Below, one piece after another: positions 1-64,000 of a stretch of DNA of 64,000 nt; position 1 is the stretch's first letter, and each line of letters opens with the position of its first letter. Origin of the DNA: Ascidia mentula. Lineage: Eukaryota > Chordata > Ascidiacea > Phlebobranchia > Ascidiidae. Position numbers and translations under genes: made by a program. Location of the stretch: positions 20,586,501 to 20,650,500 of the forward strand of contig OX387200.1 in NCBI GenBank assembly GCA_947561715.1. Reading direction: 5' to 3'. Below the pieces are notes generated by a model that worked only from the letters and a program-made list of their open reading frames with translations, was not told the origin of the DNA and searched no databases.

Positions 1-140
1 ATAAAAGAGTCTGGCAATGCTTGCTTACATTATCCCGCCAGCTACGCACTTAAAGAACTAGCGTTTCAACATTTAAATCTATCCTCGTTAAGTTTCGACA
101 AGTTTCCCCGCTTACATTTGAAAATTTTATCTTGGTTTAG

Positions 141-2044
141 GTGGTTCCCCACCGGTGAAGCGTTCGCGACAGGATCTGATGATGCAACGGTATGCTTTCC
201 GTCTTTTGTTACGTCACATTCCCAGTGCTATTTTCATCATACATCATTTGTTTGCGCCGAAAATGATAAAATTGTACATTCCTGTTAACCGATCCTCGGC
301 ATACACCAAGAGCTTAAGTGAATTTAACCGGAATGTCCAGCAATGTGTTACGAACAAAATGTGTGATTTTAAAATTTATGCCGCGACGCCATTTTGCATT
401 AAAAACACCCGCAATGGCGTTGATATATATTACGTCATAATTATCAATAACACTTCACACAGACGTAAAAAGTAAACGTATGTTATCACTATATCCCTTT
501 TCACGTCACTAACCCTGCATGGACGTCATAATCACGTGACCTGATTACCACGTCATCTCATGTTCTTTTCGTTTTTGTTCTCTGTCGATTTGCAGTGCAC
601 CCGAGTCTTGTTGTCCGCCCGCATGATGGCGCTGTGTGCCTTTGCCTTGTTGTGTTTCTTCCACGTCACAATGTACCACGTGACGCGGTTCATGCATGGC
701 CGTTCACGCGTGACGAGCAGGTGAATGAAGTTTGCACAATTGTTGATTGTCTTGGGTTGTATTTATATTTTTGTTTTGTTTTCACTAATTTTCTTTAAAA
801 AAAACCTCTCGTAGTTCGGCTTGTAAGACTGTCTTCTGTATTTGTCAACAAACCTACGTAAACACATGCTGTACACAGTTCCGTACTTTGGTACCTTGAC
901 TATTCATTACTTAAAACCGAATTAGATCATGCCCATTGTATTTTCATTGGTATTTGTCATCAGATCCGCATGTACGATCTCCGAGCGGACAAAGAGATAG
1001 CTTGTTTCTCGAAAGAAAGCGTCATATTCGGTGTTAACTCTGTCGACTTCTCTGTTAGCGGTAAGTCGTTTATTATCACAAGTTTACTAATTTTCGTTTA
1101 AAGGATTTTTTGCCCAAATTCGGTTAAGGTTTGGTGCGGGGTTGGGGTGTTTTCGCACTAATCTTATGTAATATCTGCGTTGGTAGGTTTTGACACATTT
1201 TACTTTATTATATTGCACTGACAACTGGAAAAGGCAAAGTAATGACTATTGGCCAAATTGTGTCTGAAACTTGCTTCAATATTATCATTAAGACACGCTT
1301 TTACGGTTAACCTCGGTTAATTCGGTTAAATATTTGGTAAAATTGAATCCGGATTAACTGAGGTTTAAAATTGACCCGACTTTATGCTTTTCAGGCCGCA
1401 TTATTTTCGGGGCATACAACGATTATCTCGTTCATGCTTGGGATACGGTCAAAGGGGTCAAACTCGGAGCGTTGTTCGGTCACGAAAACCGCGTAAGTTG
1501 CCTCAAGATGTCACCGGACGGCACCGCGTTTTGCACTGGGAGTTGGGACACAACCTTACGGGTAAGAAATGTAACATATATGTAGAACTGATTAAACTAC
1601 GTTAATTTATGCCAAAAGATCTTTTTAAACTGTAGCGGATCGGAGAAAGAGTAGCTCAAAATGTATTTGCAATCATTGTAAGCTGCAGACAGGTGTACAC
1701 ACTGTTTTTGTAAGGTCTCATAAATGCAGCTGGTGACTGTGGCACTGCTGGGCTGACTTGTACACTAGCAGGCACACAGATTTCCACTTTGAGCTGCACT
1801 AAACGGTTAATACGAACGACGCCGTTTCCAATTTTAACCTTGCTGTTTTCCCAATTGTTTTTACTCAACTGTTAGCCCGACTCACAAACTTATCATCCAG
1901 TTGCGTTTTTTTAAATAAACGTTTATCGGACCAACTGAAATGACAATTACCTTGGTCGTAAGGCCTCGTGCAAATACCACAACTCGTGTTTTTAATTCAA
2001 CAAATTATCCAAAGCTTACGATTTTTTTTCAGGTCTGGGCCTGA
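141..2044 (+). CDS. gnb5: G-protein beta-5 subunit, C-terminal exons (5' part lies outside the window)
   Basis: This is the C-terminal third of a WD-repeat G beta subunit. Coding exons are 141-189, 964-1060, 1395-1561 and 2033-2044; phases join cleanly and the stop TGA is at 2042-2044. The protein reads [16 protein letters not shown], then [19 protein letters not shown], and ends [11 protein letters not shown]. The KES-IIFG-SSVDFS type segment, the FGHENRVS segment and the final RVWA are typical of beta-5. Beta-1 to beta-4 end in KIWN and differ at these places. In animals beta-5 pairs with R7-type RGS proteins rather than ordinary gamma subunits and works at the inner membrane in neuronal signalling; this is family knowledge. 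The last exon carries only three codons and the stop. No AATAAA lies close to the stop; the first clear one downstream is at 3289-3294, so the 3' UTR may be long or may use a variant signal. Confidence 0.93.
190..963 (+). other. GNB5 intron with a cluster of ACGTCA (CRE-like) words
   Basis: This intron lies between the first two visible GNB5 exons. It holds about six ACGTCA hexamers, near 210, 432, 503, 521, 551 and 663, plus CACGTG-type words near 534 and 677. I see no supported exon; open frames here lack splice logic or family similarity. ACGTCA words also occur elsewhere in this window, so they may be a genome-wide habit rather than a local enhancer. Confidence 0.3.
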
Positions 2045-3694
2045 TGATTGACGAAGCTACCAGATTTACTACGTCAGCTCTTCAGGTCACGTGGTCGCCG
2101 TTATTGTCCACCAAAAAGAACAGGCGCATTCCTATTTTATTATATTCCATTTAGAGGCGGATTTTGCATTAAGTCACAGCGTGGTTGAGTTTCCGTCGGT
2201 CCTCGTTGTCGGGTATTATTATTGATTTGATTGTTTTTTTGTTCAGCGGATTCACGGCCGCTCTCATTTTACTTTTATTTTTGGAACCTTGTTCTGCAAC
2301 CGCTTTATTTCCTACTTTATTCGATGGGATCGCTGGGATTGGGCGGTGACAATGCGGACGTGGGTTCCGAACAGAGTAATTCATATTCCAAGAAACCAGA
2401 ATTTGGACACGAACATCCTTTATTGCTCATTGATTTGTTTTTCAAAAATGCGAACATATTCGTCCTTTGTTGAACCAAAGTCCAACAAATCGTTCGAAGT
2501 ATGTGGGAGAATGACGTCACTCCCTTATATATTGATTTTTACAAGTTGTACCAGGTTTTTTTAATCGTGTATTGATTCCGTTATGGCCGAAACGCGACAA
2601 AAATCAAAATACGTATTTTTTGGGGGGTAAACACTGCTACCCCGAATATGAAATGCTTTCAAAAGAACGAACAAGTTTTTTTTCTGTTATGTTCGAGACA
2701 CTAATATGACCTCTGTCTTCAGCATTACAGATCTGCATTTTCGTCTACACACGAAATAGCTATTATTTTTATATTGGAAACACTGCGACGGAAGCATCCA
2801 CTTTCTTCAATTGCCATCTCGCGTCATTGCCGAAACTTAACAATTTGTTAAATTTGCAATTTTTATAACCTGTGTGTCGAATGTGACGTCATGTGGCTGG
2901 TGTAACGTATTTCCGGCTGATGGGATTTTGTTTCGCCGCATTGGATAAAAATATACTGTGTCGTAAGTTTGTGGCGAAGTTTTCGTTTCTGGAGTGAAAG
3001 ATTCAGTTTCTATACAAGCAATTTCATCCACTAGTTCCATAGCTTCCCGCCGAAAACAAGCTGTAATTCAGAAAAAATGTTGCTTTTGAGAATGTGATAG
3101 ATCATGTTCTATTCAGGAAAAGCAACTCCACAAGATACGTTGTTAAACGCGAACCAACAACCACTCATATTTATTTGTTGGTGTTTTTTTTGCAGCAAGG
3201 CGAGCAACAGTTGCAACCCGTATCACCGGACGTGTGATTTGAAAGTGGCGCGTGTACTTTGTTCGTTCTCTGTGTTTGGCAAGCGATTAATAAAGTCAGT
3301 ACACACAATGCATTATTGACCGAGCAAAGTGGGAGCTAAGCCACGTCGTGATTGTGCACCTTTTGATGAAGTGATGGTGCCACATCGACATCTATTCGTT
3401 TGCTTTGGCATTATACCGAGCACCTAATATGCACTTGTCGGTCGTTGTGGGTGGTGCTGAGTGTTTAAAATGATTGGTTTCAATCTTTGTTGCACAGAAG
3501 AAAAAGAGCGTAGAGTCGAAAAGCGTATTTATCAACCTGTGACAAGGATGACAAGCTATTGTGAGTTTGAGAAATTAAAGCGAAGAAACAAAGATCTACA
3601 AATTTCGATCAATGCATCAAATTTCAACCTATATTTATCCTATGTTTAAAGTTAACTTAGTATTTCTTAAATAATTTAAATCAGTAAAATTGTA
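2045..3694. other. Gap between GNB5 and the first lipid-binding protein gene
   Basis: This stretch should hold the GNB5 3' UTR and the promoter of the first FABP-type gene. An AATAAA at 3289-3294 could end GNB5 transcripts. Several short open frames exist on both strands, but none has flanking splice sites or a recognisable domain. I see no tandem repeats or terminal inverted repeats. Confidence 0.4.
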
Positions 3695-5020
3695 ATGGCC
3701 TTCAACGGATTGTGGAAACGAACTGGCAATGAAAATGCGCTAGCGGTTCTCAAGCACATAGGTGAGTGTGTCAATTAACTGTCACAACTATGAGCCTTCA
3801 ATTAGTCAAAAAAATCCGAGATGTAAATTTTCTGCTCGACTAGAAAAAAGTTGTGTTGTTTATGTCGACAACAAGAGAAAAACCTGATCGGGATTTTTCT
3901 TACACATGGTAACCTGTGTTAGGTTGAGAAAAAAAATCTTTAAACGCAGAATCGTGCAAATGTTAAAGGGCTCGAAAGGCGGGTTTGATTGTGCCCCAAA
4001 TGCATGAAGTTCGAAATGACAAATTTTAAGTTTTTTATGATTTCAAGGCATGTCAGAGGATGCAATCAAAGGCTTTAGCAGTGTTGAAGCGAGCTTGAAC
4101 ATCAAACAAGACGGTGACAACTTTGACGAAGTTAGTAAAACGGGTCCAACAGAGAACAGAACCCTGACGACTCTTGGAAAAGAATGCGAGTTGAAGCAGT
4201 GGAATGGAGTTATGGTGAAGGTATAACACGTATATCAGGGTTGCAATGAAACCGGAGCAAAAAAAACACGCTGAAATCAGTTTCATCAGTATAACGATTT
4301 TTTGGAGGTGGTACGTCAAAAAACGTCTAGCGCCGCGCACCATGTCACTAATAATCCGCATTTGTTAGCAAAAAGCACGTTTGAAAGCGCAGTAACATAA
4401 GGACGTTTGTAATTTGTAAAATCTTTCACGTAAAAATTAGCAAAAATCTTGAAAATATTTGAGCCACGTAAAATAATTTTTTTTTTCGAAAAAAAAACAC
4501 AAAAAAATCCGTTGATTTCATACAACTATGATCACGTACCACTAATCTGTAGCTAATATGTTATTTGTAGTGCGTTCCTATTGGAACAGGCGACAAAAGG
4601 ATCGACACAGCCTTCGATTTCAACGGAGTCCATTACAAAGCAACCCGCGAAATCGTCGGAAACCAGTTGATCGATGTAAGATGCATTTACTTACTTCCTA
4701 CAAGTTAAATACTAACTTATAAAGACGAGTCGTATACAAATTAGTTTACGACCGTGATGTAATTTTGATAATGTTTTTACGTTCTAATAGTAATAATATT
4801 TATTAGCAGTAAGTATATAAGAGTACGTTAATATACAGATGATTGCAATTTAACACAAAAGTGGTTGGGTGATATGTACATAACTCGCATGTTAACGTTT
4901 GATTCAAGCTTGATAAAAACGCATCAGTAATAAACTAATGGCTTTGATAATGGATCATTGTAGACCATCGATTTGGACAACGGAAAAGTGGTCGGGAAAT
5001 TCATTTACACGAAGAGCTAA
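3695..5020 (+). CDS. Intracellular lipid-binding protein (FABP family), tandem copy 1
   Basis: Coding exons are 3695-3761, 4048-4220, 4571-4675 and 4964-5020, giving 133 residues with all phases consistent. The protein starts MAFNGLWKRTGNENALAVL and ends VVGKFIYTKS. Length, the N-terminal F-G-W pattern and the four-exon layout with about 67, 173, 105 and 57 nt match the iLBP/FABP family. Members are ten-stranded beta barrels that carry fatty acids, retinoids or bile acids in the cytosol. Recognisable parts are the helix-loop-helix lid (residues about 15-35), LKQWNG near the end of exon 2, and the final strand DLDNGKVVGKF. The last strand lacks the usual R-x-Y carboxylate pair of muscle or adipocyte FABPs and has Lys near that place, so the ligand class is open. 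A poly(A) signal lies at 5139-5144. It is the first of four like genes on the same strand. Confidence 0.9.
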
Positions 5021-5138
5021 CTCAGCAATTCACTCTCCCAATAACCCGTTGGTAATTTCTCTGTTGCTATCACTGTACAACGCCTAACTGAAGAAACTCG
5101 TCGAAATTTGTGCATTCGCCTTATGAAGGTTTACACTC

Positions 5139-5144
5139 AATAAA
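5139..5144 (+). terminator. Poly(A) signal of lipid-binding gene 1
   Basis: An AATAAA hexamer lies about 120 bases after the stop codon of the first FABP-type gene, where a short 3' UTR would place it. Confidence 0.6.
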
Positions 5145-6325
5145 TTCACTCAAATGAACTGAGCTTGTTTATTTGTTGTTGTAAATTAAAATATTGTAAA
5201 TTAGTCAATCTTGTCGCACGTTTATTTCCCGTGTACCTCTTCAAGTTGGTTTTAAAAACCTAGCATCACCTTTCTTCCAATTTCTCAACATTAGGGAAGA
5301 ATCGTTTTATGCTGGCGGGGGAGACAGGTTTGTTTAAGGTCAACTTTGTCAAGTCCTAGTTAAATTTGAGAATGCCAGGGTCTGAAGTTCCTGCAGCAAG
5401 GAACTGTCGCTGTAGGTTAGACCATTGAACAACCGTTATTCAAACCAAGTTATTTTCTGACTGTGCTGTTCGTCGAAACACGTGCAAAGCAAAGTTCCAT
5501 CCAAGTGCAGAAATGAGCAGTAAAAACTGAAAAAAATGTTTATCATAAGCATGCCAGAGATACTAATAAACGTGTGCATGTTCACCCCTGTAGGTCCTCA
5601 AACAATTTCTTCCCCGGAAAATATCCAATGGTTTCCATTAAAATTACAAGCTATCCACGTGGCACCACGTGGCAGTAACATGGAAGAAAATTTGGCGGCA
5701 ACTCATTGTTAATTCGTGTTGCCAAGGTCACCCGCTAACCCACAACTTTTGTCAATGAAATCTTTGTATCGTTACGTGCAGGGCAAAGAGCAAGCATGTC
5801 GATTCACCAAACTGACTTTTGCCCTATGCCGGTAGTAGATGTGTGCATAGCCCAAGGTTCAATCAATTGTTGGGCAATCGGCACAGGACGGGCTTGGCCT
5901 AAGTAAGTGTTTGACTTGCGATACGCGCTATTGAATCCTTCCCCCGAGTCACGTGTCGAACAACGCGCGATAACCTCATGGCAGCGGCGGTCGGGCAAAC
6001 CGACTATAGGGATCCCTGTGTATAGTTCACACACAATGCCGTTGCTGGTGCTTTGAATATTTCATGCTGATTTCAGTTGAGGCGATTAACTTTGTCGTGT
6101 CGACTTCTTGACTTCATCTGGCCTTAGTTTGTTTATGAACGGAAACACCTTTAGTGTTAACGGGATGAGATATCAGTCTAAGCATTTTGACATGTCACAG
6201 TTCTGCGAAAGCGACACGGTAAAGTTAGTGACATGTTATAGATGGTAGAAGAAACTACTTAAAACTTGAATGAAATCATGTTTAGTTGAAAGGTTACAGT
6301 GGAAAATAGAACCTAAAGTGCAACA
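5145..6325. other. Intergenic gap between lipid-binding genes 1 and 2
   Basis: This presumably contains the promoter of the second FABP-type gene. A 76-codon open frame on the minus strand (5804-6034) has no recognisable domain and no splice context. I see no repeat with clear ends. Confidence 0.35.
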
Positions 6326-7416
6326 ATGGCCTTCACTGGGACTTTTAAAAGATCGGAAGTCGCAAACAGCGACGAAGTTTTCAAATTAATCGGTGAGTGA
6401 CTGTTCTTCCTTCTGCTGCACACGATAGTGATTCAACAAGCAATCAGACCTTGATATCTGTTGAATGAAGTTTACCTTGTAAACTCACCTGCGGCAGATG
6501 GTGATTCTTCGTGAGGAAATTACGTTCAAAGGGCGCGTGACTGGATAACTTATGGTTTTATCGGTGTCCATGTCATTTCATGTATCACGTTTTTGTTCAT
6601 GTGCGGCGCGTAATAACTTTGGGTACAAAATAAAATTGATTTAACATAATATGGTGCAAACCGCAAGTTATGACGTTTCATTTCCCCTATATATATAGGC
6701 ATGCCTGAATCTATGATCAAAACCTTAAAAAACGTCGCGCCCGTTTTGACGTTGAAACAGGAAGGTTCGGTAATTGAAGAAACTCGCACAGTGGGAGGAT
6801 ACAGACACACAGAGAACATTAACTTGGGTGCCAAGACCAGCCTTACTCAATGGAACGGGAAAAAAGCCGAAGTAGGGAACAGTGACTTTGTCACATACAT
6901 TATACTGTTTTTTATTTGCAGACGTGTGTGTTACCTAATATACTTGCGTCAACACAGTGGTTTCACATTTGAACCGCTGTCGACCCCATCTGGAGTCTCG
7001 GCGGATCCAGCGGTTACCTTTAGTTTGAGTTATATTCTACGATTTCGCGTACTTGCTATCTTGTACGTTGTCATGTCACCGTTATTACGTTTGGCATGAC
7101 GTGTAGAGTTACTTGTGGAAATTGGTTGTACTTACATGGGTACAGTTAAAGTGCGTGTTGCAAAAGAGGACTAACCGCCATTATTTCGTGACAGACTGTT
7201 CCAGAACTGGTGAACGACAAAAAGTATGTGATAAGGTTCACGCTTGACGATCACGACTACGTCATAACCAGAGAATTCACCCAAACTGACGGGCTTCTTG
7301 ATGTAAGATCTGTTGCATGTTGTGAAACATATAGTCTTGTGACGTTGGTTGCTTTGTAGACCTTGGATGTGGACGGCGGAAAGGCAGTTGCAAAGTTTTA
7401 TTTCGAGCGGGCATGA
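6326..7416 (+). CDS. Intracellular lipid-binding protein (FABP family), tandem copy 2
   Basis: Coding exons are 6326-6392, 6699-6871, 7195-7302 and 7360-7416, giving 134 residues. The protein begins MAFTGTFKRSEVANSDEVFK, has TSLTQWNGKKAE at the end of exon 2, DHDYVITREFTQTDGLLD in exon 3, and ends KAVAKFYFERA. Exons 1 and 2 have exactly the same lengths as in copy 1 (67 and 173 nt); exon 3 is one codon longer. The family role is cytosolic transport of small hydrophobic ligands. TF stands where the other copies have W near residue 7. This copy has diverged most in its C-terminal strand, which may mean a different ligand. No close AATAAA follows the stop; one lies at 7866-7871. Confidence 0.9.
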
Positions 7417-8495
7417 AATCATCGATAAAATATGCAAATTAGTTTTAATACGTTTTGACGTCATTGCACACAACTTTCCTTGGAGACTTTTTTAAAATAC
7501 CATTGTTTGCGACTTGTACACCACTGTTTTAGACGCTAAATAAGAGTGACACCCAGGGTTAACATCGATTCGAAACCGAAAATAAGGAAGACTTAAAACG
7601 TTGTTTACTTTCCATGCTTCTACCTTTTTACAGATAAACTTGTTGAACATGATGTGAAAATAGCAGACATTAAGTCCAGCATTAAATATTTTGATCCAAA
7701 AGAAACTAACGAAAATCTTTAAATATCATTCTGCAAATAGAATTTTCCTTTTTTTGCAAACAAAATTGATCAGATGTTTGTGGTGATTAGCATTAATTTC
7801 GGGTGAACTATTTGGAGCTGAAGGTTTGATAGTCAACATTCTTTTGAAGCAACAAGCCTCCAAGCAATAAAAAAAATAATTTGCTGTTGCAGAATAAAAC
7901 ACAACGACTAACCGAGGTCCAGATTCTTGTGCAGTTAATCACGAAGTATTAGATTTAAACAGTATGGTTATTTGGCAATCTACGTTTACGAAATCTTGAC
8001 TCACACGACCGATATACACTCACACTTAAACAGGGGTTGAGTCGGTTATTGTAAACAATATTACTGAAGTCACGTCTAGTTCCGGTCCCTGCGGTCCGTA
8101 CACTCCGACCTGCCATAGTTTTGTGTTGATATTGCTGAGTATCGTCTTACCAATCTCAGACGTCTGTTGTATAAGTGTAATTGTCCCGACAAGTAAACTG
8201 TTCTGTCCTGGCTTGCCGAGTGACTGAGCTGCATAGTTCAAAATTGTGGCATACGTTTCTGGTATTCAATCAACTGAATTTGCAAACTGGACTTTTTGTT
8301 GCAAGGTGTTTGGTTATTAATTGTCGATAGATTCTTTATACAATTGTCTTGTTAAAAACAATTATAAACAACAGTGTTATAGTTCTACAGCCTTACGTCA
8401 GCAAACTTTGCAGTTTTTGTTTTTTGGTCGTTTTAGGTCTTGTGTGCGTTTAGTTTTAGTAATTTATGCTGCAAGCTACATAGCTACTCAGAATA
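7417..8495. other. Intergenic gap between lipid-binding genes 2 and 3
   Basis: This holds the presumed 3' UTR of copy 2 and the promoter of copy 3. A possible orphan exon at 7634-7722 follows a good 3' splice site and encodes about 29 residues, starting DKLVEHDVKIADIKSS and ending in a stop, but it does not resemble FABP. A 71-codon minus-strand frame (8026-8241) is unsupported. Confidence 0.3.
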
Positions 8496-9563
8496 ATGGC
8501 TTTCGAAGGCTCCTGGACAAGATCGCATGCTGAAAATGGGGTGGAACTTCTGCAGCTAATTGGTAAGAAAACACGAAATTACTTTCATGGAAGTACAGTA
8601 TTTTCCGAGATGGCACTGACTTTAGCAAATGTATATGTGGTTCTGTCTCGTTATATCTTTTAGGAATACCAAAGCCAATGATTCAGGTACTTGGCGATGT
8701 GATTCCTGTCCTTACTTTAACGCAGGACGAGTCAGGATTAGAAGAAATTTTATCAATGGGATTAACCCACAATGCAGTGACCATTAAGTTTGGACAAAAA
8801 AGCACCATTACTCAGTGGAATGGAGAAACAGCAGATGTAAGAAGAAATAAGTTGTTAATTAATAAATTTACTACTATAGGTTTTAATGAAACTAATTTGA
8901 TATCTTCACCAAGGAAGACGTAATTTTAAAGAAAAGCAATTTGACACCAAGTCTTTCGGTATAAAGATATTACGCTCTCAAGTTTTCGTGTTAGGAGTTG
9001 TTAGTTTTGGTACAAACCATAAAAAACTATATAATTCGCGTTAAAAAATGCCTAAATCTTTATTCTCGTGACTACATAGTAATCTGGCACCAAGCATTTG
9101 TCGGCCATAAACCTGGCCAGTGATTCCGCCAACTCAAGTTTTTTTTATATCTTTTGGGTGGTGTTAAAATTTACTGTGGTTTTTGGTACAGGCTATGGAA
9201 AAACTGAAAAAACACCTAAATTGTTTTTGTAATTCTGAAAACCAAGTGTAGCAAGTGTAACAATAAATATAGCCTACATCGTCATACACTTACAACTCTA
9301 TCTTATCCCTGTCACAGACTGTACCTGAGTTGATACACGGCAAGAAATATATTATGAAGTACACCTTTGAAGGTCATGATTACGTCATCACGAGGGAAGT
9401 GACGAAACCAGACGAACTTCTCGATGTGAGAGATGTGTGCTTTCATGTAGCAAACATATAAACTTATATACATCTATAATAATAACGGTTGCTGTGTTCC
9501 TACTTTCAGACTATCGATCTGGACGGTGGTAAAGTTGTGGCCAGGTTTCGCTACACCAAGTAG
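8496..9563 (+). CDS. Intracellular lipid-binding protein (FABP family), tandem copy 3
   Basis: Coding exons are 8496-8562, 8664-8836, 9318-9425 and 9510-9563, giving 133 residues. The protein opens MAFEGSWTRSHAENGVELL, carries STITQWNGETAD at the end of exon 2, GHDYVITREVTKPDELLD in exon 3, and ends KVVARFRYTK. It keeps the FABP-family exon grid and the two signature ends. The last strand carries two Arg residues (ARFRY), the most FABP-like carboxylate-binding candidate of the four copies. That assignment is inference from position only. The intron after exon 1 is about 100 bases, the shortest in the cluster. Confidence 0.9.
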
Positions 9564-10613
9564 AGGATGCTATGTGTTTGAAAGAGTAGAAAATGTGTTA
9601 TTGTTTTACGAATCTTATCAAACCTGTTTTATTTTATGTGACAACAATGTCACCCCTAAAATATGTTTCCAAAGTGAACGTTTTTGATGATTTTTTGTAA
9701 ATATTACACAAAAAGTAACTGGAGATGATAGATGATTCAACCATAATATTTGGCACCAAGTGTGTTCTTAACCTTGGAACTATACCCGTTACCGCCTAAA
9801 AACTTTTTAGAATCAAAAGTTGGGGGAAAAGCATGTGCCAGTGGTTCTCACACTCAAAATTTTTTTTATAACAATCCCCTTGCAAATTTTCCGACGATTC
9901 GTGGGCCATGGTAAAACAAACAATCACCTTCTTAAACTATTTTAGGAAAAACAAGTGAAATCGGTGATCGCGCGGTGACACACATAAATCCATACTTTTA
10001 CACGATACCTTAGTTTTTTATTTGCTTAACCTGGAAACGATGCATAACGAATTTAGGCACTTGGGTCGCGAACCCTGATCCACAGTTAAGTCTATGTAAC
10101 ATAGACATCTGTGCGAACCTTAACGGTCAAGTGTTAACAAAGCAATCACCTATTATTTTTGGAGAACCGCTGATGTAGATGAAAACAATGTGCTGCAGTA
10201 GAACCTGTTGCCTATTTTAGGAATTGACAAAAGGACGCAGTATTTCTTCTGTACTTTTCCGTAACACTACTACAGTGTAATGTTGTCATTTGTCGTCTAT
10301 GACGCATGAATGAGCTCATTGTTACGAAATATGAAACCCTATTGTTATCATTTGTCTTTGTTGTAACGTGATTTATCTGGCGATATGGCACCATAACGTA
10401 TGCTGGAGTGAATGCGGAAGTTCTTTGTAGCATACGGAGATTATGGCTAATTTTTTTGCTGACTGAAGGCCAACAACTTGACAGACAAACTGGATGCAGG
10501 ACTCAACCAGATGTTCTTAAAAACGTATATTTACAAATAAAATCGTCTTTAGGTTTATGTAAAGATTAATTTGCGTATCTAAACATTGCGTGCGAAGAAA
10601 TTGTATTGCAAGG
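9564..10613. other. Intergenic gap between lipid-binding genes 3 and 4
   Basis: AT-rich stretch of about 1 kb holding the 3' UTR of copy 3 and the promoter of copy 4. A 73-codon minus-strand frame at 10212-10433 has no recognisable motif. No repeat with clear ends was seen. Confidence 0.35.
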
Positions 10614-11479
10614 ATGGCATTGTCTGGTACATGGAACAGAGTTAGTGCTGAAAATCGACAGGAATTCCTGGAACTCGTTGGTACGACAAATCACGTGATT
10701 GTCTATTGACACCAAGCGCCACCAGACTAACGAGACGATTTTTAAACCTAATTGTCCCTATATATTAACTTCTTCATTACAGCGTTTGTATATGAGTTAG
10801 TACGAAATCATCATCGTAATGTATGCTATCCTTTACGTCTTACTTGTATTATAAAAAATTCAGTTTGGTTTACACATAGATTTTCTCTGTCTCAAAACTT
10901 GTATAACATTTTATTGAGGTAATTTTTCCTTGGGTATATGGATATTTCGTAAATGTAAGGTTGCAAGCTTACTAAAAACATTCTGTACTGCAAGGTGTAC
11001 CGGGTGAAGTTATAGACAAAGTTGGAAGCACAGCCGCCAAACTAGTTCTGAAACAAGATGGATCAACAATAGAAGAAATATTGCAACACGGAGAAAATGT
11101 TCATCACACAGATATCATAAAAATGGGGGAGATTTCAAATATTTCCCAATGGAATAAAAAAACAGTGGAGGTAATAGTTGGTTTATGTTGAAACCAAAAA
11201 AACTTGTTTACGATTTCTGTGTGTCACTGGTCCTCAGGCGGTTCCGGAAATGTTGGGTGAGAACAAGTATACAGTGAAGTATCACTTTGAAGGACACGAT
11301 TACGTCCAGATGAGGGAGCTATTGAGCCCAACTGAACTTTTAGACGTAAGTTTTATCACGAAAAAAAACATAAAAATTGGCAAAAAAATTTTGAAAATTA
11401 AACGCGAGTTTGCTTTTTCCAGACGTTGAACTTGGATAACGGGAAAGTAGTTGTGAAGTTTACATACAGCAAAGCGTGA
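10614..11479 (+). CDS. Intracellular lipid-binding protein (FABP family), tandem copy 4
   Basis: Coding exons are 10614-10680, 10995-11170, 11238-11345 and 11423-11479, giving 135 residues. The protein begins MALSGTWNRVSAENRQEFL, has SNISQWNKKTVE at the end of exon 2, GHDYVQMRELLSPTELLD in exon 3, and ends KVVVKFTYSKA. Exon 2 has one more codon than in copies 1 to 3; exon 1 (67 nt) and exon 3 (108 nt) match copies 2 and 3. It is the most compact copy, spanning under 0.9 kb, with introns 2 and 3 under 80 bases each. Family role: cytosolic carrier of fatty acids or related lipids. Of the other copies, its exon 3 reads closest to copy 3, so these two may be the youngest pair. Confidence 0.9.
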
Positions 11480-13451
11480 TATTATGAAGATTCTCAACAT
11501 AATTAACAATCGAACTATCTTATCTGTGATAATTCTGTTTGCACTTACACTATTTGCTTAATACATTTCTGTTCATAAATTTTGACAATATTACTTCAGA
11601 AGTGTTTGTTTAGCAAACAATATAGCTCGTTTCTTATGACGTTGTTCCAAGCACTGGTCGACATTTTACCAATTTAGTTTAAAAATACGTCTGTTCTCCA
11701 ACGAAGGGCATTTTAAGAATACGAGTGTGACGCAACAATGTTCTTTTGTTGTGAAATTATAATGGAACTTGTCAGGTGGTGCAGATCGATAGCAACCCCT
11801 ACAAATCGTCAAATGACGGCAATTAAGCCGCGCGCTTCAAAAACACACCATGGAATTCGCGCGTTTACCTTATCGATCTTCATGACGTCACGCGCACCTG
11901 GCTAATCTCGACGCAGCCTGACGTGTTGGAGACGGCATGGGAAAGGCTGGTCGTGAGATATGTATTGTACATTGGGGTCGCATTTTAACGAACTATTGAT
12001 TTTCGTGCGTACGCAGTTGGCAGTTTGATGTCGCCTCGCGATGCTCCCATTATTACGCGCCGTTCATTTGCGACCTCGCCTTTTTAATGAAAACTCGCCC
12101 CCTGGAGTATCTCCATCAGTCGCGGTCATTTAGAAGCGAAACCAAGCGAAAATTCTCAAATATTCCAAGCGTAGTCATGTTTAACAGAGCTCATAGTGGG
12201 CTATCCGCCTGTGAGAGTCTGTGCACAGATAACAGAGTCGTTTTGAAATCTGCGTGTTACGATTCTAGCTTGGAAGGTGTCAAGTCATTTACACGTCTAG
12301 TTGTTTCTGCAGATAGTTTTTATATCTTGTATGGGTCATACAGTACGAATATACTTACTACTTAAAAAATCTTGCCGGCGTGCTGAAAGTATAAGACGTT
12401 TTTGTAAAATAATTTCTGCCTCTACACCGTTCGGGTTTAGAATTCGTTGACTTGTGTGTTTCAAATAGTTGTGAGAAACCTAAATTTAGTAAATTTATTC
12501 ACTTAAGAAATCTCCCGTAGTATACGAAAACACAATGGTGTATTTTATTCCTGTAAATTCAATCGCTCAGTTACTTGCAACCTTGCATTGCGATACACAA
12601 TACGCTATTTCCATGGACTCTATCCATAAGAGTGCGTCCTGTGTTCTCGCAAATGAAATAATCGTCACTAAAACGAGCCAACAGTGTCCATAATGCCGGT
12701 TCCTCTCAAATGGAAAGTGAATTGTTCGCTACGATGGAATCACCAACCGCGTTTTGCGGTTATGTCTAAAGCGGCGCTTGTTTAATTGTTGCGTCACAGA
12801 ACACGGGGAAACTGTGGGCTTTGTTTTAGATTTCAGTCCGCGAGCTGGCTTGGTTGTGGTCTATTTGACTATTTCGTGGATGCGTCGAGCCTTATTAAAT
12901 ATGCAAAACCTACTAGAGGTATTTCTTGTTCGTGTGCCGTGGAAGCAGAATGGCTGACACTCGGCAATTTGACATGGACTTATTAATAGCTAACAGGCCA
13001 TGGCCGAAAACCGTATCGAACTGCAGAACGACTGAAAAAGGGGGAGCCTGTTTACTTCTGGACTGGTATATGTAGTTTAGATGTAGTAGAAGGCTGGTTT
13101 CGGTGCTTGGTGGTTGACGTACCGCTGAAGTTAGCAGCATGCTGTTATAGCGGTGATTATTTAGTTCACTGAGCTGGATCGAAGCCACATTTTCCCGAAA
13201 AGTCGGATATAGCGATATACCTTGACAAAGCATGAAGCTCTTCTGATTTGTAGTGATAAGGAAACAACGAGAAATTGATTACAATGTTAGAACAAGGGTA
13301 TCTTTATGACGACACACCTACATTTAGTTTCTTGTTAAGTTATGAATTTACGTGGATATTGAACCCGTAAAAGAACCTCTATATATAATATTAGCTTATT
13401 AATTACAGCTTATATAGAGGTGCGTTTATATACACGTATAGATATCGGTGC
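11480..13451. other. Two-kilobase gap between the FABP cluster and SLC7A4
   Basis: I see no gene here. Open frames at 12087-12365, 12754-12957 and 12913-13233 (minus) lack similarity and splice context. Just before the SLC7A4 start there is a short hairpin: CCTCTATATA at 13376-13385 is repeated inverted at 13411-13420, with a 25-base loop. The SLC7A4 promoter should lie in the right-hand part. Confidence 0.35.
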
Positions 13452-16400
13452 ATGAGAACTATGTCACTGTTAAAATGCTGCAAGAAAGTCAATCGCAAAA
13501 AACCGCTGGATGCAAATTTACTTTGCACCGAACTTCACCGATGTTTGGGAATAACTGACCTCACTCTACTCGGGGTAAGAACTGTTTTGTTCAATAACGT
13601 ATTTGCTTTTTGCCCTGGGAACGGAATGTTGATACGAATGAAGGAGAGTCACCACAGATAGTGGGTTGGTGTTGGTTTGAAACGTACCCAGAATATTGCC
13701 CTTTTCCAAAATCCGCTATTGATTTTTCACATCTACCAAAGCAAACAAATGGCAGACAGGAAATGTTGGGCTAACGACGTTTTGAGGGTTGGCTAGATGG
13801 CATTCACATACCGAACCATCTAATTTGTTACACATTTTGGACGACGGTAATTTAAGGTTCTTACGCCTGACAGCATCAGCAAGAAACCGTAATAAGTTAA
13901 AATTTTGTATTAGTTTGTACCCAAAATTTGAAAGATCGCTTTGGAAGCCGGCATAGAAACAATATACGCCCATGTTCAATTGCAGTCAATATCGACCTTC
14001 TATTAATTCTCGTGACGTAAAAATTTATCTTTGCGTCGTTTCTTTAATTATTAATATAGACGGTTTTTCGACGTCCGGAACGGTTTGTGACCGACGTACG
14101 ATACGATACCGATAACTGCGGCAGATCTTCACGATCTTACAAGCGTTTCATTATCACAATGAGCTTTGTTTAGAATTAATCTCAGCTCGGACAGTGTTTA
14201 ACCAGTTTAACACTATGTATATGTTTATGTATTGATTTTCTGTGAACGCGGAAGTTTGTTTTGTCACAGCCACCGTTAATGTGCCCTGGTTGAACTTCAC
14301 TCTCAGACACACGCACAAATTCAACCTCGTACCACTTAACAGGGACCAAATAACACGAAACTGTGATTACCGCCCAAATACCACACGCATCCCATCTTTA
14401 AAGTCACAAACGTCATATTTGTGTTTATATTGCCACAGGTTAGTGGGATGCTGGGAGCCGGACTCTACGTTTTAACAGGTGCCGTTGCCAAGACAACCAG
14501 TGGCCCCGCTGTGACGCTCAGCTATATGGCGGCGGCTGTGGCTGCGTTTCTTTCCGCCCTGTGTTACGCAGAGTTCGGGGCCAGAATTCCCACCACAGGT
14601 GTGTGTGTGTGTGTGTAAGACGATACTCCATCAATTTCTCTAACGTAACAAGATAACTGCAAGACAAAAGGAGGCATAATAATATAAAATGTATTTTTTT
14701 TTAAAAATTAACGAACTGTCTAAATTCTCCTAAACCCACATTCATGATTGTACGGTACGTGGTTATGAACCAGCAGTTTGGATGAAGATTAATGTGTTTC
14801 GAATTTTAATTGCTGTCGTAATTATCAGGCTCTTCATACATTTTTACGTACGTGACGATGGGTGAATTGTGGGGATTCCTAATGGGCTGGAACATGGTCT
14901 TGGAGCATGGCGTCGGAGCGGCATCGGTAGCGAAAGCTTGGAGTGGATATCTAGATTCCGTACTGGGTTATCCCATTAAGGTGATCAGGTTTATTATTTT
15001 GATTTGGAATCTTCAAATCTCGCGAATAAATTAATATTTTAAGCTTCAACTAACAATGATCTTCGAAGTTATTTGAATAAAGGAAGCGGCAACTTATGCG
15101 TTTTGATCTCGCATTTTGCGTAAAAGTTTCCATGTGTTCCATCTGAAAAGAAATCTAAATACTAATACACATCTCTTGTTTCCATGGCAACCCGTACTGT
15201 GGTCCGGTCTTGTAAATCGGTTTGTGGCGACTGCGTGCGCAGAGTTCATCAAGGTTTAAGTCACCGATTCAGTATCGGTCGCCCGCGTCGAACTTGCAAA
15301 CGACGGATCGATACGACATATCGTTCCATACCATTTGCCGGGAAACCCTGTTGCAAAAATCGATTCGAAAAATTTGAGCGGGGTGAAAGGTCGTTCGCTA
15401 CCTCATTACGCTCAATCGCAACTAATAGAAAAACATTTAAGTTCTTTGAGGCCGCATATATGGCCACTGGATCAATTCCTTCATCATCGGCAGTCGATAA
15501 CTAGTCGTTTAGTTGGGTTAAGTTATTAGCGGCAATTGTCTGAAACGTCCATGTGTGATTTGCAGAATTCTTAAATAAATCAGTTACACTTAAGGAACCG
15601 ACCAACACATGCAAGTATATATACATTAAAAACAAAGATTTGAAGATTTTTGAACAAACAGTTTAATTCTGCGTTCTCAGAAGTACAGCGCGATATGTCC
15701 TCAGACGGCTTTGTCAACCAAACGGCCACTTTGTGGTGACTATACAATCATCGTCATCCGTTGGGCTCCAAACTGTGCATCCACAAGGATAAAACAAGGG
15801 GTAGAAACACTACGACCAAGCAAATGCCAAACCATTAAGCAGCTCAAAGAATTCTATTATTTGCCCCACTTTGCTTATATATAATAGTTTACTATCTATA
15901 AAATATCAGCATGCAAAAGTGCACACAAATTTTCAAGTTTGTTCTCATTCAGCTTTATTTATCGGAACACTTACCAATGGGTGACGGTCGACCATTGGGA
16001 GAATATCCAGATCTTGTTGCCGCAGCAATAATATTGGCACTCTGTGCTTTTGTTGCAACTGGAGTCAAGTCTTCCACGCGATTCAACATGCTTTTCGCCA
16101 TAGTCAACATCATGGTTGTGTTATTTATCATCACAACAGGTATTTTCTGCGTGTGGAAGTGTCACCACCGACTGTGTACCGTATGTCCAAGAGTTGCGAA
16201 GACCTTTTTTCTGACAGAACCCTTGTTCTTGCTGTTGGGCAAATGCAATCTATGCAAACAGAACGGTGCAAAATAACAAATAAATCACCTAGGTTAAAGG
16301 AACAATACGTATAACGTAGTCCACTGAGCTACACAAAGGGCCAAATTCGCTTTATCGCTTAATTAGCCATAAACGCACAACAGCGATAAGATCGAGAATC

Positions 16401-19400
16401 GATTTCAATCCTAAATGTCATTTAATGGGTCGACCTCTGCCATACGGCGTCGTGACGTCAAAAGAATCGGTGACGTTTCTTGTGGCAAATGCCATTTTTT
16501 TTGCTCCTATGTAGTCATAATAACAAAGCAAAACAAAGTCAAAATAACAAATTTCTTTCTGCAGGTTTTTGTTTGGCCGACATCAAGAACTGGACTAAAG
16601 TGGAAGGAGGGTTTTTCCCCTATGGGGCTTCGGGGGTCATAGCTGGAGCTTCGAGGTGTTTTTTCGCCTTTGCTGGGTAAAGAAGATGTTTTGGAATATT
16701 GAATGTGTGTTAAACGTTTGTTGACGTGACGCGTTATGCTGCCGCATAGTGGCAAGGTTAATGTAATTTTATGTATTACAACAATATGACGTCACCAGGT
16801 TTGACATCATCGCATCGTCATGTGAAGAGGCACGTAATCCACGCAGGGACATCCCCATCGCCCTTGCAATCAGTCTTGCTGTGGTGACGTTTTCATACGT
16901 CGGTGTGTCAGCGGTTCTGACGTTGATGGTGCCATGGTAACTAAAACAAACAATACTTATGAATCATGTGATAAAGAGAATCAGTCGGAAAAAGAAAAAG
17001 AAAGTGTATATTTATAAAAACACAACATGAATTTCAACGTTACCAGCAAAGTAATTTTTTGTAATTCAAGAACGATGTTTAAAAAACAACCAAGTTTTAA
17101 GATTATTCTCAGGGGTTCTGTAAAGTGTGTTCCATAAACGTGTATGTTACCAGGAACGATATCGTCCCAAAATCGGCCATTCCAGATGCCTATGGACGGC
17201 ATGACGGTTGGCAGTGGGCCCAAGTGATTGTCACCGTCGGTTCCCTCTGCACTATGACCACAAGCATGTTTTCAGGTTCCTATTTCACTTTATTATGTAA
17301 TAAAAGGAATGACGTCACAGAGTATCAGATATTTTAAGCTCAGTAATACATTCTCCTATCGTCACTATTCTAAATAACTCGGAAAAATTTGAACGTATTT
17401 AAGCGGTTTAATTTGCTTAGATTATTTGCCCACTAAATATACAAAGTTGGTTGTTGTCCTCAAATTTTGTGTGAAGAAACCTTCAGTGATTTTTTAGCAG
17501 CAAATTTGAAATTTCTTCTTCGCATTACGAGCCAAACGATTCGAAATTAAACCCTTGAAATCCATTTTCGCAATGAGATTAGCGCCAAATATCATTCATC
17601 TTTTGTCAGGTCTGTTCGTGTTGCCAAGAATCCTGTACGCAATCTCAAAAGACGGATTGCTCTGCCCGATTCTATCGTACGTGAGCGAAAATACCCAGGT
17701 AGGGAAATCGATATGGTCGGCGGTTTTTGTGTCTGGGCTGCTGTAAGGAAAAGGAAAACGCAGGGCACATTGGCTCAAACAAACCAATCTAGGTTTGAAA
17801 ACGCTTGATTGACTTTTGAACGTTACGAAAGTTGTAGACCTTCGATAACCAAGGCACAATGTTGCTTCACCGTCCGCATTTGAAAGAATTGTCTTTATGG
17901 TCAAGATTGACGTTTTAACAAATACTAGCTTCTTTGTTTCTTGTTTGCTATTGGTCATTCTTATTTTAGGCCATATTAAGTTGTTTTAGCCACATTAGGG
18001 ACCTTATTATTTTGTATGTTTTGACGTTTTTTTGGTAACATCATCTGTTTTTACCATTCTTACATCGCTACCAAAAGAAAGGTTGCAATTTCTGTGAAAT
18101 GTGGCAACAGTGAAGAAAAATCAATGATTTTCGTTCTTATTTTTGGATGGCAGCCCTGTTACACGCATTATCCCGAGGCCAAAGGTTAACTTGTATCTTT
18201 CGACATCGCCAAGTTACTTTAGCTTTTGATCGAAACGTAGAAGTAAATTACCAAATTTACTTTTAATGCAATTACGCTGCTCCTGATGTACTGTCAAACG
18301 CTTTGCACTGACAAAATATTTGGTTATTCTTATGTGAAATTATCCCATAAACTGCATTTATTCAGGTCCCGATGGCATCAGTTGGCTTCACTGCCCTTCT
18401 ATGCAGTGTCATGGCTCTCATCTTTGATCTTGAAACCTTGGTCCAGTTTATGTCGATTGGAACTCTCACTGCTTACTCCTTCGTAGCCGCTTGTGTTATC
18501 TTGCTTCGTTACAATGCAGTTGGTTCAAACTCCCTCTCTGCGACTCCAAACAGCTCCTCCCATGACGGCAGGTATAGTTTACTCTACGTGTATTTGATCC
18601 GTGCTAACTTTGTCAGCCCATACGTTGGAAAGTGGCATGCGTAACGCTATATGATTGGTATTTATTCTGTTACCTTATATTGGTTTCATATCCTTTTCCT
18701 TGCTGTCAGTCAGTGTTTTGGGGACTTTTCAAGATGCCTTTTTTATTTTGTGTTATTTTGGTGTGTTTTTAAAATAAAAGCAATTACTTAAACAATAAGG
18801 TGTGACACGCGAACGTATGAAATATTTTTGCACACTTTTCCGCTTAAGTTGTGCACACCTGCTCTATAGCTTGCTATAAATACTTAATTACATGATGGTT
18901 TCTTTCTTTACTTCACACAGGCATAAAAACTTTCAGACCCAAATTCCCCGTGTTTTTATTTCGTTTCAGCCTCGAACAAATTTCCTCCACTTCAAGTTCT
19001 CCGATCCCAAACCCCGGGGAAGAATCGCCAAATACGGGAACAGAACTTTCAATTGAAACTGACGGTAAGTTGGGGGACATTAAAGCGAGAAAGCTAAAAA
19101 AAACTGTCGTCAACATACACTTTACATGTGAAACTTTACTTTAAATGTGAAACAAACCTCGACCACAGGAACAGGAATATTACAAATGTCAAGGACCCCG
19201 CAAATACCTGCGCAAAGAAATGTTAGTTAGTAATAGCACTGATGATAAGCACAGCCAGGGTCGAAATGTCTGCTAAACAAATGGGCAACGTATTAATTTG
19301 GGCTTTGCTATTTAAAGTTATGAACTCTAATCATGGAATGAGAAATCATCATCATTTTCGAATATTCAGGCAAAACTCAAAAGCTCCCGTTGACCTCGGC

Positions 19401-20651
19401 TGCTGCGGAAACCACCAACCTTATGCGGGGCGCCACAAAAATCACACAAGATCCTGACGCCGTTGACCGCACGGAGGCGCACGCAACTATCGACCCACCC
19501 AAGTCGTTACCAGTGACAACGGCGGGTTCATTGAAACCACGATACCATGGGACAATCCTTGAAGTCTATCTTAGTCAGTTCAATTCGTCCAATGTAGTGA
19601 TCGTCAGTCTTGTGACTGGAGTCGTCTTCAGTGTTAGCGGAATGCTGGTGCTACTGGAAAGATGGGACGATCTCTTGCACGCCTCCTGGTGGGTGATCCT
19701 GCTCTTCGTCATCTCGTTCTTGGGCACATGCGGATGCCTGTTTATTATCTTCGCCTACGAGCAACAAGTATCACCACACAATGACAAGAGTTTTAAGGTA
19801 TCGAGGCATTATATACGAGGGTTGTTTTTGAAACAATTCCAGGCAGATGTTCGTTAAAACTCATATTGAAAATGTTCATACCGACCCATTGTTATTTATA
19901 GAACTGATAACTTATTTTTATACATAAGCGTAATCTTAAATTAAATTATTACCTTTGTTATTTGATAGTGAACCTAATTTTTATACACTCTCTGTTCTCC
20001 TAATGCAGGAACATCGCTGTGTATTTTGTTACCTTTTATTTCCAGAAGTCAAAACGTTTCACGTAACATCAAGCTTCGTGTTTCAGACCCATGTTTCCCA
20101 ACTATTAAACCGTGTGTTTCAGGTACCATTCGTTCCCTTTGTTCCGTATCTTTGTATTTGCACCAACGTTTTCTTCATGATGAAGCTCCAGGCAATGACG
20201 TGGATCCGTCTTGTCATCTGGATATCAGCCGGTATGTGGAAAACTGCACCCAGTTTGTTGTTAACAGTATTTCTTTTCAAACATATTTGGCAGACTGAAA
20301 TAATGAAAACATTTCAGTATTTCTTCCATTAAAAGTTTAAAGACACTTTATAAAAGACGAATCAGCGCATACCGCGTTTCTGCTGATCAGGAACATATCC
20401 TTTTTCTTAATTCATGGCGTTTTGAATACAAAAAGTATTTTGCCGTGAAATTATTTATCATAAATCCACACGCAGGACTGGCTATTTACTTCTTCTACGG
20501 ATATCACAAAAGCGCTCTTAATCCGGATCGAGAAAATCAACATTGGATGAGCCGGATATGCGACAAATTTACCTCTTTGGTCACGAATTGTACGTGTTGC
20601 GGAAGGAAGAAATCTGACCAAGAAGAACTTCTTTCCACAGATGGGGAATAA
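13452..20651 (+). CDS. slc7a4: SLC7A4-like amino acid transporter (cationic amino acid transporter group)
   Basis: Thirteen coding exons give 698 residues in phase: 13452-13574, 14439-14598, 14829-14980, 15953-16139, 16565-16676, 16799-16936, 17154-17275, 17610-17698, 18366-18571, 18970-19064, 19370-19797, 20123-20231 and 20476-20651. It is a multi-pass APC-superfamily membrane protein of the plasma-membrane CAT group. Family marks are GMLGAGLYVLTGAVAK (first helix), WSGYLDS, EGGFFPYGASGVIAGASRCF, GFDIIASSCEEARNP and VPFVPFVPYL near the last helices. WSGYLDS, the EGGF segment and the C-terminal KSALNPDRENQ fit vertebrate SLC7A4 better than SLC7A1-3. SLC7A4 itself has not shown clear cationic amino acid transport in published work, so the substrate is left open. 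Exon 11 adds a long polar loop. A methionine at 13461 is an alternative start. The poly(A) signal is at 20837-20842. Confidence 0.92.
14599..14612 (+). repeat. GT microsatellite forming a splice donor
   Basis: The donor of SLC7A4 exon 2 is the first GT of an uninterrupted run of seven GT units (14599-14612), followed at 14613 by GTAAGA, a stronger donor word. Use of the second site would add 14 bases and break the frame. Confidence 0.7.
14981..15952 (+). other. SLC7A4 intron 3 with an unexplained open frame
   Basis: This intron of about 970 bases contains a richer-GC stretch, 15184-15530, that is open in more than one frame. One frame runs to a stop near 15527 and reads HLPGNPVAKIDSKN, then SLRPHIWPLDQFLHH. 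I do not recognise it. It may be chance, or a remnant of another gene; no canonical exon boundaries are obvious. Confidence 0.3.
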
Positions 20652-20836
20652 ATTGATGGAAGTTGTCTTTCTACTTTCTACCATCTGATTAGAAAATTGT
20701 CGTACTTTGCCGGAATTTTGCCCATGCTTGCCCACTTGCACAAAGAATGTGTTCACTGCTTTTAACTTACGTGCAATGTTCTGTGTGTCGTGACTTTTGG
20801 ACTGCTTTATCAATATTTCCTGTTTTTGTCTATTCC

Positions 20837-20842
20837 AATAAA
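20837..20842 (+). terminator. Poly(A) signal of SLC7A4
   Basis: AATAAA about 185 bases after the SLC7A4 stop codon. Confidence 0.6.
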
Positions 20843-21231
20843 AGTTACTTCGTTGTTATTATCATCAAATGTTGTTATTATCTGCAACAAAAGCATGAAA
20901 GCGGCATTCGATGATACGTAATCCCTAAATTACTAGATAGTATACGTTACAAAATTTGTTCAATCTAAAATGTACATGTAGAAATAAATTACCCACGAGG
21001 ATATTTAAACAATTTTGTTTAGCTTCTGAACAGAAAGAAATAACTTCTATTTCAGTGAGAAAAGCAAATAAGTTGTGTTTTTTAAAATACGCAAATCCAA
21101 TTTGGATTTGGTACAGACCGAAAAATAGAAATCATACAATCAAATACATATCTAAGCACCAAGTAGGGTTTTTTTGTGAATCGAAAGTGGGTCAATTGAA
21201 TTTGGCGTTTATTGGAGTAATCACTTCAGTC
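20843..21231. other. Short intergenic gap and promoter of the first RPA70N gene
   Basis: About 390 bases separate the SLC7A4 poly(A) signal from the ATG of the small RPA70N gene. A long open frame (20956-21309) overlaps that first exon in another frame and is regarded as chance. Confidence 0.4.
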
Positions 21232-23803
21232 ATGGACATTAGACTAACAAGGGGTGCAATTTCTGTACGTATTAACAATTGCTTTTATCAATCTCAACCT
21301 AATTTGTAGTTGTGTTGTCGTGAATTTTTGTTTTTTTTAATTTTGTTATGTTTTTCGTTATATATAACTACTATAGTATGACAATTCAAGATAGACCACC
21401 ATTTAATGCACATTAAAGTTGACATGCAAAAGTTTTATTGTAATATAGCAAGAAGACACCAATTTTTTGACTGGTTAATATATTTATTTGAAGTAATCTA
21501 AAACATTCGATTGCTAAACAAACTTTGGTGGAGATTAGAAAAGGCCTCTATGCATGAATGCATGACATTCTATTTCAATATTATTTTTATTTTTTTATGT
21601 CAACTTCCAAGGTGACTTTATATAAAAAATTAATTTCTGCAGGCCATATTGAGTGGAGAAACACCTAAACATCCCGTTCTACAATGTCTTTACACAACAC
21701 CTATAGGAGGTATTGGCGGCTCCAGAACAGGGGTGGTGGTATCGGATGGTGTACATCAAACTAGTAAGTAGTTCTGAAAACAGGGTGATAAAACTTGAGG
21801 TCTTGTTTTGATATTTTTGATGTTGTTGCAACTGGAACTTTTAATATTATTTGAATGTATAAGTTTTTGTTCCATTACCATATGTTGCTATTCAAATTTA
21901 TAAAACGCTTAAATTTCCAGTTGCCCTTCTGGTTCCACAACTCCACAAACATGTGCGCAATGGAAAGTTTGCAAACTATACCATTTTTCGTTTAAATAGA
22001 TACGAGAAACGGGTAATTAAACAAACAGAGTAAGTGAAAACACTTTTTGTTACTTTTTGGCTATGCATTACTGTTACTAGTATTCTTATACATAAATGGT
22101 AAACTCCAAATAAAATGCTATAAGCAAATAAAGGCTATAAAGTAAAAAAAAACATTACACACCGACCATAAAGTGTGTGTTTGTGTCATTGCCTCAAGAC
22201 ATAGTAGCTGAGAAAAACTTTTAAGTCAATCTTTCAGACAGCTTATTTAAAGATGTTTTTATTTTTGTCAGAAAAATATATTTCGCCCTGAAAAGGGCAT
22301 CATCAGTTTCTGCAAAGTGTACAAAACTGTAGGCACTTCAACCACCTCGCGGACGGGCGAAACGGGACTTCCCCGTTATATGCGTGGCTTCTCAACATTA
22401 GTTTTTACGAAGACTTTGCAATATTATAACTCCAATATTAAGTTTGTTTATGCAAAAACGTTGTTATACACTAAGAACATTTTGTTTTTTGGTAGATTTG
22501 CCTAAAGACCAAGAATTTTGATACTTGAGGACGTGTGTAGCATTGCCGAAGCATGTGGTGAACGAAACAAACGTTTTGTTGATGGAATATGTTTTGCTTG
22601 CTTTTAAAATACCTCTATACAGTGCCTTGATAACTATTTTAGTTCAGAAAGAATGATATTTCCAACAAACATGTGTGAAAAGCTAGTTTAACATATCACG
22701 AAAACCGGGGAAATCCCGTTTCGCCCGTCCGTGAGGTGGTTTAAGTGTCTACCGTACAAAACAGCGTAAAATAACTAAGTAGAAGTCTGCCACATAAAGG
22801 AAAGTACCTTGATAAAAATTAATATTAAAAATTAGAGAATGCAAATAAAAACCTGGATATGTAAGAAAAGTGCCTCAAGACCACTGGCGTAGAGTACGGG
22901 GGTGCAGGGGTGCCGCGCACCCCCGACCTTTTCTAAATTTACAACGCAATCGTATTGTGTCCTTTCGTCGATTTAAACCGCAGCAAAAATAAAGGCGCAT
23001 TTCCTTCTGATAGCACGCAAAGTGCTTAACACGCTGTTTTGTTTGTCTCGTATTCGCGAGCAACAAATACGCAACAAGCGAAATTACGTTGGTGATGAAC
23101 GTGCTTACATAGACGACGCTTTAACTTGTATATTATGGCGTGCAAGCGACCTTCTGACGTTAGTATTTTTTTTCCCCGCACCCCCGTTGATGTGCAAAAC
23201 TCTACGCCTATGCTCAAGACATTTTATTATGTTTTTGTTTCAGAAAAGTCATTGTGTGTTATGAAATAGACATTCTAGAAAACATTAGGAATGGGGATGT
23301 CGGTGATATTATTGGCACCCCAGTTCCAATGGATATGGAGGATAAAGGTAATGTGAGCAGTGTGATGGACAAACTAATATTTATTGAAATAAACCTTAAT
23401 TAAGCCTGTCAAGATGATTTATTAATGTGTAACGAAATGTGTGTTTGTCAAATTTTCAAAAATTAATAAGTGAAATCTTCCCACAAAATAGTTTTATTCA
23501 AGCACAGACTTGTTTGGTTATTTTAAAGCAGGAAATATTGGTTGCAATTATGTGAACTTTGCCGAACTGTTCTGTTTATGTAAACCATTTTTTGCATAAT
23601 TGTCACAATTGCTACATTGTGGAGTAACAATTTGCATGCTTTTTTTTCAAGTTAAATTCAGGGACACGAGATTACGAGTGAAAGATTCGTTCTGTGGTAA
23701 GAGAGAACCAAAACCTCAAATTCCTGCCAAAAAGGTAGAACGTCCTGTGGAGCATCGAACCGTTGCTAGTCTTCATGAATATTTCATGGAAAAATATGAA
23801 TGA
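21232..23803 (+). CDS. Stand-alone RPA70 N-terminal domain protein (RPA1 partial paralogue A)
   Basis: Five coding exons, 21232-21264, 21643-21763, 21921-22029, 23244-23347 and 23652-23803, give 172 residues with consistent phase. Residues 1 to about 122 form one RPA70 N-terminal OB fold (DBD-F): MDIRLTRGAIS, then KHPVLQCLYTTP, VVVSDGVHQT, KVIVCYEIDIL and IIGTPVPMD. Each matches the order in RPA1: LTEGA, PILQCLG, VISDGVH, the second strand block and IGNP. The remaining 50 residues are basic and then acidic and end HEYFMEKYE; I recognise no domain there. None of the DNA-binding OB folds or the zinc ribbon of RPA70 is present. In human RPA this domain binds ATRIP, RAD9, MRE11 and p53. Here the basic-cleft stretch RxRxxxSDG reads RTGVVVSDG, so one of two key Arg positions is Gly. 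This is the most diverged member of the cluster. Intron 3 (22030-23243) has collected two DNA transposons. A possible poly(A) signal lies at 24252-24257. Confidence 0.85.
22328..22753. mobile_element. MITE with long inverted ends and 9-bp target duplication (Mutator-like or hAT-like)
   Basis: A 426-bp element lies in intron 3 of the small RPA70N gene. Its ends are inverted repeats of about 40 bp: TGTAGGCACTTCAACCACCT at the left and its near-complement at the right, continuing through a GC-rich GGACGGGCGAAACGGGA core. It is flanked by perfect 9-bp direct copies of GTACAAAAC at 22319-22327 and 22754-22762. A 9-bp duplication favours the Mutator-like group. No transposase is encoded. Confidence 0.75.
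22882..23212. mobile_element. hAT-type MITE
   Basis: A 331-bp element whose ends read CACTGGCGTAGAGT and, inverted, CATAGGCGTAGAGT. The inner parts are also inverted around a GGGGGTGC core. It is flanked by perfect 8-bp direct copies of CTCAAGAC at 22874-22881 and 23213-23220. The GGCGTAG end and the 8-bp duplication are typical of hAT elements. It ends about 30 bases before the 3' splice site of exon 4 of the small RPA70N gene, close enough to overlap branch-point sequence. Confidence 0.85.
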
Positions 23804-25109
23804 CAAACTAACGACTAATTGATGTAAAGTTTAAATCATGTCTCGGATCGTGTTTTTGTTGTCCATGTTCTATGTTGATGTTTATACTCTGCGCTATGTT
23901 CGTTTTGAAATGTACCTCTGTCTTTCGTAACCAATTGCAATACAATGTGTTTCACGAATTGTACGCTTTTTTTCAGGAAATCGTGTGTGTTTTGTCCAAA
24001 CTCAACTACACAGATGAACAAAACACAAAGGTAATATAATGGCATGGACGTCGTGTCACCGATAAAACCATAAAGGTTATCAAGTCAGGCCCCTGATTTG
24101 AAAACAATGCTAAATTTATTGGAGCTTCACCAGCAAAAAAAAACTACTCTCCTACTAGTTCGATTCATCGTCAGAACGCGTATTATTGGCCAACCTCCCG
24201 TATATTTCTCAATTCTGTATCACCAACGCGATTAGCCTGTCACATTTCGGCAATAAAAATCATCGAATAACCTAATTGAAGTATTTGGCAATCACTGGGT
24301 TTTTTAAAAAAAATGTTTGTGACGACAATAACTGCCGAAATGTCGAAAAATTACTTTCAAAATGTTGTTATTTATACAGAAAGCTAATAGCCTATATAAT
24401 TACTTAGCATACATAAATATGAGTAGGCTATGTCCGTCCTTTTTTCTTGCGACCTTTGATTATCTCCGTAAATTAGTTCGTGATTTTCATCAGGTCTGCA
24501 GCGACGTCTATTTAAACCTGTGCAAAAGAAACTACCGTTTATCTGAAAACATGAACGCAATGACAAAGATTACAACACTCAAAAATACAAACCAGAATGC
24601 GACCCATGTTATGACATATTACTCTAATTTTACGCACTAGATCGATTTTGCTACCCGTTTTGTCCTCCACCCCCCGTGGCTTATGTTTTTGTCTTTTCTC
24701 TTGTCCTTTCTTGTTTTGTCTATCGTTTGTCTAATTTTAAGCAAAGGGTTTGTGGGTTATAAAGAATAGCAAGTGCAAGTTAATTGAGTTCAAGTCACAC
24801 GAAGAATCAAACCAGACGGACGAGTCTCTGTCATGTAAGTTAGAGTTCTTGTATTCGAGTTGCCTGTTTGCTTGCGTGTGCTTCTGCACATCGTGTTCTG
24901 GAATGTCAAGGACCAAGTGTGTGAAAGTATACATGTAATCTTAGATTTAGTGTTTTTGGTCGTTAAAAACCTTTGCACTTTCTTTTGTTTGGTGGTGATA
25001 TGTTGAAGAGTTGGTTTTCTGGTGGTAGAAATATTTAACTCATAAAAATCATAAAATTAAGCACGAAAAAATAAAAGAGCGGGAATTTTTCTTCACAGGC
25101 AGCTCAAAG
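23804..25109. other. Gap between RPA70N gene A and the hAT element upstream of gene B
   Basis: This holds the gene A 3' UTR with a possible AATAAA at 24252-24257. A weak inverted pair around CATTTCGGCA (24243) and TGCCGAAATG (24332) suggests another degraded repeat. Small open frames (24362-24640, 24750-24938) are unsupported. Confidence 0.35.
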
Positions 25110-25733
25110 CAGGGTTGCCAGATTGGCGCTTTCGGCGCCAAATTCCCTGAATTTGGCTTTTTTCTATTTTGTCTGGCGCCCAAAATTTGGTTTGGCTTAT
25201 TTGGCCCTATTCTGGCGTTTTTCCTGTTAGCTTTGCGTTCGGAAGTTGCCCGGGCTCGTTCGTGACGAAACAGGTTCGCGGTATGCTTCTTTTCGGTAAA
25301 AACGTCACGCATCACAGCCCAAGCTAGTGCAGAAGCGTTGCAAACTGTATGCCTGGGTAGTGGGTAGCGTAAACCAAAGTCCATAGAAAACACTTCCATG
25401 ACTTTTTCGTAAACTTGACTACTTGTTTAGTGACGTCATAATTTGAGTTTGGAAAGACTGTTTGTTGAAAGTTTGCGTAGCACTGGCACTGCTATGCACA
25501 TAGAAAGACGGATATAATCCAAGAGCATAAATAAACAAAGAATAGATTATATGTTGCTCTACCACATGAATGTAATTTGCCTGCAAATACAATTGAACAT
25601 ATGTTCGGGAAGCAGAAAATTAAACAATACAGTATTTAAACGATTGGCTCTTTTCTGTTTCACTCAAAACTAGTTTTGGCGCTTTTTGTCGTGTTGTTTG
25701 GCTCTAAACAAAAAAAATATTCTGGCAACCCTG
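25110..25733. mobile_element. hAT-type non-autonomous element just upstream of RPA70N gene B
   Basis: A 624-bp element with terminal inverted repeats CAGGGTTGCCAGA at both ends and a perfect 8-bp target duplication GCTCAAAG at 25102-25109 and 25734-25741. The ends and the duplication length mark it as hAT. It ends 60 bases before the ATG of the three-domain RPA70N gene, so it may sit in or next to that gene's promoter. A 116-codon minus-strand frame inside it shows no transposase similarity that I can recognise. Confidence 0.85.
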
Positions 25734-25792
25734 GCTCAAAGATAAGATTAAATTTGAAATCGTAATTTGAAACTGAAGTTCTATCCACAATT

Positions 25793-28700
25793 ATGGTTGT
25801 TACATTGACAGAAGGAGCTGTTGCCGTGAGTTATTTGATTTAAATTGGTGGTGCTAAATTTTTTTGTTCAAATAAATACATTAAATCATTATTGTTTGGT
25901 ATCTACATCAGGCCTGGCCTGAGTTGCCAGATTGGTCTTTTCAAGACCAAATTTCGGTAATTTGCCCTTCTTTGTCTTAAAAATGGTGTTTATTGCAATT
26001 TTACTTCTGAAAATAATAGCTTACCAGGTCATTAACACACAAAAAAGATTGTGACAATACTTTTGCAGGTGATGGTGAATGGAGGGTCACCTAAAGATCC
26101 CATACTTCAGTGTCTTGGCATCAGAAGCATTGCTTCTGATGAAAACAACAAGACTGTGTTCAGAATGAAAGTTTCTGATGGTGTTCACTCATTTGTTGGT
26201 AAGCTTTCGTGCTTTCAGCACCAGTTTGTTATTCTGTAACCGACTAAGGAAAATCATGTGTGCAGGTTAAAGCTTATGTATGAACAAACAAAACACGTTT
26301 GCTTGTTCGTGCGAATTCTGCCCAATCAACAATTGTCAAAAAATCTTTCGGACAATTACAAACTTTCCGATCTGGCAAATGTGTTGTAGTTTTATCAGCA
26401 ATATGTGCAGAAAAACAAAACTAATACAATACTATTCGAAAAGCATTGTCTAGTCCACTAAAAATCATGTTAAAAGAGAATTTTAGTCATGTAAACTGCA
26501 TACGATTCAATACTGCAATTGTTTGTTTGCGTTATTATTGTCAGTTTGTGATAGTGTAAATTGTCTATAAAACAAAATATTGTCATGCTCTTTACAGCTG
26601 CAGCGTTGGATACTTCCTTAAACAGTTACGTTAATGAAGGCAGGCTTAAGGAAAATACAGTGTTTAAAGTCACACAACATCAAACCGTATGTCGGGATAG
26701 TACGTAAGTCTTGGTGTACTGTGTGATAAAAAATAACTTGTTTTATGTGTAATATCTGAACTAAAGCTTTGCTCTTTGCAGAAGAGTTGTTGTATTTTTT
26801 GCATTGGACATTTTACAAACTGCAGAAGAGGTTGATGGAAAAATTGGAAACCCAATGCCTATATCATGTACTCAAACAGGTGAGTAAAAATAAACACTTC
26901 AGTCAAATTTAGCACCTGGAAAGTAAACTAATAAAAGTATGAATAGTTCAGTTAAAAAAAATGTGATACTGCTGTCGTAACTGACTACACAATAAATACA
27001 AATAAGCAACCTGCGTAGTATAGTAACATTTTATCCTGCAAGAGATAATATATGAAGAACAGATAACCTATATATATGTTATGTACATTTTTGTTGAAGG
27101 CTGCGTGAATCCTACTGCACATCAGTTAATGGCATTAAAGAATGTTGAAACATTGTCCAAAGGTTTTATTGCAGTGAGTGTTTTTTTTGCATGAAAGCTT
27201 TTCTCTCTCAGAGTTTAAGTTTCAGTCTAAAAATGAAGTCGAAAGTTTTACAGTGTTGTCAAAAACTAAAAAACTTTTCACCTAACTATTTCTGCAGGCA
27301 ATGATGAATGGGGAATCACCTAAAGATCCTATACTTCAGTGTCTTGGAATTAAAACTTTTTCTCCAAACAACACGACAAGGATGAGAATTGTAATTTCAG
27401 ATGGTGTTCACTATTTTACATGTGAGTCTGCAAATTTTCTGTCAGCAGCAAATCTATCTTAATTTCAGTGTGTTTCACTATTAGGTGATGTAAACTCTGT
27501 CTTTTTGGTCACAAAGTGTCTGTTTTGTAATCTTAACACTGTGTTAACTTTGCAGCAGCAATGTTAGCTACTGGTTTGAACAGTTATGTGAAGGAAGGCA
27601 AACTTAAAATAAACACTGTATTCAAACTCACTCGATATCAGTCATCCCTATTGGAACCATGGGAAAAGTGAGTGATAATATTGACACCACCCAACTTTTT
27701 CCACATGGAATAAATATTATATCAATGTTACAGGAGAGTTCTCATATGTCTGTCAATGAGTATTGTTCAAACTGCACAAGAAGTCGGCGGCAAAATTGGA
27801 AACCCAAAACATGCTGAAATAGGTGTGCTCGAGTTAAAACCTTTTTTGTCCAAAGTTTGAAACCATGAAAACCTGCAAAATGAATTCATAAAAACTGTAG
27901 ATAATTGAGATTGGAATAAAAATTATGCCTGGAGGATTTATTACACATTTTTACAATATTATCAGCAATGTGCAGATCTTTTTTAATTTTCAATTGTCAA
28001 TCCAAAATATTTCCTTGTCTGTGCAATTTATGTTTCTCCCCAAACAACATCGACTCACAAAATTAATTTTCCAATCTTGGTTATAATAAGTCTCTTATGT
28101 GATAACCTGGTCCAGTAATGTGATTCAAGCAAGTTCGACGGTACCTTTCAAATGAACCCAGCGATGTGAAATTCCATTAAGAAACGACTGAGATACTTAC
28201 AGAAAAGTTTAAACTGCCCTGTGGTGACAATTGCGCTGAAACTACTACACCTCAAAAACTACTTAGTTACTTTAACAAAATTTCATAAATAGAGATTGGT
28301 TGTGCTTTCTACAAGTGTACCAAGTTTAGTCACAATCGTACACAGGGTAATTAGTTTGGTGATTTAACATGAAATTACCCATTAAAGCAATGTATTGTAT
28401 GTACTTGCCAATTTATCAGTGAGCGCTGTACTGTCCATTTTACATGATTATGATTGTTATTTTACTGCATATGTTTAAGTGAAGCACAGGCAATTTTGCC
28501 AAGTGTGTATCCGTGTAGGATAGAAAAAATTATAAAGAACGTAACTTTCCTACATAATATATGTTTTTCGTTGAAGGCTGCAAAGTTGCCCCTGCAAATC
28601 AGTTGAGGACATTGAATAAGATTGTTCCGCTGACCAAAGGTTTTGTTGCTGTGAGTCTGTTTTTTTGCTAAGAGCTTTTGTATAATAATAATAATAATGA

Positions 28701-29989
28701 CAAAGGCCATAAATTTGTAGGAAATTTCCACTTATATTTTTGTCTGTTTCATTTTTACAAAAGTAAAACAGAAATCAGAGATGTAATGAGTATTATCAAA
28801 AACTTCCACTTGGACAATTTTTAGTCGATTTCTAACTTCAACAAAGTAATGTTAAAATAAATGATATTTAGTCATTTTTAAAACAAAAAAAAAGGTTTCA
28901 GAATCACTTAAAAATTTTGAAAAGTTCACCTTTATTTCTGTAGTCAATGATAAATGGGGAATCACCTAAAGATCCCATACTTCAGTGCCTTGGAATTACA
29001 ACTCTTTCTCCAAACAATATGAAAAGGATGAGAATTGTAATTTCAGATGGTGTTCACTATTTTACATGTAAGTCTGCAAATTTTCTGTCTGCAGTAAATC
29101 TTTCTCATTTTCAGTTTGTTTCACGATTAGGTGATATAAGCTCTGTCTATATGGCCCAGTGTCTGTTTCGTAATTTAAAAATGTTGTTGTTTTTGAAACT
29201 TTTTGTTTACATTTGCAGCAGCAATGTTAGCTACTGGTTTGAACAGTTATGTAGAAGAAGGCAAACTTGAAAAAAATACTGTGTTCAAGCTCACCCAATA
29301 TCAGTCAGCTCCTATGGAACCAGAGTATGTAATAACCATAACTTTGCCTGTTTGGTTGTAAAGTATTTATTGTGTCACAAAGTTTTTTTGTCCTAAACCG
29401 TGGGAAAAGTGAGTGATAATATTAACATCACCCAACTTTTTCCATGTGGAATAAATAATATATCAATGTTACAGGAGAGTTCTCATATGTCTGTCAATAA
29501 GTATTGTTCAAACTGCACAAGAAGTGGGCGGCAAAATTGGAAACCCAATTTCAGTGCATGACACTCAATCAGGTAAATATGATTAAACAGTTTCATTGAG
29601 TTTATGAGCATATTACTGTGTGGTGTTTTAAGATTCAGAATGGTAATGATATAAGTTTAATTGCAAAGTTTGCTAAAATTTTTCATATTCATATTGTCAC
29701 CTATGCACACTACTGTATAGCCTCTCTATAATTCACTGCATCTACAAAAATTTTAATGATATTTCTAAAATAGTTAACCTCTGCTGATTCTCAAATCCAG
29801 AGGAAAACTTTGTTGCAGGTTAAAATAACTGGAAACTGATTGTTTTTTTATTGTTGTTCGTTAAAAGGCCTCCCCAAGCCGCCGAACAAAACAAATAAGA
29901 GATTGATTGCTGAATCTACCAACTTCTCTTGCTCAAAAACCATTGCTGGGGAATCGGATGAAAACCCCACCAAGAAAGCTAAACAATAA
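25793..29989 (+). CDS. Triple RPA70 N-terminal domain protein (RPA1 partial paralogue B)
   Basis: Thirteen coding exons in phase: 25793-25825, 26069-26198, 26598-26703, 26782-26879, 27100-27173, 27298-27421, 27556-27667, 27734-27822, 28577-28650, 28944-29067, 29219-29324, 29475-29572 and 29868-29989. They give 429 residues. The protein is three consecutive RPA70 N-terminal OB folds. Each carries [22 protein letters not shown] and GKIGNP and each is split by introns at the same places as RPA1. Linkers of about 24 residues (GCVNPTAHQL and GCKVAPANQL) end LSKGFIA and LTKGFVA, echoes of RPA1 exon 1 (LTEGAVN). The tail is polar and ends NPTKKAKQ, a possible nuclear signal. No DBD-A, -B or -C is present, so direct ssDNA binding is not expected. 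Domains 2 and 3 keep the RMRIVISDG basic cleft; domain 1 has FRMKVSDG. An adaptor or decoy for RPA70N ligands is inference. Confidence 0.85.
25918..25990. repeat. Fragment related to the hAT element end
   Basis: The stretch GAGTTGCCAGATTGG and the self-complementary block after it resemble the left end of the hAT element at 25110. It lies in intron 1 of RPA70N gene B and has no visible partner end. Confidence 0.5.
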
Positions 29990-29990
29990 A
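29985..29990 (+). terminator. AATAAA overlapping the stop codon of RPA70N gene B
   Basis: The last codons read AAA CAA TAA followed by A, so an AATAAA hexamer straddles the stop. A second AATAAA lies at 30496-30501 and is the more ordinary candidate for the 3' end. Confidence 0.35.
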
Positions 29991-31674
29991 CAACACACGG
30001 TAAGCAGATGTAAGTTTGTGTTATCGGAATCTCCTGTTATCTTTATTGACAACAAAGACTTAATAACAGAGTTTTTGAACAACTCCCATGAATAGTCCTT
30101 GGTTTGACATGTTTTCTTTATATTTAAATTTCGCCTATGATTTCATTAATTGAGTTTAATCGTGTGTAATTGATTAAACTGGAGTTCACGACAAATCAGG
30201 ATGCATGTCACATTAGATCAGTGCTTCCCAACCTTTTTCAGTTCGCGACCCACTTTTAATGCAAGTTTTATTGTGCGACCCACAATGAGATATGACCAAA
30301 CGAATGTTACGTAATGATAATGCAATAATTTCGTGATCTAATAGAAAACTCTAACATTTTGAATTGCTTCGTGACCCTCTGGTTGGGAAGCACTGTATTA
30401 GATGATACAGTCCAGTTGGACCCCATATTCGGAAGTTTACAATTTTAGTTTTTCCAGGTACTGCTGCCAAACCTTGGGAGTAAAGAAGATAAAGAAATAA
30501 AGAAAAAAAAGATTTTTTTAAGCATTTGTAGATTTTGTGTATTTTAGAAAAAAAACGTTGATATGTGCTACTAGTTTTGTCACTGACACAAGTGTGAGAA
30601 TGTTTACTGGAATAATTTCTTTCACTGTAAAATATATACGTCCATTTGTGTTTCTGCATGTATGGAAAATAACTGTTTAATCTTGGTGACTATATGTTTG
30701 TGTGCCTTTCACTGTTTAGAACTTATTCTTCAAATTATTGCCCAAGCATTTATACTCCATTACCCTTGTATATAATGAATGCCTGCTGTGCTCAATTATT
30801 TGTTTGTTGGGTTTCCAATTGTTCTTCAAACAATTTTCTGTAGGAAGTGTTCCGAATTTTAAACGTTAGTGTTTGTTTGTATAACATTGTGTCTGATGAG
30901 TCGTTGATCTAACAAACGTATTGCCGCTGATTTGCCTGATGTTTTTGACGTTTTTCGATCTGCCTTTAAATTTATCATAATTATCGTGTTTTTAACTCGT
31001 ATGTTTATCAAAATTTTTTAATCGTAAATCAAGTTTAACGTGTCTCGTATTTTACGACTTCAGCTTTTTCATTGGTGCTTCTTCACTGCTTGTCCGAATA
31101 TGTGTGCTGCAATGGTTTGTGCTTTGCCAGAGAATTCCGTGTCGTGCTTTGCAGTAAGTAAAATCCAAAAAACTCATGATTTTGATTTGTATGAAAGTAT
31201 GTAGATTTGTCTGCAAACCTAGACGCCTATATAGATTTTAACAGCAGACAGTATAATCGATCCATCCATACATTTTGGTAAAAAACAAAACTTGAAAACA
31301 GTTTCAGAGTTTTTTTTTATCACTGTAACGTTCCATTACGTCAAAAGCCCAAATATTGGGAAAACTGTGTATGTTGTTTTTTTGGATGATAAATTTTGCT
31401 TTTCGGCGAGATTGAAGCTATCAATGAAATACCATCAATTTTTTTGTGGTTTCCAATTGTTTTGTTACATAGACAATAGAAATCATATCCCCTTAGAGCG
31501 TTTGAGCGACCTCTGATGGTAGAGAACTAAAAAACAAGAAATACCATTTGGCGGGAGTTGAGCTTTAGAGATTTCCTTTCCAATTCCTTTGAGCATTTTC
31601 GCTTGCCCTAGTTCTGGTATTTTCCGTACTTTTATTGGAATCTGGTTGATTTTTCTAAGACAACATCTGTAATC
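29990..31674. other. Gap between RPA70N gene B and RPA1
   Basis: It holds the gene B 3' UTR (AATAAA at 30496-30501), a small hAT MITE (30219-30395) and the RPA1 promoter. At about 31101-31152 a short open stretch ends at a GTAAGT donor after TGCTTTGCA. It could be an untranslated or alternative first exon of RPA1, but nothing proves it. Confidence 0.4.
30219..30395. mobile_element. Short hAT-type MITE
   Basis: A 177-bp element with inverted ends CAGTGCTTCCCAACC. It is flanked by near-perfect 8-bp direct copies (CATTAGAT at 30211-30218 and TATTAGAT at 30396-30403). It has no coding capacity. The single mismatch in the flanks suggests an older insertion. Confidence 0.8.
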
Positions 31675-34600
31675 ATGGGTGTTCAATTGACGGAAGGAGC
31701 CGTTAATGTGAGTATGTTTATTTCAAATTTGTGGAACCAATAGGCTTTTTCAGTCAGTTGTAAATAAAAATGGGAATTTAGTAACTTCAAAGTTCACCTT
31801 TATTTTTGTAGGCATTGGTGAATGGGGAATCACCTAAAGATCCCATACTTCAGTGTCTTGGAATTAAAACTATTTCTCCAAACAACATGAAAAGGATGAG
31901 AATTGTAATTTCAGATGGTGTGCACTTATTTACATGTAAGTTTGCGATGTTGCACAATATTTGTTTGAGTACAAAGCAAGACGTGCAAATTTTTGAAATT
32001 TCATCGGCAATCCACGTAAAAATAATTAGCTAATGCACTAGCAGAGGAAAAACGTCAGTTTGTCTGCACAATCAACTTTCGCCGAAAAAAATCCTCTGTG
32101 TAAATTAGACACTTTCCAATCTGGCATACATGACATCATTAAAGTGCCAGATTGGAAAGTAGAAAATTTACCCCTCACGCACATACCCGTACCAGACTGA
32201 AAAAAAAGGATAAATCCTCCGCGCATCTTTGCAAAAATTTACAGATAATCTGCACAATATCAATGAGCTAATGCATTAACATATGAAAAAACGTTGCAAT
32301 CGTCCGCGCAATTAACGATCGCCGAAACAAAATCCTCTGCACAAAAAACAAACTTTCCAATCTGGTATCCGTATGTCTGTTTTATGATGGCTACCCTTAG
32401 TCTGCTTATCAACAGATTTTTTTATTTTGAAGCATCAATGTTAGCTACTGGTTTGAACAGTTACGTGGAAGAAGGCAAACTTGAAGAAAACACTGTGTTC
32501 AAGCTCACCCAATATCAGTCATCCCTCTTGCAAGCGAACAAGTATGCCATCATAATAACTTTGCCTGATTGATTGTGAATTTTACTGTTGCACAAAGTAT
32601 TTTTGTCATGGAATTTGTGTGGATTATAGTGACCAATGTGTTGCATGTTATGTAAGTGCCAAATATTGTTTTCAGGAGAGTTGTTATTTGTCTTGGATTG
32701 GATGTCGTACAAACTGCAGAAGAAGTTGGTGGAAAAATTGGAAACCCAATTTCAGTGCAACTTTCACAACAGGGTAAATTTCTATTAGCTTTCAGAATAT
32801 GTGATTTGGAATTGATCACTGAATCTGATATGATCAAATTTAAACCAAATTTTGCATTGCAGCCACCTCGAAACCAGGAAATGAGAATGCCAATCCTCGA
32901 GGTTCAAACCGCATCCCGGCTTCTTCAATGTACAGCCCAAAACCAACAGGCAAGATGCCTTTTGGCAAGGATCAAGCACCAACTACCCCTGGTGGAACTC
33001 AGACAAGAGTAATGCCCATTGGATCCTTAACTCCATACCAAAACAAGTAAGTGCATTTTAGAATGCATGTTATTTTATGTTGTGTTTTTATGCCTGTATG
33101 TATTGCAAAAATTATTTTTTATTGATAAAAGTAATTTTTGTTTTGGCTTTCATTTAAATATTGAATGAACAGTATGTTGAAAATGGAATATCACTAAACA
33201 TTGGTAAAAAAATGTTGTTTTTATGTTCATATACATGATAATTTTCTTGAAATGTTGTATAATACCAACTGACAAAATAGAAGTAATATACATTTGCCTT
33301 GCACAGGTGGTCAATTAAGGCCAGAGTGTCACAGAAGGGGGCAATGCGTGAATGGAAGAATGCCAGAGGTGAAGGCAAACTCTTCAGTTTCACAGTACTG
33401 GATGACAGCGGGGACATTCGCATTACTTGCTTCAAGGAAGAGGCAGACAAGTTCTATGACATGGTTGAAGTTGGAAAGGTGCTTACAGTCACAAGTGTTG
33501 ATGCAGTTTGGTTGTTGAATAGAATGTGTGTTGTTGATGTAGTTAAATGTGTTTCATCAGCATATTTTGTGAATTTTTTATTGTGTAAGATAAATGTATC
33601 TTCACAGGTTTTCTTCATTTCAAATGCATCTCTGAAACCAGCCAATGCACAATACAATAACACAACACACGATTATGAGATGACACTGCGTCGTGATTCA
33701 ACTGTCACACTTTGTGACAAAGAAGATGAAAAAATGGTTCCCAAAATCCAATACAAATTTGTTGATGTTGCTGGTCTTGAAAAGATGATCAATGGGCTTG
33801 TTGGTAATTAATGAATCTATTGGGACAAAGTACAGTGTTGTGCTTGGTTGTCTCAGTGTGAAATTTGATATATTGGTAGCAGGGAAGCTTTTTCCAAAAT
33901 GTTTTTATCTTTTGTTTTAGTTGCATTTTACAAATATGGCTTGCATTACTGTTCCTGCTCATATATTTACTTATAAATGGGATTTTAAAATATGCTTTTG
34001 TATTGTAGCAATAGTACTGTATGAGTGAATGCAGACGATAAACTTATTATTGTTTTGACAAGATGTCATCGGTGTCGTAAAGTCAGTGGATGAACTCAAC
34101 ACCGTCATGATAAAAAGTCAAAATCGTGAAGCAAAAGTTCGTAAATTTTGTCTCGTTGATCAGTCGGGAGCTGAGGTTACTGTGACTCTGTGGGGCCTTG
34201 ATGTGAGTATAGAAATTGCATCGTATTCACATTTCCTTACTAACATTGTGAGTTGAAAGTGTTTGTCTTTTAACTCCTCAGTCATTTGTCGGTAAAAAGG
34301 TGTTTATTTTTTTACCAGTTTTTTGTTAATTTGCAGGCAGAGAAGTTTGATGGCAGTGGAAATCCTGTGGTGGCGATGAAGGGGGCAAAAGTGTCAGATT
34401 TTAATAATTGTTCCTTGTCAGCAACTGGTTCGACAACATTTAGCATTAACCCAGACATACCGGAGGCATACAGACTTAAACAATGGTGAACTATATTTTT
34501 GTCTACATTATTCAATGTTTTAGTGTCCCGATTTTGAGACAAAGGAACTTTTCTTCTAACTTTAATTCTTTGTAACAAGACATTGTATCTGCACAGGTAT

Positions 34601-36248
34601 GAATCGGGGGGAAGCACCCAGACAACACAAAGCCTTACAACTAGCAGTGGAGCGGGCGGTGGAACAAGTGTGTTAAGTGGTTAATGAACTAAGAAAAAAA
34701 AAGACCTTTTTCTTTTAAAGATTTTTTTGAAATTATACGTGGGACTCAGTGTATACTACAAAAATCCCTTAGTTTAAGGCAAACAATGGTGTTCATGGGC
34801 CCTGGTGGGCCACCACCCAATATAATTAAATATTTGTAGTTTTTACAGTGAGATTCACGTTTGTCATTGGCTGCACTAATTTCTACCAAACTAGGATTCC
34901 ATGTTGCCAACTCAAAATATTATCTTTAGGTTTCTCCATAGAGCAAGTTATAAAACGTTGCTTAAAGTTTTATGTGCCAGTGCCAACTGAGCAATTTACC
35001 GAATGCGCACGTTTGTAAACAACAACAGACCGAGCGTATGCGATGAAGATACCGAAAATCTTGTAGTGAACATTTATGTGTTTCAGGTTCGGCAAATTGG
35101 AAAACTCTCGCTGACATAAAGGGTGAAAACCTGGGGATGGGGGATAAACCCGATTACATCACAGCCAAAGTAACCGTGCTTTACTGTAAGAAGGAGAACG
35201 TTTTATACAAGGTAGTCTCAACGTACAAGCGAAACCTTGCCAACCTTTGTTAAGATAGTTTTAGTGATAAACTTTTTACATTAAAAAGGTGGGGCAGAGA
35301 AGGCTTACCTCACCATTAACTTCTCAAAAACCTTAGTGTGTGTTAAACTTTCATGTCTACCAACTGATTTTTAGGCTTGTCCGAACGAGCAGTGCAACAA
35401 GAAGGTAATTGACCTTGAGCAAGGTCAGTACCGGTGTGAGAAGTGCAACCTCAACACTGACTCATTCAAATTCCGACTTATTTTAAACGTAAGTCTCGTT
35501 GTTTGCTCACAAAAAAATTGTTTGTTGGTTTTACCTACTCTTGATATTCGGGACAGATGCACGTCGCGGATGAATACGACAGCACGTGGGTCACGTGTTT
35601 TCAGGAACAAGGGGAAATATTGATCGGGATGTCTGCGCAGGAGCTGGGTGAAATTCAACAAACCGACGAGAACGCATTCGAAAACGCACTCAAGCGTGTC
35701 GACTTCCAGTCGTACTTTATGAAGCTGAGAGTCAAAATGGATCGGTTTAACGTTAGTATTTTGAATGGGGTTAAGGAAATATTCGGTTATGCCCCTTAAA
35801 GCTGTTTACGTCATTGCATTGTGACGTATTTGCCGAGTGAAGATTTAGTTCCAAACTACCGAAAGTAATATTAGCTGAGTGCTGGCATTAGGTAGTTTAG
35901 TTTATATTGTCAACCTGTTTTAAAGAAGATGTCTTGTGTAAAGCGACGTCGTAGTTGTGGTTGTAGCTGCATCGTGTGGAAATGGACATGTCAATATTTG
36001 CGTGATTTTCTGAAACCACCACGATACGACATCGCTTGTGGTTTGTGATTTGACATAAACCACCAATTTAAGCTGCGTAGTTTGGCGTGTTGTTACAAAG
36101 GAAAACTCGTAACCAGCACTAACTTACGTATCCTTTTTTACAGGACGAAGACAGAACAAGGGTAACCGTTGTGAATGTATCGCCAATCAGTAACGTTGAT
36201 TACATCAAGAAACTACAGGCTGACATCCAAAAGCTGCAAGTCGAGTGA
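31675..36248 (+). CDS. rpa1: Replication protein A 70-kDa subunit (RPA1)
   Basis: Fourteen coding exons, all in phase: 31675-31707, 31812-31935, 32433-32541, 32676-32773, 32863-33046, 33307-33478, 33608-33803, 34063-34202, 34337-34485, 34597-34679, 35087-35211, 35375-35488, 35557-35751 and 36144-36248. They give 608 residues (human 616). RPA1 is the large subunit of the nuclear ssDNA-binding complex of replication, repair and checkpoint signalling. Parts in order: N-terminal protein-binding OB fold (about 1-120), a Gly/Pro/Ser linker, DBD-A ([15 protein letters not shown] onward), DBD-B ([25 protein letters not shown]), and DBD-C with the zinc ribbon CPNEQC and CEKC. The protein ends in a helix suited to trimer contacts. 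The donor after exon 10 (GTTAAT) and the one after exon 6 (GTGCTT) are weak. Intron 6 (33479-33607) is 129 bases, in frame and without a stop. The poly(A) signal is at 36747-36752. Confidence 0.95.
32000..32370. repeat. Duplicated intronic repeat in RPA1 intron 2
   Basis: Two diverged direct copies of about 105 bases (about 32028-32130 and 32266-32370) share GAGCTAATGCA-type starts, a CGCCGAAA block, AATCCTCTG and CTTTCCAATCTGG. Between them an inverted copy of CTTTCCAATCTGGCA makes a hairpin (about 32110-32160). A related piece with ACTTTCCGATCTGGCA lies in gene B intron 2 near 26355. This looks like a dispersed, non-coding repeat family. Confidence 0.6.
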
Positions 36249-36746
36249 AACGACCACGTTTTCTCGGGGCAAACTATTACATTTTTCAATATTTTTTTGT
36301 TCCATTGCGCCACCGCGTGGCCACTTCCGTGTTCCGTTGTTTTTTACCGTGGGAAATTCATCAACTTCGACCTTTCATGTTTAAAAAGGTTGTATCCCGA
36401 CTCTATAGTTTTAGTTTAGGGAAATCCCGGCGAAACGTTTTGGAGCGTAATCTCTATTAAGTGAATATTCCGTTCTCACGTCGTTCGGTTTCATTTCTTC
36501 GACTTAGTTTTGTTCGCTGTACCGTGCCGGCGTCGCAAATGTGTGTAAATACAACAAAATGGCGCCCGTCCAAGCGGATTTTTAGTGTCATAACATATTT
36601 CAGGGTGGAGGGGTGGCGATCTATCCCTACATGCGGCGTTGTGTGGAACTGTCAAAGTTTTAGTAGGATTCGCCAATACACAAGCTTATGGGTTACGAAA
36701 ACCCACATCAGATACAACCAGTACATGGGTATTCACTATGACTGCC

Positions 36747-36752
36747 AATAAA
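36747..36752 (+). terminator. Poly(A) signal of RPA1
   Basis: AATAAA about 500 bases after the RPA1 stop codon. Confidence 0.6.
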
Positions 36753-36889
36753 GAAGTTTTTTCACAATTGCTAGCACACTAAATTTAAACTCTTTGATTC
36801 TATGGGAAATTGTGTTTTTGCAAAACTTTTTTTCGTTCACTGAAAGTTGCAACCACTACATCTTGATAAACACGTTAATTGAAATAATT

Positions 36890-36895
36890 TTTATT
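36890..36895 (-). terminator. Poly(A) signal of the MMP gene
   Basis: AATAAA on the minus strand about 500 bases after the MMP stop codon. Confidence 0.55.
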
Positions 36896-37391
36896 TCATA
36901 ACGCAAACGGTATACAAAATGGGAACATTACTGCACGGTATTGAGGGGTAATAGGCAATGAACATGATGGCTGACACTTGGAATGAAAATCAGCTGACGA
37001 TACGATCAACGCATCACAGCATAACGTAACATAATTTCAATGCTGTAATGAGTTTGAAAGTGCTAAAAAATGGAAACGAAATTACAAGACAGGTAGAACA
37101 CCAAGAAACTAGTGTTAGTAGCTACAGTGTGCCATGTTACAAGCGCTTTCCTGGTGGAACAAGTGTTTTGAAATTGGAAACACTGCTGTTCGTTTTTTCC
37201 GTCTCAACAAGACTGTTATCAAAAAAAACAAAGCAGCAAAAGCAATACTTAAAAGCTGAAAAGCGACATTGTTAAAAAATAGATCTGGCAGCGCGCAACT
37301 TTGCGGTGGTGTTTCACCACAAAATTTTTTATGGGTACGTCTCACACAGAACGGTAAGTATAAAACAACGAAAATCACAGTATTAAAACAC

Positions 37392-40300
37392 CTACAACAT
37401 GGCACTGTAAAGCACCATAGTAGCGCTTACAAGCCCGGTCAAAAAGAACTTTGAACTGACGGCAATATTTCCGGCATTGTCACCGTCACCCTTGTCGCCA
37501 GGTGCTTGTTGGTCGTTGCTACTGAACATAAGGGTGTTGTCTTTGCATCCGAGCCACCACTCGTCTGCTCTACGCGGGTAAGGGTATTCCTTTACCTCCG
37601 AAACCTTGATTCTCTCGTCGTCAAATCTGAAAGAAAATTACACCTTGGTGAATTCGAGTCCAAGGAGTTTGGTAGGAGTCAACTTGCTTCAGTTATAGCA
37701 AGTGCACTGCAAATTGTTGGTTTTAAAAAATAATTTACAACATTATACATTGTCCCTTTGACAAACCACTGCACCCTCGAGTCAAATCACACAACAACTT
37801 CCATTGATGAAAGCACTTGGTCGATATTTACCTGTAGTACATCCCGTCACTGAAGAAATAAGTCTTTCCGCTCCACTGGAGGGCGGCATCTACTTTTTTG
37901 GGTATTCCCCTCCACACGGAGATGGACCTGGGGTACCCGGGGTCGGCACGTCGCATGGCGGGGTTGTAACGCCAGTACTGATCACCTGAGGAAAGAATTA
38001 AATAATGAAATTCCTGCATGGTTCTCATAATCTGGTTGCTTAGGTTTGAAAGAATCATAGCCTTCTTGTTTCAAACAATTTGGCTCTCATAGTATTAAGA
38101 AACAGTTGGACCGTTTCTGCTCAAAGTAACATCCCGCCCAAATTACTGGGAGAATAACGGTTATATATGGCACGAAAATATTGGCAACTGGTATTTTATA
38201 AATGTATGGGCTTGGATGGTATTTTTATCCACCTTTCATGAAGTAAATCTTTCCGTTTCCGCTCCATTGGAATGCGGCGTCCACAAAGGACGGAATTCCG
38301 CTATACTCCGTACTGATGTGAACCGGGAACCCGTGTTGCAGTTTCGCGTTCTTAAATCGATAAACTTTGTGTCCCTGGAAGAATGAAAGAAGTAGTTTAA
38401 AGCCTCTGTCTTGAATTTATTTTCAGTTGTATTTTTTTGTTAAATCAAGACTGAACTGTATTAGCAAACTTGATTCAATGAAATTACGATCTTTGCAGGA
38501 AACACATTAGTTTATTACCTGGAAAAAGTCGGTGTATTTTTCGTAGGTAAGAGCGGCATCGATACGTCCCGAAATTTCCCACACAGAGTCTGTTTTCAAG
38601 GGGTAGCCCTCATCTTTACCATTATTGTTGAGTCTCCAGAACTGGTCGCCCATAAAAGCGTATGTGCTTCCGTTGCTGATTCGGGTTATGGCGTCAAATC
38701 TACGAAAAAAAGGAATGTAATTTTCCTCCGTTCAATTTGTGCTTTTTGTTCGTATGACACATGTAAACGCAGTAGTAACTATTTTGGAATTATTTGGTAA
38801 ATGTCTCCGCTTCGTTTTCGTTCAAACAACTTGGTCACATATAAGGTATCTGCACCAACCTTCCGCTGCAAGCACCCACAGGTGGTGGTTTGGTGGTCGT
38901 CGTTTTCGGCGGCTTCGTTGCACGAGTGTACACAGGCCGCTTGGTGGTGGTAGTGCGCCGTGGCTTTCTGGTGGTTGTCGAAAATCCCGGTTTTTCCACA
39001 TTATCACCGTACAGAGTTTGAATTGCTGTAAATATTTCGCAAGTCAAGAAAATGGACTCCCCGGTTGGTAACTGCACCTAGCGAAACTTATAGTTGTTTT
39101 GACACGGAATGTAACGCTATAGTTGTTTTGATACGGAATGTGAGATGAACTGTAAGATTTCACAAACCTCCAATATCGTCACTGTGGAGGCCGTCAGATC
39201 GGGGGTTATAGAAGGGGGCCATCAGGGCGTCTTGTACGTCACTGTGGGAAAGTCCCAGACTATGACCGAACTCGTGGGCTGCCACAATGCGGAGATTCAC
39301 TGAAAAAAGAAATAGAAATTTAAATAAAAGTGCTTTTCGAACCTGTAAATTTTTTTTTAAATTATCCCACTTTCTTCTTTTGTAACCGCCCTGTAGTTCT
39401 TTTCGTTTGTTTTATATTAGATATTGTAAAGTTACTCTAATTTAATATATCATTCTGCTGTCAGAACTGCAGACAACCGCGAAAATTCAAACAGAATCAA
39501 CAGAATCCGTTCGCACCTTTTCCTCTGTCCGACGTAAGAGACCAAACTTCACTCTCGTCAAAATGCGCGTCACCACCGAATTGTGGAAAGTATGCGTGGG
39601 CAAGGGTTTGTCCCTGACCGTCAAATGGATCTCCGTCTCCGTGCGAACCTGAGGCGAACTTAATAACGATGTCAGCTTTCTGGTGCTTCTCCATTTTAGT
39701 GAACGTCAGCCCCGATTCCTTCGCCCACCACTGAAAAAATGACGACTTTGTTAATTTTCCGTCAGTTTTAAGAGGTTTTTGTAGATCATTGAAAACGGCG
39801 CATATTAAAATGGACGTGCTTAGCTCTGGACACAGAGCTAAGTACGTCCATTCCCAGAGCTGGCATGAACGAAATTTTATTTACAAAACTACTTTTTATC
39901 TTGTTGCCATAATATGATCTGTGAGCTGCTCTCTACGGCAATCACACATGTAAGTTATATCGCATGTAAATACATATGATGGCGACCAACTTACGTTGAA
40001 TGCTTCGGCGATTTCGTTTTCGGTTTGTCTTTGTGTTAGGTCGGGTGAGTAGTTGTCAAACTTGTAAGTTAGTTTCGATTTTGGCCACTTTGAGCCCTGT
40101 AGCGCATAGCGCCTCTTGCGGTTTTGGTCGGTTCCTGAAAACAGGCAAGGTTAAAAACCGGAAAATGCAACTGGTGAATGTTATTCACAACTGTTTAAAT
40201 AACTATATTTTTAATTTTGAAGACTTAAAGCGATAAATTACACAATGGTTCGTAACACGCTAAACTTTAAAACAGCCATAAAAATTGCTCGACATTTACG

Positions 40301-41866
40301 ACAAAAGGGTATTTGACAGCTTGTATTTCAATGGTAGTATTTTGTAAGCCCCACATAGGCACGCAAACTTATAGATTATACGATCCATTGAATGTTTCCG
40401 TCCACCCAGTGCGTGACAGGTGAATAACCTACCGACTATATCGGGGTTTCCGCATCTAGGAGCGCTCATCTTTTCTCTGGTCTGTTCATCTAGTTCCCCC
40501 GTCATTGGTAGGTTGGCGAAACGTTGAAATGACATCACAGCCTCTTGCATTTCCTCCAATGACATCAGGTTTCCTTTGCGTGGGTCGGGGGGCTTCGCAT
40601 GCCCGTAGTGTAGCAAATACATCTGTGGAAGAACAAATTTAATTAAAATTCACAGTTTAATGTAATTTAAATTCGGATTAAAATGAAAATGACTGCAGGG
40701 GCATTTCAAACTTAGTACCTCTGTCGTTAAATCTGCTCAAGAACTTGGGCATAATAGCTTTGGAGACAACAAGTAGATCTTCGCAGTTAAACACGGACAT
40801 TCCAATGCTACGATTAAGTCAAAGGTTATCGTCGATTATCCGAGCAATGGTGATTATTTTGATGTATTTCCTCGCGTTTAATGACCGCAGGGCAGGTCAC
40901 AAAAATCATTGTCAAAGTCATTGCTTTCTGCGCATAATACCAGACAGTCAACTTCCGTTACAACACTTATCAAACCTGCCATACAGAGGTTTTATTGAAC
41001 AAGCGCTATTGGAAACCCCTTCCTTCCAAAAACACGATTTTCGTTTACTTTGCAAACAGATGGACTTGTCCATACTAGATGTATAACTTGTGTGTGCTAA
41101 GTTCTCTACATGGCTTCTGTGTCGCAACAGTAAAGTGGTTGTGACGTAATATTTCGGTCGTACCTTTAGAACTACCACCTTGTCATATAGTGGTGAAACC
41201 CTAACTTGATACTCGTACTGCATGAAACCACAAATAAACAAAACAGAGAAACTTGCGAATTTGCAACGTAACAATAGTTAGATAATGGTTTGGAACGTGT
41301 TCATCCATTACATCACACTAGTTCGCATTGTGTTTATTGTTTTACCATATATACCCCACATTTGTTGTGTGTTTTTCCGCATTTAACTGCAAGCTAATTG
41401 CCTTTAACTGCACAAGCAATATCCGCTAGTTTGCAGGCCGGCCAAAGGACCATAAATGGTCAATATAACCCGACCAAAGACCTGTGACCTTTCAAAACGT
41501 CACCAAATAGGAATAGTGTTCGCATGCGCTGACGTCGACAAAAGGTTGCCACTTCCTGGTCAAGTTTTATTAAAAATTACAGTTTTAATTCACAGATGGC
41601 CAGTTTGTAATTTAATTTACGGATGGTCTATTTGTGATTTAGATTACAGATGGTCAATTCATAATTTAATATTTAAATGATCAATTTATACGGTTAATTA
41701 AACACATGAATACTTGACAAGTAAAGGCACATTTGCCTGCATTAAAAAAAATTTCAACCAAACAGAATCTACGACTTACCAGTGACTTAGCCGGTGTTAA
41801 TGGAGTAGCTTGGGTAGTTGCGAAAGCAAAGCATAATAATGATGCACAAACGGTGATTGCATTCAT
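37392..41866 (-). CDS. Membrane-type matrix metalloproteinase, probably GPI-anchored (MMP17/25-like)
   Basis: Ten coding exons on the minus strand: 41780-41866, 40433-40622, 39995-40134, 39517-39730, 39168-39299, 38860-39025, 38519-38699, 38233-38374, 37832-37985 and 37392-37626. They give 546 residues. Parts in order: signal peptide ([16 protein letters not shown]); propeptide with the cysteine switch PRCGNPD (about 84-90); furin site RKRR (98-101) followed by YALQGSKW; catalytic domain with the zinc helix [11 protein letters not shown] (219-229) and Met-turn ALMAPFY; a Thr/Pro-rich hinge with several TTTK/TTTR runs; and a four-blade hemopexin domain. The C-terminus is hydrophobic ([18 protein letters not shown]) with no cytoplasmic basic tail. 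A furin site, YALQG and such a tail mark membrane-type MMPs. The tail length favours a GPI signal over a transmembrane helix, which is inference. Such enzymes cut extracellular matrix and surface proteins. Confidence 0.92.
39811..39850. repeat. Near-perfect hairpin in an MMP intron
   Basis: TGGACGTGCTTAGCTCTG and its inverted copy form an 18-bp stem with one wobble pair and a 4-base loop, inside the intron between exons 3 and 4 of the MMP gene. It may be a degraded mini-element. The stem is short for a microRNA precursor. Confidence 0.6.
41591..41699. repeat. Tandem repeat of about 27 bp in MMP intron 1
   Basis: Three to four diverged copies of an AT-rich unit beginning ACAGATGGTC and ending ATTTAATT follow one another. 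Copy lengths are 27 to 28 bases, and the last copy is degraded. Confidence 0.65.
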
Positions 41867-41899
41867 GCTTGTCGAATTTCTCTTGAACCTTCGTCAGTA

Positions 41900-42451
41900 C
41901 AATAATTCGTCGGTTGGTTTGTAAGCAATGCTGCAGAATTCACAGATATAGTCGTTCTCGGGTAAATTACTGCTTGGTCGCTTCTGGGAAGTTTCAGTGC
42001 TGCTAACTTCGAATTGTGTGGCGAAAGTTGTTGGAGCGCTGGTATAAGTAGCCGACGGCGGAACGAAGGAGAAAAAGACGCCGTGTAAATTGTGCTTCGG
42101 TTAGTACCGGGCATGTGCGTCATCACCGAAATCACGGGATAGAGTCTATGATTACTAAGTTGTAGCATTCGGGCTCCCTATGAATTGTGTGACGGGTGAG
42201 GTGGGCGGTGTGCCCAATGTGACGACTCTCACAGCAGTTGAAAGCCGATATTTTCCCAATACGGTCGTAAAATATAAATTGTTGGTCAGCAATTTTAACC
42301 GCCGTCTAATTGGAACGGCACTTGGTTGACATGCGGACTTTGCTCTGAAAACTCGATAATTCTCGGGGTATATTTGGGCAATCTTAGCTCGCAAGGATTC
42401 GTACAGTAGCTGATAATTATTGTTTAAATTAAACTTTATCCAAATACTCAT
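41900..42451 (-). mobile_element. Possible fossil of a retroelement gag-like region
   Basis: Minus-strand peptide traces here look like a viral-type or retroelement gag segment, including a short Cys/His-rich stretch that recalls a zinc knuckle. It is broken, short, lacks visible terminal repeats or a polymerase, and its family cannot be assigned. It is listed with low confidence as an old remnant. Confidence 0.22.
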
Positions 42452-44342
42452 TTCAATAATAATACGAGGAAAAGCCGTGACAAAAAGTGTGAGGCCCTCG
42501 CATAGTTATTAGTTAGACGTGAAAGATCATTTTAAAACAAATTCCCTGGTTGCTTTTTTAACCGTTTTAGCAAATTCACGTGTTTCGTGTGTGGTAGCAA
42601 GAGTAAAAATTCATGTTGACAATTGCTGTCTGCCAAATAAAGGTACTGCTTTCATGAACCTCGACGACGCAATGCATTTTTACCTTGCAATTGCAAATAC
42701 ATCTTATCCATTACTACACAGTTCGTCGGCGCAACATTATTTGAATAAATGTAGGCAATGATATGTAAAGTCTTTTCCTCTATGGAAGCCTGACAGGAAC
42801 ATGGATGAATTCATACGTTTCTGTTTGACGAGGGCAATAAAATATTTGCGACGCGAGTTCAACGATCTCTGTGGAGGAACCAACGGCCCAAAGTCACTCT
42901 TACATGACAAATGATAAAACAATTATCACTAAAAGTTTCAACTTTACCGAAGTTTTTTATCACCTTTCAGTGGAAAATGCATGCATGAATTTCAATGATC
43001 ATTGTTACAAAGGGCTGTTGTATTGAAAATATTAAACTTTCATTTTTGAATAATTTAATATATTTTCTTGTAGGATTTTCTTTTATCATAGAAAGATTCA
43101 GGATTTTAAGCTAAAAGTGTAGAAATTTGCGTGAATATCTTTTAGTTGAATTTCTGTTTTTTACTTCCTGTCCCATGTATATTTCAGTCAGGGGTTTTGC
43201 TCAAATAAGAGTTTTTTCGATGACGTTTGATAGTTTCCGTGGCTTTCCGACTTTTGCTGACTAACCGTTTAAACTTACCTCTCACGGAAATTGAATCACC
43301 TTCAAAAAGAGTCAGACATCAATCACAGCGGGTGTCGTGAAACCCGTGTTACGTGCAGAAATTAGTTCGTCGACCCCGCCTACTTTACTTTAACACCTGT
43401 AATCAAACGTTGATTCACAAACAATTTCTCTTCAAACCCGGTCGCAACCTCGTTCGCCATATTTGGTCAACCGGTCGCGAAAGGATATTTTCTCCTTACT
43501 CACAAATCTCCTTTTGCACAAGATATCGTCCCCGTCGGAAACTACATTGACAACACTTGTCGTGTTCATTGAACCGTATCGCTGGCAACTGCGAGGAGTT
43601 GTATTGTCACAATGAAGAGTTGTGTTATCACAATATGCTGTCTTTTGTGGTGAACTACTGGTGTAATACAATTCAACAACATTGAAAATACCACAGCGAC
43701 CATTGCATCATGCTGGGTGATTCAATAATTTTCGTGATATTTATAAACTTTTTGGATCATTTACATTTATGTAAAAACCCCAATTTTTTTAGTAAGAAAA
43801 CCGTAAGATGTTTTTACAAATCCGTAGATTTTGCCTATTTATCGTCAGTATCTCTTTTTGCATCGTAACATTTTGCTTTTGTTGAACGAAATTACTCACA
43901 GACCATATTGGCTGCAAATTTTTGCCTTTCATGATAATAATTTGTTGTTCCGGGACACAACAGCGCATTATATACATAGGTGTAATACAAAATTTTTGGT
44001 TCAGTAACCAAATCAAATCGTGTTGTTGTCTGTAAGAAAGCGGCAGTTACCATAATATGACATAAATACACAACTTTACCAACGCACTCACATTAATATG
44101 TAACATGTGTTTAAAAATCCAAAGTTCAACGACAGGAGAAAATCAAACTTCTTATCTTTAAATTTCACCACCACTCTATCTACGTGACCGAAACTCAAAC
44201 GCGGTTCCCACCGAGTTGCGCTGCGTCATGCGGTTCTACACGACAACATCAGCTAGTTTCTCTTAAACCGTTGTTAACGGGAGGTGGCGTGACTCTAGCG
44301 AGTTTCATACAAAAACACCCAAGATCCCCCAAACATTTCCAA

Positions 44343-44348
44343 TTTATT
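44343..44348 (-). terminator. Poly(A) signal of AOAH
   Basis: AATAAA on the minus strand about 40 bases after the AOAH stop codon. Confidence 0.6.
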
Positions 44349-44388
44349 GCTGCAAAGCACGAGAATCACACTCCGTAACCGTCACGCT

Positions 44389-47300
44389 TCAGTAACCCCC
44401 CTGATCGCCGAACAACGTCGATATCTTGTCGTTGTACGGGTTGACCTTGCCCAAGGACGCCGGGGACTGGGCATTGACGGAATCGAATACTTGTTGGGCC
44501 ATCAGGGCCTGGCCGACTTGGCTCGGGTGGAATCCGTCCACCGGTTCGATCACCTGAAACGCTTCCCCACCATTTGACTCCCAAGCGTCCATAACTGGTC
44601 AAAAAGCAATAAATGTGAGTTATTCTGTTGGTGTCTTAATGTCGTGATGCAAGAATAATACCAACAACAGTGAAATTTTATGGCTTGCTTAAAAATTACA
44701 CCCCAAATACCTTTAACTTTGACAAACAACAAAATAAACATATCTACCTGCTTGTATATCGAAATCGACGTAAATACTTTCGAAGCTATCAAAAGATTCG
44801 TTCTCGGCGATGTCCTTCCCAACCGCGCTCAGGTTGGCAGCTCTCTGTGTACATAAAATTACCTGTAGCTCTTTTGACGAATTAAGTTAAATATTTCTTT
44901 CAATAAATAGATAGGTGTGGGCTTAACAAGCAGGAAAAAGTACACGTATATATTATTGAAAAGTTCGTTTATTTCCGGATTGCCTGTAATCACCCCTATG
45001 GGCGCGTTAAGAGTTCACTCTGGCCTGTTTGGAAACCACTGTGTTTGAGCTTGTTTATTGGCTAGTTGTACAAACAAACCTCCGAAGTAACATCTCTTAA
45101 TGTTGCATTGCTGTTCATCCACCCAGTACATGGGGATTCCTGAAGGCAGTTGAGATAAGCGTAGAGGTCTTTGTACTTAACATCGCTGTTCAACAAACCG
45201 ATCGGATGAAACCTGCATGGAAAACAACGAGAAACGTGAAAATTCATTTCACTGCTATTTGGTTATTTTTCATAAGTTAGTTCTCCTGTTCCCCAACTTT
45301 GTCCTGCTTAAAAGTAGAGATAAACTTTTTATGGAGGGGTTCTTTAGCTTTGTAGGGTCACGCTATACAATAAACTATAAGTCAGATCCAGTTTTAAATA
45401 AACAGCATTTAAACACAAAGTGTGGCCGCCCAGGGTTTGGTAAACAAATTGCTTTGATTCGAGTCTAAATGTCTAAGTTTTGACGATTTACAATTTATCA
45501 ACATATGACGAAACATAAATAATTGGTAAAAATGTTGAGGTACATTTGAGCCAACGCCACGGCACACCTTTGGAGAAACCCTGCTCTAATGTGTTAATTC
45601 ACAGTCATTTCTATGGGTCTAACTATATATATATATTAAATTTCCGACGCTGATGAAATCTTAGAGTTGGTTGCAATGAAGGAAATTTCGCAGATGGTGA
45701 ATTTCTTTTCAGTAAACAGAAAGCAAAACGATTGAATTCGTGTTCTTAAATGGAATATTTCACTGTTTCAAGAGGGCAAGCGGTGGCATTACAAGCTTTT
45801 CCTAGCTCCATCCCAGAAAAGCGTTGGTGTTCCCCGTCAGCCCCATTGTTTTCCCATGCAATCCCCCACAGTTACCAGGATCCCTGAAGGAAACGCATTT
45901 GCCACCTCAGGAATGACGCAATAAAAACCCCCAGTATGATGTCATAGTGCACTAACCTCTCCGCCATTGTATCCCACAGCACTCTTCCGTCAGCCAGTCC
46001 GGATAACACCACCGTGCTTCCTTTAGGGATATTCTCGTCGAGGTACTGGAGCGTTTGCATCATACTTTCTCGATATTCCGTAGTCGTTGTCATGTGTTCA
46101 ATGGTGTCACTGTGACTAAACGAAAATGCCAACAGGTCACCGTTGGGGTACTTCAAGTCGGCAACCTTATTTGGTGTAGTTGGTCGTACTGTAATATCCA
46201 ATAAACAATAGCTTATTTTTATTCAGGTTGAGAAAGTGTTGACCTCTTTTACTCTAACTATATTCAGTTACTTAACCATCAGATGATTGCTCCTCGCAAA
46301 ACGTTTTTAGGCCCACAGTGACGTAAATTCCGAATAAACAAAATAACCCAACCAAATTTGCCAATCAAGATCACTTAAAAAGGTTGAACCGTTCCGTCCT
46401 TTTTGCACGGGAATGGATTATTGAATGCTTGGTTAATTTGGGGAAGTAATTGTTGGGTTCTCAACCTGAATACTGTATAATCTCTGATAACGTCATAATA
46501 TCTGTACCCGTTGCAAACGTCATTTCCAATGAGGGCAAATACGATGAAGAGGGGGTAGTCGGTCGTGTTGTTTCTTGCAAGACTCGGTACAACCCCGTCG
46601 AAGTTGGTCGATCTTGCGCCGTTGACAGCAATATTCTGGTAGTCCCGGTGAATGCACTTGTTGTTTTTGTGCAGTTTCAAGTACATTGAGTCGACCGGGC
46701 CGTGGATTGAATCGGGCCATTCGTTTTGCATGTGGCCTGTGCGATTGAATGGAATATTAACAGTGACTTATTTACGTTTTACTGTATGGCTGGTGCGGAG
46801 GCATAAGACCGAATGCATTTCGGGACGGGGGAATACCACATTTAAAGATGGCATTGACACTGAAGTCCTTAAAAAAAGCATGATTAACTTGCTGGAAGTA
46901 ATTTCTGCTTTGCTAAACGTGAAATTTGGTACTTTTTCAAACCTCATGTTTCGAGGTAAAAACTCCTTTGTAATAAAACAATTAGCTTTTCATTGAAACT
47001 AACACAATTCACCCAAGTAAATATATTCATATTCACCCGTGACACTGGATAGTTGTGGCCAATCAAATTCGTCAGTGAGTAACATGATCAAATCCTTAAA
47101 CGTTTCCTAAAAAAACGCCACCTTTATTCACAGGTTTAATTAAAAGCTACCCATAACATTTTTGTGTAAAATTGTTGTTTGATTTAAATCGTGACAATTA
47201 ATTTTTAATAACTTGCGTTCGACACGAGATTCTTGATTTTCCGACTATGGCAATGAAGTTTCTCTGTTTCACGATAACGAGTGTAGTTAGGGGAGACTGA

Positions 47301-50300
47301 TTTCTTTGATGAATTCAGTTAACGATTATGGATTTTCATTAGTTTGATCAAGTCGAATTTGAAAAATCTTTAAAATAATATTCCAATTAAATCAACTGTA
47401 CCTTGTTGAGAGTCTCAGCCATGAAATACTCGGGAGGAATATGGAAGTGAGCTCCAGCCGAATCACCGAGGACGGCGAGACCGCGTGGTGACGAGTCGGA
47501 ACAATACGTTTCCTCGTATGGGATTCCACTGCTAGGGTCGACTCCCTGTAAACGTTAAATACATGGGTTGTGTTTAATATAATGCCGTTTCTATAGTAAG
47601 GCGAAGTTAACAAAACTGTTGAAACACAAAAAAATCCGTTCGAACTGAAAATTTATAACATAATAATTCGCTTTCTTTTATATCAATCATTTTATGAATG
47701 ACGGTGAATCTTTCTAACTTGCGTCGCATTTTAAAACGTATGGAAACCACTAGTTTATACTTTTTTCTACCAAGAGTAGTTTTAGATTGGATTGAAACGT
47801 ACGAAAATTCCATTGCAGTTGGAGTCAACCTCCCTGTCCATGTCAATCGGTTTCCTCCCCGGGTAAATATCACTTCTACCGTCGTTGCAGTCTTGCCCCC
47901 TCCAGTGGTAACCTCTCAGAGTCGGCTCGACACTGAAGCTGTCCTTGTCCTTGTCTTGCAACGGAAAGTGATCGTCGGCGAATCTGAAAACGACACGTGG
48001 CGCATCTGAGTCACATGACGTGATGCTGATCCAGGAACTGGAGACGTTGCAAAGCTGTTATTATGGAACTTATTTTAATACATGACTGTTAACCAGAGAG
48101 CGATATAAGTTCTCATCAGTGCAGCTTGTTGTGACTCTTAGACGGTCTTGCCGACCAACAGGCCAGGCAAAGACTCCCACTTTGTGGTGAAATACTTTGC
48201 TTATACATTATATATAAATATGTATGATTTTTTTATGTTGCGCCAATGGTTAAGAGGTTTTTACGTGTGGTCAGTGGCTTTTCAAATGTTCCGCGAATTT
48301 TGAGAAATTCGCGTCAGTAAATTCTCAACTTCCCAGTTCAGCAGCGACATCTACCGGCAGCTATTTTATGAATTACCTCGATATTGTCTCGCATGCTTCG
48401 CTCACACCGGGAAGTTGACAGATCGGGTTGTCGGTCACATCACGTGATGTGATGACGTCAAACATAGGTCTGACGTTTCGACGCTCGAACTTTCCGCTGA
48501 AGTTCGGGGGAAGAGGGAAAAGGTGGCAGAAATCTGTTCCAGGGTCTTGGTAACAAAGTCCGATCTATAGGAAAGAAAACTTTGTACAATGGCGAGATAC
48601 CAACCGACCCAGTTGCAATCAATTTCGTTTCGGGGGTCTGTAACTGAATATTCTTTTACAGGTACTGCTGCCGAACATGTTATTTGCAACTAATGTACTG
48701 TTGGCACTGTTTTATAATCACCTAACGACATGAACGATATCGATAGATCCGTTTTTTTAGTTGCTTCGCGCGGCCCAGGTTAAAATCTAGCTAAAATGTA
48801 CATATAACAAGAAAATATCATAATGCAAAAGTGTTGAAACCGTGCAGTGTTGGAACAATATGTACAGGAAGACGGGTAAAAAATCAAGACAGACCGTCGG
48901 AAACTTGGTATCAATTTAAATCCACATCACAAACCTGATGACAGAACATGTCGGGTGTCTCCTTGTGGTAAATAGCGTCGATCAAAGCCGGGCCGAAGCG
49001 GTCGAGCAATCCATAGCAGGCTTGATCAAACGGGCTTGGAAGAGTTGGACACAGACGTTGTTCGGCTGCTGATATGACGTCAGTGGAATGAACTTGTGCC
49101 AGTTGTTCGACCAGCCCAATAATAAGGGAACAAGCTGAATATATTCGAAAGTTAATTGTATTCAAGAGTTTTTTGTACATCAGTATGTAAGTTATTTAGT
49201 CTCAATGAAGTTATAATCATATTGTAAGCATCAAAATCATATTTACAGTCGACCAATGCAAAATTCAGCTTGCGTAAAAAAATTTGTATCACTCCAAAAA
49301 AAGATCCCATAGAATGCGACGTGGGAAGAACGCCAGATTAATAATGTTCAACTCTGGAGCAGTTTCGAAAAATGGTCTGTGTTTTACCATTACGTAAATA
49401 GTGGCGTAACACAATGTGATGACGTAAATTGCAACAAATACGTGTCGCTGAGCGAATATACACAGGTAATTGTTTATAGCTGCAATTGCCGCAAGAAGAA
49501 GTTTTTGCAATTTATGAGCAGACTCGTGTTAGCACAAGATGCCTCAGAGATATTTGTTGGTTGATACAATGACGCACCGTCGGTGATGGGACTCGAATCA
49601 GCTGTCATTTATCAGGCTAAGAAGCGTTTACAATAAATTATAAAAACTATCAGAAGCGTTGAGTAAATATATTCGTCAGGGGGCGTGGCAAATCCCCTTT
49701 TTCTCCATAAGTGACGAAGCTAGTTGTCACGTATACCGCGGGTGCATCCACTTCAACTACAGTTTTCCACTATTTTTGCAGCTAAATTGTTACTGATGCT
49801 GCCAGGCATATTTTATTGCTTAATACTGCTCTTCTGGCAAACAAAAACGCTTTTTTGTTCATGTGCCTCAAATGTGTCCACTGTGCTAAACTTAGATACT
49901 TCCTCCTGATGAAGACTGTTGCATGATAGCCGAAACGTCGAGAAACGTAAATACAATAAAGTTTGTCAGAAGAGCAGTATTAAGCAATATTTTTGTAGCT
50001 GTTTAATTTATACTTCTGGTAAAGTTTTATTTACGCCTCAAACAAATATTCCCGTCAAAAAATAGTTCAGTCTCGAACACGTCTTTCATACATTGGATAG
50101 TTGGCACGTTCCAGTCAAGATATAGACATATTTATTTCTAATAAAACTGCCATTGGAGTAAACTTATAAGTAAGTTTTTGATGTCATTAGGCCGGGTCCA
50201 CACTTTGTTTCATTATACGTCGGCGTGCGGGCGTACGCTCGGGACATTATAACAAACAAAGAATCCGCCGGCGCAAAGCGTTGAGTGTGGACCCGGCCTT

Positions 50301-51080
50301 AGGACTGTGGTTGCAGAATTCTCGAAAAACTATTTGGCGCATTTGGATTTTTCGGTTTTTGTTCTTTTCCCAACAAAATTTGGCTGAAAAAATTAGTTTC
50401 AATAAATTGTTGTTCAAAACAATGATAAATGCTCATATTTTTTTCGATTTTTAAAAAGATTTTGTTAAAGCATTTTGATTTTGTTAACACTTATACGTTT
50501 AGGTAACTTATGGCTGAAACGCACAGTTTTAAATACATGTACCGTATTTTACGGACCATAAGGCGCAACTTAAATCCTTTTTTTCCTCATAAATTGATCG
50601 TGCGCCTTATAAGCCGGTGCGCCTAATGTATGGATCAAGTAGTGCTTTATTGCCTACACTCAAAACCAGTACCGATACTATTATAAATAAACCACCGTCT
50701 TACACAATAAACTACGGTAAAAGCAACTAGCAACTGTGATATTCATACTATTGTGACTTGCTTACATTTATTACGTAACAAGTTTTTGTTTGATGAGCTT
50801 TATACGGTAACCCATACTCCTTAAAATACGTTGCGTTCTATAGCCCGGTGCGCCTTATGTATGAACAAAAAACTAATCAAAGCAATTTATTGACAGTGCG
50901 CCTTATAATCGGGTGCGCTTTATGGTCCGTAAAATACGGTACAATAAAAGTACGACAACAAAACGCATGTGTTTTTATTTAATGCTTACCTGCACACGTG
51001 GAACCTCCGTTTATTCCACCGGCATAAACTTGTCCAAGTCCCACGACCAGAATTAAGGCAAGAAACGTCAACCACTTCAT
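44389..51080 (-). CDS. aoah: Acyloxyacyl hydrolase (AOAH)
   Basis: Eleven coding exons on the minus strand: 50990-51080, 48935-49134, 48377-48564, 47803-47983, 47402-47545, 47037-47106, 46508-46736, 45957-46115, 45080-45212, 44748-44844 and 44389-44594. They give 565 residues (human about 575). AOAH removes secondary acyl chains from lipopolysaccharide and so detoxifies it; it acts in lysosomes or after secretion. Parts in order: signal peptide (MKWLTFLALILVVGLGQVYA); saposin-B domain (CSLIIGLVEQLAQVHSTDV and later Cys residues); the RGYHWRGQDCNDGRSDIYPG Ca-binding stretch; and the GDSL-type lipase domain. That domain has GDSAGAHFHI (Ser about 249), WPQL, HRDYQNIAVNGA, FALIGNDVC, LYAYLNCLQESPC and the C-terminal EPVDGFHPSQ (Asp about 517, His about 520). 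It ends FGDQGGY. The exon 7 to 8 join was chosen because it matches the human length at CNGHSD. The start is the ATG directly opening the signal peptide. It is a complete-looking innate-immunity enzyme. Confidence 0.94.
49808..49994. repeat. Inverted-repeat element in AOAH intron 1
   Basis: ATATTTTATTGCTTAATACT at 49808 continues for about 35 bases and returns inverted at 49961-49994 around a loop of about 118 bases. The loop includes a GATGAAGACTGTTGC and GCCGAAACGTCG block like the tails of small dispersed elements in many animals. It is likely a SINE-like or snap-back element; its ends are unclear. Confidence 0.55.
50190..50298. mobile_element. PIF/Harbinger-type MITE
   Basis: A 109-bp element with inverted ends GGCCGGGTCCACACT, flanked by the 3-bp duplication TTA (50187-50189 and 50299-50301). 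Ends of this kind and the TTA target are typical of Harbinger MITEs. It lies in AOAH intron 1. Confidence 0.75.
50542..50939. mobile_element. Mariner-like MITE
   Basis: A 398-bp element with inverted ends of about 28 bp reading CCGTATTTTACGGACCATAA, flanked by TA dinucleotides at 50540-50541 and 50940-50941. Internal GCGCCTTATAAGC-type blocks are also repeated. TA duplication fits the Tc1/mariner group. It lies about 50 bases from AOAH exon 1, within intron 1. Confidence 0.75.
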
Positions 51081-52185
51081 GTTCTTACTGCGAGATATAA
51101 GAAAACTAAAGCTACATCTGCAGTTTCGTGACATTAAATAACACGGGCATTTTTTTCCAGTCATCTTATCTTTAAATATAGACTCGCACGATGTGCATAT
51201 CTTCGTGTACTTAAGTGCTGTTTACTTTACCGGTCACGCTTAAAAACGTTCCTTGTGAATTGGTACTTTATTAAAGATCGTCTCAATAATGTTGCCATGT
51301 TTGCGAAACTTTTAATTCATAATTTAGTTTTACATTTTAACTTGATAAATAAACTCAAAGTTTTTTTTTTTGTAAAATTTAATGCGAAGCCTATTACCCC
51401 ATTTCGTATGTTTGTGCTCAGAAAAACGTAAATTTTAAAAACCTTTTACGTATAGACCGGAAGTGTCGTAATTGTTACACTGTCATTCTGTTTTGATTAA
51501 CAGATTTGCTGCTCAAAACATGAAATGTTTTTGCAAAATCAATATTTTGTTATAATTTTTTTTCGAATTTTTTTAGAGCGTTCGTTGTAATAATGCTAAG
51601 TGCAATTATTTCGCAAAGCGAACAAAATTTATTGATTTGCTTACAGATTTAAATTCAATGTCATTATTGTTGGAAACCAAGTTGGATCAGAATCTACGAA
51701 GTAGATCCTAGTTGTATTGTCGTCATTGAATCGATCATGCGGAAAATTAAAGGTATCCACAATGATTTTATTTAAGCGTCGTTGAAGCGTGACAGTCATG
51801 TGACCGAACCAAACAAAGCAGGTGTGTGAGGAATGTATTCTTATTCAACCAACGTCAAGTCATGAGATTCTTATTCACTCTAAAGATAAAGTATATTTCC
51901 TCTTGCTTTCGTGTTGTGGCAACTGTTTGTGCTGTGTAGGAGTTAGTTCTGTGCAAGTAAACAAAGATTCCAAAGAAAAAACCCTAAAAGTGCAATTAAA
52001 AAAAGTTATTTCTCTATGTTTGTGGGAAATTATGTTTTAAATTATGTTGTAAAGTATGTGAATATTTGTGATTGATTTATTTAGAACTAAATGAATGTTG
52101 ATCATTTCTTATGTATATTGTTATTAGTCCACACAGTAGGCACCTTCTGTGTTTAGCAAATACCTTACTTTATAATTAGGGTGAA
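51081..52185. other. Divergent promoter region of AOAH and NUDT18
   Basis: The two genes point away from each other across about 1.1 kb. A donor-like GCAG|GTGTGTGAG at about 51821 could end a 5' UTR exon of NUDT18, and an acceptor (ATTAG) lies 7 bases before its ATG. A 72-codon frame (51822-52040) is unsupported. Confidence 0.4.
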
Positions 52186-53208
52186 ATGGATAATCCAGAT
52201 GATTTTACTGTGCTAAAGAATGTACTTTCAAACAATGGTGTCTGCCAAACACTAACCAAATGCAGTGTTCATGAAGAATGCAAGGGTGTTGCGCTGTCAT
52301 ACAATGTGTGTTATATTGTCGCTGCAGTTGTGTTCAATCAGAATGGCGAAGTTTTGTTAATTCAGGAAGCAAAATCTTCCTGTTACCAACAATGGTATTT
52401 GCCTGCGGGAAGAGTGGATCCCAATGAGTCGCTGGTGGAGGCAGTGAAGCGTGAGATGATGGAAGAGGCAGGACTGGAGTTCAAACCCTCGGGGGTTGTG
52501 TGTGTCGAAGAGAACAAGGGTGGTTACTGGATAAGATTTACTTTCACTGGTACTATTGTTGGTGGTGAACTAAAAACGACAGATCAGGCGGACAAAGAAT
52601 CACTGCAAGCTGGTTGGTTCTCTGATCCTGGTGCTATTGATCTAAGGTGCCAAGACATTTTGCCACTTATTTCAAGAACAAGAACCTTTAATGCGTCTGT
52701 TGAGTCTGACCCTACAGTAGCAATTCTGCCTGTATTATATGCTCATCACCTTCTATGTGCCCGGGTGGTATTTCTGTGGGAAACCAGTGGAAACATTCAC
52801 ACCATTCTTTCCAAGCCTGATGGATTAAACAGTGTTTCCTCTGTACTTCCTGCAGCATGTTTCTTACAAACAGATCGCAGTATCCATGATTTGGTACAAA
52901 GACTGCTTGAAGCAATTGTCACAGATAGTTCAAAGTACTCCACTAATTTACTGGGAATTCTGGGTTTAGAGCACATTGGAAAATCAAGCAGCAATCAAGA
53001 TGGGATCGTCTTTAATCTCGCTGTGTGTTTAAAAAGTAACAATGCTGAACAGAATGGTCAAATGCCAGAATTACGAAATGATGAGTTTCAGCTTTTTACA
53101 GTTTCGCCATCTTCAGAACTACAAACATTTAAACTTGATAAGTTAAAAATGCACACTGTTCCTGTTTTTAGCTTTGGATTAAAAAATTTTGGGAACAAAG
53201 TATTATGA
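52186..53208 (+). CDS. nudt18: Nudix hydrolase, NUDT18-like
   Basis: One uninterrupted frame of 340 residues. Residues about 40-170 form the Nudix fold, and the Nudix box is perfect: G75, E81, R89-E90, E93-E94, G96 and L97 within GRVDPNESLVEAVKREMMEE. NVCYIVAAVVF before it, LLIQEAKSSCYQQWYLPAGR, and LKTTDQADKESLQAGWF after it match NUDT18. NUDT18 (MTH3) cleaves oxidised (8-oxo) guanine nucleoside diphosphates; this is family knowledge. The C-terminal half keeps NUDT18-like traces such as LLGILGLEHIGK. The coding part has no intron, unlike every other gene here. A 3' splice site directly before the ATG means a 5' UTR intron or trans-splicing, so a retrocopy is possible but not required. Confidence 0.9.
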   Translation: MDNPDDFTVLKNVLSNNGVCQTLTKCSVHEECKGVALSYNVCYIVAAVVFNQNGEVLLIQEAKSSCYQQWYLPAGRVDPNESLVEAVKREMMEEAGLEFKPSGVVCVEENKGGYWIRFTFTGTIVGGELKTTDQADKESLQAGWFSDPGAIDLRCQDILPLISRTRTFNASVESDPTVAILPVLYAHHLLCARVVFLWETSGNIHTILSKPDGLNSVSSVLPAACFLQTDRSIHDLVQRLLEAIVTDSSKYSTNLLGILGLEHIGKSSSNQDGIVFNLAVCLKSNNAEQNGQMPELRNDEFQLFTVSPSSELQTFKLDKLKMHTVPVFSFGLKNFGNKVL

Positions 53209-53630
53209 TTTAAAGGTCTAAAAGATTTTTTTACAAATGTTTGCTTTTAATTAGTTGTTGTGAAAACCAATTGTTTATCACTGCAATGTGTAAAATGTGT
53301 TCTATTGTGTATTTCCCAATTGTTGTCTAAATTTGTAACAAGTTGAAATAGAATGCACTGGGCCAGTTTCTTACAACATTATTATATATATATTTATGTA
53401 TTTGCGACTTTTAGGTGCTCAGTAAGAACCTTAAAGGATTTTTTTGTGTTTAAATTTGTTTGTCATATTTATTTGCACTTTTGTAGCACGTAGAACATTT
53501 AAAACAAAAGTTCATTTTTATAGTGTGTAAGCAAAATTTTATGATTTCTACCTTGCAGATACCTTGAAATTTTTTTTCCTAAAAAGTTTTACTGAAACTT
53601 ATTTTTGCTGAACATCAAAAAGTGTGAACT
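53209..53630. other. Short gap between NUDT18 and SERINC
   Basis: About 420 AT-rich bases between same-strand genes. I see no AATAAA here. The first clear one (53806-53811) lies in SERINC intron 1, so NUDT18 transcripts may run into the SERINC gene. Confidence 0.4.
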
Positions 53631-56600
53631 ATGTGTATTCCATGTCTTATAGGCCAGGTATGTATGTGTAAGCTGTACATTCATTGACTGTTAACAGTGT
53701 TTTTTGTGAAGAGCAGGTTTTATCGAATATTGGGCACCTGAGTTACTGTGGCACATTAAGATTAATTTTTATCTCACTTCTAATTTTATGGCTACAGGAA
53801 ATCTTAATAAAAAGGGATTAACTTGAATTTAGGCTTGATTTATATTTATTTATGTCTTAAATCTATTGCTTAATGTTTATTGGCCATAAAGCTAACAGGA
53901 AAGTCTAGTAGCATAAACTTTTACTGCTTGATATGCAATATGTTTAATTTCTCATTGATATATACAGGCGGCCTGTTGTTGTGGCTCTGCAGCATGCTCC
54001 TTGTGCTGTTCCTGCCTTCCCAGCATTAAAACATCCACAGGAACTCGTTTAATGTACATGTTTTTTCTTGTCCTTGTTACTGCTGTCGGTTGCGTCATGA
54101 TATCTTCCACAGTTCAAAGCACTTTGCAGAATGTAAGTTTCTTATGGTTGTTTAAATGTTTGTGTATCTTCTTTCGTTAAAACCTTAAATATTTGAGGTT
54201 AAATGGCCGGTATATCCTTTTAAAAAAAATCTTGCACTGTTGTTACAGAGTCCCATATTCACTCACTTTTGCACGGCAGTTAACAGTAACGACCAAAAGT
54301 GTGGTGTTCTGTTTGGCAAAGACGCTGTGTACAAAATCATGTTTGGAGCATCGTGCTTCTATTTCCTGTTCATGTTAATCACGATAGGAATAAACACCAC
54401 AAAGGATTGTAGGGCTGGAATACACAATGGGTATGCTGTTCGCTATCATATATAGACACATGTTTCAAAACATGTGCACGTTTGAGAAGCTGCCTTTAAA
54501 GTTGGTCAGTCATGACTTTTGTGTTTCCAATAACACTTAATTAAATTCATAAAAGCTCTTGTGACAAATAAACTACTATTGTGGCATTTCAGTGGTAATG
54601 CAATTGACCTTATCCAGTTTTTTGCCTGGCAATGTCAGCAACTAACTCAACTATACATTTGTGTAAACACAGGTTAATAAAAATTATACTTATATATATA
54701 TGTTCTATTTTAAGGTTTTGGTTCTTCAAATTTTTGATTCTTGCTGGATTGTGCATTGGGTCTTTTTTCATTCCTGACGCTTCCATGTTTGTCCAGGTAG
54801 CGTACCAACTACAATACAATACTACATGGTCAATAGTTACAATTATTTAAACATGTCTATTACATTCCCTTTTGGCAGCATTTTGATTCAAATAATGATA
54901 ATCTACATGATTTATTTTTGTAGAATCTGTGTTACATGCCTCAATATTAAACTGAAGTTTACTATAAACCTAGTATATTTGTGAAATGCACAATTTGAGG
55001 CATGTCATGCTTGCCATAATCTTGTTGGTGATTTCAGGCAATAGCCAACAAGTATCACAAAAAAAATCCATATTTGTTGTAGGTGTGGATGTACTTTGGA
55101 ATGGTTGGTGGAATACTTTTCATTATCCTGCAGCTCATTCTGTTGATCGATTTTGCTCACACATGGAATGGAAGTTGGTTGATTGGTGCAGAGGACAACA
55201 AGGGTTGGCTTGCAGGTACGGATCAAAAAGTTATTTCTTTGTGAGGTATTTGCCTTTAAATCTTTCCGTTTTATCAAAACTGTACAAAATTATAAGAAAA
55301 TGTATATTGTAGTTATTTTTATGCCTTGTGTACACAAACTTTTAAACCACAATACCATTTTTTTATCCAGGAATTGCGACTTTTACATTCCTGTTTTTTG
55401 CCGGTTCTCTAACTGGCTTCATACTGATGATTGTTTTTTACACAAATGCTTCTGGTTGCGTCACCAACAAGGCTTTTATCGGCGTTAATTTCTGTTTGAT
55501 AGTTATTGTGTCGCTTTTGGCTGTTTCACCCAAAGTGCAGGAACGTGAGTATTTTCATTTAAATGCAATTTGTTTAAATATACTGGCTTATCCATTTTTG
55601 GAAATAGATGCTTGTGACTTTAACCTGATCCTAGTAAAATTAATAAAATTAAAGTAAACCATAGTTAGTTCAGAGTCATTGTATCTTCACCAAAGTGTTT
55701 CAATAAATAGCAATTAAAGGCGTGGTCACCTCAAACATAAAAGAAACAATCTTGTACTTTGCCCCACATGTGAATATCATAACATTTCAAATTTACTTTG
55801 AATTGAGATTTCTAATATATATGAGTATGGTGCATTAAAAAATTAAAACAACATCATCAAGTTAGTTTTGTTTGCTTATTTTTGGAGGTGTTATACATAT
55901 TTTGCAATTTGATTGTTCATTCTTTTCACATACATTTATTGTGCTAGTTAACACAAAAATGATTTTCGTTTTTAGATCAGCCCAAGTCGGGCCTTTTGCA
56001 GGCTGCAGTTGTTGCCACCTATGTCACTTACTTAACATACTCGGCAATCGCAAGCAACCCAGGAGATTTAAGTGAGTTAAAAACTAAACGGTCTTTATTA
56101 CAGAATTAAATTTCCTTTCTGTCATATTAATACTGGGACAAAATGAAACAAATTATTTTTGTGTATTTCAGTGAGCGTGCTGAACAATGACACAAATGTC
56201 CTGCAGGCAAAATATGTCACGTGTTTTCAAGCAGGACAAACAGCGACATCGGACACAATATCTCTAGTCACGGGTCTTGTGTTTATATTTATTGTTGTCA
56301 TTTACGTCTCGTAAGTATTGTCATTTTATTTTTTGTCACAAAATTTATCAACCAATAAAATAAGTTGAGCAAAAAGCTCATGTCAATGCAGCAATTCGTT
56401 CTTGTTTTCTATGATAATATTTCCACATGCTTTCAAACTAGTTGGTAACTTATAATGAAGTAATTTTGTGGTCACCACCAACTTTTGGTCAACTTTATTG
56501 AAAGCATGGGAATTTAACAAAAGTTGTTTTGATAAAAACTTTACATTGAAAACTAAGGAAATCGCAAAATATCTGCAAAATCTGCCAAACTCCAACACAC

Positions 56601-58797
56601 CATAACAATTCTGCAATAAACTCCGAGTGTAAATTTGATCGTTCTGACACAGGTTAAGAACAACCACATCCTCTGAACAGGAGCGTCTGACCATCCGTGG
56701 CAACACAGATGTCGAAGAAGCAAGTTGTTGTTGTTGCTGCGTTGGTGGCTCAGATAATGGTGAAGGTAAGTCACACTTGCCTGTTCAATTACATGTTTGT
56801 GCATCTGATACGCCGCCCTATGCATATATTGCTTCTTGCTTGTGTTAAACAGTTTGAGATCCTGTTGACTGAGATAGGTCACTTTCCTTGATGCATTTCT
56901 AACACGATGCACTGACCTAAATTTATTTTAGTTCTGATTGCTCTGTAGTCACTAACCACTGTATATTGATTGATCACTTTGATTTGTAATGAAGGATTTT
57001 GATGAGTCGATGCTTGAACCACCTTTATTGCGGAAATAAATCCTTTGATATGCTGATCTTAAAATTATGTGACCTAGTTTCAAATCAAGTCACATTTTTC
57101 TTTTGCACAAATTTGATCAGCTTGTTTCTAATGCTCAGGCATGGTTCACAAACGAACAAACATTTGTTCTGTCTTCTAAAAATATTACCGATAAAATATT
57201 TTGTTTTTAAATGTGGTGCCATATTGTACAGTTACACTGTATTGTTGTCCCATATGCTATTGGTCTAAATCAAAATAGACACTGCATCATTCATGATGTC
57301 ATTTAATATGTTAGGATTATGCGTCATGTGCAACTGATTATTGTATTTTTGTTAATTGCTCACACTGGAAAATTTTGCAGAAAGAAAATTATTTTATTTT
57401 TTTTATGCTAAATTCTCTTTGGTGAAATGGACTGGTAGAGGATCATTTTTCACATGTTTGGATTTTATTTTGGTTATTTCAATTTCAACAAAGAAAAAGT
57501 TTTGATATGCAGTTAACAAAAAGTATTTACAAATAATAATTGAGTTTTGTGAATTTCCTTTTGCAGGGGAGACCGACCCACTTGGTAAATAAATTTTATT
57601 GGTGTATTTGCTTTGTTACATCACAGTGTAGTAATTGTGTGTCATAGTGCATTCTTCACTTAATTAGTTTCCCAACTTTTGTTTGCAGTAGTTTGGACAC
57701 TTACACATTTTGTTTTGCGGAATTAAAAATTAGATATTTTGGGGTAGGCTCTAAAAACTTTTTTGCCATCTTCATAAAAAAAATGTATTGAACTTGATTT
57801 ATAATTTTTTTCTTATACTTTCTGACGTTTTGGTTTTACTCTTGTTTTAATTATTAGTAAAAATCTGTTGCTTTCGAGACTAACTTATGATCATTGGGCA
57901 AAAACCATTCAATATAGATCAGAGCATGTTGCCTTACGACACAAAAAAATTATTTTGATTAATTTTGCATGGTAAAATGCTAAAAAAACAATAAATTTTG
58001 ATTAATTTTGCATGTTGAAATGCTGCAAAAAAATTATTTTCTTTACTCTAGAAATAAGGAGATACCCTTTACGTTTTCCCGCGCTTCACACAAGAATAAC
58101 ACGACTAAATAATTTGCATGTTGGCTAAAAAATTAGCATAAACTTCTTTAAATCAACTTGATTTATTGATAATAATTTTTTAAAGATTGTGCATAAATCA
58201 TGTTTCTTGCATCCAAACAAAATCATTTTTTGTTCAGTTTCAGATGACAAAGGTGGTCAGGGAGTGATTAAAGACGAGGAAGACGGTGTTTCTTATTCTT
58301 ATGCTTTCTTCCATTTCATTTTTCTTCTGACGACACTTTACACAATGATGACGCTCACCAACTGGTTTTCGTGAGTGCTTTTGAACACATGTTATTCACC
58401 TTGTTGTTACTATGTTGCTAGAATCTTTCAATTGTCACTATAAGGTAAAATAAACAGTTTTATTCTAGCAACTTTCACCTGTTAGGTCTTTCTACATTAT
58501 AACTAAGATATTATTTCAATATAAGCTTTTTTAATTCCATACACAACCTAGCAATGTAGCATACATAGAGACAACATGTACAAATACACAACAAATCATA
58601 AAAATATTTTTTTTTCCTAATTTCAACCGTTCCCATCTTCATTTAGAATCGGACCAAATGGCTGGGAAAAGTCACTGACAGATGGAAATACTGCAGCAAT
58701 GTGGGTGAAGATAGCCACGTCGTGGGCTGCCATCATCATCTATGTGTGGACCCTTCTGGCTCCTGCTTGTTTTCCAGATAGGGAATTCCCCAACTAA
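53631..58797 (+). CDS. serinc: Serine incorporator (SERINC/TMS1 family)
   Basis: Twelve coding exons: 53631-53657, 53968-54132, 54250-54431, 54715-54796, 55083-55215, 55371-55544, 55976-56071, 56172-56310, 56653-56765, 57567-57584, 58238-58370 and 58647-58797. They give 470 residues, and every phase fits. It is a multi-pass membrane protein of the plasma membrane or endomembranes. Family marks are [19 protein letters not shown] near the N-terminus, [66 protein letters not shown] and the C-terminal [17 protein letters not shown]. SERINCs were linked to serine incorporation into phospholipids; vertebrate SERINC3 and 5 restrict retrovirus infectivity and act as lipid scramblases. Exon 1 (MCIPCLIGQ) is the least certain: only nine codons, chosen by phase and donor. 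Exon 10 is an 18-base microexon. The loop before it has five Cys in a row. The poly(A) signal is at 59586-59591. Confidence 0.92.
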
Positions 58798-59585
58798 AGA
58801 AGACTACTTTCTTTGACACAACTGCTGCTTTGTGTATATTTCAGGCTGCAGATTAGTTCATTTTTTAGTTGGTAAACTTTTAAGATTGTAATGCTTTTGC
58901 TTACAAGTGGTAGAGCTGTCTTTGTTATGGCAAAGTTCACCCTTTGGCATGTTTTGAAAAAACAACCTGTAGATAGTATTGCAGTTTTGCCTATAAATGT
59001 TGTGAAGTGTTTCAGTACAAACAACAGTATGCGATAAAATCTATTGATGGACACCAAGCTGATGCCTACATTGCAACACTATGTATATTGCATGAATTCG
59101 CGTAAAAGTGATTTTGTTGTTTTCTTGTACTTTCGCGTCACACTACCATCATTGGAAACAATACATGTAATAGTCACATTCACACCATGCAAAAAACATG
59201 TGTACTAAATATCAATTAGTTTTGATTCCATACAAAATATTTCACTCAAGTGGTTGGTCAGTTTACTATATATGTGACTTGAATAATTTTGTTCATCTTA
59301 CTGCCTTTTTACTTTCAGGTTTCTCTGTGTGGAAATTTATCGGAAACTCCTTAATATAAAAAAATATGCTTGTTTGTTACAGTCCGTTGTGATGTATTTT
59401 TCGCTACCACTATCAGCAATTTCCATATGTTGTTTTTTGGAATTACTTTGGTGTAGATATGCTTTTTTCTATCGTTTTTTCACCTTTTTACATGAAAACT
59501 TCACAAATTATTGAGTTGAAACAGGTTGAAGAAATCTCATATTATCGATTGTAGTTTTACACTTTTAATGTTTTGTGCATTTAAC

Positions 59586-59591
59586 AATAAA
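59586..59591 (+). terminator. Poly(A) signal of SERINC
   Basis: AATAAA about 790 bases after the SERINC stop codon. Confidence 0.5.
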
Positions 59592-59967
59592 CATAACTGA
59601 TTCTGCAGAAGAACAACAAGCTTGACATGCATTCAAAGCCACCTGCTAGACAGGGTGTTGTTTTTTATTAGGTGAAGAAGTAAAAGTACTAACAGTTAAC
59701 AGCCATAAAGTACATAAAATGTGTTAGTTAAACTGAACAAAACATGCATTACATGTTTCAAGCTTACATTATGACATGACTTAGAAAACTTGGTGCATAA
59801 TTATCATCAACTGCACAAGTGAACAGTGAACTTCTTTTATCTGGGTAAAGGTTATCAAATTGAATTCACAACCACTATACATACTATGTACCACACCTCT
59901 AATAAATTTGATCAAACAAAGGCACCTCCATAAAGAGTAAGAGATTTGGGATGCAATTAGTGGCACT

Positions 59968-59973
59968 TTTATT
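59968..59973 (-). terminator. Poly(A) signal of SERF
   Basis: AATAAA on the minus strand about 25 bases after the SERF stop codon, a very short 3' UTR. Confidence 0.5.
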
Positions 59974-59997
59974 GTCTTATTTACATCAAGCAAAGAA

Positions 59998-60628
59998 CTA
60001 TTTGGATGAACTTGACCCCCCTTCGGTTTTCTGTTTTTCTTTCTTGACTTGTTTTTGCCTCATTATCTCCGCATCACTGAAACAAAAAGTGAAAGGCATC
60101 ACAGTTTAGAAACTATATCATAGAGTTGGGACTTTTCCACAAAAATTACTTTCCCCCCTCAACCAAAGCCTCTCACATTTTTACGATACCCTTCCCCAAA
60201 CTTGCGAATTAAATTACTGGTAATCCCAAGTTGTACAGAATTGCAAGCACAACTGTTAGTATGTTACCACGTTATAACAAATAATTAAACAAGTTAAATG
60301 TTTTAACTTCATAAAATCCCAGTAAAAATATTTCGTATGTTTAGTGATAATCTTTTTACCGTGCCATTCTCTGTTCTTTGCTTAAACCATCTTCTTTTTT
60401 CCCTTTTTGGCCAGTTAGTTTCTTCTGGTTCTTGGCACGAGCTAAGTCCCTTTGATTTCCACCTGAACAAAACAGTTAAGTTGAATGTAATGTAAATAGA
60501 CCATGGTATCGATAAATGCAACTAACATTAGAATATTTTAATATTTGGGCACTTGAACTTTTCAACAAAAGCACACAAACTTCATATGCTTACAAATCCT
60601 AATTCATCGAATAAAACGTACGCGTCAT
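59998..60628 (-). CDS. serf2: SERF-family small EDRK-rich protein
   Basis: Three coding exons on the minus strand, 60622-60628, 60360-60462 and 59998-60076, give 62 residues. The protein reads MTRGNQRDLARAKNQKK at the start, then GKKEDGLSKEQRM, RDAEIMRQKQVKKEK and a Ser-rich end. This is the 4F5/SERF signature: GNQR-LAR at the start and a charged E/D/R/K helix. SERF proteins are small, basic and disordered; they speed amyloid aggregation in worms and humans and bind RNA. Exon 1 carries only seven coding bases (ATGACGC); the codon for Arg3 is split by the first intron. SERF1 versus SERF2 is not decided. The intergenic stretch on its 5' side also serves the neighbouring plus-strand gene. Confidence 0.9.
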
Positions 60629-61494
60629 GATTGTTTTCTTATGTCACTAAACTCGGCAAGCAGATGTTCCACCAAACAGATTTGACTTTCTTTGCACAGG
60701 CTGTTAAAGTACAGCTTGCTCAGCTCTTGGTCGGTTAAACCACTGTGAATGATAATATTTAAGCCAAATCTGAGCAATAACAACAAGTATTAGCCACGAA
60801 ATCGCAAAATATACGCGACAAATTAAACAAGCAGCAGCCTGCTGTCGAGCGAACTCCAAATCTCACAAGAGGGTGAAAAATGAGCGCACGAATAATTGTG
60901 AATATTTCTGTCACGTGACGATGCTGTTCTTCTCTCCGTTATTTCGCCTTTATGACATCACGTAATATACGCAAGAACGCATTTTTTCCACTGCCATTCG
61001 TTCGGCGTGGTAGAGTCGAGAGGTTGTACGTCTGTCTGCGGCGCGGTAACACGCGTTCGACCTTTGTTTACTTCTGTTGTTAAGCCTTTACCGCAAGTTT
61101 CAGTCTCGCCGGGCGTTCATTTGTGTGCCTTTAGGTTATTGTGTAGAGTCTTCAAGCTAGTCTGGATATTTCTTGAACTTTGTGAAAGGAATTAAAAATG
61201 CCAGACAATAGTGTCATCGTTGTTTACACGACGTCGCCGAACACGTGTTCGCCAAACCAGGGCCTGAGGGGTAGATATCCTGAAGGCCGCCGTTAGTTAT
61301 TGCTTGTTTTTTTGATGCAATTGTTTTTATAGTGTAAATACTTAAGTGTCTAAAACGAATTAGAATTGGGCCTATGTCTAAACTGTAGCAATGTAAATTT
61401 TATGTAATATTTATATGTGCTTATATTGGAAAAAACGTTAGTTGCTGTACAGATAGGCACATAACTTCATAACTGATTAAATTACAAGTGGAAC
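60629..61494. other. Divergent promoter region of SERF and the unknown right-edge gene
   Basis: The two genes diverge across about 870 bases. A CACGTG box lies at 60912-60917 and a TGACATCACG word near 60953. A 3' splice site ending at about 61488 lies six bases before the ATG of the plus-strand gene, so it likely has a 5' UTR exon or trans-splicing. An upstream frame from 61198 does not join in phase. Confidence 0.45.
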
Positions 61495-63539
61495 ATGGAA
61501 GCATCCAGTGATGGATTGGATTTGCTTTCTGCAGCTCTGAACCAGAGTGGACTCATGAACTTTGACCCTAACCCAAATGCAAGTGGTGCCAATTCTGGAA
61601 AAAAAGATCAGGTTGATCCCCTTCTGGATGCTTTGAGAGTGAAACCAACAAACAATGTACTTGCACTTTACACTTGTTCATGAAATATATCTTAATAGCA
61701 TGTCTTATGTTAAATTTCACCCGTGTTTGATCTTTAGGTTATACTGCCAGCAAGTCCGTCTGTGGTTGTGAACAAAAAAATACCATCGAATGTTCCAGTA
61801 CAAACAACAGCAGTTGTGAAAACTATCCCCATTAATACTTTGAGCAAACCACCTCCTGGCGTTAAGATTATCAAGATTCCTGCATTAAAAGCTGGTAGGC
61901 AAGATATTCTTGATTTAGGATAATAATCTGGTTTGCACAGCTTGAAAGTGACTCATGTTACAAAAAAATTATTTCTGTCATAAAATTGTTGTTTTATTTT
62001 TTAGGGTCAATCATCAAAATTAACAGGCTTGGAAGTACCAATGTTGTTAAGCCAGTTGCTTCGAAACAAACTCCATCACCCAATAACCCACCCAAGACTG
62101 ATATTAGTACATTATCTGTTGTTTCAAAGTCGTCCAATGGAGCAATCAACACTAATGTCACTATCAAGACAAGTGACCGAACTTCAATGCCAAAGGTGGT
62201 TACAACTGGAGCACCCATAGTGGTGCCTTTATCTGGAAACATGGTGAAAAAAACTGTATCGAATACTGCACCTAAAGCTCATTTGGTGTCAAACTATTTG
62301 GAACTGCCCATTGTAGCCAATAGTACATTAAAGAAGTCCCAGAGTTTTCCAGCATTTTCAGTGAAACAGAATCTTCCATCAACCAATGGCTTGCATCACA
62401 ACTCCAAAAAAAAAGTGTCAAATTCCGGCCTCAACCTTGGAAGTCTGTTTGTGGAAACAGTTGAAAAGTCTGTAGACTCTGATTTTGAAACACCTCCTGG
62501 TTCCCCTTTTGCACTTGTAGTCCCTGACAAGACGATGCAAGCCTCAGAAAACAGCATTCAGTTATCCACCAATGTTCAATTCCAGCCTTCACCTCTTTCT
62601 TCACTGAAATTTAAGTCTGAAAAGCTTGTACTTAATGGAACTGCTCCTACTGTAAGTTCAATGAAACTCACAGCAAAGCCACGACAAGGTAACCTTGCTT
62701 CATACATTTCTATCTGAATTCTTTGATATTCAAAATTATCTAAAATAGTTTGTACCAAGGTGTTCTATCCAAATACGCAGATAAGTAAGTATTTAGTAAG
62801 TGAAGCAGAAGTAATGCCATGCTTACTCATAAATGCCATGCTTATGCTTAGCAAGGCGTGATCGCCCCACTGCGCAGGCCCTTTATATTTGGTGATCATA
62901 GCTCTAATATTCTGATCATGAGGTTCACAGGCTTCGCAGCCAAGGCATTGCAGCCAAGCTGGATCAGCCACTTTTCCCGACAAGTCGGAGCGAGATCTGA
63001 AAAATCAAGCTCCCGGTGAGGTTTGAACTCACGACCCAGGGCTAACCAGGCCCAACGCTCTACCAATTGAGCTACAGGAGCTCAGTGGCTTCACGGGGTA
63101 TATTGTGGCCAAGGTACACTGGTGCGCAAGTCTGATTACGGTGGTGGAGATGTGAAGGTCGCCTGACAAGTTGTGCGCTTGCGCACCAGTGTACCAATAT
63201 ACCCCGTGAAGCCACTGAGCTCCTGTAGCTCAGTTGGTAGAGCGTTGGGCCTGGTTAGCCCAGGGTCGTGAGTTCAAACCTCACCGGGAGCTTGATTTTT
63301 CAGATCTCGCTCCGACTTGTCGGGAAAAGTGGCTGATCCAGCTTGGCTGCAATGCCTTGGCTGCGAAGCCTGTGAACCTCATATTTAGTAAGTGTATGCA
63401 GAAAACCCAAGGTCATGACAGACTTTAGAACCTGGAAAGCTATGATATGTCATGTGTGTATGTGATTTCATTGCATTTTACAGAAAGAGTCCATTATATT
63501 GGAAAGGAAACGCTGCTTCGATCTTTTTCGATGCCTGTT
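61495..63539 (+). CDS. Unrecognised Ser/Thr/Pro-rich protein, N-terminal exons (continues past the right edge)
   Basis: Four coding exons in phase are visible: 61495-61656, 61738-61894, 62005-62688 and 63484-63539, about 353 residues so far. It starts MEASSDGLDLLSAALNQSG. Then come VILPASPSV, a lysine-isoleucine stretch GVKIIKIPALKAGSIIKIN, and a long low-complexity region rich in Ser, Thr, Pro, Asn and Val. The last visible exon reads ERVHYIGKETLLRSF. I recognise no domain. Composition fits a disordered nuclear regulator, which is only a guess. The downstream exon ends at a GTAAGT donor, so more exons follow. Intron 3 (62689-63483) carries the tRNA-bearing palindromic insertion. The start is the first ATG after a 3' splice site. 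Confidence 0.7.
63009..63081 (-). tRNA. tRNA-Thr(GGU)-like unit, left arm of the palindrome
   Basis: A 73-base cloverleaf-like unit with a 7-bp acceptor stem (GCTCCTG with CGGGAGC), an A box (TAGCTCAATTGG), and a B-box region (GAGTTCAAACCTC). The loop CTGGTTA would give anticodon GGT. There is one extra base before the anticodon stem, and this copy has a T-T mismatch in that stem. It is more likely SINE-derived than a working tRNA gene. Confidence 0.45.
63219..63291 (+). tRNA. tRNA-Thr(GGU)-like unit, right arm of the palindrome
   Basis: Same unit as the left arm in the opposite direction, differing at only two bases. Acceptor, D, anticodon (TGGGC with GCCCA) and T stems all pair. The extra base before the anticodon stem, the lack of a clear poly-T stop directly after it, and its place inside a mobile insertion argue for a tRNA-derived SINE head. 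Confidence 0.5.
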
Positions 63540-64000
63540 GTAAGTTGTTTGGTCTAATTGTTAAATTATTGAATTTTAAAACTTTTCAATTTCTGTTTTT
63601 ACACAAAGTAATTGAGTGCAGATGTGTTTAAATAGGATATGCCAATCCAACACAGTTTGCATAAAAAATATGTGGCATTTCCTCATACAGCGTATGTATA
63701 AATATATGATTTTAAGACATGTTTCATTTTTTCGTATGTTTGTTGCTCTGCAGATACTTTTTTATGGTCACAATTAACTTAAATTTGTTGTAGTACCTGT
63801 ACCCAATGACGTAAAGAGTCTGTAAATCATTTAAACAAGGCCTCAGCCTGTTTCAGTTAACCAAGTTCTTAAACCCAACACTGTAAAGACCTGGTCCCCA
63901 TCGTTTTAGATTTCCAAGGGCATTGCATAACAATTAAAGAAAAAATAGAATTATAGTTGGTAGTGCTGTAAATCTTCCATGAGCATCGCACATGAAAACA

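What the first reader, a model, noticed from the sequence alone, without database searches (positions are those of the whole stretch)
21232..36248. A tandem family of RPA70 N-terminal domain proteins built next to RPA1
Seen in sequence: five RPA70N (DBD-F) domains lie in 15 kb. One is in a 172-residue protein, three are in a 429-residue protein, and one is in the full RPA1. All share the same intron positions and phases, so they come from partial duplication of the RPA1 5' end. Known: RPA70N recruits ATRIP, RAD9, MRE11, p53 and others and hardly binds DNA by itself. Inference: truncated copies without the ssDNA-binding folds could compete for, or bridge, checkpoint and repair partners, making a built-in regulator of the RPA hub. 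I know of no described protein with this architecture.
Basis: partly seen in the sequence, partly recalled or inferred. Interest (0 to 1): 0.88.

Follow-up and report, generated by a model that had tools for sequence, protein, structure and literature searches.

The report
Three-headed RPA70N gene beside RPA1
In a sea-squirt genome the start of the DNA-repair hub gene RPA1 appears to have been copied several times, giving two extra predicted genes made only of its protein-docking domain; one strings three such domains together, but only one of its three domains keeps the usual docking residues.

Summary
Between 21232 and 36248 lie gene A (5 exons, 172 aa, one RPA70N), gene B (13 exons, 429 aa, three RPA70N) and a complete RPA1 (14 exons, 608 aa). 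Modelled junctions are all GT-AG and intron phases are shared. The exon-2 search found these five copies and no others in the 196-Mb assembly. RPA1 is 80% identical to Phallusia mammillata RPA1, so the host is an ascidian.

The array looks like repeated partial tandem duplication of the RPA1 5' end: dS to RPA1 is saturated for A, 0.72 for B1, 0.37-0.40 for B2 and B3. In B, the exon-1 equivalents of domains 2 and 3 have lost their ATG and lie in in-frame 74-nt linker exons. The B branches taken together show purifying selection (omega 0.41, p 0.001).

The 'decoy' interpretation survives only in part. The hydrophobic core is kept, but the four basic ligand-anchoring positions are intact only in B's middle domain (4/4; others 2/4, 2/4; A 1/4), against 157 of 170 RPA1-type proteins. 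I favour an adaptor with one canonical and two altered domains. There is no RNA evidence; alternative RPA1 heads are not excluded by phase.

The parts
21232..23803 (+). Gene A: exons 21232-21264, 21643-21763, 21921-22029, 23244-23347, 23652-23803; 172 aa; one RPA70N domain plus a tail coded by its own last exon
25793..29989 (+). Gene B: 13 exons, 429 aa, three RPA70N domains (B1, B2, B3) and a lysine-rich tail
25793..26879 (+). B domain 1 (exons 25793-25825, 26069-26198, 26598-26703, 26782-26879); fold core kept, groove 2/4 basic
27100..27173 (+). B linker exon 1 (74 nt): 41 nt of unknown origin plus the exon-1 equivalent with ATG changed to AAT; acceptor ranks 1 of 16 AGs in its intron; holds an in-frame ATG at 27129
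27298..27822 (+). B domain 2 (exons 27298-27421, 27556-27667, 27734-27822); groove 4/4 basic as in its own RPA1
28577..28650 (+). B linker exon 2 (74 nt): exon-1 equivalent with ATG changed to AAG, no ATG in the exon; acceptor ranks 1 of 36 AGs in its intron
28944..29572 (+). B domain 3 (exons 28944-29067, 29219-29324, 29475-29572); groove 2/4 basic, position 91 is Glu
29868..29989 (+). B last exon: lysine-rich tail and stop; no second match found in the genome
31675..36248 (+). RPA1, complete: 14 exons, 608 aa, RPA70N plus the ssDNA-binding OB domains
31675..32773 (+). RPA1 exons 1-4 (31675-31707, 31812-31935, 32433-32541, 32676-32773), the unit that was copied

Best explanation
Origin (well supported in outline): the 5' end of RPA1 (promoter side to exon 4) was duplicated in tandem at least three times, probably A first, then B1, then the ancestor of B2 and B3; each event leaves a truncated copy directly upstream of the intact RPA1 (inference). 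The truncated copy has an orphan phase-1 donor after exon 4. In A and at the end of B the donor found a new terminal exon; inside B it found an acceptor upstream of the next copy's exon 1, which turned that exon into an in-frame linker, with loss of its ATG, and fused the copies. A later duplication of the four-exon 1-1 module (399 or 402 nt) made B2 and B3. Function (inferred): B is a soluble, probably nuclear adaptor that does not bind ssDNA or join the RPA trimer because it has no DBD-A/B/C (roles of these domains recalled). Its middle domain should bind the acidic amphipathic motifs that RPA70N binds; B1 and B3 are folded OB domains with altered grooves and probably changed or weaker partners. 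A is a further diverged single-domain relative. B would act as a limited competitor or recruiter for some RPA partners, not as a general decoy.
For: Exon structure and phases. All five copies in one array. dS to RPA1: A saturated, B1 0.72, B2 0.37, B3 0.40; B2-B3 0.26. Tree: B2 with B3 (ultrafast bootstrap 99), both with RPA1 (74), B1 next (81); the last two are weak, and A is unplaced (32). Blast similarity of B2/B3 to RPA1 runs about 20 nt into intron 1. Linker acceptors rank first in their introns, 1 of 16 and 1 of 36; the B1 exon-4 donor is in the top 0.1% of 1104 GTs. Length differences of homologous coding exons are multiples of three. Omega of the B branches 0.41, different from 1 at p 0.001. 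Neutral simulation: 0 of 2000 runs leave B1-B3 stop-free, minimum 3 stops. Fold core 29/29 in B1, B2, B3 and 27/29 in A; groove 2, 4, 2 and 1 of 4. Mutating those four arginines reduces ligand binding of human RPA70N (PMC10479964, passages); the double change R41E/Y42F abolishes BLM/RMI1 motif binding (PMC7838300, passages), and B1 has V and F there.
Against: No transcript evidence. B2-B3 coding exons (340/392 identical) are no more conserved than their introns (277/317), p 0.82 (the intron figure comes from a gap-heavy global alignment and may be too high). Omega for the B1, B2 or B3 tip alone does not reject 1 (p 0.069, 0.065, 0.090). B1 has an in-frame stop at 26885-26887 and AATAAA at 26889, just past its exon-4 donor, so a B1-only product is possible. 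B2's linker has an in-frame ATG, so B2-B3 could be a separate gene. The 41-nt upstream part of the linkers shows no similarity to the RPA1 or B1 upstream region, so its UTR origin is inference. Some splice sites of A score poorly: exon-1 donor in the top 31% of GTs, exon-3 acceptor in the top 26% of AGs.
Confidence: 0.55

Rival explanations
1. B is two genes: a single-domain B1 that ends by reading into its intron 4 (124 aa), and a B2-B3 two-domain gene that starts at the ATG in the first linker exon (297 aa), perhaps as part of a trans-spliced cluster.
For: In-frame ATG at 27129 in the linker exon; in-frame stop and AATAAA just past the B1 exon-4 donor. The ascidian Ciona uses spliced-leader trans-splicing, and artificially fused models of neighbouring genes are a known error there (PMC2760879, passages).
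Against: B1 keeps the strongest donor scored in the region (9.9, top 0.1% of 1104 GTs; the RPA1 donor at the same place scores 6.7), in phase with the linker. B3 has no ATG in its linker, so B2 and B3 at least are most simply joined.
Confidence: 0.2
2. The copies are alternative RPA70N heads of one RPA1 gene: A, B1 or B1-B2-B3 splice to RPA1 exon 5 in some transcripts.
For: B exon 12 joined to RPA1 exon 5 reads through in frame; A exon 4, B exon 4 and B exon 8 also end at phase 1 (those joins were not translated); the RPA1 exon-5 acceptor scores 11.4.
Against: A and B each have their own last exon with a stop. The splice would skip RPA1 exons 1-4. Extension through RPA1 exon 1 from an acceptor at 31660 is out of frame.
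Confidence: 0.1
3. A decaying or recently neutral array: the copies are transcribed little or not at all and are on the way to pseudogenes.
For: Exons are no better conserved than introns between B2 and B3; single-branch omegas of B1, B2 and B3 do not reject 1; groove residues are lost about as often as general divergence predicts (expected 1.6, 1.1, 0.9, 2.6 of 4 for B1, B2, B3, A, my arithmetic from the identities; seen 2, 0, 2, 3).
Against: No stop and no frameshift in 18 exons; joint omega test p 0.001; 0 of 2000 neutral simulations stop-free; fold core fully kept in B1-B3.
Confidence: 0.12
4. General decoy: A and B titrate ATRIP, RAD9, MRE11, BLM and other RPA70N partners.
For: B2 keeps all four basic positions. 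[quoted passage not shown]
Against: B1, B3 and A lost 2, 2 and 3 of 4 basic positions. Position 91 is basic in 170 of 170 RPA1-type proteins but Thr, Glu and Glu in B1, B3 and A.
Confidence: 0.15

Closest known systems
RPA1 (RPA70) N-terminal domain, RPA70N / DBD-F (Pfam PF04057)
   Same: Same domain, same intron phases as the RPA1 next door
   Different: Three in a row without DBD-A/B/C; groove residues lost in two of three
RPA70N-only proteins P0171-P0176 (190-208 aa, ENA contigs, organism not shown)
   Same: RPA70N as the only Pfam domain listed
   Different: Single domain, groove intact (4 of 4 basic in six of six), a different tail with a cysteine/histidine motif; no sign of a link to this array
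RPA1 paralogs of plants (PMC4731521, passages read)
   Same: RPA1 duplication with diverging N-terminal domains
   Different: Those are full-length or lack DBD-F; here DBD-F is all that is kept
BTR complex (BLM/RMI1) triple RPA-binding motifs (PMC7838300, passages read)
   Same: Multivalent RPA70N contact, seen from the ligand side
   Different: Ligand peptides, not RPA70N domains

Membership tests
RPA70N (Rep-A_N, PF04057) domain | Profile match over the full domain | tested here: met
   Three stretches in B, one in A; RPA1 residues 4-115 match solved human RPA70N
RPA70N (Rep-A_N, PF04057) domain | Hydrophobic core positions of the OB fold | tested here: met
   29/29 in B1, B2, B3; 27/29 in A, by alignment only; no structure was predicted
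Canonical RPA70N ligand-binding module | Basic residues at human positions 31, 41, 43, 91 | tested here: not met
   Met only by B2 (4/4); B1 2/4, B3 2/4, A 1/4; RPA1-type proteins 157 of 170 with 4/4, 3 of the other 13 because of gaps
RPA1 / RPA70 subunit | DBD-A, DBD-B and zinc-bearing DBD-C after the N-terminal domain | tested here: not met
   In A and B only Rep-A_N passes its Pfam cut-off; BRCA-2_OB1 in B is just below (24.3 of 25.6 bits). The neighbouring RPA1 has two further OB families and aligns over 100% with Phallusia RPA1
Tandem duplicate of the RPA1 5' end | Shared intron positions and phases, same strand, adjacency | tested here: met
Pseudogene array | Stops, frameshifts, omega near 1 | tested here: not met
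   No stops; joint omega 0.41, p 0.001; but single branches do not reject 1 and exons are no more alike than introns
Ascidian operon | Same-strand genes less than 100 bp apart (criterion of PMC2760879, passages) | tested here: not met
   A to B about 2.0 kb and B to RPA1 about 1.7 kb between modelled coding ends; UTRs unknown
Ascidian operon | Spliced leader on the mRNAs | not testable with these tools
   No RNA data

The most novel reading that the evidence does not exclude
The array is a set of interchangeable protein-docking heads for RPA1: transcripts starting at A or B can splice from their phase-1 exon-4-type donors to RPA1 exon 5, so that one ascidian makes RPA complexes carrying the normal head, a groove-altered head, or three heads in tandem, and thereby switches which checkpoint and repair partners RPA calls in. 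The stand-alone A and B proteins would be the second output of the same locus.
Probability: 0.1. Interest if true: 0.85.

Novelty: new variant of a known kind. Interest (0 to 1): 0.52.

Why it matters
RPA70N is a main docking site by which RPA-coated ssDNA calls in checkpoint and repair proteins (PMC10479964, PMC7838300), and animals are described as generally having single RPA subunit genes (PMC4731521, abstract start). A lineage that makes separate RPA70N-only proteins, one with a canonical and two altered grooves, would be a natural experiment on how that hub is tuned. It would also show how a tandem partial duplication can build a multidomain protein: orphan donors capture the leader of the next copy.

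Tried and rejected
Assembly duplication: rejected, exon 2 differs by 7.3% or more in the four comparisons made and exon 1 by up to 54.5%. Other copies in the genome: none by exon-2 protein search. A tail, B tail and linker gave one match each, the query itself; but the linker search also missed the known second linker (68% identical), so these DNA searches do not exclude diverged relatives. Multi-RPA70N relatives: none of 54 hits to B covers more than 48% of it (only the 7999 candidates sharing most words were scored), and each of the 176 proteins listed has one RPA70N (one search listed 120 of 2480 hits). RPA70N-only relatives: six hits, one family; a viral-contig search with that family gave none. 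UTR origin of the linkers: no similarity to RPA1 or B1 upstream, nothing convincing with A. Gene conversion: supported between B2 and B3 (run of 28 variable sites, 0 of 5000 permutations) but not significant between RPA1 and B2 or B3 (p 0.098, 0.074). RPA1's own N domain is unusually far from Phallusia's (61% against 89% for the rest); of 2133 pairs of similar core identity 40, this one included, are as low, 35 of them with one fish (P0145) and 4 with another (P0156); this could not be tied to the array. Omega of A (0.031) was set aside because its branch is saturated. Paper searches for RPA70N architecture or duplicates showed no multi-RPA70N protein in what was listed (20 of 961, 20 of 30, 0, 4, 3 and 3 papers; titles and abstract starts); (replication protein A, ascidian, RPA1) returned none. 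sought the splicing mechanism (4 papers and 1 paper listed) without a precedent in titles or abstract starts.
Full report
WHAT IS THERE. The window holds, on the plus strand, gene A (21232-23803, 5 exons, 172 aa), gene B (25793-29989, 13 exons, 429 aa) and a complete RPA1 (31675-36248, 14 exons, 608 aa). Every modelled junction is GT-AG. Pfam finds Rep-A_N three times in B and once in A; RPA1 residues 4-115 match solved human RPA70N (8.7e-21). In the assembly (195.8 Mb, 79 contigs) the exon-2 protein gave five matches from five scored candidates, all in this array.

HOW IT AROSE. All five copies share intron phases 0, 1, 2, 1. Synonymous distances to RPA1 are 0.37 (B2), 0.40 (B3), 0.72 (B1) and saturated (A); B2-B3 is 0.26. 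The protein tree puts B2 with B3 (ultrafast bootstrap 99), both with RPA1 (74) and B1 next to these (81); the last two values are weak, and A is unplaced (32). Thus divergence falls along the chromosome towards RPA1. This is what repeated tandem duplication of a 5' segment gives: each event leaves a truncated copy directly upstream of the intact gene (inference). A truncated copy has a phase-1 donor after exon 4 with no partner. In B, the partner is an acceptor upstream of the next copy's exon 1. The two linker exons are 74 nt, begin at phase 1 and end with the 33-nt exon-1 equivalent, whose ATG is now AAT in B2 and AAG in B3. Their acceptors rank 1 of 16 and 1 of 36 AGs in their introns, with a matrix trained on the 13 RPA1 acceptors. 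The modules from linker to exon 4 measure 399 and 402 nt, symmetrical 1-1 units. The two linkers resemble each other (50/74; 200-nt upstream score 44 against a shuffle maximum of 28) but not the region upstream of RPA1 or B1, so I cannot show that the first 41 nt were leader sequence.

UNEVEN AGE INSIDE B. Between RPA1 and B2 or B3, exon 2 is 91-93% identical but exon 1 only 45-58% (Fisher p 9e-9 and 2e-5), whereas B1 is even (76% and 74%, p 1). Either the lost start codon freed exon 1 to change, or exons 2-4 were homogenised. A run test supports conversion between B2 and B3 (28 sites, 0 of 5000) but not between RPA1 and either (p 0.098 for B2, 0.074 for B3).

ARE THEY REAL GENES? For: no stop or frameshift in 18 exons; exon length differences all multiples of three; omega of the B branches 0.41, rejecting 1 at p 0.001; B2, B3 and their stem 0.39, p 0.001; in 2000 neutral simulations none left B1-B3 without stops (means 4.8, 3.2, 3.2; start sequence RPA1, rates). 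Against: B1, B2 and B3 tips taken singly do not reject 1 (p 0.069, 0.065, 0.090), the RPA1 tip itself gives 0.88 (p 0.91 against 1), B2-B3 exons are no more alike than introns (340/392 against 277/317, p 0.82), and some A splice sites score poorly (exon-1 donor top 31% of GTs, exon-3 acceptor top 26% of AGs). There are no RNA data. I put the chance that at least one extra gene makes protein at about 0.85 (judgement).

WHAT THE DOMAINS CAN DO. I compared the copies with the 170 RPA1-type proteins listed (redundant, fish-heavy; one search listed 120 of 2480 hits). Of 29 positions that are hydrophobic in at least 95% of these, B1, B2 and B3 keep 29 and A 27. The four arginines whose mutation weakens ligand binding in human RPA70N (31, 41, 43, 91; PMC10479964, passages seen) are all basic in 157 of 170; of the 13 others three have gaps there. 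Position 91 is basic in 170 of 170 and positions 41 and 43 in 168 of 168 with a residue. RPA1 of this species has K, R, R, K; B2 the same; B1 R, V, R, T; B3 T, R, R, E; A T, R, G, E. The double change R41E/Y42F in human RPA1 abolishes binding of BLM and RMI1 motifs (PMC7838300, passages); B1 has V and F there. So the fold core is kept and the classical docking groove is not, except in B2. The losses are about what general divergence would give (expected 1.6, 1.1, 0.9, 2.6 of 4 for B1, B2, B3, A from the identities; seen 2, 0, 2, 3), in contrast to the RPA1 proteins of Phallusia, Clavelina, Ciona and Styela, which keep all four basic at 38-61% identity of the domain.

MECHANISM. Shown: architecture of the models, absence of a Pfam match to the DNA-binding OB domains in A and B, fold-core positions, groove residues. 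Inferred: B is a free adaptor that does not enter RPA; B2 binds RPA70N-type acidic motifs; B1 and B3 bind other or fewer partners; B therefore competes with or recruits some RPA partners. [quoted passage not shown]

ALTERNATIVES KEPT OPEN. B1 can end alone (in-frame stop at 26885-26887, AATAAA at 26889). B2-B3 can start at an in-frame ATG at 27129; B3 has no ATG in its linker. The exon-4-type donors of A and B are at phase 1, as RPA1 exon 5 needs, and the B12-exon 5 join, the one I translated, reads through, so alternative RPA1 heads are possible. A join through RPA1 exon 1 from 31660 is out of frame. Spliced-leader trans-splicing (Ciona: 11,797 of 12,615 transcript models with defined 5' ends; PMC2760879, passages) may affect where these mRNAs start. 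The odds given to the readings overlap and need not sum to one.

NOVELTY. None of the 54 hits to B covers more than 48% of it, and each of the 176 proteins listed has a single RPA70N. The profile search for short proteins gave six, one family of 190-208 aa with one groove-intact RPA70N. RPA70N-only proteins are thus not new as a kind; three in a row, with mixed grooves, I found nowhere. Searches of the paper library listed none (titles and abstract starts seen).

VERDICT. Observation confirmed; origin by partial RPA1 duplication supported; the decoy idea only partly supported.

Noticed in passing
P0171-P0176, alignment A3: A family of single RPA70N proteins of 190-208 aa with an invariant PCPHCHRH motif and a tail rich in Asp/Ser/Gly, on ENA contigs of 0.75-1.1 kb; organism not shown; groove fully basic.
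   Followed up: partly
31675-32773: RPA1's own RPA70N is only 61% identical to Phallusia's while DBD-A/B/C is 89%; 40 of 2133 pairs of similar core identity, this one included, are as low, 35 of them with one fish. Two other pairs among the tunicate or tunicate-like hits with core 89-91% have 92% and 82% in this domain.
   Followed up: partly
22326-22375 and 22706-22755: Inverted repeat of 50 nt, 90% identical, in intron 3 of gene A; could be the ends of a small mobile element.
   Followed up: no
32024-32127 and 32262-32368: Direct repeat of about 105 nt, 77% identical, in RPA1 intron 2; 32100-32171 is also an imperfect palindrome.
   Followed up: no
38225-39880, minus strand: Matrix metalloproteinase exons (Peptidase_M10, hemopexin) downstream of RPA1 on the other strand.
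   Followed up: partly
52180-53208: 342-aa open frame with a NUDIX domain.
   Followed up: partly
46375-46767, minus strand: Weak GDSL lipase match just under the Pfam cut-off.
   Followed up: no
6674-7099 and 8567-8923: Two open frames sharing a motif that recalls fatty-acid-binding proteins (recalled, no Pfam hit); possibly another tandem pair.
   Followed up: no
P0001: The Phallusia RPA1 record has 17 extra residues before the usual start, as if its leader were open in frame; such a leader could be turned into a linker.
   Followed up: no
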